Assembly: GCA_903938485.1 (NCBI GenBank)
Contig: CAJADF010000087.1
Location: forward strand, 1 to 64,000
Direction: 5' to 3'
DNA: 64,000 nucleotides
Source of the DNA: an uncultured Methylococcaceae bacterium
GTDB taxonomy: Bacteria; Pseudomonadota; Gammaproteobacteria; Methylococcales; Methylomonadaceae
In this document: positions 1-64,000 of the stretch, piece by piece
Position numbering within the stretch: position 1 is the first letter of the stretch
How the letters are laid out: each line of letters starts with the position of its first letter
The notes under the pieces: model-generated
What the model saw: only the letters and a program-made list of their open reading frames with translations
What the model was told of the DNA's origin: nothing
Database searches by the model: none
Translations under genes and position numbers: made by a program

Positions 1-132
1 GTCCGACGATACTTGCCCTGTATTATCGCGATCTTTGCTCCTTAGTCCGACGATACTTGCCCTGTATTATCGCGATCTTTGCTCCTTAGTCCGACGATAT
101 TTGTCCTGTATTATCGCGAACCTTGCCCCGTT
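1..132. repeat. Three tandem 44-bp repeats at the window edge
   Basis: Copies lie at 1-44, 45-88 and 89-132. The first two are identical; the third differs at several positions and is followed by decayed sequence. Each unit begins GTCCGACGATA and contains the self-complementary core ATCGCGAT. The copies are directly adjacent with no spacers, so this is a tandem repeat and not a CRISPR. The array may continue to the left of the window. Its role is unknown. Confidence 0.9.
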
Positions 133-356
133 GTACGAGGATCCTTACTCTCACCAATTGCGCGGGTGACGAACGCTTTTTGGGTTAATTAATTATTATT
201 ACTAGGTATTAATCGCAAACTAGTCTAGACTCTAAGTTGAGGCTGTGACCTTTTTAGAAGCGATCATAACCCAGTCTCAGTTTAAATGCCCTATTAGTCA
301 ACTGATTTTTAAAGTTATGCTCGGTTTTAAATCCTTTTCACTGATAGGAGTTTGCT
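133..356. other. Intergenic stretch before the FN3-like gene
   Basis: Together with the repeats, the first 356 bases hold no convincing gene. This part is AT-rich. It ends in a good ribosome binding site (AGGAG about six bases before the ATG at 357). I see no clear promoter or RNA gene. Confidence 0.5.
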
Positions 357-1001
357 ATGCAAGCAAAACTAGTAATTGCTTTTGATCAATTAAGTGAGCC
401 AGACTTTTTGGCTAAATCCGGCACTATCGTGTCATCTGTTACGTCTAATATTAATTATCCACAGCCGTGGTTACCACAGGTTCCTTCTTTAATGACGTTT
501 ACCGCCGCTCAAGCGGATTACGAAGTGGCTTATCATGAGTCTTTAAGTAAGGACATTGCTAAAGTGGCTTTAAGGCAAGCGCGTCGTTTAAATTTAACCA
601 ATATGCTGAAACAATTGGCGGGTTATTTTGAGTTATTAGCGCAGGGTAATGTCGTTAAGTTAGAAACGACGGGTTATGATTTACGTCGTGATCCAAGTCG
701 GACTAGTGGGGTTGATCCTCTGCCCGCACCTGCTGATTTTCAGGTTACACGAGGTGCATTAACCGGTACTTTGGTTATTAAAGTGACTCGATTAGAGGGT
801 GCCGGTAGTTATGAGGTTCAACTAACAGAATTAGAGCCATTGCTTGAGGCTAATTGGAAATATGTTATGACATCTACGGCTGCAACCCATATACACTTGG
901 ATCATTTAGTATCCAAACATACGTATTGGGTGCGAGTCAGAGGTATTGGCACTAATGGTGTAGGCGTTTGGACTGAGCCACTGAGCATTGTCGTTTTGTA
1001 A
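357..1001 (+). CDS. Small fibronectin type III domain-like protein, function unknown
   Basis: The protein has 214 residues and no signal peptide or membrane segment. Residues 1-110 look helical, including a basic KVALRQARRLN stretch, and residues 120-214 look like one fibronectin type III beta-sandwich, ending in the typical pattern Y-W-V-R-V-R-G followed by G-V-G-V-W-T. Small proteins with a helical N-terminal half and a single FN3 domain recur in Bacteroidetes and some gammaproteobacteria without a known role. The start is supported by AGGAG six bases upstream. The gene stands alone between the tandem repeats and a strong terminator. The FN3 call rests on pattern recognition only. Confidence 0.7.
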   Translation: MQAKLVIAFDQLSEPDFLAKSGTIVSSVTSNINYPQPWLPQVPSLMTFTAAQADYEVAYHESLSKDIAKVALRQARRLNLTNMLKQLAGYFELLAQGNVVKLETTGYDLRRDPSRTSGVDPLPAPADFQVTRGALTGTLVIKVTRLEGAGSYEVQLTELEPLLEANWKYVMTSTAATHIHLDHLVSKHTYWVRVRGIGTNGVGVWTEPLSIVVL

Positions 1002-1023
1002 ACAGCGTTTTATTAAGGTATTT

Positions 1024-1057
1024 AAAAAGCCAAATGTTTGCTCATTTGGCTTTTTTT
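1024..1057 (+). terminator. Rho-independent terminator after the FN3-like gene
   Basis: The stem AAAAAGCCAAATG / CATTTGGCTTTTT encloses a six-base loop and runs into T residues. It lies about 20 bases after the stop codon at 1001. The A-tract on the other arm would also let it work on the minus strand. Confidence 0.9.
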
Positions 1058-1233
1058 ATGTACATCAAGCCGTTATTTTTAAGCTTTTTTGGCTAATCCA
1101 GTGCAATTATTACTGTCATTGTTTAATATCAGCTAGAATTAATCCTTAAATCAAGTCTGTTTATTATGGCGTGCTTAAGCTTTAAATAGGTCATCTAAGG
1201 ATTTGTAAGTTACTCTTTTATAGCAAGTGAATT

Positions 1234-1902
1234 ATGATCAAAAACCAACTCAATGAGATTCTGGCTCAAATCTCTCAAGCTGAAAAGCGTTATGCCCGCT
1301 TACCGAGAGAGGTTTTATTACTGGCAGTGAGTAAAACGAAACCAGCACAAGCGATTGCAGAGGCTTATCAAGCAGGGCAACGGCATTTTGGCGAGAATTA
1401 TTGCCAAGAAGCCCTCAGTAAACAAAAAGAGTTAGGCGCATACGACATTACCTGGCATTTTATTGGGCCTATTCAATCCAATAAAACCAAGTTAATCGCT
1501 AACCACTTTTCTTGGGTGCATAGTGTCGATAGTTTTAAAATTGCTAAACGCTTAAGTGATCAACGCGCTAGCATTTTGCCTCCTTTAAATATTTGTTTAC
1601 AAGTTAATATCAGCGGTGAGCACACTAAATCAGGTATTAAATTAGCAGAATTGGCTGAGCTGAGTCAGTCAATAGCTAGCTTACCCAATATAATTTTACG
1701 CGGTGTGATGGCAGTGCCAGAGCCAGAGTTAGATTTTGAAAAACAACGCCAGCCTTTTAGAATTTTGCATCAAGCCGTTGCAGAATTAAACAATTCAGCA
1801 CTCGATACTTATTCTTTTGGGATGAGTGCTGATTTAGATGCGGCAATAGCCGAAGGTGCAACTATTGTGCGTATTGGCTCGGCTTTATTTGGATCTCGAT
1901 AG
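1234..1902 (+). CDS. YggS/PLPBP family pyridoxal phosphate homeostasis protein
   Basis: This 222-residue protein belongs to the YggS/PROSC (PLPBP) family, cytoplasmic PLP-binding single-domain TIM barrels that buffer vitamin B6 and affect amino-acid metabolism; they have no proven enzymatic activity. The PLP lysine is in LLAVSKTKP (Lys34, aligning with Lys36 of E. coli YggS). Other family motifs are HFGENY, WHFIGPIQSNK, the LQVNIS strand and the phosphate-binding end F-G-M-S-A-D-L plus V-R-I-G-S-A-L-F-G. Length is normal for the family. It is monocistronic here; the frequent neighbours proC and pilT are absent. Confidence 0.95.
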   Translation: MIKNQLNEILAQISQAEKRYARLPREVLLLAVSKTKPAQAIAEAYQAGQRHFGENYCQEALSKQKELGAYDITWHFIGPIQSNKTKLIANHFSWVHSVDSFKIAKRLSDQRASILPPLNICLQVNISGEHTKSGIKLAELAELSQSIASLPNIILRGVMAVPEPELDFEKQRQPFRILHQAVAELNNSALDTYSFGMSADLDAAIAEGATIVRIGSALFGSR

Positions 1903-1916
1903 TAAATGTATTCGCC

Positions 1917-2291
1917 TTAATGCACTATTTTAAGGCCATTCATCGGTAAATCACCTTCATGAAGTTGTTTGGCGTAATCGGGAATAAGTTGTTTCATATT
2001 TCTAATATAAGCACCATCCCATATTTCTTTCAGTTTATCCCGCGCTAATTCGTTAATATGCGTTTCCCCAGTGGCTGTAATTAACACCATTGCAGTATCT
2101 TCAGTACCGGTAATATCATTTTTGTGTGTGGTAATGGCGTAGAGGTAATCATCTTTATCTTCACTTAAAGTCTCAACTAATTCAGGCAGAATTTCTTCGA
2201 ACTCATATTCATATAAGAGTTGCTCCATGGGACCGTCATTGAGCAAGGTATTTTCTAAGGCTTTTTTGATGTCTGTTAACGGTGTTTTCAT
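1917..2291 (-). CDS. Hypothetical protein, 124 residues
   Basis: I do not recognise this protein. It is acidic, with a central segment of alternating hydrophobic residues (DDYLYAITTH then TAMVLITATG) that could form a beta-hairpin, flanked by helices. There is no signal peptide, membrane segment or cysteine motif. Its stop lies only 15 bases from the yggS-like stop, so the two genes are convergent. The reading frame is clean, with codon use like its neighbours, and no ORF on the other strand competes, which supports a real gene. Confidence 0.7.
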   Translation of the reverse strand: MKTPLTDIKKALENTLLNDGPMEQLLYEYEFEEILPELVETLSEDKDDYLYAITTHKNDITGTEDTAMVLITATGETHINELARDKLKEIWDGAYIRNMKQLIPDYAKQLHEGDLPMNGLKIVH

Positions 2292-2450
2292 GGATTTAGT
2301 TTATTAAAGTAAAAAAAGTCGTTATTAGTTCTAGAGTACTTACCTAACTGATAGCGCTTATTAATAGGCGTATTTTAGAATTTTAGCATGTACTCAGTAC
2401 AAAACAGTCAATAAATCGCATAGTTATCTAGATGTGTTTTTAAATAGTCT

Positions 2451-2480
2451 TTGACAAAATCAGACTCGGAGTCATATTAT
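2451..2480 (+). promoter_or_regulatory. Sigma-70-like promoter with palindromic spacer
   Basis: A consensus -35 TTGACA (2451-2456) and a -10 TATTAT (2475-2480) are separated by 18 bases. The spacer contains the inverted repeat GACTC-G-GAGTC (2463-2473), which could be an operator. The pair lies about 80 bases before the start codon at 2559. Promoter elements were read directly; regulation through the palindrome is inference. Confidence 0.6.
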
Positions 2481-2558
2481 TCGCGGACGCATAGGCTTTT
2501 AAAATCAAAATAATAACCCCATGCGGTACTTATTCAACCATAACTGAGGAGCGTTGAC

Positions 2559-2834
2559 ATGCCAAAATATATTATAGAAAGAGAAATTCCAGGTGCAGGA
2601 GCTTTAACGGCTAAAGATTTACAAGGTATATCGCAAAAATCATGCGGCATTCTGTCTGAGATGGGCCCTAAAATTCAATGGGTAGAAAGTTATGTAACCG
2701 ACAATAAAGTGTATTGTGTTTATATCGCACCTGATGAAGCGACTGTTAGAGCGCATGCAGAACAAGGTGGCTTCCCCGCTAATTCTGTGGCTGAAATTAA
2801 AACGATGATTGATCCAACCACGGCAGAAGCGTAA
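2559..2834 (+). CDS. DUF4242 (nickel-binding-like) small protein
   Basis: This 91-residue protein matches DUF4242, small ferredoxin-fold proteins of the SCO4226 type, one of which binds nickel. The N-terminal MPKYIIERE-x-PG start, the central WVESYVTDNKVYCVYIAPDE block and the AEQGGFPANSVAEI segment are the family pattern. The start has GAGGAG upstream and the sigma-70-like promoter at 2451-2480. It is nine bases from the TM2 protein gene, so the two probably share a transcript. Metal binding in this member is inferred from the family. Confidence 0.8.
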   Translation: MPKYIIEREIPGAGALTAKDLQGISQKSCGILSEMGPKIQWVESYVTDNKVYCVYIAPDEATVRAHAEQGGFPANSVAEIKTMIDPTTAEA

Positions 2835-2843
2835 AGGAACAAA

Positions 2844-3263
2844 ATGATTGGATCTATTGAAAGTTACGATATAGAAAGCCAAATCGGCCTGATAAAAACG
2901 GCAGAAGACGTTTCTTATTCGTTTCATATTAATGACTGGTTGCCCCAAGTGGCTCCAGATGCGGGTGATGAAGTAGATTTTGAGCTTGATGAATCGGGTG
3001 TGACAAGAACTATTAATTTATTAGGTGTAGTGCTTGCAACGCCTAAGGCGGTAAAGTCTAAGTATATTGCCGGTGCCTTAGCCTTATTTTTGGGCTTTTT
3101 AGGTGCACATCGGTTTTATTTAGGTTTTTATAAGTTGGGCCTAGCCCAAATTGCTGTAACTGCCGCTACTGTGGGTTACGGTGCGCTTTGGGGATTTATT
3201 GAAGCGGTATTGATCTTGTCTGGAAACTTGAATAAAGATGCGAAAGGTCGACCTTTAAAATAG
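2844..3263 (+). CDS. TM2-domain membrane protein with cold-shock-like N-terminus
   Basis: Residues 1-60 resemble a variant cold-shock/OB fold (a G-S-I-E-S-Y-D start, then G-L-I-K-T, then GDEVDFELDESG). Residues 72-130 form a TM2 domain: two hydrophobic helices around the hallmark FLGAHRFYLGFYKLGLAQ. The total length is 139 residues. TM2 proteins are small inner-membrane proteins of mostly unknown role. Pairing with a soluble OB-like head suggests a membrane-tethered nucleic-acid or ligand binder, which is inference. AAAGGAAC precedes the ATG. Confidence 0.8.
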   Translation: MIGSIESYDIESQIGLIKTAEDVSYSFHINDWLPQVAPDAGDEVDFELDESGVTRTINLLGVVLATPKAVKSKYIAGALALFLGFLGAHRFYLGFYKLGLAQIAVTAATVGYGALWGFIEAVLILSGNLNKDAKGRPLK

Positions 3264-3293
3264 GGTGGGTTAAACGCATTTCTTTCGGACATA

Positions 3294-3328
3294 AAAAAAG
3301 CTCTTGTCTTTTGGCAAGAGCTTTTTTA
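3294..3328. terminator. Bidirectional terminator between the TM2 gene and the cold-shock gene
   Basis: The stem AAAAAAGCTCTTG / CAAGAGCTTTTTT has an eight-base loop and A/T tracts on both sides. It lies between two convergent genes (stops at 3263 and 3347) and can end transcripts from both. Confidence 0.9.
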
Positions 3329-3346
3329 TTAAATCTGTTTTAATTG

Positions 3347-3550
3347 TTATTTTGGATAAACATTAACAGCAGTTAAGCCTTTTGGTCCAGATTCGATGTC
3401 AAAAGTCACGGTTTGGCCTTCAGTCAAAGTTTTGAAGCCTTCTCCTTGAATTACAGAGTGGTGAACGAATACGTCTTCGCCGCCATCAGCCGGTGCGATA
3501 AAACCAAAACCTTTAGTGTTGTTGAACCACTTTACAGTGCCTGTTGCCAT
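3347..3550 (-). CDS. Cold-shock protein, CspA family
   Basis: This 67-residue single cold-shock domain is an RNA/ssDNA-binding OB fold acting as an RNA chaperone. RNP1 KGFGFI is at residues 13-18 and RNP2 VFVHHS at residues 27-32, with W8 and the surrounding aromatics present. A strong ribosome binding site (AGGAG) lies before the ATG. About 130 bases upstream hold no gene and may form a leader, as is usual for csp mRNAs. Whether this copy is cold-induced or constitutive cannot be told from sequence. Confidence 0.97.
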
Positions 3551-3680
3551 TTTAAAAAACTCCTAAAAAAAATACTTACGGTTAACACAGAACTACAAAA
3601 TTGATAACCGGGACATCCTCTCGTTCAATATCTATACTCTGCAGATGCAAATTGTACTGCTATTTTGCTTTCGACGCTAT

Positions 3681-4091
3681 TTATTGAAAGGTTTTATACA
3701 TTCCATCCAGCACTAAAGAGTTAGGACTCACCATACCAATCACTTGATTATTCTCAATTACCGGGGCTCTTACTAGATTATAATTGGCAAAAAGTCGTGA
3801 GCAATAACGGATATCCATGTCGGGATGTACGCTAATAACTGGCTTATTCATAATCTCGTATACATTAACTCGATCAGGTGCGCGATCTCTGGCCAAGACA
3901 TGTCTAGCGATATCTCCTGAAGTTACCATGCCGTATTCGTCGTTTTCATTGCGTTTATTGACAATTAATACGGCTGTTTTTAGTGACTTCATTTTCTTTA
4001 AAGCATCCGCAACCGTGGCGATGCCATCAATGGTACCAAAGTCCGTTTTCATCACATCCTTAACGCGGATGGGGGTGTTATTAACGATCAT
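3681..4091 (-). CDS. CBS-pair protein
   Basis: The 136 residues form a Bateman module: CBS1 about residues 8-70 (starting RVKDVMKTDFGTI) and CBS2 about residues 75-132 (YEIMNKPVISVHPDMDI through NNQVIGMVSPNSLV). Such modules bind adenine nucleotides or related ligands and regulate partner proteins. It is the last gene of the DUF1538 operon and overlaps the PII-like gene by four bases (ATGA-type junction), implying translational coupling. A role as an energy sensor for the membrane proteins upstream is inference. Confidence 0.88.
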   Translation of the reverse strand: MIVNNTPIRVKDVMKTDFGTIDGIATVADALKKMKSLKTAVLIVNKRNENDEYGMVTSGDIARHVLARDRAPDRVNVYEIMNKPVISVHPDMDIRYCSRLFANYNLVRAPVIENNQVIGMVSPNSLVLDGMYKTFQ

Positions 4092-4438
4092 AATTTGTCC
4101 TCGATCTCGTGGGTTAGTTCTTCTACTTGGCGCATCACACCGATGGCATCTTCGACATCAATTTGAAAGGCGATTCCTGTACCGGGTTGGTTATCAAATT
4201 GCGCTACTTTGGCAATTTTTTCTAAAATATGTCGACTGAGATGCTCTTCAACTAAGAACATTAAAACATCTCGTGGTGATTCTAAGGTTAATCCAAAGAA
4301 GGTCTTTGATTGATTTAAGCCTTCACCTCGAGCATGGTTGATTACCGTTGCGCCTTTTGCGCCGCTTTCGCGAGCTGCATCTAATACCATATCGGTTTTA
4401 TCATCTTCTACAAAGGCAATAATTAATTTGAAATGCAT
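4088..4438 (-). CDS. PII-like signalling protein of a DUF1538 operon
   Basis: The protein has 116 residues from the ATG at 4438, chosen because GAGGAAAA lies just upstream and the PII fold starts at HFKLIIAFVEDDKTD; an in-frame start at 4483 would run into the previous gene. The beta-alpha-beta pattern KLIIAFVEDDKTDMVLDAA, then GATVINHARGEG, fits the PII superfamily. There is no uridylylatable T-loop tyrosine and no classic glnB motif, so it is not a canonical nitrogen PII. Its place between two membrane genes and a CBS gene suggests it controls that membrane protein through ligand binding (inference). Confidence 0.85.
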   Translation of the reverse strand: MHFKLIIAFVEDDKTDMVLDAARESGAKGATVINHARGEGLNQSKTFFGLTLESPRDVLMFLVEEHLSRHILEKIAKVAQFDNQPGTGIAFQIDVEDAIGVMRQVEELTHEIEDKL

Positions 4439-4446
4439 GGTTTTCC

Positions 4447-5226
4447 TCAGGGTTTTGATGAAAGAGAGCGCTTGTTTAGCCATTGCGCTATTTGTGCGTA
4501 ACTTAAAACAGCAATAATAGGATATAAACTGGCTAAGGCAAGTAAGCCAAAGCCATCTGATAAAGGATCGCGGCCCGGAATAGTTTGCGCTAAACCAACA
4601 CCTAGCGCAGTCACTAAAGGTACGGTGACCATGGTGGTGGTGACGGAACCAGAGTCAAAAGCGATGCCTAAAATGGATTTAGGGGTAAATAGGGTTTGTA
4701 GCGTGGCAATACTAAAGCCTGCGATAATGTAAAAATACAGCTCCGTTCCCGTTACAATCCTAAATGTTCCTAAGGCTAACCCAAACCCAAGCCCTATACC
4801 CACTGCAATTCTTAAACCCCAAGCTCGAATCGTTCCGCCTGATATTTGTTCTGCTTTAGTAGCGATGGCCAGTAAGGAGGGTTCGGCTAAAGCGACAGCA
4901 AATCCTAAACTAGCTGCGAACACATAAACCCAGCTGTAAGTCTGCCATGTTGTGGCTTTATCTAAGGGATTAATGCCTAAAAACTCAGCCGTAGTCAGTT
5001 GAATGGCCATTAGTTTTCCAATGGGGAATAAAGCTAAGTCTAGGCCTTCAAGAAAGATGGTGACGCCGAGTAAAACAAAGATAAAACCAGCAAGGATTTT
5101 TTGTGGGTTATTAATAGGTTTACGAATAACCAATAATTGAAAACCTATCAGCACGACAAAAATCGGCATTAAGTCCCGAGTGGTTTCTAAGAGTCTAATA
5201 AAAAATTGTGCGAACCAATCTGTCAT
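4447..5226 (-). CDS. DUF1538 membrane protein (second copy)
   Basis: This 259-residue, very hydrophobic protein has about seven predicted membrane helices. The DUF1538 hallmark lies near residues 190-240: D-S-G-S-V-T-T-T-M, then VPLVTALGVGLA, then a conserved G-R-D-P-x-S-D-G-F-G loop. The same block recurs in the gene just upstream, so the two look like halves of the duplicated long DUF1538 proteins of other bacteria. The start overlaps the first copy's stop by four bases. The function is unknown; an ion or small-solute transporter is a reasonable guess. Confidence 0.88.
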   Translation of the reverse strand: MTDWFAQFFIRLLETTRDLMPIFVVLIGFQLLVIRKPINNPQKILAGFIFVLLGVTIFLEGLDLALFPIGKLMAIQLTTAEFLGINPLDKATTWQTYSWVYVFAASLGFAVALAEPSLLAIATKAEQISGGTIRAWGLRIAVGIGLGFGLALGTFRIVTGTELYFYIIAGFSIATLQTLFTPKSILGIAFDSGSVTTTMVTVPLVTALGVGLAQTIPGRDPLSDGFGLLALASLYPIIAVLSYAQIAQWLNKRSLSSKP

Positions 5227-5951
5227 AAGATGATGCCATACAGCATGACAAAAATGATGGGTGTTAAGGAAGCAAAAACAACCAAGCCAAAACCATCGGT
5301 CATCGGGTTTCGACCTCTAATGGCCGTCGCTAAACCTACACCAAGCGCAGTAACTAAGGGTACTGTCAGTGTTGAGGTGGCAACACAACCTGAATCATAA
5401 GCAATAGCCCGAATTTCTGTGGGCGCAAAGGGTGTCATTAAAGCGATTAAAACGTAGGCATAAAACACAGGATAATAGGCGGGCCAGCCGCGGATAATTC
5501 TTAAAACGCCAATTAAAATGGCAAAGCCAATAGATACCGCAACAGTGATACGAAACCCCAGTGCGTAATTATTTTTACTGGATATTGAGTCGATAATGGT
5601 GGTTTTTTGGGCGGCGAGTTCTGCCGCCTGTTCCGCAAGGGAGATTAAAGCGGGTTCGGCAACTGCAGCGCCAAAGCCCAAACAAAAAGCAAAAGTGAGT
5701 AGCCAGAATAAACTGCCTTTTCGGGCAAATGCATAGGCCATTGATTCACCCAGCGGAAAAAGACTGAGTTCTAGACCTTGGATAAATAAAGTGAGACCGA
5801 TCAAAACAAATAAGATGCCGAGTATAAAATGCCCCACATCGGGTATTGATTGTCTAATTATGAGTACTTGAAAAATAATCACCACGGCTAGGATAGGTGA
5901 TAGATCAAAGAAACTGTTAATTAATTGATTGATAAAGCGCTTTTTAAACAT
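5223..5951 (-). CDS. DUF1538 membrane protein (first copy)
   Basis: This 242-residue paralogue of the next gene carries D-S-G-C-V-A-T-S-T, VPLVTALGVGLA and G-R-N-P-M-T-D-G-F-G near residues 185-230, with hydrophobic helices throughout and an acidic AVAEPAL segment near residue 100 that is also present in the second copy (ALAEPSL). It opens the four-gene operon DUF1538-DUF1538-PII-CBS. The two DUF1538 proteins probably pair in the membrane, each supplying one inverted or direct repeat (inference). No substrate can be read from the sequence. Confidence 0.88.
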   Translation of the reverse strand: MFKKRFINQLINSFFDLSPILAVVIIFQVLIIRQSIPDVGHFILGILFVLIGLTLFIQGLELSLFPLGESMAYAFARKGSLFWLLTFAFCLGFGAAVAEPALISLAEQAAELAAQKTTIIDSISSKNNYALGFRITVAVSIGFAILIGVLRIIRGWPAYYPVFYAYVLIALMTPFAPTEIRAIAYDSGCVATSTLTVPLVTALGVGLATAIRGRNPMTDGFGLVVFASLTPIIFVMLYGIIL

Positions 5952-6250
5952 TAATCGTCCAATTTCTAAGTGCTTATAGATTGTATATTAAACTAAGGGG
6001 GATATGCTACTAAGTCGGGGCATGATACGACAATATATCGCCTGTTATTTGGATTTATATCACTAAAAAAGAATTACATATCTTTTTATATCACTTTATT
6101 TGGTTAATTTATTCATTTAAGCTACACACCAATGTTGAGATTATGACTGCGTAGTAGCGATGAATTATGCGGTTTTTGAATCGTCATCGGTTTAACTTTT
6201 AATAAAGGATTATTTTAAGTGTCGTCTCCTACCTTCATGGATGTTTCTAT
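5952..6250. other. Divergent intergenic region, AT-rich
   Basis: Between the DUF1538 operon and the EAL-like gene there are about 345 bases without an assigned gene. The only structured elements are the terminator at 6251-6276 and a possible 21-codon ORF (GTG at 6219, stop at 6282-6284) that reads through it. Promoters for both directions must lie here, but no strong consensus stands out. Confidence 0.5.
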
Positions 6251-6276
6251 AGCGGACTTTATGTCCGCTTTTTTTT
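6251..6276 (+). terminator. Terminator-like hairpin just before the EAL-like gene
   Basis: The stem AGCGGAC / GTCCGCT encloses the loop TTTAT and is followed by eight T residues. It lies only 20 bases before the start codon at 6297 with no full gene upstream on this strand. It may therefore end a short leader or small RNA, or act as an attenuator for the downstream gene. Confidence 0.75.
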
Positions 6277-6296
6277 GTCAGTGAGGCTTGTTATTT

Positions 6297-7181
6297 ATGC
6301 CATTGCAATATTTAGTTGAATATTTTAATGATCGATTAGGCAGTGAGCATCGATCTAGTGTAAGACCTTTTATCCTTGAGGATGGAAAAGTCAGTGGGAT
6401 TTTTGGACCTGTCCGCGTTGATAGTGAACTTAAGTCTTTCAGAAAGACGTTATCGCCAAGTGACATTATTGGACACGTTGCGCAGCTGAATGTGCGTAGT
6501 GATCACGAGCAACCGTCTTATGTTAATGAAATTGAACCTTTAGTATCCCATGTGAATCCAGTTGAGAATGCCGAGTCGATTATTAGTTTCGATCGATTAT
6601 CTCGCACCGTGCATATGTTAAATTATCTAACGATAGTTCATTTGGAAGGTGTGTTATTTTTAGATGTTGATCCCAGACATATCTTAGGCGTTAAGCAAGA
6701 TCATGGTGCTTATTTTGAAGAAGTGATTACGCAGTGTGGCTTAGAAACAAAAAATGTGGCCATCGTTTTAACCCTTAATAGTCAATATGCGCCGTATTAT
6801 AAGGATCTTATTGAAGGCTTAGGGAATTACAAGGCGCGAGGTTATCAAATAGCACTTAAATTTGATTATATTGTGAGAGACGTTAAAACGTTTAAATTAA
6901 TCGAGCAAGTCGCACCTCAATTTGTGATTCAATCCGCTAAAAATATTTTAAATAAGACTCATAGTGATGAGTTATTTGAGCAGTTAAGTCAGTTTAATGC
7001 CAAGATAGCTTCATTGGGGGCTAAAAGTATCTTAGAAGCGATTGAAGAGAAAAAATTCGACGCCTTAGCAAGGAACTCCGGGTTTGATTGGGTTGAAGGT
7101 GATTATTATAATCAAACCGTGTCTGATCATTTTGGGTATGTAAATACGAGTTCATATGAGGTCAGTGCTAGTCATTATTAA
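6297..7181 (+). CDS. Degenerate EAL-domain protein
   Basis: From the ATG at 6297 (GTGAGG ten bases upstream; the in-frame TTG at 6288 is too close to that site) the protein has 294 residues. Residues 85-280 resemble an EAL phosphodiesterase barrel: the helix S-F-D-R-L-S-R-T-V-H-M-L, the strand GVLFLDVDPRHI, YFEEVITQCGLETKNVAIVLT, and a later GYQIALKFDYIVRD block. The catalytic E-x-L signature and the metal-binding acidic residues are not visible, so it probably lacks c-di-GMP hydrolysis and may bind the nucleotide or a partner. Residues 1-80 match nothing I know. It precedes ald by 27 bases. Confidence 0.75.
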   Translation: MPLQYLVEYFNDRLGSEHRSSVRPFILEDGKVSGIFGPVRVDSELKSFRKTLSPSDIIGHVAQLNVRSDHEQPSYVNEIEPLVSHVNPVENAESIISFDRLSRTVHMLNYLTIVHLEGVLFLDVDPRHILGVKQDHGAYFEEVITQCGLETKNVAIVLTLNSQYAPYYKDLIEGLGNYKARGYQIALKFDYIVRDVKTFKLIEQVAPQFVIQSAKNILNKTHSDELFEQLSQFNAKIASLGAKSILEAIEEKKFDALARNSGFDWVEGDYYNQTVSDHFGYVNTSSYEVSASHY

Positions 7182-7208
7182 GTTTTTTATTCAACAGAAG
7201 GGTTACAA

Positions 7209-8321
7209 ATGCGCATTGGATTACCTAAAGAGATTAAAGATAACGAATATCGTGTGGGGTTGACACCCGCTGCGGTAAAAGCATTGACCAAGAGAGGGCA
7301 TCAGATTTTTGTACAACAAGGTGCCGGCTTGGGAAGTGCTATTTCCGATGCCGAGTATGTTGCCGCAGGTGCTGAAATTGTTTCGAGTGCTGAGGAAGCC
7401 TGGTCGGCACAAATGGTGGTTAAAGTAAAAGAACCTATCTCTGCAGAATATCATTATTTACGTGCAGATTTGTTGTTGTTTACTTATTTGCATTTGGCCT
7501 CGGATAAACCACTAACCGAGGCTTTATTAGCGAGCGGCACCACAGCAATAGCCTACGAAACCGTGCAAACAGCATCAGGTCAGTTACCTTTATTAACACC
7601 GATGAGTGAAGTCGCTGGGCGAATGGCTACTCAAGTCGGTGCGACTTATTTACAAAAATCTCATGGGGGTCGTGGTGTACTCATGGGAGGCGTACCTGGT
7701 GTTGCACCAGCCAATGTGGTTGTATTAGGTGCTGGTATTGTCGGTACTAATGCGGCTAGAGTTGCTGTGGGTATGGGTGCGCGCGTAACGGTTTTAGATA
7801 TTAATCATGAACGCTTAAAATATTTAGATGATATTTACCGTGGGCAATTACAAACTCGCATGAGTGATCAACATACGATAGAAGAGTGTGTTGATCAGGC
7901 TGATTTGGTGATTGGCGCTGTTTTAATTCCTGGTGGCAGAGCGCCTTGGTTAGTGACTCGGGATATGTTGCCTAATATGCTTAATGGCTCAGTGATTGTA
8001 GATGTAGCGGTTGATCAGGGTGGCTGTATTGAAACTACAAGGGCAACCACACATAGTAACCCTGTCTATGAAATTGATGGTGTTGTGCATTATTGTGTGG
8101 CTAATATGCCCGGAGCGGTGCCAAGAACCAGTACCTTTGCTTTAAATAATCAAACGACGGTTTATGCCTTGCAATTAGCTGAGGATGGAATAGACGCGGT
8201 GCGTAAGAATAAAACACTACAATTTGGGCTTAATACGCATAAAGGCTTGATTACTTATCCTGCTGTAGCAGAAGCGTTTAACTTAGCGTTTACGCCTGCG
8301 ATTACCGCTTTAGATGGCTAA
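7209..8321 (+). CDS. ald: Alanine dehydrogenase
   Basis: This 370-residue enzyme catalyses the NAD-dependent reversible deamination of L-alanine to pyruvate and ammonium. The N-terminal signature [20 protein letters not shown], catalytic Lys74 (VKVKEP) and His95 (YLHLAS), the Rossmann motif GAGIVG near residue 174 with acidic residue D197 after the second strand (VLDIN), and the conserved [11 protein letters not shown] segment are all present. Length is standard. In methylotrophs and many other bacteria the enzyme can also assimilate ammonium. AGAAGGG serves as ribosome binding site. Confidence 0.97.
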
Positions 8322-8388
8322 AGCGGGTAGTCAGTATTTATAGGGTGTAATCGAGTTTGTGTAAGCGGTATATTAAGATTATTTAAGT

Positions 8389-8413
8389 GCTCAGATTTAA
8401 CCTAAATCTGAGC
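8389..8413. repeat. Perfect 11-bp inverted repeat overlapping the PII-like stop codon
   Basis: GCTCAGATTTA (8389-8399) and TAAATCTGAGC (8403-8413) are separated by three bases. The hairpin includes the stop codon of the minus-strand PII-like gene at 8397. Neither side has a long T-tract, so it could protect the 3' end of the efflux mRNA or act as a weak terminator between the convergent transcripts. Confidence 0.7.
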
Positions 8414-8723
8414 TACGTTCTCCAGTGCTAACCCTTGCACCTTCTAGCATATCGATAATATATATTTTTCCGTCACCATGTTGGCCACTGTAAGCCGATT
8501 TCATAATTGTTTGAAAGATTGTTTCTACTAAATCCTCAGGCGCAAATATTTCGATACGTTTCTTATTGAGGAAAGGTTTGTAATCTTGAATATGTTGGGT
8601 TCGCTCTCTACCAAAACCATCGCAATCAATGACTGACATTCCGGGAAAGTTTGGGATTTCTAACAATGCCATGGTGACATGACTTAACTTATGAGGCTGA
8701 ATAAAAGCGCGTATTTCTTTCAT
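8397..8723 (-). CDS. PII-like protein of the metal-efflux operon (PII-NG type)
   Basis: This 108-residue PII superfamily protein has a T-loop region at residues 36-56, a B-loop at 79-86 (SGQHGDGK) and the C-terminal RVSTGE (97-102), the last two resembling nucleotide-binding elements of true PII. The T-loop lacks the usual modification tyrosine context. A PII clade (PII-NG) encoded beside CusABC/CzcABC pumps has been described in the literature, and this gene fits it: it follows the czcA-like gene by eight bases as the last gene of the operon. A role in sensing metal or adjusting the pump is inference. Confidence 0.88.
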   Translation of the reverse strand: MKEIRAFIQPHKLSHVTMALLEIPNFPGMSVIDCDGFGRERTQHIQDYKPFLNKKRIEIFAPEDLVETIFQTIMKSAYSGQHGDGKIYIIDMLEGARVSTGERSSDLG

Positions 8724-8731
8724 GGTTATGT

Positions 8732-11700
8732 TTAAAGTTCGTCTGGCTCAGCAAAATATCGATACAGTGCGGGTAGTAGTGTTAACGTTAACAGAGTGGC
8801 TGTGAATAAACCACCAATGATAACAACAGCAAAAGGTTTAGCGGTTTCTGAGCCGACACTGGTCGATAAAGCAGCAGGGAATAATCCCAGCATTGCCATC
8901 ATTGCGGTCATTACCACGGGTCTAAGTCGACTAACGGACCCGTTCACAATAGCATCATGTAAAGACTGGCCTTCCCTGCGTAATTTATTGAGTTGAGTTA
9001 CTAAAATCACGCCATTTTGGACGGCTATGCCAAATAAAGCAATAAAGCCTACTGCGGCAGAAACGCTAAGACTAATGCCTGTTGCTAACAAAATTAGAAT
9101 ACCACCAATCATCGCGAAAGGCACATTCATTAGAATGAGTAAGGCATTTTTTATAGACATGAATGCCCAGAATAATAGGATAAAAATTAATCCTAAACTG
9201 ATAGGGACGATAACAGCTAAGCGTTTCATGGCTCTTTGTTGATTTTCGAATTGGCCGCTCCAAACCACATGATAACCGGGTGGTAAATCAACTTGTGCAA
9301 GAACTTTCTGCTGAGCTTCGGCTACAAAACTACCTTGATCTCGATTTATTAAATTACATTTTATGGCAATTCTGCGCATATTGTCTTCTCTACTGATTCG
9401 AGAAGCGCCTTGGTTAATTTTAATGGTTGCAAGTTCTGTTAGAGGGATGCGGGCACCGCTAGGAGTTTGTACCGTAAGATTTTCTAAACCTGCAACTGAA
9501 TTACGCGCATTTTCTTCATAGCGTAAGGTGATATCAAAGCGTCGTTCACCTTCTAAAAATTGAGAGGCAGATTTACCTCCCATGCCCATCTCTATGACGT
9601 TTTCTACATCAGAGATATTAATGCCATAGCGTGATACTTTGGTGCGATCAATATCAATCATGACTTGTGCGAGTCCGGCTTGCTGTTCTGCCGCGACATC
9701 GGTTGCACCTTGAATGGACGCTAAAATATGGGTGATTTGATCTGCGCGGTCTTGTAGAGTTTTAAGGTCACTGCCAAAGATTTTAATAGCAATCTCACCT
9801 TTCACCCCCGAGATAGCCTCTTCAACGTTATCTTGAATAACTTGGGAAAAGTTAGTCAGTATGCCCGGAAAAATAGCGAGTTCTTTGTCCATCGCTTGGA
9901 TAAGTTGGTCTTTTTTCTTATAACGCCACGTATCTTTGGGATTTAAATCAATGAGCACCTCAAGATTATTAAAACCCTTAGGATCCGTTCCATCTTCTGG
10001 ACGACCTAATTGGGTTAAGACCATTTTGGCTTCGGTAAACGTTTCTAATTTTTCTCTCACTTGCTGTTCAACTTCTTTAGCCGTTGTTAAAGAAACTGGC
10101 GTGGGTAAGGTAATCGTTAGCCAGATATTACCCTCATCTAATTTAGGCATAAATTCTGTGCCGATGAACCTAACTGACATAAAGCTCAATACTAAGGTGG
10201 CTACTGCGGTAATAAAAACGGTACGCGCATGTTTAAGCACCCATTCTATTAAGTGCCGATAATGCTTTTCCATCGCCTCAACTAAGGGGTTATGGCTTTC
10301 AGACATTCTAGGGCCTAGTAAATAGGTGAGCATAGCGGGTACAAAAGTTAAACTGAATAGCATAGAGGCTACTAGGGCAAAGCTAAGTGTGTAGGCCATT
10401 GGGGAAAATATCTTGGCTTCCACCCTTTGAAAAGTAAAAATAGGTAAAAAGGCGATGATGATAATGGCTTTAGAAAATAAGATAGGCCTGCCCATTTCTG
10501 TAGCAGTGACTAATAAGGTTTGACGTAAATGCCTAAGATCAACGTTTTTATGTAAATCAAGTGTCACTTGTACCATGACAGCTTCTACCAAAACCACGGC
10601 GCTATCAACGATAATTCCGAAATCAATAGCACCTAAAGAAATTAGGTTTGCTGAGATACCGCCAAGATCCACGAGAATAAAAGCGAATAATAATGAAAGT
10701 GGGATAATTAAGGTGACTAAGAATGCGGCCATAAAGCGGCGCAAAAACACCAGTAGAATGATCATAATTAACGCCGCGCCCTCAAGCATATTATGCTCGA
10801 CCGTATGAACGGTATGACCGACTAATTCAGTTCTATCATAAATAGGCGTAATTTTTACGCCAGGGGGTAAGCCGAACTCATTAAGTTCTTTAATTTTATC
10901 TTTAACGCCACTAAGCACATTAACGGCATCTCTGCCTTTTATGAGCAGTACAATACCTTCTACGATATCGTTTTGTTGATTTTTAGCAACTATGCCTGTA
11001 CGAGGCTGTGGGCCGACAGAAATATCTGCAACATCTTTAATGCGAATAGGTACGCCTTCATTGGTGTCTACCACTATTTCACCAATCTCATCGGCCGACT
11101 TTAATAGACCAATACCTCTGACAACGAGTGCTTCATCTCCATAGCCAATATAGCCACCGCCAGTGTTGCTGTTGTTTGCAGCGATGGCATCAAATACTTG
11201 TTTTAGATCGATATTATAGTTTTTGAGTTGATCCGGTTTTGCGGCTACTTTATATTCCTTGACACCGCCACCGTATGAAACCACGTCTGCAACGCCCTGT
11301 ACTGCGCGAATTTTAGGTTCAATCACCCAATCTTGTAGCGCGCGTTGTTCAACAAGTGGTAAATGCTTTGCGTCAACGACATAACGTAAGATCTCCCCTA
11401 CACCCGTGGATAGTGGGCCTAATTGCGGTTTAGCGTTATCAGGAATGTCGGCATTTTGGATGCGTTCTAGGACTTGTTGCCTAGAGAAATAGTCTTCGGC
11501 ATCATCATCAAAAGTAAGCGTGACAACAGAAAGCCCAAAGATAGAAACCGAACGCATACTCATCAAGTGAGGCAAGCCATTCATAACCCTCTCAATAGGT
11601 AATGAGATGAGTTTTTCTACTTCTTCAGGGGCTTGGCCAGGATACTGAGTGACCACTTGTACGAATACATTTTGTACGTCAGGGAAGGCTTGTACGGGTA

Positions 11701-11800
11701 GTTTTTCAAAAGCAATGATGCCAGAAATGGCAATTGCCAGTGTTGCCCCGATAACCATCAAGCGTTGTTGGAGACAAAAAGCAATGAGGTGTTCAATCAT
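8732..11800 (-). CDS. Heavy-metal RND efflux pump, CzcA-like
   Basis: The 1022 residues form an inner-membrane proton-driven RND pump with twelve expected helices and two large periplasmic loops. Near residue 400, TM4 carries DFGIIVDSAVVLVE, the HME-RND signature with both aspartates and the glutamate needed in CzcA-type divalent-cation pumps (Zn, Co, Cd, Ni). The N-terminal PVQAFPDV and later FENQQRAMKRLA blocks are also typical. It lies third in the operon outer-membrane factor, adaptor, pump, PII-like. Substrate is predicted from the signature only. Confidence 0.95.
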   Translation of the reverse strand: MIEHLIAFCLQQRLMVIGATLAIAISGIIAFEKLPVQAFPDVQNVFVQVVTQYPGQAPEEVEKLISLPIERVMNGLPHLMSMRSVSIFGLSVVTLTFDDDAEDYFSRQQVLERIQNADIPDNAKPQLGPLSTGVGEILRYVVDAKHLPLVEQRALQDWVIEPKIRAVQGVADVVSYGGGVKEYKVAAKPDQLKNYNIDLKQVFDAIAANNSNTGGGYIGYGDEALVVRGIGLLKSADEIGEIVVDTNEGVPIRIKDVADISVGPQPRTGIVAKNQQNDIVEGIVLLIKGRDAVNVLSGVKDKIKELNEFGLPPGVKITPIYDRTELVGHTVHTVEHNMLEGAALIMIILLVFLRRFMAAFLVTLIIPLSLLFAFILVDLGGISANLISLGAIDFGIIVDSAVVLVEAVMVQVTLDLHKNVDLRHLRQTLLVTATEMGRPILFSKAIIIIAFLPIFTFQRVEAKIFSPMAYTLSFALVASMLFSLTFVPAMLTYLLGPRMSESHNPLVEAMEKHYRHLIEWVLKHARTVFITAVATLVLSFMSVRFIGTEFMPKLDEGNIWLTITLPTPVSLTTAKEVEQQVREKLETFTEAKMVLTQLGRPEDGTDPKGFNNLEVLIDLNPKDTWRYKKKDQLIQAMDKELAIFPGILTNFSQVIQDNVEEAISGVKGEIAIKIFGSDLKTLQDRADQITHILASIQGATDVAAEQQAGLAQVMIDIDRTKVSRYGINISDVENVIEMGMGGKSASQFLEGERRFDITLRYEENARNSVAGLENLTVQTPSGARIPLTELATIKINQGASRISREDNMRRIAIKCNLINRDQGSFVAEAQQKVLAQVDLPPGYHVVWSGQFENQQRAMKRLAVIVPISLGLIFILLFWAFMSIKNALLILMNVPFAMIGGILILLATGISLSVSAAVGFIALFGIAVQNGVILVTQLNKLRREGQSLHDAIVNGSVSRLRPVVMTAMMAMLGLFPAALSTSVGSETAKPFAVVIIGGLFTATLLTLTLLPALYRYFAEPDEL

Positions 11801-11821
11801 TATAAAATTCTCTAGGAGGTA

Positions 11822-12976
11822 CTAACGTTTATCGCTACTGGTTTCAACTTCTTCTTCAGAGCGCAAGGTTAGTGCCCCATCTGATACTAAGAGTTCATTT
11901 TCAGTGAGGCCGCTATTAATGACTGCGGTGTCTTTTAAGCGCAAAGCAATTTCAACTTTTTGTTGCTTAAAATTGTTTTCATCTAAGGCGACAAATACAA
12001 AATCTGCGTCACCTTCAGTAAATACAGCCGTTAATGGGATGCTAATGGCTTTGTCCTCAGGTTCACTTTCAACGCTAATAGTGGCGTACATACCTGGTAA
12101 CAGTAGATTTTCAGCGTTGGGTAAATCACAACGCACTTGGATTGAACGCGTTTTATCATCTAACACTTGGCTAATATAGCTAACGGTTGCTGTAAATGTT
12201 TGATTGGGATAAGCAGGAACCGAAACGGAAAGCCGTTGACCGATTTTGATTTTGCTTAAGTTAACTTCAAATAGCGCCATTAGCAGGGTTAATTTTTTTG
12301 TGTCGGAAATCACAAATAAAGGGCTTTCTCTGTCAGGTCTCACTTCTAGGCCGACATTCACATTTTTTTCTACGACTACACCGGCTATAGGCGCGCGTAA
12401 TTTAAAATGCCCATCGTTTTGGTTAGCATCAATATGTAAGTTTTTTAAGCGATCTTTTGCTCGTTGTAGTTCACTGTTGGCTGCATTGAAATCATCTTGT
12501 GCACGTTCTAATTCTTTTTGTGAGGTGGCTTTCCCTGCAAATAACTCTTGTTGGCGAATCGTGTTTTTGTTGGCTAAGATTAAATCAGCTTGCGCTTTTG
12601 CAAAATCTGCTTCTGCGTCAGCTACATCTGGGCTATCGAGTTCAAGTAAATTAGTGCCTGCTGTAATGATAGAGCCTATGGCAATGGGATTAGATATAAC
12701 TCTTCCAGTTACGGGTGAACTGATTCGAGATGTAACACTTTCATTATATGTGATTTTTCCGGTTAAGGGCTCCATCAAGGGATGGGACGTTAATTTTAGT
12801 CTCGCGGTTTTAATATATGACTTTTTGGGGGAGTTAGGGGCTAAATGTACCTCTCCTGGAATTTGTTTAGTACTTTCAGGTATTGTAGGTTTATCAGATT
12901 TATCTGAGCAGGCAGTTATTAATGTTGTTAATAATACTAGTCTGCATATGAGTTTATTGGGGTTATGCGAATACAT
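11822..12976 (-). CDS. RND efflux periplasmic adaptor, CzcB-like lipoprotein
   Basis: The 384 residues start with a lipoprotein signal peptide (LLTTLITAC, Cys23 as the acylation site). A lipoyl/barrel-sandwich half, a coiled-coil hairpin rich in A, E and K (about residues 125-190), the second sandwich half (LRAPIAGVVVEKNVNVGLEV) and beta-barrel domains follow in the order of a membrane fusion protein. It should link the inner-membrane pump to the outer-membrane channel. It lies 21 bases before the pump gene. No histidine-rich metal-binding tail is visible. Confidence 0.93.
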   Translation of the reverse strand: MYSHNPNKLICRLVLLTTLITACSDKSDKPTIPESTKQIPGEVHLAPNSPKKSYIKTARLKLTSHPLMEPLTGKITYNESVTSRISSPVTGRVISNPIAIGSIITAGTNLLELDSPDVADAEADFAKAQADLILANKNTIRQQELFAGKATSQKELERAQDDFNAANSELQRAKDRLKNLHIDANQNDGHFKLRAPIAGVVVEKNVNVGLEVRPDRESPLFVISDTKKLTLLMALFEVNLSKIKIGQRLSVSVPAYPNQTFTATVSYISQVLDDKTRSIQVRCDLPNAENLLLPGMYATISVESEPEDKAISIPLTAVFTEGDADFVFVALDENNFKQQKVEIALRLKDTAVINSGLTENELLVSDGALTLRSEEEVETSSDKR

Positions 12977-13006
12977 CTGTTTCTCTATTTTTACTATGCG
13001 TTAATA

Positions 13007-14356
13007 TTAGTTATTGAGTAATTTAGGCGGCTTAACTAGCTCATCGGTCTTATGTGTGTCTGGCTCAATACCTAAAGACTTTTCTAAATCATAATAAGCA
13101 TTGGCTCTATTAATTTGAGCTGCGTAATAGTCATGCATCACATTTTTGTAACTACGTTGCGCTTCAATAAAATCTAGTACACTGGTGGCACCTTTGCTAT
13201 AAGCCAGTTCAGCACTTTTTCTGACAGTCATGGCGTCAGCTAGTAGGCCTTCTTTAAAACGCTGGACAATTTTGTCTGTACTTTTCCAAGTAGCTAAAGC
13301 GCTAATGACATCGTTGCGTATAGCGAGTTCAGTTTGTTCAGCGATTAGCTGATTTTGATTTAGGTTAACTTGGGCTTTATCTGACTCACCTTTGTATTGA
13401 TAAAATATCGGTATAGGCACGCTAAATCCTACAAATCCAGAGTTAAGTGCGTTATTGCTTGGGTCTCTGGCATAACCTGCGGTTATGGTTACATCAGGGT
13501 ATTTTAAACGTTGTGCTAGTTCTAGTTGTTTGTTGGCCTGATCCGCTCTTAATTTATCTGCTTGTAAATCTGGGCGTTGTTTTAAAGCTAGATTTACTAA
13601 TTCGTCTTGGTTTTGGGATGGGTTAATAGCTTTAACTTCTGGCCATTCTTCTTTAGCCTCAAATTGCAAGCTTTGAGCTGGCCATCGCAGCACTACCGCC
13701 AACTCGGCGTGTGCCAAACTCACTGCTGTTTGAGCATTATCCAGGTCTGATTCGGCTTTCATAGCCTCCATTTTGACTCGGAGAAAATCAGACTCAGATA
13801 TGTCACCACTGCTTAAGCGCAAGCTATTAGCTTTAGTTATAATTTTATAATGATCAACGATTTCTTGAGTTAGCTCGAGATTTTTTTGCGACTGTAATAA
13901 TTGATAGTAGGTATTTCGTATTAAATTAGTGAAAATACGCACTGCGTCTCTAAAATCAGCTTCTGCTGCTTGCGTGGCATAGACGCTACTTTGTTCTCGT
14001 AGGCCGCGTTTGCCAGCAATTTCTATTAGTTGATTAAAGGTGTAATATTCAGAGGGACCACAAGAAACATTGATGTTGTGATTGCAACCAGTAGCGCTAG
14101 CGCCTTTATTGAGATTTGTATTGCTGAGTTCACCTATTTGAAAAGTGACAGTTGGGTTCGGGATGGCTGAAGCAACAATAGATTCAGCAAATGATTGGTT
14201 AATGTTATACCGAGCCGCTATTAAATCTATATTGCGTTGATAGAAGATTGAAATAATATGATCAAGCGAGATTTCCTGAGCTTGGCTTTGAAAGCTGATC
14301 AGAATTAGGCTAAAAAGTAATTTTCTAATTGTTGTTTTAAATAGTCTGAGCGTCAT
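13007..14356 (-). CDS. TolC/CzcC-family outer-membrane efflux protein
   Basis: This 449-residue protein has an N-terminal signal peptide (cleavage probably after FQSQA). Two repeated halves of long alpha-helices (for instance YATQAAEADFRDAVRIF and IAEQTELAIRNDVISAL) form the periplasmic tunnel, with short beta segments for the barrel. It is the first gene of the minus-strand operon and has its promoter in the divergent region 14357-14712. A poorly conserved insert, GASATGCNHNINVSCG near residue 75, carries two cysteines that could form a disulfide. Confidence 0.93.
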   Translation of the reverse strand: MTLRLFKTTIRKLLFSLILISFQSQAQEISLDHIISIFYQRNIDLIAARYNINQSFAESIVASAIPNPTVTFQIGELSNTNLNKGASATGCNHNINVSCGPSEYYTFNQLIEIAGKRGLREQSSVYATQAAEADFRDAVRIFTNLIRNTYYQLLQSQKNLELTQEIVDHYKIITKANSLRLSSGDISESDFLRVKMEAMKAESDLDNAQTAVSLAHAELAVVLRWPAQSLQFEAKEEWPEVKAINPSQNQDELVNLALKQRPDLQADKLRADQANKQLELAQRLKYPDVTITAGYARDPSNNALNSGFVGFSVPIPIFYQYKGESDKAQVNLNQNQLIAEQTELAIRNDVISALATWKSTDKIVQRFKEGLLADAMTVRKSAELAYSKGATSVLDFIEAQRSYKNVMHDYYAAQINRANAYYDLEKSLGIEPDTHKTDELVKPPKLLNN

Positions 14357-14712
14357 TAAATTAAACGATGGAGGTGAGGTTATTAGGTTTAGTATCAGGG
14401 CTAACTTTATAATAATTCTAATGATTGGGTGTTGTGATAGTATTATAACTATGATTAATTTACAGCTATTTTTGTGCCAATCTTTAAATCCACCATTAAT
14501 TCATAGTATTAGCAGTAAAGTTTTTGTTTTTAGTAAGATTAATACACGTCTAGTGGTTTAAATAAACGTATTTATAGGTTTTTTTAAACCAGTCTTTAGA
14601 TGGCGTTATTAAATAGTTTTTTGACTTGATATCCGTTTTTTACTTATCGTTAATGAAGTTAAGCACACTAAGGTTTGCTTGAATTATTAATGTGCCCAAT
14701 CGAGTATATATT
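14357..14712. promoter_or_regulatory. Divergent control region of two metal-efflux operons
   Basis: About 356 bases of AT-rich DNA separate the two operons. No regulator gene lies here. A possible plus-strand promoter is TTGACT (14621-14626) with a weak -10 TATCGT (14645-14650). I found no clear MerR- or CueR-like dyad and no terminator. Confidence 0.4.
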
Positions 14713-16023
14713 ATGTTTGTTTTAAATATTCTGAATAATCAATTGTTAGCGAGTTTTTCTAGGCCTTTTGTTTGTTTGTGTTCCTTATTGGCGTTTTTGC
14801 CAAATACGGCTGGTTGTCAGGGAGCTACTAGCGAAATCGATGTTAATTTTCCTAAAGTGGGTCATCTTGATCCGATGGTTATTGATACTAGTTTGACGTT
14901 AGCAAAGCTAATCGATTTAACGATGCAAAAATATCCAGATGTGACTTGGTTGACTGCTTTAGAAGAAGAGGCTGTCGCGCTGGCTGATCGTAGCCAAAGT
15001 TGGACTGCAGGGGCTTCTCAGACGACTATTGGATATCAGTCTATTTCTACTTTTAAATTAAATTATGGGACTGCAAATGTGCAGGTGCCTTTATGGAATT
15101 TAGGGCAGCGAGATGCTCAAAAAAATCTAGCTAATAAAGCTGAAGCCAGCGCTGGTTCGCAAACTACCCGTGTTAAGTTAAGCGTGGCGGGTTTAGTTAG
15201 AGCGACTTTGTGGGACGTTGCTCTAGCCAATATACGTTACGAACAAGCTAAAGCAGAGTTGTCGGTTTATGAAAAATTGCTTGTTACCATTAAGCGTCGT
15301 GTTGCGGCGGGTGATTTACCGCGTGCGGATGATTTATTAGCACAAACTGAATTGTTACAAAAACGCTCAGCTTATACTTTGGCGGAAGCCGAATTAATGC
15401 ATGCTCGTAAGCGTTATAGTTCAATTACTCAAACTAATAAAATCCCCTCAAGTTTTGAAGAGTCTTTAGCTCCTATAAAAGAGTTAACTCAGAATCACCC
15501 GAGTTTGATTGCTTTGAATAGTCAGATTGATGTTAAACAAGCTGAGTTATCAGCAATTAAGAGTATTGGTTCTGGGCAAACAAATGTCATTGCCGGTCTA
15601 TTGAGTGATGAAGGTCACGATTATCGTAGCAATAAAGCTGAGTTCTTTAATGTCGGCGTTATTGTGCCGTTTGGAGGAAGTGCACATATTCAACCGCAAA
15701 TAGCTGCAATTAATGTAGAGTTAAATAAGTTAATAGCCGAGCGCGAACAATTGTATCGAGATTTAGAGCAAGTTCATCATGAGGCGGAACATAATTTAGA
15801 AGTCAACAAAGTTGAATTGGATAACGCCAATGAACAAAGAAAAGTTTCAGAGCAATTGTTAAGTATGACAGAACTCGCTTTTTCGGTGGGTGAAATTGAC
15901 TTAATGGATTTGTTAAAAATTCAGTCCAGAACGCAACAAGCTATTTTAACAGCTAGAGAGCGGGTCGTTATGATGCAGCGCGATAAAGCACTTTATAATC
16001 AAGCAGTAGGAATTATGCCGTGA
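14713..16023 (+). CDS. TolC-family outer-membrane protein of the second RND system
   Basis: From the ATG at 14713 the protein has 436 residues; an in-frame GTG at 14692 is an alternative and neither has a clear ribosome binding site. The N-terminus looks like a signal sequence (FVCLCSLLAFLPNTAGC). Long helices rich in A, E, Q and L follow, with the duplicated tunnel-helix layout (QAKAELSVYEKLLVTIKRRV and NEQRKVSEQLLSMTELAF), the latter half being the usual TolC-family pattern before L-M-D-L-L-K-I-Q. Its stop overlaps the next start (GTGA), so translation is coupled. Confidence 0.88.
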   Translation: MFVLNILNNQLLASFSRPFVCLCSLLAFLPNTAGCQGATSEIDVNFPKVGHLDPMVIDTSLTLAKLIDLTMQKYPDVTWLTALEEEAVALADRSQSWTAGASQTTIGYQSISTFKLNYGTANVQVPLWNLGQRDAQKNLANKAEASAGSQTTRVKLSVAGLVRATLWDVALANIRYEQAKAELSVYEKLLVTIKRRVAAGDLPRADDLLAQTELLQKRSAYTLAEAELMHARKRYSSITQTNKIPSSFEESLAPIKELTQNHPSLIALNSQIDVKQAELSAIKSIGSGQTNVIAGLLSDEGHDYRSNKAEFFNVGVIVPFGGSAHIQPQIAAINVELNKLIAEREQLYRDLEQVHHEAEHNLEVNKVELDNANEQRKVSEQLLSMTELAFSVGEIDLMDLLKIQSRTQQAILTARERVVMMQRDKALYNQAVGIMP

Positions 16024-17120
16024 AAAAAATAGCACAAACTTTTGCAGGTTTTATTTTATTAATGGGTTTGGCTGTTGCGGACATGGGAAATAATTTGCAA
16101 CTTTCACAAGAACAATTGGATAACTTAGGTGTTAGTTTAAGTAAAATTGAATTGGCCAAGAGTTTTACTATTTTAAATGCACCGGCTAAGGTTGTATTAC
16201 CTGCGGGTAACGAATACAGCGTGAGTTCGTCACAAGCTGGCTTAGTCGTTAAGATAAATGCCTCTATGGGCGATACGGTAAAAAAAGGTCAGGTATTGGC
16301 ACAGATTAATAGTCCGGAATTATTGGCGAATCAGCGTTTATATTTAAAAGCACTAAATGATTTGCAATTAAATTTATTAGCTTATGATCGAGATAAACAA
16401 TTAGTCGCCGAGGGTGTTATTGCAGAAAGGCGTTGGCAAGAAACGAGTAGTCAATACAATACATTTGTTTATGAAGCCAATGAGCTTAAACAATTATTAG
16501 AAATATCAGGGATGACAGTGGGAGAAATAGATCAACTTGCTAAAACGCATCAACTAAGTGGTCAACTCAATGTGCGAGCACCTATTTCAGGTGTTGTTAT
16601 GGATCGTTCTGTTCTGGTTGGAGAGCGTATTGACATACAAGCACCCTTATTCAAAGTTGCTTTGTTAGATGAGTTATGGCTGGAAGTTAATGTTCCCCAT
16701 GAACGGATAGATAGTATCAAGTTAGGTGACTTAGTTCTAATTGATAATAGTTCTGTCAGCGCTGAGATTATTCTAATGGGTCAAAGTGTTAATGCAGATA
16801 ACCAGACAATACAAGTTAAGGCAAAGGTTCGTGAAAAGCACCCTGATATACGAACAGGTGAAACTATTAATACACAAATTATAAAAGTTTTAAAAACACC
16901 GGCTTATAAGGTTCCGAATACAGCTGTTGCACAATATGAAGGTAAGTTTTTTGTGTTTGTGCGAAATTCTTCTGGTTTTTTGATTCGTCCAATTACAGTC
17001 ATTGGTAAGCAAGGTGATGAATCTATTATAAAGGGAGACTTTTCAGGGGAGGAAGCGATAGCGATTAAAGGCGCCGTCGTCCTAAAAGCACATTGGTTAG
17101 GTTTGGGGAGCGCAGAGTAA
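16020..17120 (+). CDS. RND efflux periplasmic adaptor of the second system
   Basis: The 366 residues start at a GTG that overlaps the previous stop. A signal peptide (ILLMGLAVA) is followed by barrel-sandwich halves (GLVVKINASMGDTVKKGQVL, then VRAPISGVVMDRSVLVGER), a helical hairpin between them, and beta-barrel and membrane-proximal domains. It is cytosol-synthesised, exported, and should bridge pump and channel. Its TAA overlaps the pump ATG (TAATG). No metal-binding motif is obvious. Confidence 0.93.
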   Translation: MKKIAQTFAGFILLMGLAVADMGNNLQLSQEQLDNLGVSLSKIELAKSFTILNAPAKVVLPAGNEYSVSSSQAGLVVKINASMGDTVKKGQVLAQINSPELLANQRLYLKALNDLQLNLLAYDRDKQLVAEGVIAERRWQETSSQYNTFVYEANELKQLLEISGMTVGEIDQLAKTHQLSGQLNVRAPISGVVMDRSVLVGERIDIQAPLFKVALLDELWLEVNVPHERIDSIKLGDLVLIDNSSVSAEIILMGQSVNADNQTIQVKAKVREKHPDIRTGETINTQIIKVLKTPAYKVPNTAVAQYEGKFFVFVRNSSGFLIRPITVIGKQGDESIIKGDFSGEEAIAIKGAVVLKAHWLGLGSAE

Positions 17121-20100
17121 TGGCGGCTTTGATCCGTTTTGCGCTGAGTCAGCGACTATTAATCATGATAGTCGTCGTGTTATTGTGTGGAGGAGGTTAC
17201 CTTGCTTTTAAAAATATCCCTATTGATGCCTTTCCAGAAGTTTCTCCGACGCAAGTAAAAATTATTGTTAAAGCGCCGGGCATGACGCCTGAAGAAGTTG
17301 AATCCAGAATTACTGCGCGTATAGAAGTTGAATTATTAGGTATTCCTCATCAAGTGATGTTGAGGGCTATCGCAAAATACTCGTTAACGGATATCACAGT
17401 TGATTTTAAAGAAGGCACTGATATTTATTGGGCGCGTCAACAAGTGGCTGAACGATTAAATGGTATTTGGACTAATTTACCTGCGGGTGTTGAAGGGGGT
17501 ATTGCTCCGATGACCACACCATTAGGTGAAATGTTTATGTTTACCATTGAAGGTGGTGATTTAAACTTGATGGAGCGCAGAGATTTATTAGATTGGGTTA
17601 TTCGTCCTGCTTTAAGAACGGTGCCAGGTGTGGCTGATGTAAATTCTTTGGGCGGATTAGTTAGAAGTTTTGAAGTTGTTCCGGATCATATTCGATTAGC
17701 TGGGCGGGGCATAGGTATTGATAAATTAATACAAGCTTTGCAGAATAATAATCGTAATGACGGTGCCGGCCGGATGAGTGACGGCGAGGAAGCCTTAATT
17801 GTTAGAGCGGATGGCCGCATTAAAAATTTAGAGGATGTCAGTAGCATTGTGGTTGATAACCAAGTCGGTTCGCCCATTACGGTAGCTGATGTTGCAGAAG
17901 TTAAAATAGGCGCTTTGACACGCTATGGTGCGGTTAGTAAGAACGGCAATGGCGAAGCCGTTACGGGTTTGGTTTTAAGTTTACGCGGTGCTAATGCAAG
18001 ACAAACGATTGAGGGTCTTCAAGCTAAACTTAAGCAAATCAGCTCCGCTTTTCCTAAAGGGGTGGAGGCTAAGGTTTTTTATGATCGCGGTAATTTAGTT
18101 AATAAAGCTGTTGATACCGTTTTACATGCTTTATTAGAAGCGATTGCGTTAGTCGTTATTTTGCTCGTCTTGTTTTTGGGTAATATACGAGCGGCTATAG
18201 TGGTGGCTTTGGCGTTGCCTCTAGCGGCTTTATTTACCTTTATCATGATGCATTTCATGGGTATGTCAGCTAACTTGATGAGTTTGGGCGGTTTAGCGAT
18301 TGCTATTGGCATGTTGGTAGATGCAGCCGTAGTAGTGGTGGAAAATCTAATCACCCATTTAGCTCATGTTGAAAAGGCTAAGCGTTTACCCAGATTACAC
18401 ATGATTTATCGAGCCAGTTGTGAAGTAGCGGGTTCAGTGACCTCAGGTATTTTAATTATTATCATCGTGTTTTTACCTTTACTAACCTTACAAGGTTTAG
18501 AAGGTAAATTATTTACCCCAGTTGCCTTAACGATTGTTTTTGCTTTAAGTGGATCATTGGTCTTGTCACTTACCGCTATCCCAGTGATAGCCTCTTATCT
18601 GTTAAAAGAAGTTTCCCACGAAGAACCTTGGTTACCTAGGCAATTACAAAAGGCTTATCAGCCTTTGTTGTTATGGTGTTTAGCAAATACTAAAAAACTG
18701 TTTAGTGGTGTTGGTGTTTTATTGGTTTTGACTTTTTTTATTTTTACTCGGATCGGTAGCGCCTTTATGCCAACTATGGATGAAGGTGACATTATTGTGC
18801 AGTTAGAAAAATTGCCCTCTATCACCTTAGAGCAGTCGGTGGCTTTAGATGGGCAAGTACAAAAAAATCTGCTTAAAAATATTCCTGAGATAGAAGCCGT
18901 GGTATCGCGTGTCGGTTCTGATGAGTTGGGATTGGATCCGATGGGCTTAAATGAAACGGATACTTTTTTAGTATTAAAGCCTAAAGATCAATGGCGGATG
19001 CCTAGCAAAGATGCTTTGATTGAAGATATTCGTAAAGTTATGGAGCAAACACCGGGTATCGCTTTTGGGTTTACGCAGCCAATTGAAATGCGTGTTTCAG
19101 AAATGTTAACAGGTACGCGAGGCGATGTGGCGGTTAAATTATTTGGTTCTGATTTAGCCGTTTTAGATCAAAAAGCCATTGAGATAGCCGATATTTTGAA
19201 ACATATTGTGGGCTCCTCGGATGTGTTTTCTAAACAAAATAATGGCATGCAATTTTTACAATTAACTATCGATCGCTTAGCCGCTGGCCGTTTAGGTTTA
19301 GATGTCGATGGTATAGAAACTTTATTACGTGCACAGATAGAGGGCTTAAATTTAGGTGTGGTACAAGAAGGGATCAAGCGTACGCCACTTATTTTAAGAG
19401 GTAAAAGTAATATGGCTAATTTTGAAAATTTGCAAATTACTTTACCTAATGGTCATCATATTCATGTGACTGAAATAGCAAAAATAGAAAAGGTTGAGGG
19501 AGTGGTTTCAGTGGGCAGGGAGCGTGGTCAACGTTTTGTGGTGGTGCGTAGTAATGTTCAAGATAGAGATTTAGTCGGTTTTGTTGAAGAGGCACGCAAA
19601 GCCGTGAATGAAAAAGTGAAGTTACCAATTGGATATACAGTTGAGTTTGGTGGTCAATTTGAAAATCAACAACGCGCGGCAGCAACTTTATCTATTGTTG
19701 TTCCAGTCGCTTTAGGATTGATCTTTTTGTTATTGTTTTCTACATTTGGATCAGTGCGTCAAGCGGCGTTGGTGTTATCAAATATTCCCTTGGCGATGGT
19801 AGGTGGTGTGTTCGGCTTGTGGGCCTCTGGCGAATATTTGTCTGTACCGGCTTCGGTAGGCTTTATTGCTTTATTAGGTATTGCTGTATTAAACGGCGTA
19901 GTGATGGTGAGTTATTTTAATCAGTTAAAAGCGTCTGGCATGGCTATGCTAAAAGTGGTGACACTAGGATCAGCTCGGCGATTAAGACCGGTTTTGATGA
20001 CGGCCAGTATCGCGGCGTTTGGCTTGATTCCCTTATTATTCGCGACCGGCCCTGGTTCAGAAATTCAAAGACCCTTAGCTATCGTGGTAATTGGTGGCTT

Positions 20101-20179
20101 GGTATCTTCAACGTTCTTAACACTTTTTTTACTGCCCATTTTATATAAACAGTTCGGCGTTGCTAAGGAGTCAGTGTAA
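17120..20179 (+). CDS. Heavy-metal RND efflux pump, CusA/HME type
   Basis: The ATG at 17120 (TAATG junction, GGGGAG upstream) gives 1019 residues; an in-frame TTG at 17093 would overlap the adaptor gene. The TM4 signature is LAIAIGMLVDAAVVVVEN: one aspartate is kept but the first is replaced by alanine, as in CusA-like and related HME pumps and unlike the DFG...D form of the minus-strand pump. Thus the two systems probably export different metals, Cu/Ag-type versus divalent cations (inference). The remaining RND blocks, FENQQRAAATLS and G-S-A-R-R-L-R-P-V-L-M-T, are intact. Confidence 0.94.
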   Translation: MAALIRFALSQRLLIMIVVVLLCGGGYLAFKNIPIDAFPEVSPTQVKIIVKAPGMTPEEVESRITARIEVELLGIPHQVMLRAIAKYSLTDITVDFKEGTDIYWARQQVAERLNGIWTNLPAGVEGGIAPMTTPLGEMFMFTIEGGDLNLMERRDLLDWVIRPALRTVPGVADVNSLGGLVRSFEVVPDHIRLAGRGIGIDKLIQALQNNNRNDGAGRMSDGEEALIVRADGRIKNLEDVSSIVVDNQVGSPITVADVAEVKIGALTRYGAVSKNGNGEAVTGLVLSLRGANARQTIEGLQAKLKQISSAFPKGVEAKVFYDRGNLVNKAVDTVLHALLEAIALVVILLVLFLGNIRAAIVVALALPLAALFTFIMMHFMGMSANLMSLGGLAIAIGMLVDAAVVVVENLITHLAHVEKAKRLPRLHMIYRASCEVAGSVTSGILIIIIVFLPLLTLQGLEGKLFTPVALTIVFALSGSLVLSLTAIPVIASYLLKEVSHEEPWLPRQLQKAYQPLLLWCLANTKKLFSGVGVLLVLTFFIFTRIGSAFMPTMDEGDIIVQLEKLPSITLEQSVALDGQVQKNLLKNIPEIEAVVSRVGSDELGLDPMGLNETDTFLVLKPKDQWRMPSKDALIEDIRKVMEQTPGIAFGFTQPIEMRVSEMLTGTRGDVAVKLFGSDLAVLDQKAIEIADILKHIVGSSDVFSKQNNGMQFLQLTIDRLAAGRLGLDVDGIETLLRAQIEGLNLGVVQEGIKRTPLILRGKSNMANFENLQITLPNGHHIHVTEIAKIEKVEGVVSVGRERGQRFVVVRSNVQDRDLVGFVEEARKAVNEKVKLPIGYTVEFGGQFENQQRAAATLSIVVPVALGLIFLLLFSTFGSVRQAALVLSNIPLAMVGGVFGLWASGEYLSVPASVGFIALLGIAVLNGVVMVSYFNQLKASGMAMLKVVTLGSARRLRPVLMTASIAAFGLIPLLFATGPGSEIQRPLAIVVIGGLVSSTFLTLFLLPILYKQFGVAKESV

Positions 20180-20232
20180 TGGAGTTTGCCAACGGTATGA
20201 AACTGTCTATGTTAGTTAAGGAAGTATTGTAA
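20179..20232 (+). CDS. 17-residue coupled micro-ORF between pump and DUF3240 genes
   Basis: The predicted peptide is MEFANGMKLSMLVKEVL. Its ATG overlaps the pump stop (TAATG) and its TAA overlaps the DUF3240 start (TAATG), so ribosomes could pass through the whole operon without release. It could be a real microprotein, or only a coupling device or remnant. No family is recognisable at this length. Confidence 0.45.
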   Translation: MEFANGMKLSMLVKEVL

Positions 20233-20537
20233 TGAGTCGTTCCGAGTATTTAGTGACCCTTAACGTCCTTCCCAGTTTAGAAGAAATGGTGGTGGATAGT
20301 CTTTTATTATTAGAAACAGAGCACGGTTTTAGTAGTTTTCCGGTCAACGCACATCATCATGTTAATAATGGGTTGTCTTTAGCAGAGCAAGTGACAGGGC
20401 GTCAGAAGCGAATTCGTTTTCAGTTGTATGTTTCAGCTGAAAAGTTGCCTGATTTAATTACTCAGTTGCGTGAAGATTTTTCTGGCTCGGGTATTCAATA
20501 TTGGGTATTACCAGTGATTGAGCATGGCCTAATCTAA
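20232..20537 (+). CDS. DUF3240 protein, PII/CutA-like fold
   Basis: The 101-residue DUF3240 protein follows the usual beta-alpha-beta layout: YLVTLNVLPSLEEMVVDSLL, then a loop with the histidine cluster NAHHHVN, then RIRFQLYVSAEKLPDLITQLREDF, and a final strand. DUF3240 proteins are found beside heavy-metal RND pumps and are thought to share the ferredoxin-like fold of PII and CutA. It ends the plus-strand operon, mirroring the PII-like gene of the divergent operon. The histidines could bind metal (inference). Confidence 0.88.
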   Translation: MSRSEYLVTLNVLPSLEEMVVDSLLLLETEHGFSSFPVNAHHHVNNGLSLAEQVTGRQKRIRFQLYVSAEKLPDLITQLREDFSGSGIQYWVLPVIEHGLI

Positions 20538-20787
20538 TCTAATTATATTATTTGGCTAATGTAATATTTGCTATGGGAGAATTTAAGTGTTGATTAATGA
20601 TTTAATCTACGAGTTGTGCTGATGGCTTGTAGTGTTAATATACTTTTTTATAAATGTTAAGATATTATTTGCATTTTTTTTGATTACTGATATATTATAA
20701 TTACATAAAGTATTTTTATATTTAATATAAAGTAATTGATAGGTTTTATTTTAACCTAATATTAACACTGAGCAGGTTGGGCTATTT

Positions 20788-21669
20788 ATGATGAAAAAAA
20801 TAATATCTATTTTGTTACTAGGCTTAAGTGCTAGTGCACAGGCCGCTTTATACGATCGAGGTAATGGTCTAATATATGATGATCAATTGAATGTTACTAT
20901 CATGCAAGATGCTAATTTGTTTAAAACTTTAGCTGGAAATGACTCAAGTTTAGTTTCTAATATTATTTCGGCTAATAATGGCGTAATTCATGATACAGCT
21001 AACGTTTTTGATGGTGGAACAAGAACCATAACAAGTGCAGACTTTACAGCAAGTTCAGGGGCAATGACATGGTGGGGGGCGCAAGCATTTATAGGCTATT
21101 TAAATAACATAAATTATGATGGTTACAATGATTGGCGTTTACCCATTAATAGTCCCGTAGATGTTGCTCTTGGTTTTAATTATAATACAAGCTTTAACGG
21201 TTCATCAGATATTGGTTGGAACATTAAGAGTACGAATTCTGAGTTGGCTTACTTATTTAATGTGGATTTGAATCTAATAAACAAGTATGTGGATACAGTT
21301 AGCCCCACATTAACCAATTCTATTTCTAATTCTAATCCTAATGGGCTTCAAATTTGGTCTGGCGTAACGGCGCCCACTGGTTTTCAGGATAAGGTAAGCA
21401 ATTCGACCGCTAATTTTAGTAATGTTCAAAACGGGAACTATTGGTCGGGCACTGAGGGGACTAATCCAGTAAATCAGGCTATGGCTAATCAGGCTTTCAA
21501 CTTTTATGTGCATGAGGGTGATCAGATGATTATAAATAAAACTTCAATGTATAACGCTTGGGTGTTCCGTTCTGCTGATGTGACTGCTGTCCCATTACCT
21601 GCATCTGTTTGGTTGTTTTTGAGTGCTATATTAGGATTTATGAGTTTTAAACGTAATCGCAAAGGCTAG
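20788..21669 (+). CDS. Exported DUF1566-like protein with VPLPA-CTERM sorting signal
   Basis: The 293 residues begin with a signal peptide (cleavage after SAQA, residue 19) and end with a VPLPA-CTERM anchor: V-P-L-P-A-S, a hydrophobic helix (VWLFLSAILGFMSF) and basic KRNRKG. The middle resembles the Lcl/DUF1566 fold, with the hallmark NDWRLP near residue 116 and YWSGTE near residue 218. Such proteins are thought to be sorted by an exosortase and linked to extracellular polysaccharide. No sorting enzyme lies in this window. Confidence 0.9.
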   Translation: MMKKIISILLLGLSASAQAALYDRGNGLIYDDQLNVTIMQDANLFKTLAGNDSSLVSNIISANNGVIHDTANVFDGGTRTITSADFTASSGAMTWWGAQAFIGYLNNINYDGYNDWRLPINSPVDVALGFNYNTSFNGSSDIGWNIKSTNSELAYLFNVDLNLINKYVDTVSPTLTNSISNSNPNGLQIWSGVTAPTGFQDKVSNSTANFSNVQNGNYWSGTEGTNPVNQAMANQAFNFYVHEGDQMIINKTSMYNAWVFRSADVTAVPLPASVWLFLSAILGFMSFKRNRKG

Positions 21670-21699
21670 GCGCATTATTATTGGATCTTTTTCTTTAAC

Positions 21700-24381
21700 T
21701 CAGAGGCGCTTAAAGACGCTTATAACTTCCGGATTCTTAATTAGATTTTCAGCAGTAAAACCAAGTTTCTTTACTAATTCTAACATGGGGGTATTAGTAC
21801 TTAATACCTCCCCTGCAAAGACTTCCATACCCTTCTCCTTTGCAGACTTTATGAGTTCCTCAAGTATTTTTGTGCCAATACCTAAACCTTGCGCATCATC
21901 CACGACGACTAGCGCAAACTCCACTGACTTCCCGTCGGGGCTCATTACATAACGTCCGACTCCTAACTCTTTGGGATGCTTATTGTCTGTGTTATTAGTA
22001 ATAGCGATGAAGGCCATTTCTCGGTCATAATCAATTTGCGTGAAGCGCACAATCATCTCTGGTGTAAGCTCTTGTAAAGCTTGCATAAATCTAAAATACT
22101 TGGTGTTAGCCGATAAGCGACTATGAAAATCTTGTTCTAGTTCGGCATCTTCAGGGCGAATAGGTCGAATGATGATATCCAGGCCATTGCTAAGCTGATA
22201 TTGTTGTATCAGTTCATGTGGATAAGGATGGATAGCCATATGTTGATATGCTTTTGCGGGCTGACATATTTGAGCTTTAATGCGCGCATCAACGGCAATA
22301 GCACCGTGCTCATCCACAATCAACGGATTAATATCCAGTTCTAAAAGTTCAGGTAGTTCACTGACTAAGGTAGAAATATTGAGTAATACTTCAACTAGGG
22401 CGGTGGTATGGGCGGGTGGCAAATTTCGGAAGGCTTTTAAATATTTACCTGCCTTGGTTTTAGCGATCATTTGCTCAATCATATAAGTATTTAGCGGTGG
22501 CAAGGCGATGGCATTGTCTTTAAAAATTTCTACCATAGTGCCACCTAGACCAAAGCTAATGGCTGGGCCAAAAACCGGATCTCTCACTACACCTATCATT
22601 AACTCACGGCCATTAGTGCTTTTAAACATAGGTTCAACTGTCATACCTATTTCGGTAATATCAGGTTGAACGGCTCTAATAGCGGTCGCCATTTCTGTAT
22701 AGTGTTGGGCGATTGCCTCTGCGCTATTAATGTTAAGTTTTACGCCACCAATATCAGATTTATGGCTAAATTCCGCCATATTGATTTTTAATACGACTGG
22801 AAAGCCAATGCTTTCAGCGGCTTTGACTGCTTCTTCCGCACTGCCAACTGACAAAGTGGGGGTAACAGGAATATTAAATGCGGAGAGTACGGCTTTTGCT
22901 TCTTGGGCGGTTAAGACGGTTCGACCGGTTGCTAGTACAGCATGAATAATAGCGCGAGCTTTTTCTGCATCGGGTTCGGCTTGTTCTTCACGGGCTTTAG
23001 GAATTTGGTTAAGTAGGATTTGATTTTCTGCGTAATTAGCTAAAAAGCCAAACGCATCCACAGCGGTTTCTGGGGTGCTAAAGTGCGCGACTTTACTGTT
23101 GGTAAACAGATTTCGGCCGTTGATAACTTTGGCCCCGCCCGTCCATGAAGCTAATACAGGTTTAGAGCTATTTTTAGCGCCATCAATAATACATTGGGCA
23201 ATTTGTGTGGGTTCGGTCATCGCTTGGGGCGTTAATATAACGAGTACCCCATCAATTTGATCATCTTTAAGGCAAACTTCTAGGGCTTTTTGATAGCGCT
23301 CGGCTGTGGCATCACCCAGAATATCAATGGGATTAGCATGTGACCAGTGCGGTGGTAATACCGCATTTAAGGCTTCAATACTGTCTGTGCTCAGTTCGGC
23401 CATTTGGATGCCAACATCTTCGGCACGGTCGGTACTCATGACGCCGGGACCACCTGCATTAGTAATTATAGCTAGGCGATCTTGTTTTATGACGTAATTA
23501 TTTGCTAAAACGCGAGCTGCCGAGAATAATTCGGTAATGGTATAGGCTCTTACTACACCTGCTCTGGCAATAGCGGCATCAAACACGTGATCACCACCGA
23601 CCATGGCTCCGGTATGCGACATAGCTGCTTTGCAGCCTGCTTCATGACGACCAGATTTAATTAAAATAACGGGTTTTAAGCGCGCGGCGGCTTTAAGGCC
23701 ACTTAAAAATCGTCTAGCATCTCTGATACCTTCGACATACATTAGAATGCCAGTGGTTTTAGGGTCGGTTGCTAGATAGTCCAACACCTCCCCAAAATCG
23801 ATATCAGCGGCGCCACCCATAGACACAACCGTAGAAAAACCGATATCTTGCACTTTTGCCCAGTCTAAAATAGCCGTACAAATCGCGCCAGATTGGGAAA
23901 GTAAGGCAAGACTGCCATCTTGAATGATGCCGTCACCAAAGGTGGCATTTAGTTTGCCATTGGGTCTGGCTACGCCTAGACAATTAGGGCCAATAAAACG
24001 GATATGGTAACGATGTGCAATATCCAAAACTTCTTGTTGTAGTCTTTTGCCTTCTTCGCCTAGTTCTCCAAAGCCCGCAGTGATAATAATGACTGAACGC
24101 ACACCTTTGTCACCGCATTGTTGCATTACGCTCGGTACCGTAGGGGCGGGAGTGGCGATAACGACTAGATCTATGGCTTCAGAAATGCTGAGTAAATTAG
24201 GGTAAGCTTTTAAGCCTAGTATTTGTTCGCGCTTATGATTTACAGGATAAAGGCCGCCACTAAAACCGGCTTCTTGCATGTTGAGTAATAGTCGATAACC
24301 TACGCTTTCTTCGCGTTCTGAGGCTCCAACGATGGCAACGGATTGAGGAGTAAAAAAACGGTTTAAGTAATGCGGGCCCAT
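21700..24381 (-). CDS. Pat-type protein lysine acetyltransferase (ACS-like domain plus GNAT)
   Basis: The 893 residues have the architecture of PatZ/YfiQ. Residues 5-460 are an NDP-forming acyl-CoA synthetase alpha part (CoA-binding Rossmann fold, IITAGFGELG, FIGPNCLG, MSHTGAMVGG); about 470-700 are the ATP-grasp beta part (AFNIPVTPTLSVGSAEEA, VVLKINMAEFSHKSDIGGV); about 720-893 are a GNAT acetyltransferase (ELGVGRYVM, then DAQGLGIGTKILEELI). Pat proteins acetylate lysines such as that of acetyl-CoA synthetase. A strong AGGAG precedes the start. Regulation is unknown. Confidence 0.92.
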   Translation of the reverse strand: MGPHYLNRFFTPQSVAIVGASEREESVGYRLLLNMQEAGFSGGLYPVNHKREQILGLKAYPNLLSISEAIDLVVIATPAPTVPSVMQQCGDKGVRSVIIITAGFGELGEEGKRLQQEVLDIAHRYHIRFIGPNCLGVARPNGKLNATFGDGIIQDGSLALLSQSGAICTAILDWAKVQDIGFSTVVSMGGAADIDFGEVLDYLATDPKTTGILMYVEGIRDARRFLSGLKAAARLKPVILIKSGRHEAGCKAAMSHTGAMVGGDHVFDAAIARAGVVRAYTITELFSAARVLANNYVIKQDRLAIITNAGGPGVMSTDRAEDVGIQMAELSTDSIEALNAVLPPHWSHANPIDILGDATAERYQKALEVCLKDDQIDGVLVILTPQAMTEPTQIAQCIIDGAKNSSKPVLASWTGGAKVINGRNLFTNSKVAHFSTPETAVDAFGFLANYAENQILLNQIPKAREEQAEPDAEKARAIIHAVLATGRTVLTAQEAKAVLSAFNIPVTPTLSVGSAEEAVKAAESIGFPVVLKINMAEFSHKSDIGGVKLNINSAEAIAQHYTEMATAIRAVQPDITEIGMTVEPMFKSTNGRELMIGVVRDPVFGPAISFGLGGTMVEIFKDNAIALPPLNTYMIEQMIAKTKAGKYLKAFRNLPPAHTTALVEVLLNISTLVSELPELLELDINPLIVDEHGAIAVDARIKAQICQPAKAYQHMAIHPYPHELIQQYQLSNGLDIIIRPIRPEDAELEQDFHSRLSANTKYFRFMQALQELTPEMIVRFTQIDYDREMAFIAITNNTDNKHPKELGVGRYVMSPDGKSVEFALVVVDDAQGLGIGTKILEELIKSAKEKGMEVFAGEVLSTNTPMLELVKKLGFTAENLIKNPEVISVFKRL

Positions 24382-24525
24382 CGTTGCTCCTAATTAAGCG
24401 GAATAAAATAAAAGATTAAGCGTAATGCAGGTGTTTTAGATTTAAATTTGCTTACTTAAACAATAGCATAATTTTATGACAACATTGCTATTAGTAGGGT
24501 TGTGAAAGAGTTGAGTTTAATTATG

Positions 24526-24566
24526 CATACAAGGATGACTGATGAATATAAATTTATCCTTGTATG
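24526..24566. repeat. Perfect 11-bp inverted repeat
   Basis: CATACAAGGAT (24526-24536) and ATCCTTGTATG (24556-24566) flank 19 bases, between the HAD gene stop and the pat-like gene start on the same strand. No T-tract follows on either side, so it is not a classic terminator. It may be an operator for the pat-like gene or an mRNA hairpin. Confidence 0.6.
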
Positions 24567-24583
24567 AAGAGTATGACTATTTT

Positions 24584-25270
24584 TTATTTGTGGAAATGCT
24601 CGTTAGGACATACGCCTTGTCTTAAGCTAATAATTGGCCAGTTGCTTTCCTTAGCAAAGTCGCTCAATTTTTCATCGGGATCAACAGCTATAGGATGATC
24701 GACCAGTTTAAGTAAGGGTAGGTCGTTATGTGAGTCGCTATAAAAATAACTGTCAGTCATGGTTTCGGTTGAGGTTTTAAGCCATTTTTCTAACAGTTTA
24801 ACTTTGCCTTCTTGAAAACAAGGGATGCCGTCTACTTTGCCAGTATATTGGCCATTGATAAATTCAGGGTTGCTGGCTAATAAGTTATCTATCCCATATA
24901 GATTAACGATGGGTTCTGTTACAAAACGGTTAGTGGCGGTGATGACTAATAAAGTATCTCCTTTGTCTCTATGATTGTTAATGAGTTCTTGAGCGGGGGT
25001 TAATAAAATGGGGGTAATGATGTCGCGAATAAATTGCTCGCGCCATTGATAGAGTTGTTGAGTATCATTATCAGCTAAGGGTTTTAATGAGAAGCTTAAA
25101 AATTCAAAAATATCTAAATTACCCGCTTTATATTGCTTATAAAATTTTAGATTAGCTTCCTCATAATAAGTTTTATCAACTATGCCTTGATCGACTAAAA
25201 ACTGTCCCCATAAATAATCGCTATCATCGGCAATTAGGGTATTATCTAAATCAAAAATCGCTAAACTCAC
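24584..25270 (-). CDS. HAD-IB family phosphatase
   Basis: The chosen GTG at 25270 has AGG six bases upstream and makes the protein start SLAIFDLDNTL; an ATG at 25318 would add 16 residues without homology. The 228 residues have HAD motif I D-L-D-N-T (nucleophile Asp near residue 8), motif II VITAT, and motif IV SDSHNDLPLL. These SerB-like hydrolases act on phosphoserine or similar small phosphoesters; the substrate here is unknown. It is divergent from rppH, the same arrangement as PA0335/PA0336 of Pseudomonas aeruginosa. Confidence 0.92.
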   Translation of the reverse strand: MSLAIFDLDNTLIADDSDYLWGQFLVDQGIVDKTYYEEANLKFYKQYKAGNLDIFEFLSFSLKPLADNDTQQLYQWREQFIRDIITPILLTPAQELINNHRDKGDTLLVITATNRFVTEPIVNLYGIDNLLASNPEFINGQYTGKVDGIPCFQEGKVKLLEKWLKTSTETMTDSYFYSDSHNDLPLLKLVDHPIAVDPDEKLSDFAKESNWPIISLRQGVCPNEHFHK

Positions 25271-25425
25271 ATTAAACCTGTCTGAATTAATTAAATGGCT
25301 AATGCACTCTGGCATCATCGGTTTTTTTATGGAACAATGGAGGTATTATAAACAACCTGATCCATTTTGTAATTTAAGCCTTTGGCAAGATTAACTTTGC
25401 GGTCAGAAAAAAGACAGGTTTTAAC

Positions 25426-25977
25426 ATGATAGACTCTAAAGGATACCGGCCAAATGTCGGAATCATCCTTTGCAATGACGAGGGTCGTGTGTTTTGGGCA
25501 AAACGGATGGGAGTTAACGCGTGGCAGTTTCCACAGGGTGGAATTAACGCTAACGAAGATCCTGAAGCAGCGATGTATCGAGAATTGTGGGAAGAAACGG
25601 GCTTGCAACAAGAGCATGTGGAATTGTTGGGTAGAACGCGTTATTGGTTGCGATATCAATTACCCGAGCGCTTTATTAGAAAAAGCTCCATTCCATTGTG
25701 TATCGGGCAAAAGCAAATTTGGTATATGTTGAGATTAGTTGCGCAGGAATCTAATGTGCAATTTAATCATTGCGAAAAACCAGAGTTTGATAGTTGGCGA
25801 TGGGTTGATTATTGGGAGCCACTTGAAGACGTTGTGTATTTTAAACGTAAGGTTTATCAAAAAGCCATGACAGAGTTGGGGGCTATTTTAGCCCTAGATT
25901 CGGTGCCAGTTAATCCGAGTAGTTACTTAGCGAAGCCTGTTAAAACAAATCAGTCTAGGCAATCAAAATCAAAGTAA
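25426..25977 (+). CDS. rppH: RNA pyrophosphohydrolase
   Basis: This 183-residue Nudix hydrolase removes pyrophosphate from the 5' end of mRNA and so starts decay. The Nudix box occupies residues 38-60 (G-G-I-N-A-N-E-D, then [10 protein letters not shown]) and the N-terminus [17 protein letters not shown] is the RppH signature. The helical C-terminus ([16 protein letters not shown]) also fits the family, and the length is normal. The usual gammaproteobacterial neighbour ptsP is absent. Confidence 0.96.
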
Positions 25978-26024
25978 GGCTTAGTCTTTATAGGCTTGTT
26001 TGGATGGGTATTTATAAAGACTGT

Positions 26025-27041
26025 TTAGTTTATATTGATTAAGTGTTTGGATTTTTCGCCAGCTACTTCTTTAACGAGTTTAGGTACCAGATAGCCGGGT
26101 AGTGTGTTTTGTAGTTCTTTAATAAGGCCTCTTGCTGTAGATTCGGGGACTTCAAAATGCCCTGTGCCTGTTGCTTTATCTAATAAATGTAAGTAATAAG
26201 GGATAACTCCTATTTCAAATAGCTTTTCGCTGAGTTGGCTTAAAGTATCAGAATCATCATTAACGCCTTTGAGTAATACCGCCTGATTAAATAGAATAAA
26301 TCCTTGCTTTTTTAATAGGCTTAAAGCAATTTTAACGCGTGAATTTATTTCGTTTGCATGGTTACAATGCACAATAAATATGATTTGTTTATGGCATTCA
26401 TTAAGCGTATTGATTAATTCTTGTGTAATTCTGGCAGGTAAAACTATCGGTAAGCGAGAATGAACTCGGATGCGTTTTAAATGAGGAATGTCACTTAATT
26501 TTTGTATTAATATTTTTAAACGCGCATCACTTAAAGTTAATGGGTCGCCGCCACTTAAAATAACCTCATTTATTTCTGGTTGTTTGGCTATATATTCAAT
26601 ACCAGAGTTTTCACTGTGTTTATTGAGTTGCAGTTCGCTATATGGAAAATTGCGTCTAAAACAATAACGGCAATTAATGGCGCAACTGCCGGTGTTAATA
26701 AATAAGGATCTGCCATGATATTTATGTAAAACCCCAGTTTTTATTGCAGATGGAATATCACCCACAGGATCGTTGCTAAAGCCTGGATAGACTTTAAGTT
26801 CATCATTGACAGGTAATATTTGTCGTAATAGGGGGTCATTAAAATCACCTTTTTTAATGCTAGCAGCGAAATTTAACGGTACCCGTAATGGAAAGTGTTT
26901 AGTGGCCTCTAAGGAAACGGGTAAGTCTTTAATTTTTAAGTGTAGATAATCACATAGCTCGTCTATAGAATTAAAAGCGTCTGCAAGTTGTTGTTGCCAG
27001 TTTTTAGCAAAATGCTGCGTTTCGTTCTGTGGATTTAACAT
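26025..27041 (-). CDS. epmB: EF-P beta-lysylation protein EpmB (lysine 2,3-aminomutase-like)
   Basis: This radical-SAM enzyme converts alpha-lysine to beta-lysine for EF-P modification. The cluster motif CAINCRYCFRR supplies C-x3-C-x2-C, followed by LSGGDPLTLSD. The ATG at 27041 gives 338 residues, close to E. coli EpmB (342), and its N-terminus NWQQQLADAFNSIDEL aligns with that protein. An ATG at 27113 would add 24 residues and sit almost at the efp start, so it is less likely. Divergent from efp; together with epmA the whole lysylation set is here. Confidence 0.93.
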   Translation of the reverse strand: MLNPQNETQHFAKNWQQQLADAFNSIDELCDYLHLKIKDLPVSLEATKHFPLRVPLNFAASIKKGDFNDPLLRQILPVNDELKVYPGFSNDPVGDIPSAIKTGVLHKYHGRSLFINTGSCAINCRYCFRRNFPYSELQLNKHSENSGIEYIAKQPEINEVILSGGDPLTLSDARLKILIQKLSDIPHLKRIRVHSRLPIVLPARITQELINTLNECHKQIIFIVHCNHANEINSRVKIALSLLKKQGFILFNQAVLLKGVNDDSDTLSQLSEKLFEIGVIPYYLHLLDKATGTGHFEVPESTARGLIKELQNTLPGYLVPKLVKEVAGEKSKHLININ

Positions 27042-27125
27042 GAAAGAGTTATTTAAAGTTTCTATCAACGGGTAGCCTCCATTATAATGGCTAAGTTTTA
27101 TATTGTTTGTCATCTTGAGGATAAA

Positions 27126-27695
27126 ATGGCCATTTACAGTACCAATGAGTTTAAATCAGGGTTAAAAGTCATGTTAGATAATGACCCTTGTGCAATTATC
27201 GAAAACGAATTTGTTAAGCCCGGTAAAGGTCAAGCCTTTAATCGCGTTAAAATTAGAAACTTAAAAACCGGTCGCGTCATAGAGCGTACTTTCAAATCGG
27301 GTGATTCGCTTGAAAGCGCAGATGTTGTCGATGTTGAAATGCAATACCTTTATAACGATGGTGAATATCGCCACTTTATGACCCCTGAAAGCTTTGAGCA
27401 GTATCAATGTGATGCTAAAGCGGTGGGTGATGCAAGTAAATGGTTGAAAGATCAAGATATGTGTACCGTCACTTTGTGGAATGATGCTCCTTTGTCTGTT
27501 ACGCCGGCTAATTTTGTTGAATTAACCATTGTGGAAACAGATCCTGGTGTGCGTGGTGATACGTCAGGTGGCGGTGGTAAGCCAGCAACTTTAGATACGG
27601 GTGCCGTAGTGAGGGTGCCTTTATTTGTACAGCAAGGTGAAGTAATTAAAGTTGATACCCGTACCGGCGAATATATTTCTCGCGTTAAAGAATAG
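27126..27695 (+). CDS. efp: Elongation factor P
   Basis: EF-P helps ribosomes through polyproline stretches. The ATG at 27126 has GAGGA just upstream and gives the standard [17 protein letters not shown]; an in-frame start at 27087 lacks homology. The 189-residue length is normal. Lys34 in KPGKGQA is the beta-lysylation site, and the neighbours epmB and epmA make this modification. Three beta-barrel domains follow in the expected order, ending with [13 protein letters not shown]. Confidence 0.98.
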
Positions 27696-28675
27696 TGCAT
27701 GTTGCTTGGCAACCTACGGCTAGTCTTGATTCTTTATATTTAAGAGCAGAAATTCTCAGAAAAATTAGAGGTTTCTTTTTAGCAAGGAATGTATTGGAGG
27801 TCGAGACACCGATATTGGGGCATAGTTGTGGTACAGATCCATACTTAGATTTTTTTACCACAAGCTATGGACTAGTCTCAGAAAGTGATACGCTTTTTTT
27901 ACAGACTTCTCCTGAGTTTGCGATGAAGCGGTTATTGTGCGCTGGGTCAGGGTCTATTTACCAGATTTGTAAAGCTTTTAGAAATGGCGAAGTGGGTCGT
28001 TTTCATAATCCTGAATTTACTATGTTGGAATGGTACAGAGTGGGATATAACTTAGCGGATTTAATAGCTGAAGTTATTGAGTTACTTGAATATCTGAGTG
28101 TAGGTTTTTTATCTTTAAGTGCAACGGAGCAGTTTAGTTATCAGGATGTTTTTTTTGAGAAAACAGGGTTGGATTCGCTTGTATTCTCATTAGAGCGCTA
28201 TTCTGCTTTTGCTTTAAACCATAATCATTCTGAAGCACTTGCCATATGTGGCCATGATCATGGTTTGTGGTTAGATTTTATATTTAGTCATTATGTTCAG
28301 CCTGCGTTAGGGCTATCAGGATTTTGTTTGGTTTACGGTTATCCAGCAATTCAATCTTCACTAGCGCGAATTAATCAAAATAATCCAAATACCGTGGAGC
28401 GTGTTGAAGTGTTTTTTAATGGCATTGAATTAGGTAATGGCTATTATGAATTGCAGGATTCTAAAGAACAAAATCAGCGTTTTGATTTAGAAATAAAGTA
28501 TAGAGATTTAACCGGGCGACCTAGAGTGGTCAAAGATGATCGACTACTTTCCGCGCTAGAATTTGGCTTGCCTGAGTGTGCAGGGATAGCTATTGGTTTA
28601 GATAGATTATTAATGATTTTATCTCAAAATACTCATATAGAGGATGTGCTTAGTTTTCCAATAGCTAGGGCCTAA
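27695..28675 (+). CDS. epmA: EF-P--(R)-beta-lysine ligase EpmA (PoxA/GenX)
   Basis: The 326 residues are a class II lysyl-tRNA synthetase catalytic core without the anticodon-binding domain. The GTG start overlaps the efp stop by one base (TAGTG), so it is translated with its substrate. Class II motifs are visible: VLEVETPILG (motif 1), FRNGEVGRFHNPEFTMLEWY (motif 2) and GIAIGLDRLLMILSQ (motif 3). EpmC, the hydroxylase, is not in the window. Confidence 0.96.
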   Translation: MHVAWQPTASLDSLYLRAEILRKIRGFFLARNVLEVETPILGHSCGTDPYLDFFTTSYGLVSESDTLFLQTSPEFAMKRLLCAGSGSIYQICKAFRNGEVGRFHNPEFTMLEWYRVGYNLADLIAEVIELLEYLSVGFLSLSATEQFSYQDVFFEKTGLDSLVFSLERYSAFALNHNHSEALAICGHDHGLWLDFIFSHYVQPALGLSGFCLVYGYPAIQSSLARINQNNPNTVERVEVFFNGIELGNGYYELQDSKEQNQRFDLEIKYRDLTGRPRVVKDDRLLSALEFGLPECAGIAIGLDRLLMILSQNTHIEDVLSFPIARA

Positions 28676-28693
28676 GACTCTTATAAATAGTTA

Positions 28694-28702
28694 TGCTATA
28701 AT
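28694..28702 (+). promoter_or_regulatory. Extended -10 promoter before bamA
   Basis: TGCTATAAT is a perfect extended -10 (TG-n-TATAAT, hexamer at 28697-28702), about 50 bases before the bamA ATG. The -35 region has no good match, as is usual for extended -10 promoters. It probably drives the bamA-to-rnhB genes. Confidence 0.6.
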
Positions 28703-28751
28703 TTCGTCGTTTTAATTATTTTAGATCCAGTGGATCTCATTTCCCTCATAA

Positions 28752-31094
28752 ATGAAATCGAATATTTTTTCTTGTTTATTATTACTCGGGTTGTTGTTAT
28801 CTTGGGGCGTTAAAGCCGAAGAAGAGTTTGTGGTTAGAGATATTCAAGTTAAAGGTTTACAACGTATTTCTTTAGGTACCGTATTTAGTTATTTACCTGT
28901 TAATGTGGGTGAAAAGTTTTCTTTAGATAATGTAACGCCCTCTATTAAAGCTCTTTTTAAGACAGGTTTCTTTAAAGATGTTGTTTTAGAGAGAGAGGGT
29001 TCGACTCTGATAGTCAAAGTGATTGAAAGACCGTCCATTGCAAAAATAGTATTTGAAGGAAATAAAGATTTAAGTAAAGATGATTTAACCAAGGCTCTAG
29101 ATAAGATTGGTTTATCTGAAGGTAAGATATTTGATCGTCAAATTTTAGATAAGGTAGAGCAAGAGTTAACGCGCCAGTATCTAAGTCATGGTAAGTACGG
29201 TTTAAAAATTAAAATTGATGTGGCTGATTTAACAAGAAATCGAGTGGGCATTAATATTAAAATTTCCGAAGGTCGAGTTACTAAGATTAAGCAGATTAAT
29301 ATAGTGGGTAATCAAGCTTTTGAAGAAAAGGTATTATTAGGTAAATTTGAATTAAGTACCTCAAATTTATTGTCTTTTTATACCAAGAATGATCAATATT
29401 CTAAACAAAAGTTAGGCGCAGATTTAGAAACATTAAGATCGTATTATTTGGATAGAGGTTACATTAACTTTTCTGTTGAATCTACTCAGGTAGCCATCAC
29501 TCCCGATAAAAAAGATATTTATGTCACTATTAATGTTAAAGAAGGTGATGTTTATTCTGTATCAAAGGTTAAGTTGGCTGGCAATTTAGTAGTTCCGTCG
29601 ACAGAATTAATCAAGTTAGTGGGTATTGGTCCAGGTGAAATTTTTTCTAGAAAAAGTGCGACGGAAACTTCTAAAGCTATTCAAGATCGTTTAGGTGACG
29701 ATGGTTATGCATTTGCAAACGTTAACATGGTGCCTGAAATTAATGAGAGTCAGAAAACGGTAGAGATGTCTTTTTTTGTTGATCCAGGTAAGCGCGTTTA
29801 TGTGCATCGAGTTAATTTTGTCGGCAATGCTAAAACACGTGACGAAGTTTTACGACGCGAGATGCGTCAAATGGAGGCTAGTTGGGCTTCAAGTTCAAAG
29901 ATTGAAAGATCAAAAACCCGTTTAGAGCGCTTAGGTTTCTTTGAAAGTGTTAATGTGGAAACACCACCTGTTGTGGGTAGTTCAGATCAGATTGATGTTA
30001 ACTACACAGTAGTGGAAAAGTCTTCAGGTAATTTGTCTGCCGGTGTTGGGTTTTCTCAGGTACAGGGTATCGTGCTAAATGCAAATATCGCACAAGATAA
30101 TGTATTTGGATCCGGTAAACGAGTGAATATCGCATTTAACAATAGTAGTTACATTACTAGTTATCAGTTTGGTTTTTCCAATCCTTATTTTACTACTGAC
30201 GGGGTGAGTCAAGGTTATAACTTGGGTTATACTAAAAGAAATGCGGGACAAATTAATATCGCGAATTACAATACCAGCGTTGCGAATGCAGGTATTAACT
30301 TTGGCATACCTTTAAATGAGTTTGATCAAGTGCGATTTGATACGGATGTTAAACATACTTCTTTATCGACTACATATTATTCATCAGAGCAAATTTATGA
30401 ATTCACAAAACATCAAGGTGATACTTTTTTAACGTATAGTCAAGGTATAAGTTGGGTACACGATACTTTTAATCGTGCTATGTTTCCAAACAGTGGAGCT
30501 CAACAACGATTATCAGGGTTAGCAACTATACCTGGTAGTGACTTAGAGTATTATAAAATTGGTTATCGTCAACAGCGTTATTTTCCGTTAGCTAAAGATT
30601 TCACTTTTAAATTGAATGGTGAAATTGGTTATGCTGGGGGGTATGGTAGTACCCATTCGTTGCCTTTCTTTGAGAATTATTTTATGGGTGGGTCGGGCTC
30701 AGTTAGAGGTTTTAAGAATAATACAATGGGGCCAAGAGATTCTAATGGTTACCCTATTGGAGGTTCTGTTAAAATGATTGGTAATGCAGAATTATTTTTT
30801 CCTGTCCCTTTTATGGCCGAGACAAAATCCGTGCGCCTAGGTACCTTCTTAGATGTGGGAGCACTTAATAATAGTTTGACCTTTGACAATATGAAGTATT
30901 CTGCTGGATTGTCTGGTGAATGGTTGTCTCCTTTTGGTGCTTTATCAGTGAGCGCTGCGTATCCCCTTAATACAGGCAATTATACTTTCGATCGATACAA
31001 TCCTTATGGGCCTAATCCAGTTAAAGAATCAGATCTGATTCATGCAAAAGATCAAACTCAATTCTTTCAATTTAATTTTGGACAAAATTTCTAA
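28752..31094 (+). CDS. bamA: Outer membrane protein assembly factor BamA
   Basis: BamA inserts beta-barrel proteins into the outer membrane. The 780 residues start with a signal peptide (LLLSWGVKA), followed by five POTRA domains to about residue 425 and a 16-strand barrel containing VRGF near residue 655 (the loop-6 motif) and ending in phenylalanine. Length is typical. It leads bamA-skp-fabZ-lpxA-rnhB. The rseP gene that often lies upstream is absent. Confidence 0.98.
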   Translation: MKSNIFSCLLLLGLLLSWGVKAEEEFVVRDIQVKGLQRISLGTVFSYLPVNVGEKFSLDNVTPSIKALFKTGFFKDVVLEREGSTLIVKVIERPSIAKIVFEGNKDLSKDDLTKALDKIGLSEGKIFDRQILDKVEQELTRQYLSHGKYGLKIKIDVADLTRNRVGINIKISEGRVTKIKQINIVGNQAFEEKVLLGKFELSTSNLLSFYTKNDQYSKQKLGADLETLRSYYLDRGYINFSVESTQVAITPDKKDIYVTINVKEGDVYSVSKVKLAGNLVVPSTELIKLVGIGPGEIFSRKSATETSKAIQDRLGDDGYAFANVNMVPEINESQKTVEMSFFVDPGKRVYVHRVNFVGNAKTRDEVLRREMRQMEASWASSSKIERSKTRLERLGFFESVNVETPPVVGSSDQIDVNYTVVEKSSGNLSAGVGFSQVQGIVLNANIAQDNVFGSGKRVNIAFNNSSYITSYQFGFSNPYFTTDGVSQGYNLGYTKRNAGQINIANYNTSVANAGINFGIPLNEFDQVRFDTDVKHTSLSTTYYSSEQIYEFTKHQGDTFLTYSQGISWVHDTFNRAMFPNSGAQQRLSGLATIPGSDLEYYKIGYRQQRYFPLAKDFTFKLNGEIGYAGGYGSTHSLPFFENYFMGGSGSVRGFKNNTMGPRDSNGYPIGGSVKMIGNAELFFPVPFMAETKSVRLGTFLDVGALNNSLTFDNMKYSAGLSGEWLSPFGALSVSAAYPLNTGNYTFDRYNPYGPNPVKESDLIHAKDQTQFFQFNFGQNF

Positions 31095-31190
31095 TACATC
31101 ATATTTTAGATTATGAGGCTTATCCTCTATAATCAGTTTTAAATTGCTTGCTATAACCTTTTATTTAACTAACCCGAGATAAACTTAACA

Positions 31191-31691
31191 ATGAAAAAGA
31201 AAATTGCTTTATTTTTAGGCCTTTTGTTTGCAACTAACATGAGTTATGCAGATTTAAAAATTGGTTTTGTGAATATTCCTGCGGTACTTGAAAAAGCACC
31301 ACAAGCCGAGAAAGCTAAAAAAAGATTGGAAGAAAAATTTTCTCCAAGAGATAAGCAATTAGCAGCTCAAGCTAAAGAAATTCAAACCATGGAAGAAAAA
31401 CTAGCTAAAGATGCGGCTACGATGAGTGAGTCAGTAAAAGCAAAATTAGATAGTGATATTTTAAATAAAAAACGTGATGCAAAGCGATCTCAACAAGAGT
31501 TTAGTGAAGACTTCAATGCAAGTCGGAATGAAGAATTAGGTAAATTACAACGTAGAATTGTTGAAGCAGTAAGAACCATTGCCAAAGATGATGGTTATGA
31601 TTTGTTATTAACTGATGGTGTTATTTATGCGAAAGATCAGTTTGATATTACAACACAAGTTCAAACTAAATTAGCTACAATGCCTGAATAA
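31191..31691 (+). CDS. skp: OmpH/Skp family periplasmic chaperone
   Basis: The 166 residues have a signal peptide (LFLGLLFATNMSYA), the LKIGFVNIPAVLEKAP core strand, long charged helices (about residues 45-115) that form the tentacles of the Skp trimer, and a C-terminal LLLTDGVIYA strand. Skp keeps outer-membrane proteins soluble on the way to BamA. It follows bamA by about 95 bases as usual. Confidence 0.95.
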   Translation: MKKKIALFLGLLFATNMSYADLKIGFVNIPAVLEKAPQAEKAKKRLEEKFSPRDKQLAAQAKEIQTMEEKLAKDAATMSESVKAKLDSDILNKKRDAKRSQQEFSEDFNASRNEELGKLQRRIVEAVRTIAKDDGYDLLLTDGVIYAKDQFDITTQVQTKLATMPE

Positions 31692-31746
31692 GCAATTTTT
31701 TAATAAAGTTTAATTTATTTATATTTTACATTGACCTAATACACAC

Positions 31747-32190
31747 ATGTCTATTACTTTAGATATATTACAAATTCAAGCATTTCTACCACATCGATAT
31801 CCGTTTCTGTTAGTTGATAAGGTCATAGAGTGTGAGCCGGGTAAACGTTTACTCGGCGTTAAAAATGTCACTTATAATGAGCCTTTTTTTCAGGGGCATT
31901 TCCCACAAAAACCTATTATGCCGGGTGTTTTGATTTTGGAGGCTTTGGCTCAAACCACTGGTTTATTAGCGTCTGAAACGGCAGGTGATGAACTTGCTGG
32001 GATGATTTATTATTTGGTAGGTATCGATAAAGCTAAGTTTAAGAGGCCTGTCGTTCCTGGTGACCAATTGATGCTAGAGTCAACATACGTTAAAAGTAAA
32101 CGAAATATTTGGGCATTTGAGTGTGTTGCTTCAGTCGATGGTGAGTTTGTGGCGAGTGCTGAAATCAGATGTGCAGCGGTGGTCGATTGA
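31747..32190 (+). CDS. fabZ: 3-hydroxyacyl-ACP dehydratase FabZ
   Basis: The 147-residue hot-dog fold enzyme dehydrates 3-hydroxyacyl-ACP in fatty-acid synthesis. Catalytic His51 in [11 protein letters not shown] and Glu65 in LILEALAQ are present. In most gammaproteobacteria lpxD lies between skp and fabZ; here it is missing and only 55 bases separate the two genes. The stop overlaps the lpxA start. Confidence 0.98.
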
Positions 32191-32963
32191 GTTTAATTCA
32201 TCCAACAGCCATTATTGATAAAAATGCTGAAGTAGCTACTGATGTAGCTGTGGGTGCTTTTTCTGTTATTGGTGCGGGTGTAAAAATTGGTTCTGGAACG
32301 ATTGTGGGGCCTCATGTTGTAATTAATGGTCCGACTTTAATTGGTAAAGATAATCATATTTATCAGTTTTGCTCAGTCGGTGAAGACCCACAAGATAAAA
32401 AGTATGCAGCCGAAATAACTCGTCTTGAAGTTGGAGATAGAAACGTTATTCGGGAGTTTACATCAATGCATCGAGGTACGGTCCAAGATAAGAGTTTAAC
32501 TAAAATTGGTAGTGATAATCTTTTCATGGCATATACTCATGTCGCTCATGATTGTGTCATTGGTGATAATGTAATTATGGCCAATGGTGCATCTTTAGCG
32601 GGCCACGTTCATCTTAATAGTCATGCAATTTTGGGCGGATTTACTTTAGTTCATCAGTTTACCCAAGTAGGTCAATATAGTTTTGCAGCTATGGGTAGTG
32701 CTATTACGCAAGACATTCCGCCTTTTGTTATGGTGGGAGGTAAGCCTACACGTCCACATGGAATTAATTCAGTGGGTATGGAGCGTAAAGGCATTTCGCC
32801 TGAAGATATTCGACTCATTAGAAATGCGTACAAAATTATTTATAAAATGAATTTGCGTTTAGAGGATGCTATTGAAAAAATTGAAGAAATGGCTGGCGAA
32901 AGTCAGCATGTTTCGGATTTGGTAAGTTTTCTACGAAATGTAACTAGAGGTATTTTAAGATAG
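32187..32963 (+). CDS. lpxA: UDP-N-acetylglucosamine acyltransferase LpxA
   Basis: First enzyme of lipid A synthesis. I chose the TTG at 32187, which overlaps the fabZ stop (TTGA) and has GGTGG upstream; it gives 258 residues beginning near HPTAIID. An ATG at 32169 is possible. Left-handed beta-helix hexapeptides fill residues 1-190, with catalytic His121 in [10 protein letters not shown] (His125 in E. coli), followed by the helical C-terminal domain. It is followed directly by rnhB; the usual lpxB between them is missing. Confidence 0.97.
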
Positions 32964-33550
32964 TTAAAGAGGATATTTTAACGGGCAATTTTGTTGCTGG
33001 TGTTGATGAAGCTGGACGCGGGCCTTTGGCAGGTCCGGTCGTTGCAGCTGCTGTAATTTTAGATCCAAAAAAACCTATTGATGGTTTAGCCGATTCAAAA
33101 AAACTATGTGAGCGTAAACGCGATACTCTTTTTGACATTATCAAAACAAATAGTCATTGTTGGTCTATTGCACTTGCGAGTGTTGAAGAAATTGATCAAA
33201 TCAATATATTGCAGGCCACAATGTTGGCTATGCAACGCGCTGTTGAAGGATTAGGCTTTCAGCCAGATGTGGTTTTAGTAGACGGTAATCGTTTACCTAT
33301 TCTTTCAATGCCTGCTCAAGCTATTATTAAAGGTGATAGTAAAATTAAATCTATTAGTGCGGCTTCAATATTAGCTAAAGTAGCGCGAGACAAAATAATG
33401 CTAGACCTTGCTAAGCAATATCCTAATTTTTGTTTTAAGCAGCATAAAGGTTATGGTACGCAACAGCACTTAGATGAAATTGCCCAGTTTGGAATTTTAG
33501 ATATCCATAGAAAATCATTCAATCCAATGAGAACGCTGTTATCAAAATAA
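32960..33550 (+). CDS. rnhB: Ribonuclease HII, probable AUA start
   Basis: RNase HII cuts RNA in RNA-DNA hybrids. The conserved [17 protein letters not shown] segment, with catalytic Asp and Glu, lies upstream of the first ATG/GTG/TTG in frame (TTG at 33026). The frame is open back to a stop at 32945. The best start I see is ATA at 32960, nine bases after AGAGG and overlapping the lpxA TAG (ATAG); ATT at 32975 is the alternative. This gives 196 residues, close to the E. coli 198. The downstream VLVDGN and [10 protein letters not shown] motifs are normal. Confidence 0.93.
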
Positions 33551-33568
33551 GCTCGGCTTCTTGAAAGC

Positions 33569-34558
33569 TTAAATGACAGACAATGGTTCTTCTTCCATCA
33601 GTGCTATTTGTTCGCGTAGCTCAATAATTCTATCTTGCCAGTAGCGTGCAGTATTAAACCAAGGGAAAGCCATTGGAAATGCGGGATCGTCCCAACGTTT
33701 AGCTATCCAAGCCGAATAATGAATGAGGCGTAATGTCCTTAAAGCTTCTAGAAGATTAAGTTCATTAGGGTTAAAATCAAAAAAGGTTTTGTAACCATTT
33801 AATAAATACTCTAACTGCTGAGTCATTTCAGCACGATTGCCTGATAGTAACATCCACATATCTTGAATAGCGGGTCCCATTCTACTGTCGTCAAAATCAA
33901 CAAAATGCGGTCCAAAATCTGTCCATAAAATGTTACCAGGATAACAATCCCCATGTAATCTTATATGATGAAAGTGTCCAGCCCTTTCAAAACAGTGTTT
34001 AACGCAATTCAGAGCATGTTTTATAACGCCACTGTAGGTGTGATGCAAATCGCTGGGTAAAAAGGCACTATTTAAGAGGAAATGACTAGGCTCTTCACCA
34101 AAGGTAGCGACATTGAGTGTAGGTCTTTGTTTAAACGGTTTTAAGGCGCCGATAGCATGAATACGACCGATAAAACGTCCCATCCAGGCAAGTTTTTCAG
34201 CATTATCTATTTCTGGAACGCGTCCACCTTGTTTTGGGAACACAGAAAAGCGAAAGCCGTTGCTTTCCAGTAATGTTTGATGGTTGGTAAATTGTAAAGC
34301 AGGTACTACAGGAATTTCGTTATCCGCTAATTCCTGAATAAAGTGATGTTCTTCTATAATGGCTGCATCTGACCAGCGGTTTGGGCGATAAAATTTTGTA
34401 ACAATAGGAGCAGATTGCTCTAGCCCTATTTGGTAAACCCGATTTTCGTAGCTGTTTAGGGCAAGTAAATGTCCATCACAAGCATAGCCAACACCTTCGA
34501 GTGCAGATAAAACAATATCAGGGCTTAGTTCAGAAAAAGGTGTTAGGTTATGGCTCAT
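33569..34558 (-). CDS. srkA: Stress-response serine/threonine kinase SrkA (YihE/RdoA)
   Basis: This 329-residue member of the YihE/RdoA aminoglycoside-phosphotransferase-like kinase family is thought to counter MazEF-linked programmed death in E. coli. The catalytic loop HGDCYPGNILW and the metal-binding VDFDDSRMGPAIQDMW are present, as is the N-terminal lobe ALNSYENRVYQIG. Its start overlaps the topA stop by four bases (ATGA), so the two are coupled. This pairing is not the E. coli arrangement with dsbA. Confidence 0.94.
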   Translation of the reverse strand: MSHNLTPFSELSPDIVLSALEGVGYACDGHLLALNSYENRVYQIGLEQSAPIVTKFYRPNRWSDAAIIEEHHFIQELADNEIPVVPALQFTNHQTLLESNGFRFSVFPKQGGRVPEIDNAEKLAWMGRFIGRIHAIGALKPFKQRPTLNVATFGEEPSHFLLNSAFLPSDLHHTYSGVIKHALNCVKHCFERAGHFHHIRLHGDCYPGNILWTDFGPHFVDFDDSRMGPAIQDMWMLLSGNRAEMTQQLEYLLNGYKTFFDFNPNELNLLEALRTLRLIHYSAWIAKRWDDPAFPMAFPWFNTARYWQDRIIELREQIALMEEEPLSVI

Positions 34559-36891
34559 GTCACTGGTGATGCAGGATTTTCAATGGGGCCATTGACATCA
34601 GCAGGATCACCTTCATAAGGTGTAGCGTAACTGCAATCTTTTTGCGGACATACTTTTTCAACACCACGTCTTTTCGTTTCTTTTACAGTTAAAATCGGCC
34701 ATGCGCATTGTGGACAGCTTTCTTTTATCGGGTTATTCCATAAAGCATAATCACATTTAGGGTAACCAGAACATGAATAAAATATTTTACCGTTGCGTGA
34801 CTTGCGTTTAAGAATAGAGCCTTTTTTGCATTGCGGACATTCAACGTCGGTGTCCATAGGTTTTTCAAGTGGTTCAATATGCTTGCATTTAGGGTAAGCA
34901 CTACAGCCTATAAACTTGCCGTATTTACCGGTTTTAAAGATAAGTGGTGATTCGCATGCAGGGCATGAACGACCTTCTATTACTTCAGGCTCATCACTAC
35001 TTGCACCATCTTCATTAAGATTTCTAGTGTAAGAGCAGTCAGGGTAATTAGTACACCCAATAAATCTGCCGTTTCTACCTAACCGAATCGATAAAGGGCT
35101 ATTGCAATCTGGACATTTTTCATCTATTGCTTCTTGAGTAACATCTTTACGTTGAACAGTTGCTTCTTTATCATGGATTGTGTCGTTAAAAGGTTTCCAA
35201 AATGCATGCATTAAAGGAATCCAATCCTTTTCACCTCGTGAGACAGCATCAAGTTCATCTTCCAAGTTGGCCGTAAAGTCATAATCGACATATTTGGTAA
35301 AATGTTCTGTTAAAAACTTATTGACAATTCTACCTACGTCAGTAGGGTAGAAACGTTTGTTGTCTAAGGTGACGTATTCGCGGTTTTGGAGTGTCGAAAT
35401 AATGGAGGCATACGTTGAGGGACGACCAATTCCGTGTTCTTCTAGTGATTTTACTAAACTTGCTTCACCATAGCGAGGTGGGGGTTCGGTGAAGTGTTGG
35501 TCGATAATAATTTCATTGAGCGGTACAGGTCTACCTTCTTCTAAAGGTGGTAAAAAGCTTTCTTTATCATCACCTTCTTTACTATCATCTTTACCTTCCA
35601 AATAGACAGACATAAAGCCTGGAGCTGCAATGGTAGAACCCGTAGCCCTAAAAACATGTTTACCATTGCCACAACTTAAATCTATTGCGACCATGTTGAG
35701 AGTGGCATGTATCATTTGACAAGCAATTGTACGTTTCCATATAAGGTCATACAATTTGTATTGTTCAATACTGAGATAATCCTTTATTTGGTTAGGTAAA
35801 TGTCGAGGAGACGTGGGGCGTATAGCCTCATGTGCTTCTTGCGCATTCTTTGATTTAGTCTTAAAGAGTCTAGGCTCTTTAGGTACATTTTCTGGGCCAA
35901 ATTTTTCTGAAATTAATTGACGAATTTCTTCGACAGCTTCCACCGATAAGTTAACTGAATCGGTACGCATGTAGGTAATTAAACCTTGGGTTTCTCCTCC
36001 AATATCAATGCCCTCATAAAGTTGTTGGGCTACAATCATGGTACGTTTAGTAGTGAAGCCTAATTTACGAGCGGCTTCTTGTTGTAATGTAGAGGTAATG
36101 AAAGGGGGGGCTGGGTTACGTTTTTGTTGTTTTTTTTCTAATTTGCTAACCAGCAGTTGACCATCTGCTGCTTCAATTAAGACATTCTTAGTTTTTTCAG
36201 CTAGTTCTGCATCAGTAATACTAAATTGACTGATTTTTTCATTATTAAATTGGGTTAATTTGGCTTTAAAATTCTGCTCATGTGCAGTTAAAGCGGCATC
36301 AATAGTCCAATACTCTCGACTTTGAAAGGCTTCAATTTCTAATTCTCTTTCAACAATCATTCGTAAAGCCGGGCTTTGAACACGGCCAGCCGATAAGCCT
36401 CGGCGAATTTTTTTCCAGAGTAGTGGGGAAAGGTTAAATCCTACAAGATAGTCTAAAGCCCTGCGGGCTTGCTGGGCGTTAATTAAATTAATGGCAAGTT
36501 TTTCTGGGTTAGCAATTGCTTCTGTTACTGCTTTTTTTGTGATTTCATGAAAAACAACTCTATGCACAGCTTTGTCTTTTATTAACTTTTTATCTTTTAG
36601 TAGTTCAAGTAGATGCCAAGAAATGGCTTCACCTTCTCTGTCAGGATCGGTTGCGAGATACAATGTGTCTGCTGTTTTAAGCGCTTTACTTATGGCTTGA
36701 ACATGCCGTTGGTTACGATCAATGATTTCGTATTTCATGGCAAAATCATTGTTAGGATCCACTGCGCCTTCCTTAGGAATTAAATCTCGGACGTGGCCAT
36801 AAGAAGCTAAAACATGAAAGTCTTTACCTAGATATTTCTCTATGGTTTTTGCTTTTGCAGGAGATTCAACAATGACAAGGTTTTTACTCAT
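34555..36891 (-). CDS. topA: DNA topoisomerase I
   Basis: The type IA enzyme relaxes negative supercoils. The 778 residues contain the TOPRIM motif DPDREGE (82-88), catalytic Tyr307 in GLITYMRTDS, and four C4 zinc ribbons at the C-terminus (CPDCNSPL, CPACESPL, CPQCKKGS and CPQCAWPI). The classical topA-smg-dprA cluster follows on the same strand. The N-terminus MSKNLVIVESPAKAKTI is standard. Confidence 0.98.
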   Translation of the reverse strand: MSKNLVIVESPAKAKTIEKYLGKDFHVLASYGHVRDLIPKEGAVDPNNDFAMKYEIIDRNQRHVQAISKALKTADTLYLATDPDREGEAISWHLLELLKDKKLIKDKAVHRVVFHEITKKAVTEAIANPEKLAINLINAQQARRALDYLVGFNLSPLLWKKIRRGLSAGRVQSPALRMIVERELEIEAFQSREYWTIDAALTAHEQNFKAKLTQFNNEKISQFSITDAELAEKTKNVLIEAADGQLLVSKLEKKQQKRNPAPPFITSTLQQEAARKLGFTTKRTMIVAQQLYEGIDIGGETQGLITYMRTDSVNLSVEAVEEIRQLISEKFGPENVPKEPRLFKTKSKNAQEAHEAIRPTSPRHLPNQIKDYLSIEQYKLYDLIWKRTIACQMIHATLNMVAIDLSCGNGKHVFRATGSTIAAPGFMSVYLEGKDDSKEGDDKESFLPPLEEGRPVPLNEIIIDQHFTEPPPRYGEASLVKSLEEHGIGRPSTYASIISTLQNREYVTLDNKRFYPTDVGRIVNKFLTEHFTKYVDYDFTANLEDELDAVSRGEKDWIPLMHAFWKPFNDTIHDKEATVQRKDVTQEAIDEKCPDCNSPLSIRLGRNGRFIGCTNYPDCSYTRNLNEDGASSDEPEVIEGRSCPACESPLIFKTGKYGKFIGCSAYPKCKHIEPLEKPMDTDVECPQCKKGSILKRKSRNGKIFYSCSGYPKCDYALWNNPIKESCPQCAWPILTVKETKRRGVEKVCPQKDCSYATPYEGDPADVNGPIENPASPVT

Positions 36892-36913
36892 TTCGGTATG
36901 TAAATATTAGGTG

Positions 36914-37378
36914 TTAATTTAAATAAGTGGGCATAAGGTCATAGACAATATCTTCCATTCTAGAAAAGGCAATTTCCTTGGCAGGTTGACTCAGTAAAAC
37001 CATTAGAATGATCCATTTTAATTTTTCCATTGATATGTTTTCTTCCAATGCCATGACTCTGTCAATCACGATTTCTCTGTTATAAGTAGTCAAAACATCG
37101 TGTTGTTCAAGAAATATAATTAAATTTCGACATTCGATATCAAGTTTATTTATTTCTTCTGAACAAAAAATACGAAATGTTGATGATGTTGTCTCTTTAA
37201 TATTTGTTTCTAGTGTTAAAGAGTCTATCCAATCGAGTGCTTTATTTACTTGGTATGACTCAAATCCAGCTTCAACTAATTCAGTATGAATGACATCACT
37301 ATCTGGTGGTAATTGTGCTTCACCTTCCATGTAATTTTCAAACAAATACAATAAGACATCAAAAATATTTTCTTTCAT
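36914..37378 (-). CDS. smg: Smg/DUF494 family protein
   Basis: The start was set at the ATG giving MKENIFDVLLYLFENY, the family N-terminus; an in-frame start at 37414 would overlap dprA. The 154 residues are acidic and helical without catalytic motifs. DUF494 proteins sit between dprA and topA throughout gammaproteobacteria; their role is unknown, with a link to DNA processing assumed from context only. Confidence 0.94.
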   Translation of the reverse strand: MKENIFDVLLYLFENYMEGEAQLPPDSDVIHTELVEAGFESYQVNKALDWIDSLTLETNIKETTSSTFRIFCSEEINKLDIECRNLIIFLEQHDVLTTYNREIVIDRVMALEENISMEKLKWIILMVLLSQPAKEIAFSRMEDIVYDLMPTYLN

Positions 37379-37392
37379 AGTAATGAGTATGA

Positions 37393-38505
37393 TTATTTTA
37401 TTCTCATATAGCAACCACCCGTTGTAGCTTCTAAATAACCTTGTAGCTCAAGAATTAGTAACATAGATGAAATGATTTCCGCAGAATTACCTGTTACCTG
37501 CACTAAATTATCTATAGAAGTTGGGCTAAATTGCACATGATTCAATAATGTTTGTTGCTCTAGGTCAAGCGTTGATTCAATGTGATTTGCAAGGTTTGTT
37601 GCATCTTCTTGATAATATTGATGTAATTCTTCTAAGATATCTTGAGTGGTTTCGACCAATTTGGCTCCTTGCCGAATTAAAGCATTACATCCCCTTGCTA
37701 ATGGATTATTTATGGAACCAGGAATTGCAAACACTTCTCTGTTTTGTTCCAAGGCCATTCTGGCGGTAATTAAAGAACCACTTTCTTTGGCGGCTTCAAC
37801 GACTAATAAGCCTTGACACAAGCCGCTGATGATACGATTTCTTCTCGGAAAATGATTCGCTTTAGCGGTGGTTCCTGGCGGGAATTCTGAAATAATAGCC
37901 CCAGTTTTAACAATTTCAGTCGCCAAGTCTTTGTGTCGAGCGGGGTAAATGCGATCTAATCCAGTACCTGCGACGGCAATAGTAAAGTTTCCAGCCGCTA
38001 ATGCGCCTTGATGGCTGGCAGCGTCTATGCCTAAGGCAAGGCCACTGGTGATAACAAAGCCATGATTACTTAACGTTTTCGCAAATTCAAAGGCGGTATT
38101 GATGCCTGATGATGAAGGGTTTCGACTGCCTACAATCGCCAGTTGTCGTTGAGCTAGGAGCAGCGGGTTACCACGTACAAACAAAAGTGGTGGTGGGTCC
38201 GCAATTTCTTTTAACTGCGAGGGGTAGTGATCGTCATCAAAAGTGAGAGCATAATTATTTTCTTGCAGAACCCATTCTAAATCGTGGTCAATAACAGACC
38301 AGTCTGGATTTTTTATGCTATGGATTAAATCACTTTTTAAACCTAACGCAGACAGCGCTGAATTTGAGTCAGCGAATATTTGTGCAGGCGTAGTGAGTTC
38401 AATTAATTTTAGAAAAGTTCTACAACCAATGCCTGGCGTGCGTAAAAGTGCCAGCCAATATTTTAGGTTATTGTCAGATGATGAAGAGAAAGTATTCAGG
38501 GTAAT
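37393..38505 (-). CDS. dprA: DNA-processing protein DprA, probable AUU start
   Basis: DprA loads RecA on incoming single-stranded DNA in transformation. The core FVRGNPLLLAQRQLAIVGSR and GLALGIDAASHQGAL, plus HFPRRNRIISGL, is plain. The conserved N-terminal domain NLKYWLALLRTPGIG is also in frame, but between it and the upstream stop (38581-38583) there is no ATG, GTG or TTG; the first such codon is the TTG at 38182-38184. ATT at 38503-38505 follows AAGG by four bases and is my choice (370 residues, normal for the family); CTG at 38497-38499 is possible. The C-terminal winged helix is present. Confidence 0.92.
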   Translation of the reverse strand: MTLNTFSSSSDNNLKYWLALLRTPGIGCRTFLKLIELTTPAQIFADSNSALSALGLKSDLIHSIKNPDWSVIDHDLEWVLQENNYALTFDDDHYPSQLKEIADPPPLLFVRGNPLLLAQRQLAIVGSRNPSSSGINTAFEFAKTLSNHGFVITSGLALGIDAASHQGALAAGNFTIAVAGTGLDRIYPARHKDLATEIVKTGAIISEFPPGTTAKANHFPRRNRIISGLCQGLLVVEAAKESGSLITARMALEQNREVFAIPGSINNPLARGCNALIRQGAKLVETTQDILEELHQYYQEDATNLANHIESTLDLEQQTLLNHVQFSPTSIDNLVQVTGNSAEIISSMLLILELQGYLEATTGGCYMRIK

Positions 38506-38656
38506 TTGGCCTTGTGGATTCAGGTTGGCGTGCCGGTTATCAGGGGGGGTATGGGTTAATGATAACGGAATAAGGGCTAATTAGTCTTAGTGCATTCAAA
38601 GTGTATATGAAATAATATAGAATTCCAGTATTGAATTATTTTTGATGGAGTGGATA

Positions 38657-39163
38657 TTGGGTATTTTAACTATTCTGGAGTTTCCAGATGAGCGTTTACG
38701 CAAAAAAGCAATCGTTGTTAAAGAGGTTGATGAGAAGATCAGAAAGCTATTAGATGACATGCTAGAAACTATGTATGAGTCGCGTGGCGTGGGTTTAGCG
38801 GCTACGCAGGTTGATTTCCATAAAAGAATCGTGGTTATTGATGTTAGTGAAGAAAAAGACGCACCATTATTTTTGATTAATCCAGAAATTGTTGAGAAAG
38901 ATGGTGTTAAAGAATCTGAAGAAGGTTGTCTTTCCGTGCCAGGTTTTTTTGAAAAAGTCACGCGAGCTGAGCATATTAGAGTCAGAGCGCTTAACCGAGA
39001 AGGCAAAAGTTTTGAATTTGAAGCTACCGAATTGTTAGCGGTCTGTGTACAGCATGAAATGGATCATTTAGACGGTAAATTATTTGTCGATCATATTTCG
39101 TCACTAAAGAGACAGCGTATTAAAAAGAAGTTAGAAAAAATTCACAAAATGGAAAAGAATTGA
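38657..39163 (+). CDS. def: Peptide deformylase
   Basis: The metalloenzyme removes the formyl group from new proteins. The three motifs are [16 protein letters not shown] and [10 protein letters not shown] chose the TTG at 38657, which has GATGGAG six bases upstream and gives the usual start [13 protein letters not shown] at 38645 would add four residues. Length is 168 residues. It heads def-fmt-rsmB-DUF4390-ntrYX on the plus strand, divergent from dprA. Confidence 0.96.
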
Positions 39164-39165
39164 GC

Positions 39166-40089
39166 ATGAAGATTATTTTTGCAGGAACACCGGATTTTGC
39201 TGTGCCTAGTTTACAAGCTTTGTTGGATGCTAAGTACGAAGTGTGCGCGGTGTATACGCAACCTGATCGTCCTGCAGGTCGGGGTCGTCATGAGCAGTTT
39301 AGTTCTGTTAAGACCTTAGCGCTTAAGTATGGTCTGCCCGTTATTCAGCCGCTTACCTTAAAGTCTGCCGAAGATTTAGCGTTGTTAAAATCTTATGATG
39401 CGGATTTAATGGTAGTGGTTGCTTACGGTATGATCCTGACTGATGACGCATTGAATACGCCTAGATTGGGATGTATTAATGTGCATGGCTCTTTATTGCC
39501 GCGTTGGCGGGGTGCGGCGCCGATTCAGCGCTCTTTGATGGCGGGTGATGACAAAACCGGCGTCACGATCATGAAAATTGTGCGTAAACTGGATGCAGGC
39601 GACATGCTGCATAAAGAAGAGTATGAGATTGGCTTGACGGACACAGCGAGTGAGTTGCATGATAAGTTGGCAGAATTGGGTGCACTAGGATTGCTTAAAG
39701 TCTTAAATGAAATGCAAATAGGCTCGGTTATTGGTGAACCTCAAGATGAAAGTATAGTGACTTATGCAGAAAAATTAACTAAAGCGGAAGCAGAATTAGA
39801 TTGGCAACAATCGGCTCATCAATTGGCGCTTAAAGTGCGTGGTTTAAATGCGTGGCCCGTTGCTCAAACCCTTTATCAAGGCAATGTGTTGCGGATTTGG
39901 CAGGCAGAGGCTATAGCAGGTGATTTAGGTTTAGAGCCGGGTACCGTTAGTCAGATTAATAAGCATATTGATGTGGCTACAGGCCAAGGGATACTTAGAT
40001 TGCATGAGGTGCAGTTACCCGGCGGAAAGCGTATTCCAGTCCATGCATTTCTAAATGCGCATTCAGTCGATGGTGTAAAACTAGGTTGA
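39166..40089 (+). CDS. fmt: Methionyl-tRNA formyltransferase
   Basis: The 307-residue enzyme formylates initiator Met-tRNA. The N-terminal MKIIFAGTPDFAVPSLQ, the catalytic INVHGSLLPRWRGAAPIQ and the MKIVRKLDAGDML segment are diagnostic, and the C-terminal OB-like domain follows. The start at 39166 is preferred over the TTG at 39160 by homology. It functions with def, which reverses its modification after translation; the rsmB start overlaps its stop. Confidence 0.97.
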   Translation: MKIIFAGTPDFAVPSLQALLDAKYEVCAVYTQPDRPAGRGRHEQFSSVKTLALKYGLPVIQPLTLKSAEDLALLKSYDADLMVVVAYGMILTDDALNTPRLGCINVHGSLLPRWRGAAPIQRSLMAGDDKTGVTIMKIVRKLDAGDMLHKEEYEIGLTDTASELHDKLAELGALGLLKVLNEMQIGSVIGEPQDESIVTYAEKLTKAEAELDWQQSAHQLALKVRGLNAWPVAQTLYQGNVLRIWQAEAIAGDLGLEPGTVSQINKHIDVATGQGILRLHEVQLPGGKRIPVHAFLNAHSVDGVKLG

Positions 40090-41372
40090 ATACTCGATTA
40101 ATTGCCGCTAGAGTTATCGCGGATATTCTGCAGGACGGACAGTCTTTAACAGCGGCCTTAGATCATGCGTTGTTGGCAGTTGAAACATCAAAAGATAAAG
40201 CCTTTATACAAGCCTTATGTTACGGGGTATGTCGTTATTTCTATCGCTTAGATTTTATACTTAATGAGCTTTTAGATAAGCCGCTCAAAGATACCGAAAT
40301 TAAAGCCCTAGCTTTAGTGGGCTTGTATCAACTTAAATATATGCGTGTAAAGCCCCATGCGGCTGTTTCTGAAACCGTGTTGGCCACTCAAAAAAAGCCT
40401 TGGGCTAAAGCGCTTATTAATGCTTTATTAAGAGGCTATTTAAGGCAACAGGTAGACTTAGAGCAGAAGGCTGATAATAATCCGATGGCAAATGCTAGTC
40501 ACCCTAAATGGTTGCTTAATAGGATAGAACAAGATTGGCCTGATCAAGCATTAACAATCTTCAAAGAAAACAATCAGCAACCGCCGATGGTATTGAGAGT
40601 AAATCGGGCTGTCATCAGTCGAGATGCATATTTACAAGCTTTAACAGATCAAGAATTAGCCGCAACGCCGGTCAGCTTTTGTGATTCCAGTCTGGTTTTA
40701 AGTAAGCCCGTGCCTGTAGAGTTACTGCCCGGATTTCATCAAGGGCAGGTGTCAGTTCAAGATACAGCGGCACAATTAGCCGCGAGCTTATTAGACGTGC
40801 AGGTGGGTCAAAGGGTGTTGGATGTGTGTGCGGCACCCGGCGGTAAAGCGGTGCATATTTTAGAGCGACAACCGCATTTAAAAAAGTTAGTTGCTGTCGA
40901 TATTGATGCAGGGCGATTGTCGCGGGTGCAGGAAAACTTAGAGCGATTAAATTTGTCTGCGCAATTATTGGTGGGCGATGCAACTCAGCCAGCTGATTGG
41001 TGGGATGGGCAACTATTTGAGCGAATCTTATTAGACGCGCCCTGTTCGGCTATAGGGGTGATTAGACGGCATCCCGATATTAAAATCTTGCGTAAGCCTG
41101 GTGATATAATTGCCTTGCAGCTATTGCAACAATCTATTTTAGAGGCAATATGGCCCTTGTTGGCATCAGGAGGGCAGTTGCTATACGCGACGTGTTCTAT
41201 TTTAAAGCAAGAAAACGCCCAGCAAGTAGACGCTTTCTTAGCGACTCATGCTGATGCGGTTGAGATTGTTATTGATGCGTCATGGGGTATCCCAGGGCAA
41301 AGAGGTCGACAAATTTTAACGGGTGAGTTGCAGATGGATGGCTTTTACTATGCACTTATTAAGAAGTTATAA
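40086..41372 (+). CDS. rsmB: 16S rRNA m5C967 methyltransferase RsmB
   Basis: The 428 residues combine an N-terminal NusB-like helical RNA-binding domain (residues 1-130) with a Rossmann methyltransferase domain. The SAM motif is LDVCAAPGGKAVHILE; the two catalytic-cycle cysteines are in LLDAPCSAIGVI and LLYATCSIL. The TTG start overlaps the fmt stop (TTGA), implying coupling. Confidence 0.97.
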   Translation: MNTRLIAARVIADILQDGQSLTAALDHALLAVETSKDKAFIQALCYGVCRYFYRLDFILNELLDKPLKDTEIKALALVGLYQLKYMRVKPHAAVSETVLATQKKPWAKALINALLRGYLRQQVDLEQKADNNPMANASHPKWLLNRIEQDWPDQALTIFKENNQQPPMVLRVNRAVISRDAYLQALTDQELAATPVSFCDSSLVLSKPVPVELLPGFHQGQVSVQDTAAQLAASLLDVQVGQRVLDVCAAPGGKAVHILERQPHLKKLVAVDIDAGRLSRVQENLERLNLSAQLLVGDATQPADWWDGQLFERILLDAPCSAIGVIRRHPDIKILRKPGDIIALQLLQQSILEAIWPLLASGGQLLYATCSILKQENAQQVDAFLATHADAVEIVIDASWGIPGQRGRQILTGELQMDGFYYALIKKL

Positions 41373-41919
41373 CTATTTTGTTTGTTGTATTGTTTTAAAT
41401 TTTTTGCCTATTATTGCATATGGTGATGATTTTTCTGCAGAAGTTAGTCACGCTGAGGTTGTTCTTCAAAATGATGACTACGTTTTATCAGCTCAGATTA
41501 ATTACCATTTAAGCGAAAAAGCAAAGACTGCGCTGCAAAATGGTGTGCCTTTATATTGGCATTTTGAAGTTAAATTACAACAAGTTAATGGTTTTTTTGG
41601 AGCTAAGTCTTGGGTTGTAGTTGGTAAACACTATAGGCTTCAGTATCATGCTTTATTAAACATGTATCGCCTTAAAAATGAAGATGAGGGCGTGGATCAT
41701 AATTTTTCTAGCTTAGCCTCGGCTTTAGAGTTAATGTCCGAAGTGACAAATTTACCTATAATTAAAAAATCAGAACTTGATTCCGAACACCAATATACGT
41801 GTTTAGTTAAATTAGCCTTTGAGCGTGATGCTCTTCCTTTGCCGCTGCGACCTTTTGCATACATTGATCCGCAATGGTATTTATCAAGTGATTGGACCGA
41901 ATGGCCACTGAAAAAATAA
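41350..41919 (+). CDS. DUF4390 exported protein
   Basis: From the ATG at 41350 the protein has 189 residues; in-frame starts at 41323 and 41338 would only lengthen the overlap with rsmB. A signal peptide (NYFVCCIVLNFLPIIAYG) precedes a beta-rich domain of unknown function with FEVKLQQVNGFFGAKSWVV and a C-terminal PFAYIDPQWYLSSDWTEWPL typical of DUF4390. Its position between rsmB and a NtrY-like kinase is conserved, so it may act in the periplasm with that kinase (inference). Confidence 0.88.
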   Translation: MHLLRSYNYFVCCIVLNFLPIIAYGDDFSAEVSHAEVVLQNDDYVLSAQINYHLSEKAKTALQNGVPLYWHFEVKLQQVNGFFGAKSWVVVGKHYRLQYHALLNMYRLKNEDEGVDHNFSSLASALELMSEVTNLPIIKKSELDSEHQYTCLVKLAFERDALPLPLRPFAYIDPQWYLSSDWTEWPLKK

Positions 41920-44048
41920 AACCACCGGTAAATTTATCGGTACTGATTCTATTTAGTTTGATTTTGTTATCATTGCAATTGATGAGTTCTGCAATGCAGG
42001 AGTCTTCAGAATTAAGTGCGATGTATTCTTGGTTGCTATTATTTAACACCTTGGGTTCAGTGGTGTTGTTAATTTTAGTAGGGGCTAATATCTATGCATT
42101 AGTGCAACACACTAAAAGACGTGAGGCAGGTTCAAGATTAACTGCGCGTATGGTGTCATTATTTGTGGTGTTGGCATTAGCACCTGCTGTTATTGTTTTT
42201 TATTTTTCTATGCAGTTTTTGCATCAAGGAATTGATAGTTGGTTTAACGTCGAAATAGATCGGGCTATGGAGGATGCCTTAGAATTAAGTCAAGCTTCTT
42301 TGGATCAGCGGATGCGTTGGCAGTTGCGTCAAACAGAACATTTGACTGATAAATTAGAGGATGTGTCAGAAAATGCCGTTACCTTAGAAATTGAAAATTT
42401 ACGAGAATTGTCTGGGGCGACAGAGATCACATTGTTTTCTAAGCAAGCTCATATAATAGCTTCTAGCAGTGTAAATCCGGGGGATATTTTACCCAGTTTG
42501 CCAGATGAACATGTTTGGTTGCAGTTGCGACAGAATGGTTTTTTTGTGGCCTTAGTACCGCAACGTGAACATGAATTAATGGTGCGAGTAATTGTTACTG
42601 TTAAATCTATTGAATCAAAATATTTACAAGCTTTATATCCCGTACCCGTTAGGATTGCTGACTTGGCTGATTCGGTTGAATTTGCTTCTGCACGTTATCA
42701 AGAGATGAGTTACCTGAGGAACTCCTTGAGAATGAGTTTTACCTTAGCTCTATCTTTGGTTTTATTAATGAGTTTATTGGCTGCGATTTGGGTGGCTTTT
42801 ATAAGTATTCGTAATATTACTGCACCTGTAAAAGAGTTGGTTAAGGGTACCAAAGCAGTTGCATCTGGTCAGTATGATCAGCAATTACCGGTCTTGGCTC
42901 AAGACGACTTAGGTTTCTTGGTGGAGTCTTTTAATGAAATGACCCACAGAATTGCGCAAGCGCGAGATGAGACTCGTAAAGTAGGTTTTGAGGTCGAGAA
43001 TCAACGGGCTTACTTAGAAACTATCTTGGGTAACTTAACGGCGGGTGTGATCAGTTTTGACGAGGATTATAAAATTCGTACGGCTAATCAAGCGGCTTAT
43101 CGGATTTTTAAGGTACATGTTAATCAATTTGTTGGGCGGACTCTGTTAGAGTTAGTTGAGAGTTATGTTGAGCTTACTGAGCCACTTAAATCTATACAGT
43201 ATTTATTAGAAAATGCAGATGATATTTGGCAACAGCGAATAGCGTTTTTGGGACCTAATGGCAGGCAAGAATTACTTTGTAGAGGGACACCTTTATTTTC
43301 TCAAGAGGGTTTTAGGGTTGGTTCGGTTGTTGTTTTTGATGATGTTACTGATTTGATTCAAGCACAAAAAAATGCGGCTTGGGGGGAGGTTGCTCGGAGA
43401 TTGGCGCATGAAATTAAAAACCCTTTAACTCCCATTCAGCTTTCAGCAGAGAGATTACAGCTTAAGTTGGCGGAAAAGTTAGATAGTACTGATGCGGCAA
43501 TTTTGCAACGATCAACACGCACAATTGTGCAACAAGTAGAAGCGATGAAGGAGATGGTTGACGATTTTTCGGAATATGCTAAGCCTTCAAAAAAACAAAC
43601 TGTGGCGATTGATTTAAATCTCTTAATTCAAGAAGTATTAGCTTTATATGCCTTAAAGGCCGGTGTTAAGTTTAGAGCGCATTATCAGTCTGGTTTGCAG
43701 TTAATTAATGGTGATCCGGTTAGTATAAGGCAGGTTTTGCATAATTTAATAAAAAATGCATTAGAGGCAGTCGGCATAGAAGGGTTGATTGAAATTAATG
43801 TACATAGAATACTTAAAAATAATGCGGATTTTCTTGAAATAGCTCTCTATGATAACGGCACGGGTATTAAAGATGATCAGCTTGAAAAAATTTTTGAGCC
43901 TTATGTGACAACAAAGTCTAAAGGAACAGGATTAGGTCTAGCAATAGTAAAGAAGATAATAGAAGATCATGGCGGCGCAATATGGGTCGATACTGGTCGT
44001 AAGGTGGGAGCGGGTTTTATTATTCAGCTTCCTGCGTGTAACTCTTAA
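41901..44048 (+). CDS. NtrY-like membrane sensor histidine kinase
   Basis: From ATG 41901 the kinase has 715 residues and overlaps the DUF4390 gene by 19 bases. Membrane helices flank a periplasmic region in the first 300 residues; a HAMP domain (NITAPVKELVKGTKAVASG) lies near residue 310, then a PAS domain, a HisKA box with phosphoacceptor His in RRLAHEIKNPLTPIQ, and an ATPase domain (NLIKNALEAV, then GTGLGLAIVKKI). It pairs with the NtrX-like regulator that follows by 15 bases. The signal is unknown; NtrYX systems respond to nitrogen, redox or envelope state in other species. Confidence 0.93.
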   Translation: MATEKIKPPVNLSVLILFSLILLSLQLMSSAMQESSELSAMYSWLLLFNTLGSVVLLILVGANIYALVQHTKRREAGSRLTARMVSLFVVLALAPAVIVFYFSMQFLHQGIDSWFNVEIDRAMEDALELSQASLDQRMRWQLRQTEHLTDKLEDVSENAVTLEIENLRELSGATEITLFSKQAHIIASSSVNPGDILPSLPDEHVWLQLRQNGFFVALVPQREHELMVRVIVTVKSIESKYLQALYPVPVRIADLADSVEFASARYQEMSYLRNSLRMSFTLALSLVLLMSLLAAIWVAFISIRNITAPVKELVKGTKAVASGQYDQQLPVLAQDDLGFLVESFNEMTHRIAQARDETRKVGFEVENQRAYLETILGNLTAGVISFDEDYKIRTANQAAYRIFKVHVNQFVGRTLLELVESYVELTEPLKSIQYLLENADDIWQQRIAFLGPNGRQELLCRGTPLFSQEGFRVGSVVVFDDVTDLIQAQKNAAWGEVARRLAHEIKNPLTPIQLSAERLQLKLAEKLDSTDAAILQRSTRTIVQQVEAMKEMVDDFSEYAKPSKKQTVAIDLNLLIQEVLALYALKAGVKFRAHYQSGLQLINGDPVSIRQVLHNLIKNALEAVGIEGLIEINVHRILKNNADFLEIALYDNGTGIKDDQLEKIFEPYVTTKSKGTGLGLAIVKKIIEDHGGAIWVDTGRKVGAGFIIQLPACNS

Positions 44049-44063
44049 CTGTCACGAAATATT

Positions 44064-45425
44064 ATGAATATAAATGCCCCTCGAATATTAGTAGTAGATG
44101 ATGAGCCAGATATTCGTCGATTGGTCTGTGAGATACTTGAGGACGAAGGATATCAAGTGGCTATGGCAAAAAATGGTCTTGAAGCGCGGCAATTAAAGAT
44201 TTCTCATCGGCCTAATTTAATTTTACTTGATATTTGGATGCCTGATACTGATGGTGTCTCATTATTGAAAGAATGGGTATTAGAAGATGAGTTACTTTGT
44301 CCTGTAGTTATGATGTCAGGACATGGATCTGTTGAGCTCGCTGTTGAGGCAACACGATTGGGTGCTTATGATTTTTTGGAAAAGCCGTTGTCATTGGCAA
44401 AACTGCTGCTAATAGTTGAGCGAGCTATAGAGGCGGGTCATCTGCAAATTGAAAATGCTGGACTTAAAAAGCAGTTGGTTTCTGATATGGAGCCAGTAGG
44501 TAAAAGTGCGGCCGTAGCGAGAATCAAAGATCAGTTAAAACGTTTAGCACAACACGATACGCGGGTTTTGTTTTGTGGTGAAGCAGGTGTAGGTAAAGAA
44601 TTATATGCGCGATATTTACATAGCAATAGTCCGCAACGTAAAGGGCCTTTCATTGATGTTGCAGTAGGAAGTATTTCGCCGGAAAACTCAGCAGTAGAGT
44701 TTTTTGGAAAAGAATCTCTGGGTAAGGTGTATCCGGGGTTGTTGGAAAGAGCCAATAAAGGCACATTGTTTCTTAGTGAAATAGGTGGTATGGATGCAGA
44801 AACGCAGTTGCGTTTATTAAGTGCTTTGGAGTCTAGTTCTTTTTTGCGTGTAGGTGGAAGTGAGGCTGTAAGAGTTGATGTAAGAGTTATTACTTCCACA
44901 AGAGTGTCTATGGATGAAGAGATTCGTTCTGGTCGTTTTAGACAGGACTTGTATTACATGTTGAACGAGGTGGCTTTTAATATTCCGCCGTTGCGTGAGC
45001 ATAGTGAAGATGTGCCTGGCTTATTGAGCTTTTATGTCGATTATTTTGTTACTCAAGATAAGTTGGCATTCCGTAAATTTTCGATGGCTACACAAAATTT
45101 TTTACGTAACTACAGTTGGCGTGGAAATGTTAGAGAGTTAAAAAACTTGGTTCAGCGGTTAATGATTTTAGGTGTGGGTGAAGAAATAGAGTTGGAGGAA
45201 GTGAGGTCGGCTTTAGGTTCAGTTGTAGTTGATGTGGCTTTAGTTGCGGCAGTGCCTGAATTTTTTAATCTGCAATTGAAGGACGCACGCGATCATTTCG
45301 AAAAAGCGTATCTGGAATATCATTTTGAACGGACAGGTGGCAGCGTGGCAAAATTGTCCGCGGCGGTTGGTATGGAAAGGACTCATTTATATCGAAAATT
45401 ACATTCTTTAAATATAAAATTATAA
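44064..45425 (+). CDS. NtrX-like response regulator lacking the sigma-54 loop
   Basis: The 453 residues comprise a receiver domain with phosphoacceptor Asp56 (LILLDIWMPD), an AAA+ domain with Walker A GEAGVGKE near residue 173 and a Fis-type helix-turn-helix at the C-terminus (GGSVAKLSAAVGMERTHLYRKL). The GAFTGA loop is missing: the corresponding region reads EFFGKESLGKVYPG. The Walker B segment reads GTLFLSEIG instead of the usual GTLFLDEIG. It therefore probably cannot drive sigma-54 open-complex formation and may act on sigma-70 promoters or only bind DNA. Confidence 0.92.
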   Translation: MNINAPRILVVDDEPDIRRLVCEILEDEGYQVAMAKNGLEARQLKISHRPNLILLDIWMPDTDGVSLLKEWVLEDELLCPVVMMSGHGSVELAVEATRLGAYDFLEKPLSLAKLLLIVERAIEAGHLQIENAGLKKQLVSDMEPVGKSAAVARIKDQLKRLAQHDTRVLFCGEAGVGKELYARYLHSNSPQRKGPFIDVAVGSISPENSAVEFFGKESLGKVYPGLLERANKGTLFLSEIGGMDAETQLRLLSALESSSFLRVGGSEAVRVDVRVITSTRVSMDEEIRSGRFRQDLYYMLNEVAFNIPPLREHSEDVPGLLSFYVDYFVTQDKLAFRKFSMATQNFLRNYSWRGNVRELKNLVQRLMILGVGEEIELEEVRSALGSVVVDVALVAAVPEFFNLQLKDARDHFEKAYLEYHFERTGGSVAKLSAAVGMERTHLYRKLHSLNIKL

Positions 45426-45638
45426 TTTTTAAATAATTGCAATTAACTCTTGATTTAATAAGTGTTCTTCCTGTAAAATTTCCTGTTTGGTGGGTGTGCG
45501 CTTGTTAATTAACGAGCTTATGTTCTGTAGGAGCATAATAAAATTTATACCTGAAAATAAATAAACATTGAAAGATAAAGCAATGTTTAGTAAAATTCTC
45601 GCTCTTTTATTGAGCCTTTAGAGAAAGACTAAGTAACG

Positions 45639-46067
45639 ATGAAAACATTTAGTGCAAAAGCAGCAGAAGTTAAGCGCGATTGGTATGTAGTTGATGCAGA
45701 TGGGAAGACGCTGGGCCGCCTTGCTTCTGAGATTGCATTACGTCTTCGCGGTAAGCATAAACCAGAATATACACCGCACGTTGATACCGGTGATTACATT
45801 ATTGTAGTGAACGTAGATAAAATTGGCGTTACTGGCAATAAAGAAAAGAATAAGTTGTATCAACATCATACTGGTTACATTGGTAACTTAAAAACAGTTA
45901 GCTTAGGCAAGTTAAGACAAACGTTCCCAGATCGTATTCTTACTACAGCTGTTAAAGGTATGTTACCGAACAATCCATTGGGTCGTGCGATGTTCAAGAA
46001 ATTGAAAGTATATGCAGGATCTGAACATGATCATCAGGCTCAACAGCCAAAAGTTTTAGAATTATAA
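45639..46067 (+). CDS. rplM: 50S ribosomal protein L13
   Basis: The 142-residue protein has the L13 signatures [20 protein letters not shown] and [25 protein letters not shown]. The roughly 210-base leader before it contains a small hairpin (AACATT/AATGTT near 45567-45590) that could be a regulatory site, but I do not recognise a known leader class. It is cotranscribed with rpsI, 11 bases downstream. Confidence 0.99.
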
Positions 46068-46078
46068 GTGAGTAGACA

Positions 46079-46471
46079 ATGGTAGCAGCTCAGTATTACG
46101 GAACAGGTCGTCGTAAAAGTGCAATTGCACGTGTTTACGCTACTTCAGGGACTGGAAAAATCACAGTTAACAAAAAAACATTAGAAGATTATTTTGGTCG
46201 TAAAACTGATCAAATGGTATCTCGTCAACCTTTAGAGTGTGTGGAAATGGTTGGCAAATTTGATATTAATGTCATCGTTAAAGGTGGTGGTCCATCAGGT
46301 CAGGCTGGTGCTATTCGTCATGGCTTAACTCGAGCCCTGATGGTGTATGATGAGGCTTTAAGACCAGCCTTAAGAAAAGCGGGATTTGTTACTCGTGACT
46401 CTCGTGTTGTTGAACGTAAAAAAATTGGCTTACATAAAGCTAGAAAACGTCCACAATACTCTAAACGTTAA
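46079..46471 (+). CDS. rpsI: 30S ribosomal protein S9
   Basis: The 130-residue protein has [15 protein letters not shown] at the N-terminus and the invariant C-terminal [11 protein letters not shown] tail that reaches the P-site tRNA. It is followed by a strong terminator at 46517-46553, ending the rplM-rpsI operon. Confidence 0.99.
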
Positions 46472-46516
46472 TTTTTATACTTCATGTCAGGTAATATTAT
46501 TTACCTTTTATGAAAT

Positions 46517-46553
46517 AAAAAGGGCCACATCTTAAGAGATGTGGCCCTTTTTT
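46517..46553 (+). terminator. Terminator of rplM-rpsI
   Basis: A 15-bp stem AAAAAGGGCCACATC / GATGTGGCCCTTTTT with a six-base loop is followed by T residues. It is among the strongest hairpins in the window. Confidence 0.95.
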
Positions 46554-46729
46554 GTTGGTAAGAATAAAGTCTTCAGCTTTACAAATAGGTGTTAATAATG
46601 GTATTAATATCTAAAATTTTGATGAGTATTAGTTTTTATAAAATACAAGTTATAAACACCGTTTATAGTATTAATAATTCAATTTTACAATTAAGATTTA
46701 CTTATTTAACGACTTAATAGATAGCCCCA

Positions 46730-47500
46730 ATGTCCCAGGACTCAAAAAAAAAATCAAATTTAATTAATGCGCTTGAATTTAAAACTAGCACATTTTCAGT
46801 GCCAGTTTTAATGTTGGCTTCTGATGATATGGGTTTACTTGAGCAATTATTAGCTCAAAAAATTAAACAAGCCCCCGAGTTTTTTAAAAACTCACCTTTA
46901 GTCTTAGATTTGCAAGAAATTAATAAACAAGGTTTTATAGTCGATATTATTGCTCTAGTTGATTTAATTCGAAAGGCCGGATTAATATTGGTTGGAGTAA
47001 GAGCGGGTAACGTACTCCAAAATAAGCAGTCATTAGACTTAGGGGTTCCTGTTTATGCTGCGCAAGGACGAGAATCGATAGTTGAAAGTCAAAGGTTAAC
47101 AAAATTTCAGGTCGAAACGCCTCCTACTATTGAGTCTGATAAGCCACAAGAAATAAAAGTTACCGTTCCAACTACTTTAATAACTCATCCTATTAGATCA
47201 GGTCAACGTATATACGCAGCAGGTGATATAGTTATTATGGCGCAAGTTAGTGCAGGTGCTGAAATTATTGCTGAGGGTAACATACATGTTTATAGTACTT
47301 TAAGAGGTAGGGCATTAGCGGGTGTTTTAGGAGATATTGACGCTAGAATATTTTGTTTTGATCTGCAGGCTGAATTGATTTCGATTGCGGGTAATTATAA
47401 AGTCAGCGAAGATTTGGGTGCTTCAGTGAGAAATAAACCGGTGCAGATTTATTTGAAAGACAAGTCATTAATTATTAAAGATATTGTGTTACACCATTAA
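46730..47500 (+). CDS. minC: Septum site-determining protein MinC
   Basis: MinC blocks FtsZ assembly away from midcell. The 256 residues have the N-terminal FtsZ-binding domain (ALEFKTSTFSVPVLML) and the C-terminal beta-helix (VRSGQ-like IRSGQRIYAAGDIVIMAQVSAGAE, then GDIDARIFCFDLQAELISIAG), which binds MinD. It starts the standard minC-minD-minE operon. Confidence 0.97.
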   Translation: MSQDSKKKSNLINALEFKTSTFSVPVLMLASDDMGLLEQLLAQKIKQAPEFFKNSPLVLDLQEINKQGFIVDIIALVDLIRKAGLILVGVRAGNVLQNKQSLDLGVPVYAAQGRESIVESQRLTKFQVETPPTIESDKPQEIKVTVPTTLITHPIRSGQRIYAAGDIVIMAQVSAGAEIIAEGNIHVYSTLRGRALAGVLGDIDARIFCFDLQAELISIAGNYKVSEDLGASVRNKPVQIYLKDKSLIIKDIVLHH

Positions 47501-47516
47501 CGTAGAGGAAAATTTT

Positions 47517-48326
47517 GTGGCAAGAGTAATAGTCGTAACATCTGGTAAAGGCGGTGTTGGTAAAACAACTACAAGTGCTGCTATTGCCATGGGACTGGCA
47601 AAAAGAGGTCATAAAACAGCTGTAATTGATTTTGATGTAGGTTTGCGTAATCTAGATTTAATCATGGGTTGTGAACGTAGAGTTGTTTATGATTTTGTCA
47701 ATGTTATCAATGAAGAAGCAACCCTTAATCAGGCACTGATTCGGGATAAAAATTGTAATTTATTGTATATTTTACCTGCTTCACAAACGCGTGATAAAGA
47801 TGCGTTAAGTCAGGAAGGTGTGGGTAGGGTTCTTGATGAATTGAAGAAAGATTTCAAATATATTGTATGTGATTCCCCCGCCGGGATTGAGAAAGGTGCG
47901 CATTTAGCAATGTATTTTGCTGATGATGCGTTTGTTGTTACTAATCCTGAAGTTTCATCTGTTAGAGATTCTGACCGTATGTTGGGTATTCTATCTAGCA
48001 AATCTCGTAGGGCAGAACAAAACGAAGAGCCTATTAACGAATTTTTATTGTTAACACGTTATTCGCCAGAGCGAGTTAAATTAGGTGAAATGCTAAGTGT
48101 TGATGATGTACAAGATATTTTGTCTTTGCATCTATTGGGCGTTATTCCTGAGTCAAAATCCGTACTTAATGCTTCAAATTCTGGTACTCCGGTCATTCTT
48201 GATGAAAAGAGTGACGCTGGACAAGCTTATGCGGATATTGTGGCTCGTTACTTAGGAGAAGAAAGACCTCACCGCTTTATTGACGATAAAAAAGGATTTT
48301 TTAGGAATCTTTTTGGGGGTAAATAA
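47517..48326 (+). CDS. minD: Septum site-determining ATPase MinD
   Basis: The GTG at 47517 with AGAGGAAAA upstream gives the standard N-terminus ARVIVVTSGKGGVGKTTT (269 residues; E. coli 270); an in-frame start at 47484 would overlap minC. The deviant Walker A is KGGVGKT, and the C-terminal amphipathic helix KKGFFRNLFGGK binds the membrane. Its stop overlaps the minE start (TAATG). Confidence 0.98.
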   Translation: MARVIVVTSGKGGVGKTTTSAAIAMGLAKRGHKTAVIDFDVGLRNLDLIMGCERRVVYDFVNVINEEATLNQALIRDKNCNLLYILPASQTRDKDALSQEGVGRVLDELKKDFKYIVCDSPAGIEKGAHLAMYFADDAFVVTNPEVSSVRDSDRMLGILSSKSRRAEQNEEPINEFLLLTRYSPERVKLGEMLSVDDVQDILSLHLLGVIPESKSVLNASNSGTPVILDEKSDAGQAYADIVARYLGEERPHRFIDDKKGFFRNLFGGK

Positions 48327-48592
48327 TGAGTTTATTGGATTATTTTAAAATTTCTAAGGTGAGTACGGCATCTCTTGCAAAAGAGAGATTGCAAATTTTG
48401 GTTGCACATGAAAGAACCTCAAAAAATCAGCCTTCGTATCTTCCGCAATTGCAAAAAGAATTGTTAGCGGTAATACAAAAATATGTGAACGTAAGTCAAG
48501 ATGCTATTTCAGTTAGTTTTGAGCAAGATGATGATCAAGAAACTTTAGAGCTTAATATCGTTTTACCTGATTTACAAGTTAAAGGCATATAA
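48326..48592 (+). CDS. minE: Cell division topological specificity factor MinE
   Basis: The 88 residues have the N-terminal SLLDYFKI membrane/MinD-binding part, the ASLAKERLQILVAHER anti-MinCD helix and the C-terminal dimerisation domain. It releases MinD from the membrane and so drives the pole-to-pole oscillation. Length is standard. Confidence 0.97.
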   Translation: MSLLDYFKISKVSTASLAKERLQILVAHERTSKNQPSYLPQLQKELLAVIQKYVNVSQDAISVSFEQDDDQETLELNIVLPDLQVKGI

Positions 48593-48661
48593 CAATCTTA
48601 TTGTAGTATTTGTGGTTATAAAATGTAGTTGTTCAATTAATCATTATAGAGGTGACTTAAA

Positions 48662-48859
48662 ATGCTTAAATTAATTGGTGATGCTGCTGGTATTGTTTGG
48701 CAATATTTAGACGCTAATGGGCCTGCAAGTGCTACTAAGATAATTGCTGACACCGATTTAAATAAAGTTGATGTTCAGCGAGGAATTGGTTGGTTAATGA
48801 AAGAAGATAAGTTGAATATTGAGATGGCTGGTCGTACTGAAGTCATTTCACTTAAATGA
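48662..48859 (+). CDS. DUF2582 winged-helix protein
   Basis: This 65-residue protein resembles the DUF2582 winged-helix family: GIVWQYLDANGPASATKIIADTDL forms the first two helices and VQRGIGWLMKEDKLNIE the recognition helix and wing. These small proteins may bind DNA or act as adaptor domains; their role is unknown. A ribosome binding site GAGGTG precedes the ATG. It lies 70 bases after minE and before a hairpin. Confidence 0.85.
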   Translation: MLKLIGDAAGIVWQYLDANGPASATKIIADTDLNKVDVQRGIGWLMKEDKLNIEMAGRTEVISLK

Positions 48860-48871
48860 ATACATGTTTCA

Positions 48872-48899
48872 TTCAGGGGATTTATTCCCCTGAAATTTT
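48872..48899 (+). terminator. Probable terminator after the winged-helix gene
   Basis: TTCAGGGGA / TCCCCTGAA with a five-base loop is followed by ATTTTAT. The T-tract is short, so termination strength is uncertain. It also separates this gene from the convergent PepSY gene. Confidence 0.7.
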
Positions 48900-48961
48900 A
48901 TACTTAAATTAAATTATGATTTCTGCCTTATATTAATTTAAGTCTTAGTATTCGGTAGAAA

Positions 48962-50275
48962 TCATTTTTTAAAATATTTCAATACAGAGTTTAACGCTTG
49001 TTTATAACCTTTGATTATATAGGGCGTGGTTTTTTTAATATACTTCTCTATGATTATATAAAGTGATACTGCAGAATTTATCCCTTCTTTTTTTATTTGA
49101 TAGACTAATTCTTTAATTTTTTCATAATCAATAGGCCTATCTTTTATTATCCCATTCTTAAATAGCCACGTTACAAGTCCGCTAATATATAAGATAAAAA
49201 GGCTAATTCCACTAAAGAACCACAGTAATCTTCCTGTTGCACCCAAAGCTTCACCCGTATGTAAAGGCCAAATCCAACTCGCAAATGTTTCACCTTTTGT
49301 AAATTGATTAGGATTCCGTATTTCTTTGATTTGTCCGCTCCAGCGGTCAACCCAAACAGTAGTGTATGGGTGGCGTCGATTAACTTCATTTTTTTGTTTT
49401 AAATTAATGCGATATACACCAGTATCAGCTGTTGGCGTCGTGACTCTTCTTAGTTCGGCTTTAGGGAATGGTCCTTGAGCAACAAATGTGGCAGCAGATA
49501 AACCTGTTGGATGGTTATTGGGTATTGCTGTGCTACTAATAGTACGGTCTGTTTGTCCGTGTTCCATGCCAGATGAGCCGGTAAATGAATCAAGAATACC
49601 TGGGTAACTCAATAAAAAACCTGTGTTAGCTAAAATTAATAAAGTAAATACGCTAAATAGCCCTAGCCATCGATGTAAATCAAAAACCAGTAACATCATG
49701 CCTTTATGAGGTCTAAATCTTAAAGCGTCTTTTATTTGTTTAAATCCGGGCCACCATAAGTAGAGGCCTGTTAAACAAGAAATATTTAAAAAAATGCCTA
49801 GCATGCCTACAAAATACCAGCCATAACTGTCCAAGTTAAGTTGAGTGTGTATGTTTAATAACCAAGTAGTGAAAGTATTCCCCCAGAAACGACTAGTTAT
49901 AACCTCTGCGGTGTAAGGATTTACTGATACCATTAAAGGAGCATAAAATTCAAAAAAAGTTTCTGAAGGTTTTTCAAACCATGCAGTAATCATACCATTT
50001 GCTGATGATGGCATTTCTAGCGTCCAAGATCCTGTTTTGGTGGGGTGTGCCAATTTTATTGAGGCGAATATTTTGTCGAGTGTTTGATATTGTCCTTGTG
50101 GATTTCTGATGATTAATTCGGGATTTAGCAAAGAGTCGATATCTGCTTTGTAAATACTTACACTGCCTGATAATCCAATTACGGCTAAGAAAAAGCCTGC
50201 ACTCAATGCCAAATAAAGATGGGCTTTTAACCAAGCAGTTCGTGTCAATAGGTATTTAATCTGTAATCGCATCAT
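48962..50275 (-). CDS. PepSY-associated TM helix protein
   Basis: From the ATG at 50275 the protein has 437 residues (a TTG at 50293 would add six). It has the PepSY-TM layout: a first helix (AHLYLALSAGFFLAVIGLSGSVSIY), a PepSY-like periplasmic part, a central LFDLHRWLGLFSVFTLLILANTGFLLSYPG-type helix pair whose histidines could bind heme, and a last helix. Relatives are thought to be ferric-siderophore or membrane reductases, but function is unproven. It is downstream of the FIST kinase and regulator on the same strand, so it could be their target. Confidence 0.85.
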   Translation of the reverse strand: MMRLQIKYLLTRTAWLKAHLYLALSAGFFLAVIGLSGSVSIYKADIDSLLNPELIIRNPQGQYQTLDKIFASIKLAHPTKTGSWTLEMPSSANGMITAWFEKPSETFFEFYAPLMVSVNPYTAEVITSRFWGNTFTTWLLNIHTQLNLDSYGWYFVGMLGIFLNISCLTGLYLWWPGFKQIKDALRFRPHKGMMLLVFDLHRWLGLFSVFTLLILANTGFLLSYPGILDSFTGSSGMEHGQTDRTISSTAIPNNHPTGLSAATFVAQGPFPKAELRRVTTPTADTGVYRINLKQKNEVNRRHPYTTVWVDRWSGQIKEIRNPNQFTKGETFASWIWPLHTGEALGATGRLLWFFSGISLFILYISGLVTWLFKNGIIKDRPIDYEKIKELVYQIKKEGINSAVSLYIIIEKYIKKTTPYIIKGYKQALNSVLKYFKK

Positions 50276-50423
50276 AATGGTGGATAAAAACAATTAAGCA
50301 TTATCCCATAGTGTTGGGTTTATTTCCTTCCAAGATTTTTTATGTTGAACGTTGAAACTAACTATTTTTAGATAGATATTGGAATTGAATACGGGGGCAA
50401 TAAACTTATGGGGTATTTTATTA

Positions 50424-51140
50424 TTAGGTGCGTTCTTTAATGGTGATTTTGGGGCCCAACAAAGCATAGCCGGTACCGCGATAAGTATGTATAGTAAAGT
50501 CTTTATCAAAATCAGTGAGTTTTTGGCGTAATCTAAAAACGATAGTATTTAGACGATATTCTGATTTTTCTAAAGTCTTAAACTCAAGAATTTCAGCAAG
50601 AGTCTCTCGAGTAACAACTTCCTCGGGCTGCTTAAGCAACGTCGTTAAAATTTTAGTATCGAGTTTTGTGAGGTTTAAGACTTGATTGTTTGGTGACATT
50701 AGCACCTGGCTTTTAATGTCTAACAGCCATAAAGGTGTTGTCAAAAGTGGAGTTAATCGACGATGTATGCTTTTAATGCAGGCGTTTAACTCTCGCCAAT
50801 CAATAGGTTTTGTTAAATAGATATCTGCACCATGTTCTAAGCCATAAATTTTATCTAAAATATCGGTACGCGCTGTTAGCATTATAATACCTATTTCTTT
50901 GTTCTTAGCAAGTCTATTGGCAATTGAAAAGCCATCTTCACCAGGTAAATTTACGTCTAAAATATAGATGTTACTTAACCAGTTTTTTCTTAATTTGTCT
51001 AGTTCCTTCGCATTTTCTACGCCTTTTACAACATAACCAAGATGAGTTAGTTGATGCATTAACTCAAGTCGTAAATTTTCACTGTCTTCAACAAGCGTAA
51101 TTGTAATAGGTTGTGATGTTGGATTAATTGTTATAGGCAT
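50424..51140 (-). CDS. OmpR-family response regulator
   Basis: The 238 residues have a receiver domain (TLVEDSENLRLEL start, phosphoacceptor Asp in YILDVNLPGEDG near residue 60, Lys in LTKPIDW) and a C-terminal winged helix (LTKLDTKILTTLLKQPEEVVTRETL, then YRLNTIVFRLRQKL). It should be the partner of the FIST kinase, which lies 136 bases upstream. Confidence 0.94.
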   Translation of the reverse strand: MPITINPTSQPITITLVEDSENLRLELMHQLTHLGYVVKGVENAKELDKLRKNWLSNIYILDVNLPGEDGFSIANRLAKNKEIGIIMLTARTDILDKIYGLEHGADIYLTKPIDWRELNACIKSIHRRLTPLLTTPLWLLDIKSQVLMSPNNQVLNLTKLDTKILTTLLKQPEEVVTRETLAEILEFKTLEKSEYRLNTIVFRLRQKLTDFDKDFTIHTYRGTGYALLGPKITIKERT

Positions 51141-51276
51141 AAGAGTTTATTACTTAATTAAGGTCAGAAAACAGTTCAATGCTAAAATTTATCATATATG
51201 GTTGTAATCAAAAAAATGGGTGTTAGAAATACTATTTAAAATTGAATCATGAGTTTTGTAGCATACCTTGAACTAA

Positions 51277-53337
51277 TTAAAAGGCGGTTAGGGGAATATC
51301 TAAGATAAAACTTATTACGTTTTTTTTAAACTCTATATCAATAGAGCCTCGGTGTTGTTGGGCAATATTGCGAGTTAAATAAAGTCCTAGTCCGGCCCCA
51401 GCCACATTGTTTTTTTCGCTACCTCGGTAATATTTATTAAATATTTTTTGTTTATCGAGGATAGAAAAATTATCAGTAATATTACTAACATTAAAGCGTA
51501 AAGTTGATTTGTCTATAGTTTCAATATCAAAAGTAATCTCGGTTTGTGGTGGACTGTATTTATAAGCATTTTCAATTAAATTATTTAAAGCCACTTGTAA
51601 TAAACTAAAGTCCCCTTGTCCTATTTCATCGTAATTAGAGCAGTTTATTTTGATGATTTTGCTGTTAAGATTATCAATGCTTATCGACATTAAGCAATTG
51701 CCAGAGTCTATGTCATCGGGTAAATTTAGATTGTATCTTGAGAGGATTGCATCAACTAAGTCATAGACTTGCCAAGTTTCGATGATTAATTGCACTTCAC
51801 TGTGTGGGTTAAAGCGTTTATTAACCAATATGGTATTCAATAAATTATCGAGTCGCTTAATTGCTTGCCTGATATTTTGGTGTCGATTAATGGTTTCAGT
51901 TTGTTCGGGTAAGGTTTCAAGTGCTAAGCTTTGTACAATAGAGTCAATAATTGCCAGTGGTGTTTTAATCTCATGACCTAACATAGAGATAAAGTTAATA
52001 AGCTCATTTCGTGACTCATGTTGTTTGGTTGTTTCTAAAGCAGATAATTTTTTTATTTCTAAATTTGTTTGTTCTAGTTCGGTTGTAACCTTAGCAATGA
52101 ATTTAACTAAACGAGAAACGACCCGTGTATGGTTATTCGCATAGGGGTCATAATTGGTATTGGTATTGGTATTGGTATTGGTATTGGTATTGGTATTGGT
52201 ATTGGTATTGGTATCACCTTCTTTAAATGCGGCGACTACCATTGCAGAGTTAAGTAGTTCTATTTGTGAAGATGGGCCTGCATATTCACCGTAAGTATAA
52301 AAACCAAAAGTGGGTGCAATATCTTGAAATGGTAAAGTTTCAAGGTTAGATTCATTCTGCATTAAAAAACGTCGACATCCACAGGAGTATAAGAAAATGG
52401 CTTCTGGATCAAGCTTTCTCAGTTCTTCTTGAACAGTTTTGGCTTTATCGATGATAAGTTTAGGGTCGCCGTAACCAAGTTTAAATGTTTCACCAGTTTT
52501 AATGTCGGCTACAAATTGTAGGCCCTCATCGGCTGTAATGTTAACAGGAACACGAGCAATAATTTTTTGATTGCGTTCAAGTAATAAAGGAAATTCTAAG
52601 GAGTTAATAAAGAAGTCATCATCATTATTAATGCCTAGATAGTTTTTGTAGATATCAAATGCCGGTTTATTATCAATAGTATTAATCACAGTCCCTTCAG
52701 AGCTAGTTATTGTCATAGCTTTGCTTAAGGGTAGCCAACCTAAATAGTTTCTAATTTCAACTTGTAAGGAGGGTCCGGTAAAGGCCACTATTATACAAGC
52801 AGAGTCATATATATCTTCCCCCATAAACACATTGGATTGATATGACAAGCTATAATCCCCCGCCCCACCACCAAATAAAATACATTGCTGATGGTCAATA
52901 TTTATAGATTTGAATAAATTTTTGATGTTAAGACTAATGGATGTGCTTAGCAATAAAACAGCTTTAATAGTCTCCGTAGTTTTGTTTAGGTAGTTGTTGA
53001 TGGACATTCCTATTTTATCTTCATGACCTTGTGAGCCTGAAATAAGCGTCGCATATAGTGTTGCATCTCGGAAAAAAGAAAAGCCAATAATAGTTTGTGA
53101 TGTTACTGAGAGACCATTAACAATTTCACCAATCGTGCTGGCTCCGATAATTATGGCGTTAGGAATGATGTTTAAAATGTTGGCATTAAAACTTATGATG
53201 GATTCAGAATTGATTGTTGCGCAATATATTTGTACTAACACGGCGCTATTGTGCTTTGCATTTAAACAAATCTCTGGAGATTTAAGAATCTCTTTAAGCG
53301 TGTCTATATCATTGACGATATAAGAAAAATGTTTCAT
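51277..53337 (-). CDS. FIST-domain histidine kinase with Asn-Thr repeat linker
   Basis: The 686 residues have no clear membrane helix. Residues 30-225 are a FIST N-domain and 230-370 a FIST C-domain, a sensory pair thought to bind small ligands such as amino acids. Residues 376-395 are ten Thr-Asn pairs encoded by a perfect hexanucleotide repeat. A coiled stretch, the HisKA box with phosphoacceptor His (FISMLGHEIKTPLAI) and an ATPase domain (NLIENAYKYSPP, then GAGLGLYLTRNIA) follow. GGA lies six bases before the ATG. Confidence 0.92.
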   Translation of the reverse strand: MKHFSYIVNDIDTLKEILKSPEICLNAKHNSAVLVQIYCATINSESIISFNANILNIIPNAIIIGASTIGEIVNGLSVTSQTIIGFSFFRDATLYATLISGSQGHEDKIGMSINNYLNKTTETIKAVLLLSTSISLNIKNLFKSINIDHQQCILFGGGAGDYSLSYQSNVFMGEDIYDSACIIVAFTGPSLQVEIRNYLGWLPLSKAMTITSSEGTVINTIDNKPAFDIYKNYLGINNDDDFFINSLEFPLLLERNQKIIARVPVNITADEGLQFVADIKTGETFKLGYGDPKLIIDKAKTVQEELRKLDPEAIFLYSCGCRRFLMQNESNLETLPFQDIAPTFGFYTYGEYAGPSSQIELLNSAMVVAAFKEGDTNTNTNTNTNTNTNTNTNTNYDPYANNHTRVVSRLVKFIAKVTTELEQTNLEIKKLSALETTKQHESRNELINFISMLGHEIKTPLAIIDSIVQSLALETLPEQTETINRHQNIRQAIKRLDNLLNTILVNKRFNPHSEVQLIIETWQVYDLVDAILSRYNLNLPDDIDSGNCLMSISIDNLNSKIIKINCSNYDEIGQGDFSLLQVALNNLIENAYKYSPPQTEITFDIETIDKSTLRFNVSNITDNFSILDKQKIFNKYYRGSEKNNVAGAGLGLYLTRNIAQQHRGSIDIEFKKNVISFILDIPLTAF
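52153..52212. repeat. Ten perfect hexanucleotide repeats inside the FIST kinase gene
   Basis: ATTGGT occurs ten times without error (as ACCAAT on the coding strand, Thr-Asn). Because the unit is six bases, gain or loss of copies changes the linker by two residues and keeps the frame. Confidence 0.97.
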
Positions 53338-53613
53338 TTGATATCCACATAGTGGTTATTTAGCTTTAGTCAGGATTTATATTACAAATAATTGTTATAT
53401 TGCTGTTATTAATACGTATTTTTATTAAAAGTAGCGTAACTTTAATATCTATCCGATTAAATTACAATAAAAAAATTATAATAAGTTTATTACATATTTT
53501 TGGATAAGGTTATTGGGTTTATGTCGATTGATTTGTCTGTAATCAAACTCGCGCGAAGACTTGCATACATATAAAATATGTGTTTTTGATCGCCTGTTAA
53601 GGGAAATAAGGAA

Positions 53614-54579
53614 ATGAGATTTAGCGCTGTTTGGGTTGTGTTGGTTGTAAGTCTATTTAACGTATGTGTTGCTGCAGAAAAAACACCGATACGCATAGGC
53701 GTGCAATCTTCAGGAACCTTAGATTGGGAGTTGCGGGTTTTAAAGGCTGATGCGACCTTAAATAGTCAAGATTTTGAAGTGCTAATAACATCGTTGGCAA
53801 ATGCTGAGGCTGGAAAAATTGCCTTACAATCTGGGGCGGTTGATATGATTGTTTCTGATTGGATTTGGGTGTCTAGTGTTATAGCGGTGGGAGGTGATTT
53901 AACTTTTTATCCCTATTCAAACACATCGGGTGCTTTAATCGTGCCAGAAAAAAGCTCTATTCATAGTCTTGCAGATCTCAAAGGGAAGCGTTTAGGAATT
54001 GCGGGTGGTGAGTTAGATAAAAACTGGTTGTTACTGCAGGCCTTGGGGCAAAAAGATAAACTGAATTTATCTGAAATGGTTGAAAAAACCTATGCGGCAC
54101 CCCCTTTATTAAATGAGCAGATTAAACAAGAGCGAATAGATGCTTTACTGACATATTGGAATTTTGCGGCCCGATTAGAAACGCAAGGCTATCGGCAAGT
54201 TATAGATGGTAGTCAGATTCTTAAAGGTTTAGGTGTTATGGTTAATGTGCCAAGTTTGGGGTATGTATTTAATAATGGTTGGGCTAAGACGCATAAAGAG
54301 TCATTAACTCATTTTTTAAAAGCCACTCGCCTAGCTAAACAGCAGATATGTAATCAAGATACTGTTTGGCAAACTGTTATTCCTTTGACGCATGTTAATG
54401 ATGAAAACACCTTGGTATTATTACGTCAGCGTTATTGTCAGGGGAGCGTGGAGCAATGGGGTGAGGCTGAGCAGCATGCGGCTGAGCAGATTTATCAATT
54501 ATTGCGGGGTGTTAGTCATAATCAATTAACAGGTAATTCAGAGCATGTGTCTCAAGATGCTTTTTGGAATTTAGATTGA
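53614..54579 (+). CDS. ABC transporter substrate-binding protein, NitT/TauT-like
   Basis: The 321 residues have a signal peptide (VVLVVSLFNVCVAA) and a type II periplasmic binding fold like those for sulfonates, nitrate or thiamin precursors: RIGVQSSGTLDWELRVLKA, DMIVSDWIWVSS, and the SIHSLADLKGKRLGIAGGE lobe. AAGGAA lies just before the ATG. It is first in an SBP-permease-ATPase operon. The ligand cannot be named from sequence. Confidence 0.9.
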   Translation: MRFSAVWVVLVVSLFNVCVAAEKTPIRIGVQSSGTLDWELRVLKADATLNSQDFEVLITSLANAEAGKIALQSGAVDMIVSDWIWVSSVIAVGGDLTFYPYSNTSGALIVPEKSSIHSLADLKGKRLGIAGGELDKNWLLLQALGQKDKLNLSEMVEKTYAAPPLLNEQIKQERIDALLTYWNFAARLETQGYRQVIDGSQILKGLGVMVNVPSLGYVFNNGWAKTHKESLTHFLKATRLAKQQICNQDTVWQTVIPLTHVNDENTLVLLRQRYCQGSVEQWGEAEQHAAEQIYQLLRGVSHNQLTGNSEHVSQDAFWNLD

Positions 54580-55322
54580 GTTTACGCAAAATTTTTTTAT
54601 CTGTCTTCTCACTATTGGCATTATTGCTGATTTGGCAAGTACTAGCTACGTCATTAAATAGCTATACGTTTCCAGCTCCTATGTTAGTGGTTAAGGTATT
54701 TTGGCAAGCCTGTTTGACCGGACAGTTGCCTTATCATTTGGGTGTGACTCTGCTCAGATTGATTGTAAGCTTTTCTATTGCTATGTTGTTGGGTTGTGCT
54801 ATAGGCATAGCATTGGGACGTAAGAGGGATTTAGACGTTTTCTTTGATAATTGGTTGGTGGTGTTTTTAAATGTGCCAGCGTTAGTGACTATTATTTTAT
54901 GTTATGTCTGGTTTGGTCTCGTGGAGTCTGCCGCTATTTTAGCCGTGGTAGTTAATAAATTGCCTAATGTGATTGTTACTATTCGAGAAGGTACGCGTAC
55001 TTTAGATCAAGATTTAATGGATATGGCAAAGAGTTATCGTTTAAGTAAGCGTAAAATATTTTTTGAAGTGATTTGGCCTCAATTGCACCCATTTATGATG
55101 GGGGCGACTCGAACTGGCATAGCGTTAATCTGGAAGATTATTTTGGTAGTAGAGTTGTTAGGCCGAAGTAATGGCATGGGTTATCAGCTACATTTATTTT
55201 TTCAGATGTTTGATGTAGCGAGTATTTTAGCTTATACCTTGGCCTTTGTTGCTGTTATTCAATTAATTGAGATTCTAATTCTAAAACCATTAGATCAAAG
55301 AGCTTTGCGGTGGCGTCGGTGA
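54576..55322 (+). CDS. ABC transporter permease, NitT/TauT-like
   Basis: The TTG at 54576 overlaps the previous stop (TTGA) and has GGA upstream; a TTG at 54564 would overlap more. The protein has 248 residues and about six membrane helices. The EAA loop reads EGTRTLDQDLMDMAKSYRLSKRKIFFEVIWPQLHPF (coupling helix) and fits the SsuC/TauC family. Confidence 0.9.
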   Translation: MSLRKIFLSVFSLLALLLIWQVLATSLNSYTFPAPMLVVKVFWQACLTGQLPYHLGVTLLRLIVSFSIAMLLGCAIGIALGRKRDLDVFFDNWLVVFLNVPALVTIILCYVWFGLVESAAILAVVVNKLPNVIVTIREGTRTLDQDLMDMAKSYRLSKRKIFFEVIWPQLHPFMMGATRTGIALIWKIILVVELLGRSNGMGYQLHLFFQMFDVASILAYTLAFVAVIQLIEILILKPLDQRALRWRR

Positions 55323-56059
55323 GTCTGGTTAACATAAATATTGTTAAAAAAAATTTTCCTGCGGTTAGTCAAGCGACAGAGCATTTAGCCATAATAGATT
55401 TTAATTTAAATATTCGATCTAATGAGTTTGTGTGTTTAGTTGGGCCATCAGGCTGTGGTAAGACGACATTACTAAACATTATTTCTGGATTGGATCAGAA
55501 TTTTGAGGGTGAAATTACAATCGGTTCAGCAAGTGTAAAGTCTAAAATAGGTTATGTATTTCAAAATCCCCGTTTATTGCCTTGGCGAACAGTGCGAGAA
55601 AATGTTGAGTTGGTGTTAGATCGTTTCCAAAATGCTTCGCTGATTGATCAATTACTTGAAGTGATGCAGTTAACAAAATTTCAGCATGTGTATCCAGAAA
55701 GATTATCTTTAGGTATGAGTCGGCGAGTAGGGATAATTAGGGCTTTTGCAGTTAATCCGGACTTATTGTTGATGGATGAGCCGTTTGTATCTTTAGATCC
55801 GCCAACCGCTAGGCAAGTAAGGGATTTGTTGATGGTCTTATGGCAAAATCGCCCTCATACAGTATTGTTTGTTACGCATGATTTAAGAGAGGCTATTTTT
55901 TTGGCTGATCGATTGATATTTTTGTCAGCTGCTCCTATGGGTGTCGTGACAGAAATTACAGTGCCTATTGTTAGAGCTGATCGAGAAAATGACCAGGCTA
56001 TTGAATCTTTTCGACAGAAGTTGCTTAATGATTATCCTGCAATAAAACAACTCTTGTAA
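55319..56059 (+). CDS. ABC transporter ATP-binding protein, NitT/TauT-like
   Basis: GTG 55319 overlaps the permease stop (GTGA) and has GGTGG five bases upstream; GTG 55310 is an alternative. The 246 residues have Walker A GPSGCGKTT, Q-loop VFQNPRLLPWRTV, a modified signature LSLGMSRRVGI (LSxG kept), Walker B LLLMDEPFVSLD and the H-loop VTHDLREA. It should energise the permease upstream. Confidence 0.93.
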   Translation: MSLVNINIVKKNFPAVSQATEHLAIIDFNLNIRSNEFVCLVGPSGCGKTTLLNIISGLDQNFEGEITIGSASVKSKIGYVFQNPRLLPWRTVRENVELVLDRFQNASLIDQLLEVMQLTKFQHVYPERLSLGMSRRVGIIRAFAVNPDLLLMDEPFVSLDPPTARQVRDLLMVLWQNRPHTVLFVTHDLREAIFLADRLIFLSAAPMGVVTEITVPIVRADRENDQAIESFRQKLLNDYPAIKQLL

Positions 56060-56068
56060 GTGGAGACT

Positions 56069-56099
56069 AAAAAGCCGGAGTTTTAGGCTCCGGCTTTTT
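56069..56099. terminator. Bidirectional terminator between the ABC operon and rpsT
   Basis: AAAAAGCCGGAG / CTCCGGCTTTTT with a seven-base loop. It lies between convergent stops at 56059 and 56121 and has A/T tracts on both arms. Confidence 0.93.
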
Positions 56100-56120
56100 A
56101 TAAAGCGAAAACAATTAGGA

Positions 56121-56384
56121 TTAAGCGATTGCTTTTACTTTTGAATTCAGTCTGCTTTTGCCACGTGCTGCTTTATTTTTATGGATAATGCCTTTGTTGA
56201 CTGCTGAGTCAATAATAGGTACTACGACTTTAAAAGCGGCTTGTGCTTTTTCTTTGTCACCAGCGTTAACTGCTGCAAGTACTTTTTTTACGAATGTACG
56301 TAGGTTGCTACGTTGTCCGGCGTTGCGAATACGGCTTTTTTCCGCTTGTTTCGCGCGTTTTTTAGCTTGTGCTGTATTAGCCAT
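56121..56384 (-). CDS. rpsT: 30S ribosomal protein S20
   Basis: The 87-residue basic protein has the usual [20 protein letters not shown] start and the [17 protein letters not shown] tail. It is divergent from murJ, a common gammaproteobacterial arrangement. Confidence 0.98.
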
Positions 56385-56480
56385 AGTGTCTCAATGTGTT
56401 GATATGTTAGTAAATAGCCCCGCATTATCTTTTTAAATGCTATTATTGTCAACATAAACCTTCGGAAAAAAGGAATTCTC

Positions 56481-58022
56481 TTGAGTCGGCAGCTTTTTAA
56501 ATCTACTGTTTTAGTTAGCAGTATGACCTTAATCTCACGCATACTTGGTTTTGTCCGAGACATGTTAATAGCAAGGCAATTCGGTGTTGATGTTGCAACA
56601 GATGCTTTTTTTGTTGCTTTTAAAATACCCAATTTTTTTAGGCGCTTATTCGCAGAAGGTGCTTTAGCGCATGCATTCGTTCCCATTATAACTGATTATA
56701 AAGAGCGGGGACGTAAGGATGCACTTCAGTTATTTATAGATAGAGCGGCTGGTACTTTAGTCCTGTGTTTGTTGGTTTTAACTGTTTTAGGCCTAATTTT
56801 TACCCCAATTATTATATTCCTAATAGCTCCCGGCTTTGCTCTTCAAGGATTACAACTTGAGTTAGCATCTACATTATTGCGAATTTGTTTACCGTATATT
56901 TTTTTTATAGGTTTAGTGGCTTTTGCGGGTGGATTATTAAACGCCTATGGTAAATTTGTGGTCCCCGCTTTAACGCCGGCTTTTTTAAATATTTGCATGA
57001 TTATAGCGGCAATTTGGCTGGCGCCATTAATGACACAGCCAGTTACAGCTTTGGCTTGGGGGGTTTTTGTAGCCGGAGTGGTGCAATTATTATTTCAAGT
57101 GCCAACTTTGTTAAATTTAGGTTTATTACCCCGATTTAAATGGGGATATAGGGATCCTGAAGTAAAAAAAATGTTGAGCTTACTGTTGCCAGCTATTTTT
57201 AGTGTTTCGGTGACGCAGATTAATTTGTTATTGGATACTTTAATTGCCTCCTTTTTAGCAGTAGGTAGTGTTTCGTGGTTATATTATTCAGATCGTTTGG
57301 TGGAGTTCCCTGTAGGCATGCTGGGTTTGGCTTTAGGGTCTGTTATTTTGCCCCGTTTAGCAAATAGTTTTGCCGAAAACGCATCAGTTAGTTTTTCTAG
57401 TACTCTCGACTGGGGCTTACGTTTGGTTTTGTTGTTAGGTATGCCAGCAACCATTGGCTTAGTTGTGTTGGCAGAGCCAATGATTTCAACCTTGTTTCAA
57501 TATAATGAATTTACAAGGCAAGATGTTCATAATTCCGCGCTAAGTTTAAGAGCATATGCACTGGGTTTATTGGGTTATATAGCTATCAGAGTTTTAGTTT
57601 CAGGATTTACCTCCCGTCAAGATATGCGGACGCCCGTGCGTTATGGGGTTTGGTCGATGGTGGTTAGTTTATTATTAAATGTGATATTGGTTTTTCCGTT
57701 AGCTCATGTGGGTCTAGCTTTAGCGACGTCATTGGGCGCTTTTCTTAATGCGTTATTGTTATTGATTAAATTGTATCGAGAAAAGATATATACCCCTCTG
57801 TTGGGTTGGGGGTGGTTTTTTACTCGGGTTATTTTGGCTAGTAGTGCGATGTTTGTTGTTTTATATGGCATGATTGACGCTGGTTGGTGGCAAGACTGGC
57901 AATCGGGTGAACGTGTTTTTCAGTTGCTTAAGTGGATGGTAATTGGCTTATTAATCTATAGCGGAACTTTATTTTTGACGGGTTTACGTTTCCGACATTT
58001 AGCGGATGATTGCCGCATTTAA
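56481..58022 (+). CDS. murJ: Lipid II flippase MurJ
   Basis: MurJ moves lipid II across the inner membrane for peptidoglycan synthesis. The TTG start has AAGGA upstream. The 513 residues have about 14 membrane helices and the N-terminal SRILGFVRDMLIARQFG and FFRRLFAEGALAHAFVPI signatures with the essential arginines. It heads murJ-ribF-ileS-lspA. Confidence 0.97.
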   Translation: MSRQLFKSTVLVSSMTLISRILGFVRDMLIARQFGVDVATDAFFVAFKIPNFFRRLFAEGALAHAFVPIITDYKERGRKDALQLFIDRAAGTLVLCLLVLTVLGLIFTPIIIFLIAPGFALQGLQLELASTLLRICLPYIFFIGLVAFAGGLLNAYGKFVVPALTPAFLNICMIIAAIWLAPLMTQPVTALAWGVFVAGVVQLLFQVPTLLNLGLLPRFKWGYRDPEVKKMLSLLLPAIFSVSVTQINLLLDTLIASFLAVGSVSWLYYSDRLVEFPVGMLGLALGSVILPRLANSFAENASVSFSSTLDWGLRLVLLLGMPATIGLVVLAEPMISTLFQYNEFTRQDVHNSALSLRAYALGLLGYIAIRVLVSGFTSRQDMRTPVRYGVWSMVVSLLLNVILVFPLAHVGLALATSLGAFLNALLLLIKLYREKIYTPLLGWGWFFTRVILASSAMFVVLYGMIDAGWWQDWQSGERVFQLLKWMVIGLLIYSGTLFLTGLRFRHLADDCRI

Positions 58023-58068
58023 GCGCGGTGCGTGATAGAATAAAAATCTTTTTTTCATCAAAAAAATA

Positions 58069-59010
58069 ATGCATTTAATTAGAGGATTATCTCATTTAGA
58101 GTCATTTAATAATGGCTGTGTTCTGACTATTGGAAATTTTGACGGTCTGCATTTAGGTCATCAAGCAGTTATTAAAAAATTAGCTGAGCGAGGCAAGGTT
58201 TTAGGATTACCCGTAGTTGTAATGACCTTTGAACCTCAGCCCTTAGAATATTTTTTGGGTGATAACTCGCCTTCTCGTTTGATGCGTTTACGAGAGAAAG
58301 TCATAGAGTTTAATAAATTACCAGTTGATAACTTATTAATTGTCGGTTTTAATCGTGATTTTGCAAATTATGATGCTGAACAATTTATTGATAGCGTCTT
58401 AATCAATAAATTAAATGTTAAGCATTTGGTGGTGGGTGATGATTTTCGGTTTGGCAAAGCTCGCCGTGGAAATTTTGCCATGCTTAAAGAAAAAGGTTTG
58501 CAGAAAGGATTCTCTGTTGAAGATACCGGCTCTTATCAAATTTCTGGGTTGCGGGTTAGCAGTACCTTGATTAGAGATGCTCTGAACGTTGGTGATTTAG
58601 TTCAAGCAGAGCGCTTGTTGGGGCATCATTATTCTATTTGTGGTCGAGTTGCTCATGGAGATAAGCGCGGGCGTACAATTGGTTTCCCTACAGCAAATAT
58701 ACAAATGTTTAGAAAAAACACCCCTATTAATGGTGTATTTGCAGTCACTATGGCAGGGATTGATGGTTTAGTGTTTGAAGGTGTAGCCAATGTAGGTACT
58801 CGTCCAACAGTAGATGGGGGATCTAAAGTTATTTTAGAAACTTATCTGTTCGATTTTGATAAGGAAATCTATGGGCGTTATGTAGAAGTGCATTTTCATA
58901 GAAAGATTAGAAATGAAATACGATTTAAATCGATAGAAGAACTGAAAGCCCAAATCTTAAAAGATGTGGCTGAGACTAAAAAGATTTTTGCTGAGATAAA
59001 AAGATTATGA
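58069..59010 (+). CDS. ribF: Bifunctional riboflavin kinase/FAD synthetase
   Basis: The 313 residues have an N-terminal adenylyltransferase domain ([14 protein letters not shown], then [19 protein letters not shown]-like [10 protein letters not shown]) and a C-terminal riboflavin kinase domain ([31 protein letters not shown]). It converts riboflavin to FMN and FAD. Its stop overlaps the ileS start by four bases (ATGA). Confidence 0.98.
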
Positions 59011-61826
59011 CCCAAGATTATAAAAAAACCCTCAACTTACCTAATACTGAATTTCCTATGAAAGGAAACTTGGCGCAACGCGAACCAGAGCGCTTAAAGA
59101 AATGGACTGAAGCCGGTTTATATCAAAAAATTAGAACTACTTTTGCAGGGCGTCCACCTTTTATATTGCATGATGGCCCTCCCTATGCAAATGGCGAAAT
59201 TCATATTGGTCATGCTGTTAATAAGGTTTTAAAAGATTTTATTATTAAGTCTAAAACGCTCAGTGGCTTTGATGTTCCTTATGTGCCTGGCTGGGATTGT
59301 CATGGTCTACCTATTGAGTTAATGGTAGAAAAAAAGATTGGTAAAGCGGGTGTTAAGGTCTCTCCTGCCGTCTTTCGTAAGGCCTGTCGTGAATATGCGG
59401 CTAAGCAAGTTGATATTCAAAAGGAAGCTTTTATTCGTTTAGGTATTTTAGGTGATTGGCATAATCCTTATTTAACAATGGATTTTGGCTTTGAAGCAGA
59501 TATTGTTAGATCTTTAGGTCAAATTGCTAAAAAAGGTCATATTACTGCAGGCGCTAAACCGGTACATTGGTGTACAGATTGCGGTTCAGCTTTAGCAGAA
59601 GCAGAAGTTGAATATGAAGATAAACATTCGCCTGCGATTGATGTCCGTTTTAACGTGGTGGATGAAACGACGTTTTTAAATTCATGTCATCATGCCCCAG
59701 AGCATGAGGGTCAGGGTCCATTATCAGTTGTCATCTGGACAACTACACCATGGACTTTGCCAGCTAATCAGGGTGTTGCGTTAAATCCTGAACTAGAATA
59801 TGTAGTAGTACAAACTGAAACTGAGCGTTTAGTTGTTGCAGAAGCTTTATTAAAAGACACCATGCTTCGTTATGGCTTAGAAAATTATCATGTACTTGCC
59901 TACGGACTTGGCTCTGTTTGGGAACATCAATTAGTTCAACACCCATTCTATGATCGTCAAGTGCCTATTATTTTAGGTGATCATGTCACAACGGATGCGG
60001 GTACTGGCGCAGTTCATACTGCCCCCGGCCATGGTCAAGAAGATTATGTCGTTGGACAAAAATATGGCTTACCTGTTGAAAATCCAGTGGGCGCTGATGG
60101 TGTGTTCTTACCCAGTACCGAATTATTTGCTGGTCAGCATGTTTTTAATGCTAACGCGAAAGTATTAGAAGTTTTAGAAGCGCAAGGTAAATTGTTGCAT
60201 CATCACGCAATCCTACACAGTTATCCGCATTGCTGGCGTCATAAAACGCCGATTATTTTTAGAGCGACTGCGCAGTGGTTTATCTCTATGAATAAAAATC
60301 ATCTGCGTGATTTAGCCTTAGCTGAAGTTAAAAAAGCGGAGTGGATTCCTGATTGGGGTCAAGCACGTATTGAAAGTATGATAGATGGGCGTCCCGATTG
60401 GTGTATTTCTCGTCAACGTACTTGGGGTGTGCCGATTACTTTCTTTATCCATAAAGAAACCCGCGAACTCCATCCGCGTACTGCTGAGTTAATTGAAGCA
60501 GTGGCATTACGCATCGAAGAAAAAGGCATTGAAGCCTGGTTTGAGTTAGATAAAGCCGAATTATTGGGTGCTGAAGCCGATGATTATGACAAAATGTCAG
60601 ATACCTTAGATGTTTGGTTCGATTCAGGTGTCACCCATGCTTGTGTTTTAGCTAAACGTGCAGAATTAAGATATCCAGCGGATTTGTATTTAGAAGGTTC
60701 AGACCAGCATCGCGGTTGGTTCCAATCATCATTATTAGCGTCGACCGCAATGCATGATGTGGCGCCTTATAAAGCCGTGTTAACGCATGGTTTTACCGTT
60801 GATAAAAACGGCGAGAAGATGTCTAAATCCAAAGGTAATGTGATACCGCCACAAGCCGTCATGAAAAACTTGGGTGCGGATGTGTTACGTTTGTGGATTG
60901 CTTCTGCTGACTATCGTAGTGAAATGCGCGTTTCGGATGAGATTTTAGAGCGTACTTCTGATGGTTATAGACGTTTAAGAAATACTGCACGTTTCTTGTT
61001 ATCCAGTATCAATGACTTTAATCCTGCCGAAGACCTAGTAGCAACAGAGGATTTGTTAGCCCTAGATCGTTGGTTATTAGATAGAGCATTTGCCTTACAA
61101 GAAGAAGTAAAGTTGGCTTACGAGACGTATCAATTCCAACAAATATTCCAAAAAGTACATCATTTCTGTGTGATAGATTTGGGTGGCTTCTATTTGGATA
61201 TTGTTAAAGATCGTCAATACACGGCAAAGACTGATGGCTTGGCTCGTCGCTCTGCACAAACTGCCATGTATCATGTGATTGAAGCCTTAACCCGTTGGTT
61301 GGCGCCTATCATTAGTTATACGGCTGATGAAATCTGGCAATATATTCCGGGTGAGCGCAGTGAGTCGGTGTTCTTAGAAGCGTGGTACGAAGGCTTAGTG
61401 GTATTGGATGATAGTGCAGCGCTGAATCGTGAGTTCTGGCAAAAAATAATGACAGTTAGAACTGCGGTCAGTAAAGAATTAGAGAAGAGTCGTGCGCAAG
61501 GGGATATTGGTTCTTCTTTAAATGCTGAGCTTGAGTTGTATGGTAATGCTGAATATTTAAGCGTGTTAAGTCAATTATCCGGTGAATTACAGTTTATCTT
61601 TATTACTTCTGCGGCGACTGTTAAGTCTGAGCAAGACGCGCCTGCTGATGCGATTCAAACTGAAGTTGAAGGCCTTAAATTAAAAGTGTTAGTTTCTGAA
61701 AACCATAAATGTGTACGTTGTTGGCATCAACGATCTGATGTGGGTATCCATACCGAGCATCCTGAGTTGTGTGGACGTTGTGTAGAAAATGTTGCTGGGG
61801 ATGGAGAGCATAGGCACTATGCATAA
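59007..61826 (+). CDS. ileS: Isoleucyl-tRNA synthetase
   Basis: The 939 residues have HIGH at 66-69 (HIGH in NGEIHIGHA), the editing CP1 domain, KMSKS in [11 protein letters not shown] near residue 605 and a C-terminal zinc site (CVRCWHQR, then CGRCVENV). Length and order are normal for the bacterial IleS type without the mupirocin-resistant features that I can recognise. Confidence 0.98.
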
Positions 61827-62307
61827 TCTAAAAATGTTGAAGTGGTTGGCATTATCTTTATTGGCTGTGGTGCTTGATCAAGTCAGCAAATGGGCTATAG
61901 ATAGTTCAATGCAACTTTATCAATCGATTCCTTTAGTACCGTATTTTAATTTAACTTATTTACGCAATACGGGAGCCGCCTTTAGTTTTTTAAGTGAAGC
62001 AGGTGGTTGGCAACGCTGGTTTTTCGCAGGTTTAGCTATTGTTATTAGTGCAGTTATTGGGGTGTGGTTGGCACGCTTAAAAGAACATGAAACCGTGTTA
62101 GCGGTTGCATTATCGTTAGTTTTAGGGGGGGCGATTGGTAATCTGATTGATCGTCTTGCTTATGGCTATGTTATCGACTTTCTGGATGTTTATTATCAAA
62201 CGTGGCATTGGCCAGCCTTTAATATTGCGGATTCGGCAATTACCTTAGGTGTGATATTGATGTTACTAGAGTCTTTTGGACTCGTCGGTTCAAAACAGCC
62301 TGAATAA
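61819..62307 (+). CDS. lspA: Lipoprotein signal peptidase
   Basis: From ATG 61819 (eight bases overlapping ileS) the protein has 162 residues and four membrane helices. The catalytic aspartates are in [15 protein letters not shown] and [11 protein letters not shown]. An in-frame start at 61789 would overlap ileS further and lacks homology. It matures lipoproteins such as those with the LITAC- and LSSC-type signals in this window. The usual fkpB and ispH downstream are absent. Confidence 0.97.
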
Positions 62308-62317
62308 CCGTTAGGCT

Positions 62318-62848
62318 TTATTTTAAGCGCTGCCAATCGAAACAAGCACCTGGGTCGGTTTTTCGGCCAGGTGCAATATCACTATGTCCTGTAATATCTT
62401 TCCTAGATAGTGTTGGATAATGCTCCAATAGTATAGCTATTATTTTGTTAAGTTGTTCGTATTGAGCTTCTGTATAGGGAACAGTTTCGGATCCTTCTAG
62501 CTCTATACCAATAGAAAAATCATTACAGCGTTCTTTGCCTGCATAGATTGATGCGCCTGCATGCCAAGCACGTTTATTAAAGGGTACATATTGCACACAA
62601 CTACCATCACGTTTAATAACCACATGGGCTGATACTTTAAGCTGATAAATTTCTTTAAAGTAAGGGTGATCTTCTGGATTAAGTTGATTAGTGAATAATT
62701 GATCAATGTAAGGCGTGCTAAATTTATTTGGCGGCAGGCTAATGCAATGAATAACAATCAAAGAAATATCTGTTTCCGATACTCTTTCGTCACAATTGGG
62801 TGAGGGATTGTGAGTGACATTGGTGAGCCAGTGTTGATCTATTTTCAT
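62318..62848 (-). CDS. ampD: 1,6-anhydro-N-acetylmuramyl-L-alanine amidase AmpD
   Basis: The 176-residue cytosolic zinc amidase recycles peptidoglycan fragments and so affects beta-lactamase induction. The zinc and catalytic residues are in LIVIHCISLP and GHSDIAPGRKTDPGACFDW, with YAGKERCNDFSIGIELEG between them. It is convergent with lspA, ten bases apart. Confidence 0.95.
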   Translation of the reverse strand: MKIDQHWLTNVTHNPSPNCDERVSETDISLIVIHCISLPPNKFSTPYIDQLFTNQLNPEDHPYFKEIYQLKVSAHVVIKRDGSCVQYVPFNKRAWHAGASIYAGKERCNDFSIGIELEGSETVPYTEAQYEQLNKIIAILLEHYPTLSRKDITGHSDIAPGRKTDPGACFDWQRLK

Positions 62849-63026
62849 ATTATTTAAGTCAGCTAAACCACGAACAATTTAAAATATCTGCGTTAAAATA
62901 ATCACAAGTAAGGTGACGTTAGCGTTTAATCATAATGATTTATGCTGATCTTCACAATGGTAGTGATAACGATCAATTTTATAAGTCAATTTCTATATTA
63001 ATTTTAGTATGCACAGAGAAAGTTTA

Positions 63027-64000
63027 TGTCAGATTCAGTTTGCGAAGCCTTAATTAAGGGTGTTTTAATAGTCTTATTAAGCAGTTGTGCAAGTAAAAAA
63101 GAGCCTATAGCTGTTTCCGGTGTCAATAATAACGTTAACTTAACAAAAGGTCCTGTTGTAAGTTTTCCAGGTGATATGCTGGATCAGCAATCACAAACTT
63201 CTTCTAAACCACCTTACTCATCAAATTATCAATCGTTTTTTTTAACGGGTACTTACGCTCATTCTCCTGCATTATTAAAGTTTATCCAGTATATGGTGCG
63301 TCAGCATGGTTTTTCAGAAACATATTTAAATGGATTGTTTTCAAAAGCTAATAGATTAGAGCCTGTTATAAAACTTGAGACACCGGAGCCCACTACAGGA
63401 CCAACAAAGCCTAGTGTAGGAAGTTGGACTCGTTATAGAAATAAATTTTTGACTGATGATCATATTAATAATGGTGTCGAGTTTTGGCGTAATAATGCCG
63501 AAACAATTCGCAGAGCTAGTGCTACTTATGGCGTTGATCCAGAATATATCGTAGGTATTATTGGCGTAGAAACCTATTTTGGTAGAAACTTTGGTAAGAC
63601 GCGTATATTTGATGCTTTAACGACATTGTCGTTTGATACAGAAAGGCGTTCTAAATATTTTATGTCAGAGTTAGAAAGCTTCTTGTTAATGGCTAGAGAT
63701 GAGCATTTTGATCCTCTAAAGCCTCAAGGATCATGGGCTGGGGCTATGGGTTATGGGCAGTTTATGCCAAGCAATTTTAAAACCTTAGCGGTCGATTTTA
63801 ATAAAGATGGTAAGCGAGATTTATGGCATCCGCATGATGCCGTAGGTAGTGTGGCGCATTATTTTTCTAAAAGCGGTTGGCAAATGCATCAGCCAGTCAC
63901 GAAACGGATAAGTTTTTCTAAAGATCCCTCTATTATCGAATTAAGTACCTATGAAGGTAATGAGTTTTGGCAGATTTACGCTAATTTTAAGGTGATTAAG
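63027..64000 (+). CDS. mltB: Lytic murein transglycosylase B-like lipoprotein (partial at window end)
   Basis: The frame from ATG 63027 is open to the last base and continues beyond the window (324 codons seen). A hydrophobic N-terminus with L-S-S-C at the lipobox (VLIVLLSSCASKK) indicates an outer-membrane lipoprotein. The MltB signature is present: YGVDPEYIVGIIGVETYFGRNFGK with catalytic Glu, then GSWAGAMGYGQFMPSNF and DFNKDGKRDLWHPHDAVGS. It cleaves peptidoglycan glycosidic bonds to 1,6-anhydro sugars, which AmpD next door helps recycle. The C-terminus is missing. Confidence 0.93.

Follow-up and report, generated by a model that had tools for sequence, protein, structure and literature searches.

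NtrX from a Methylococcales bacterium lacks the GAFTGA loop and three ATPase residues of sigma-54 activators

The NtrX protein encoded in the window (the whole 64,000-nucleotide stretch of DNA that was analysed, from an uncultured Methylococcaceae bacterium) is built like a sigma-54 activator and lacks both the GAFTGA loop and three residues of the ATPase site. With good confidence, we read it as a sigma-54-independent, phosphorylation-controlled DNA-binding regulator, in which the AAA+ domain would serve as a nucleotide-binding scaffold or dimer module. The gene lies directly behind that of a histidine kinase, and its product is NtrX, the partner of the upstream NtrY kinase.

41892..44048, plus strand: ntrY, histidine kinase partner (Pfam NtrY_N, HAMP, PAS, HisKA and HATPase_c all present)
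44064..45425, plus strand: ntrX coding sequence, 453 residues (ORF call; nearest solved structures Brucella NtrX 5m7n, 5m7o and 5m7p)

The ATG start codon of ntrX is located 15 bp downstream of the ntrY stop. The gene order is def-fmt-rsmB-(198-residue ORF)-ntrY-ntrX, with ORFs resembling rplM and rpsI behind ntrX; the designations def, fmt, rsmB, rplM and rpsI come from a reading of the ORF translations. The original prediction of an NtrX-like regulator is borne out. The ntrY gene, with its NtrY_N domain, adjoins ntrX, Brucella NtrX is the nearest solved relative, and the protein groups with NtrX and not with NtrC, in an 88-row clade apart from the GAFTGA activators (SH-aLRT 100; quick LG+G4 tree with the L1 columns removed). 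The domain set is that of NtrX, with a receiver bearing the phospho-acceptor Asp, an AAA+ domain and a Fis-type HTH. NF051870 is the best match among all NCBIfam families at 438.1 bits, which is below its curated cut-off of 600 bits; our guess is that this cut-off fits closer relatives of its seed. The closest named relatives of NtrX belong to the Methylococcales, including Methylobacter sp. KS41 at 85%, which makes the host very probably a methanotrophic member of this order.

The domains and motifs of NtrX are listed below, with counts in the own-family proteins (window protein and 34 relatives) and in 12 canonical activators. The positions that we take to be the glutamate switch, the arginine fingers and sensor II have their roles from work on PspF and NtrC1.

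44079..44417, plus strand: receiver domain, residues 6-118, with Asp13, phospho-acceptor Asp56 and Lys107 (Pfam Response_reg 8-118, 95.5 bits; D13, D56 and K107 in 35/35 own-family proteins)
44496..44993, plus strand: AAA+ core of sigma-54-activator descent, residues 145-310 (Pfam PF00158, Sigma54_activat, 145-304, 140.6 bits; own-family dN/dS 0.057)
44577..44600, plus strand: Walker A GEAGVGKE, residues 172-179, kept (K178 in 35/35 own-family proteins)
44661..44663, plus strand: Ala200 replacing the glutamate-switch Asn (N in 12/12 canonical activators; own family A33, V1, S1)
44697..44738, plus strand: replaced L1 loop EFFGKESLGKVYPG, residues 212-225, without GAFTGA (span five residues shorter; modelled strands 216-218 and 221-223)
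44760..44786, plus strand: altered Walker B GTLFLSEIG, residues 233-241, Ser238 for Asp, Glu239 kept (own family S24, G10, T1 of 35; E 35/35)
44931..44963, plus strand: arginine-finger segment GRFRQDLYYML, residues 290-300, Arg293 kept, second finger = Met299 (R293 35/35; position 299 L27, M7, I1 in the own family, R 12/12 canonical)
45126..45146, plus strand: sensor II segment NVRELKN, residues 355-361, kept (R357 in 35/35 own-family proteins)
45264..45422, plus strand: Fis-type DNA-binding C-terminus, residues 401-453 (HTH_8 411-446, 20.7 bits, just below the 22-bit cut-off; lowest regional dN/dS, 0.023)

Set against a canonical sigma-54 enhancer-binding protein, NtrX has an AAA+ domain of the Sigma54_activat family (140.6 bits), no GAFTGA in L1 and an incomplete ATPase site, the complete site being defined as Walker A, switch Asn, Walker B DE, two Arg fingers and sensor II. 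Three of the seven ATPase residues are gone (Ala200, Ser238, Met299), and Lys178, Glu239, Arg293 and Arg357 are kept. The span from ELFG to the conserved Ala measures 19 residues, versus 24 in the 12 canonical activators, and EFFGKESLGKVYPG stands in place of the GAFTGA loop. This replacement and the Asp-to-Ser change in LFLSEIG (Ser238) were already described from the sequence and are confirmed here, as is the retention of Walker A (GEAGVGKE), the receiver (Response_reg, 95.5 bits) and the Fis-type end, whose HTH_8 match of 20.7 bits falls below the cut-off. The C-terminal helices in the structural model and the Brucella NtrX alignment, which extends to the end of the protein, lend further support to the HTH, and the AAA lid matches its Pfam family at 60.7 bits. 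The description of the activator module as broken holds in part: the damage is real and wider than first listed, with the switch Asn (Ala200) and the second arginine finger (Met299) also gone, but it is not a recent lesion, as the loss is found throughout the family and the class.

GAFTGA occurs in none of the 35 own-family NtrX proteins. The Walker B Asp, the switch Asn and the second-finger Arg are each likewise absent from all 35, and the four kept residues are each present in 35/35; all seven ATPase residues are thus found in 0/35 own-family proteins versus 12/12 canonical activators, which all carry GAFTGA. Because none of the 35 has GAFTGA, the Walker B Asp, the switch Asn or the second-finger Arg, chance and sequencing error are excluded. 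The identical losses in 35/35 proteins also rule out a recent lesion. NtrX-level matches (E < 1e-120) are present in 192 of 201 family genomes; the other nine have weaker matches only (1e-73 to 1e-59), and seven of these nine genomes are at most 90% complete.

The loss extends over the class. Among 115 class NtrX proteins of other families (93 chosen among the matches listed and 22 from genomes with weaker first hits, namely 24 loci minus L279 and L289, which repeat genomes already counted), GAFTGA is found in none and the full set of seven ATPase residues in two. The Walker B Asp is present in 40, the switch Asn in 15 and the second-finger Arg in 31, and the better kept positions are the Walker A Lys (93, with Arg in 20), the first finger (88) and sensor II (85). 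The receiver Asp56 is retained in 114, and one gene is truncated (L299). GAFTGA is also missing from all 80 named loci, which were found via receiver and HTH patterns, so that their receiver and HTH conservation holds by construction. In the 93 chosen proteins, a test for correlated loss gave p = 0.008 for the Walker B Asp with the second Arg finger and p = 1.0 and 0.30 for the other two pairs; kinship is ignored in all three values, and we draw no conclusion from them. The original prediction had proposed an alignment across relatives to decide whether the loss is ancestral, and across relatives GAFTGA is found in 0/35 own-family and 0/115 class proteins and the Walker B Asp in 0/35 own-family proteins. 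We take the loss to be probably of long standing and a trait of NtrX in general, not a peculiarity of this locus. As read from these sequences, the loop was probably lost before the class NtrX diversified, and the catalytic residues would have eroded later with receiver and DNA-binding functions kept.

The graded way in which catalytic residues disappear across the class could also be taken to mean that ntrX is decaying and that its AAA+ domain is functionless. We give this explanation very little credence, as it is opposed by the open frames, by a putative AAA+ fold that is modelled with confidence, and by own-family dN/dS values of 0.02-0.06 in the receiver, AAA+, lid and HTH regions. The own-family values are 0.044 (receiver), 0.057 (AAA core), 0.030 (L1), 0.032 (lid) and 0.023 (HTH), and the two linkers reach 0.071 and 0.181 (38 pairs of 42 sequences with pS < 0.6; the pairs are not independent). 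Purifying selection on the AAA+ domain is strong within the own family. Across the 115 class proteins, conservation is higher in the receiver (0.752) than in the AAA core (0.556), which ranks last among the four domains compared. In 12 NtrC-like proteins, which differ from the 12 canonical activators of the motif comparison, the order is the opposite (AAA core 0.831, receiver 0.656), the two sets being unmatched in size and depth.

Beyond the class, a phylum-level search covered 120 genomes, and 40 stretches retrieved after it yielded three further NtrX clades. The tree (107 rows, quick LG+G4, loop columns removed) holds every second one of the 93 class proteins (47/93) and 8 of the 35 own-family proteins, and its NtrX clade is separate from the canonical activators. 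Three of the 14 outgroup rows fall on the wrong side and the outgroup does not form one side of any branch; long branches are flagged there. L263, L266, L268, L272 and L274 lie outside the NtrX clade and L273 lies with NtrC-type rows, and all six are excluded from the clade counts. A 12-member clade, taken as alphaproteobacterial, has no GAFTGA and retains all seven ATPase residues in 10 of 12 proteins. No GAFTGA is found in an 8-member clade either, with all seven residues in 3/8. In a 9-member clade, a [GD]AFxGA loop is present in 8 of 9 proteins, exact GAFTGA in one and all seven ATPase residues in seven. On the simplest reading of these sequences, NtrX would descend from a loop-bearing activator, and loop loss and ATPase-residue loss would be separable. 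A broader picture, which we put forward tentatively and hold to be possible though doubtful, is that NtrX may be a whole lineage of disarmed sigma-54 activators, whose members would grade naturally from those with the loop, through those without it but with an intact ATPase and those that have lost the ATPase and kept the nucleotide site, to those with a ruined AAA+ domain. In the methanotroph family, the AAA+ domain may then be a Walker B mutant fixed in nature (D to S/G, Glu kept) that would hold ATP without turnover, and NtrX would act on sigma-70 promoters as a phospho-switch that is ATP-bound or senses energy.

The AlphaFold2 model, built from 49 sequences, has a mean pLDDT of 85.4 and a pTM of 0.58, at which the domain arrangement is uncertain; the loop is modelled as two short strands. 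The top Foldseek matches to the model are the three Brucella NtrX entries. In the structural aligner, NtrC1 (1ny5) gives a Z of 34.9 with an rmsd of 7.1 over 379 aligned residues, and Brucella NtrX a Z of 34.4 with an rmsd of 10.5 over 432. Canonical NtrC-type activators such as NtrC1 (1ny5) share the fold and the domain order of the window NtrX, whereas GAFTGA and the full set of seven ATPase residues are retained in the 12 examined. NtrC1 itself has GAFTGA and all seven ATPase residues.

Brucella abortus NtrX, the top sequence match at 322.5 bits, shares the domain order receiver, AAA+, Fis-type and is without GAFTGA in the alignment; unlike the window protein, it retains Asp-Glu in Walker B, the switch Asn and the full pair of arginine fingers. 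The structure paper on this protein in J Mol Biol of 2017 reportedly describes the absence of GAFTGA, the binding of ATP and no ATPase activity. VpsR acts with sigma-70 polymerase, and the AAA+ domain of Neisseria gonorrhoeae NtrX is probably far more eroded than that of the window protein. According to the PDB titles, Brucella NtrX was crystallised with ATP (5m7n) and with ADP (5m7p), the third entry being 5m7o. VpsR (7v2b) resembles the window protein as a receiver-AAA+ protein of the activator type, but matches at only 116 bits and has c-di-GMP bound (PDB title).

Caulobacter supplies two further comparisons, both given here as far as the available text of PMC10274813 goes. Its NtrX is without GAFTGA. 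Its NtrC also has no GAFTGA and regulates sigma-70 promoters; the difference is that this loop loss is an eight-residue deletion in the NtrC of that genus, which is a different protein from the NtrX of the window. In the same portion of that source (PMC10274813), ATP binding and hydrolysis are predicted to play a role in the GAFTGA-less NtrC, which, together with the presence of Lys178, Glu239, Arg293 and Arg357 in 35/35 own-family proteins, would suit an AAA+ domain that still hydrolyses ATP with an unconventional site arrangement and brings about changes at sigma-70 promoters, as proposed for Caulobacter NtrC. We regard hydrolysis of this kind as unlikely in NtrX, given that the Walker B Asp, the switch Asn and the second Arg finger are lost in 35/35 own-family proteins and that only 2 of the 115 class proteins have all seven residues. 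In gonococci, as related in the accessible parts of the sources, NtrX controls norB and aniA (PMC12697260) and the rpoN-like product is without its DNA-binding motifs (PMC6755734); this NtrX resembles ours in regulating genes where the rpoN-like product is likely inactive (PMC12697260, PMC6755734).

The window genome encodes rpoN and six GAFTGA activators, and a sigma-54 DNA-binding domain is found in 229 of 276 class genomes. Among the 47 genomes without this domain, four (G362, G236, G276 and G472) have an NtrX match below 1e-80 among the matches listed, a count obtained by comparing the two genome lists by eye, with 27 of the 47 identified by subtraction; the same four also have no sigma-54 core-binding domain. 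G362 is a convincing sigma-54-less host of NtrX and the sole such case in the data. This genome is 98% complete in about 30 contigs and keeps ntrY-ntrX; neither of the two sigma-54 domains searched for is found in it, nor any PF00158 match besides NtrX at E <= 0.001. Its ntrX follows ntrY, and the NtrX (L227) has a receiver and HTH that read through and a ruined AAA+ domain, with PF00158 at 51.6 bits and Walker A reduced to GEPGCEFL, without the Walker A Lys. A trkA-like ORF, read by eye, comes after ntrY-ntrX at L227. The other three candidates were set aside, as their rpoN absence probably reflects assembly gaps. Such gaps are likely because G276 and G472 have 13 and 12 PF00158 matches, weak ones included, G270, a congener of G472, has rpoN, and G236 has a GAFTGA activator. 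Sigma-54 is present in G563, G566 and G574, which were checked as well. In the one-contig genome G305, an rpoN match at C1:2199223-2199699 contains one in-frame TAA and may be a broken sigma-54 gene; the ntrX frame of this genome is open (its NtrX is L056).

Loss of sigma-54 by the host was considered as the cause of the AAA+ changes and rejected, since rpoN is present here and L270 and L271 have a ruined AAA+ domain in genomes that have sigma-54; ruin of the AAA+ domain therefore does not track sigma-54 loss. An indirect link to sigma-54 would be conceivable if NtrX formed mixed rings with a canonical activator such as NtrC, or bound beside it, and so tuned sigma-54 promoters. The rpoN gene and six GAFTGA activators of this genome, the strong conservation of the own-family AAA+ domain and first arginine finger, and the assignment of NtrX, from its domain content, to the sigma-54 regulators of Acidithiobacillia (PMC12194929, in the part available) would accord with such a role. 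We find it improbable, because NtrX persists in G362, where no sigma-54 or other activator was detected, and conservation of the AAA core in class NtrX falls below that of the other three domains compared. The sigma-54 independence suggested by the original prediction thus gains support; for this organism, with its rpoN and six GAFTGA activators, we infer it.

GAFTGA is needed for remodelling of sigma-54 polymerase, which is established in the biology of bacterial enhancer-binding proteins. Because its GAFTGA loop is absent, NtrX should be unable to carry out this remodelling. In the sigma-54-independent reading, NtrY would phosphorylate Asp56 in the receiver, as the intact pair suggests, and the Fis-type end of phosphorylated NtrX would bind promoters used by the housekeeping sigma factor, where NtrX may activate or repress by contact or occlusion. 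ATP would most likely be bound and not hydrolysed, because the protein still has Walker A, Glu239, sensor II and the first arginine finger but no Walker B Asp, switch Asn or second finger. The Arg found at the Walker A Lys position in 20 of the 115 class proteins counts against ATP binding. The AAA+ domain would then be a scaffold or a nucleotide-binding dimer module.

The region upstream of the gene run contains a sigma-70-type sequence.

38595..38623, plus strand: TTCAAA-N17-TAGAAT ahead of def, with which the run begins (the window and 6/12 relatives have the exact form)

Upstream of def, the form TTCAAA-N17-TA[GA]AAT occurs both in the window and in 8 of 12 relatives. Positions 38595-38623 are likely the promoter of the def-to-ntrX run, whose genes would be co-transcribed, and the sequence is consistent with housekeeping expression of the run. 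GG-N10-GC pairs, which are sigma-54-like, occur in 7 of the 13 def-upstream stretches at no fixed place in those checked, and a pattern of this shortness is expected by chance. In some bacteria, sigma-54 promoters are predicted ahead of ntrY-ntrX (PMC12316311, in the text available). R. sphaeroides NtrX binds cell-envelope operons and is an activator at most of its named direct targets, as given in the accessible part of PMC7240162. The NtrX site pattern proposed there, GCA-N9-TGC, is absent from up to 260 bases upstream of def and 60 bases inside it in the window and the 12 relatives.

NtrX is labelled sigma-54-specific or sigma-54-dependent in the available portions of PMC9409073 and PMC12194929, and for class NtrX this label is very probably wrong. 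The protein belongs, on good support, to a known kind and builds on what has been described for NtrX of Brucella and Caulobacter; the loss of the Walker B, switch and finger residues and the graded series are what is added. No account of a graded, class-wide loss in NtrX was found in the literature searched, which was mostly outside subscription journals and available in part. The series indicates that a receiver and a DNA-binding end can outlast the motor between them, and it supplies natural variants for probing what a non-hydrolysing AAA+ domain still does.

Elsewhere in the window, positions 51277-53337 on the minus strand encode a protein of 686 residues that combines FIST N and C sensor domains with an ATPase end of the histidine-kinase type. 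A defence-system check of six other window proteins gave no convincing match, the three PDC-M43B matches to 51277-53337 lying on the ATPase end. Two RND pump genes are located on diverging strands at 8732-14356 (minus) and 14692-20179 (plus), and OEP and HlyD partners are confirmed for the pump at 8732-14356. A cspA thermoregulator RNA is found at 3294-3625 on the minus strand (109.1 bits).
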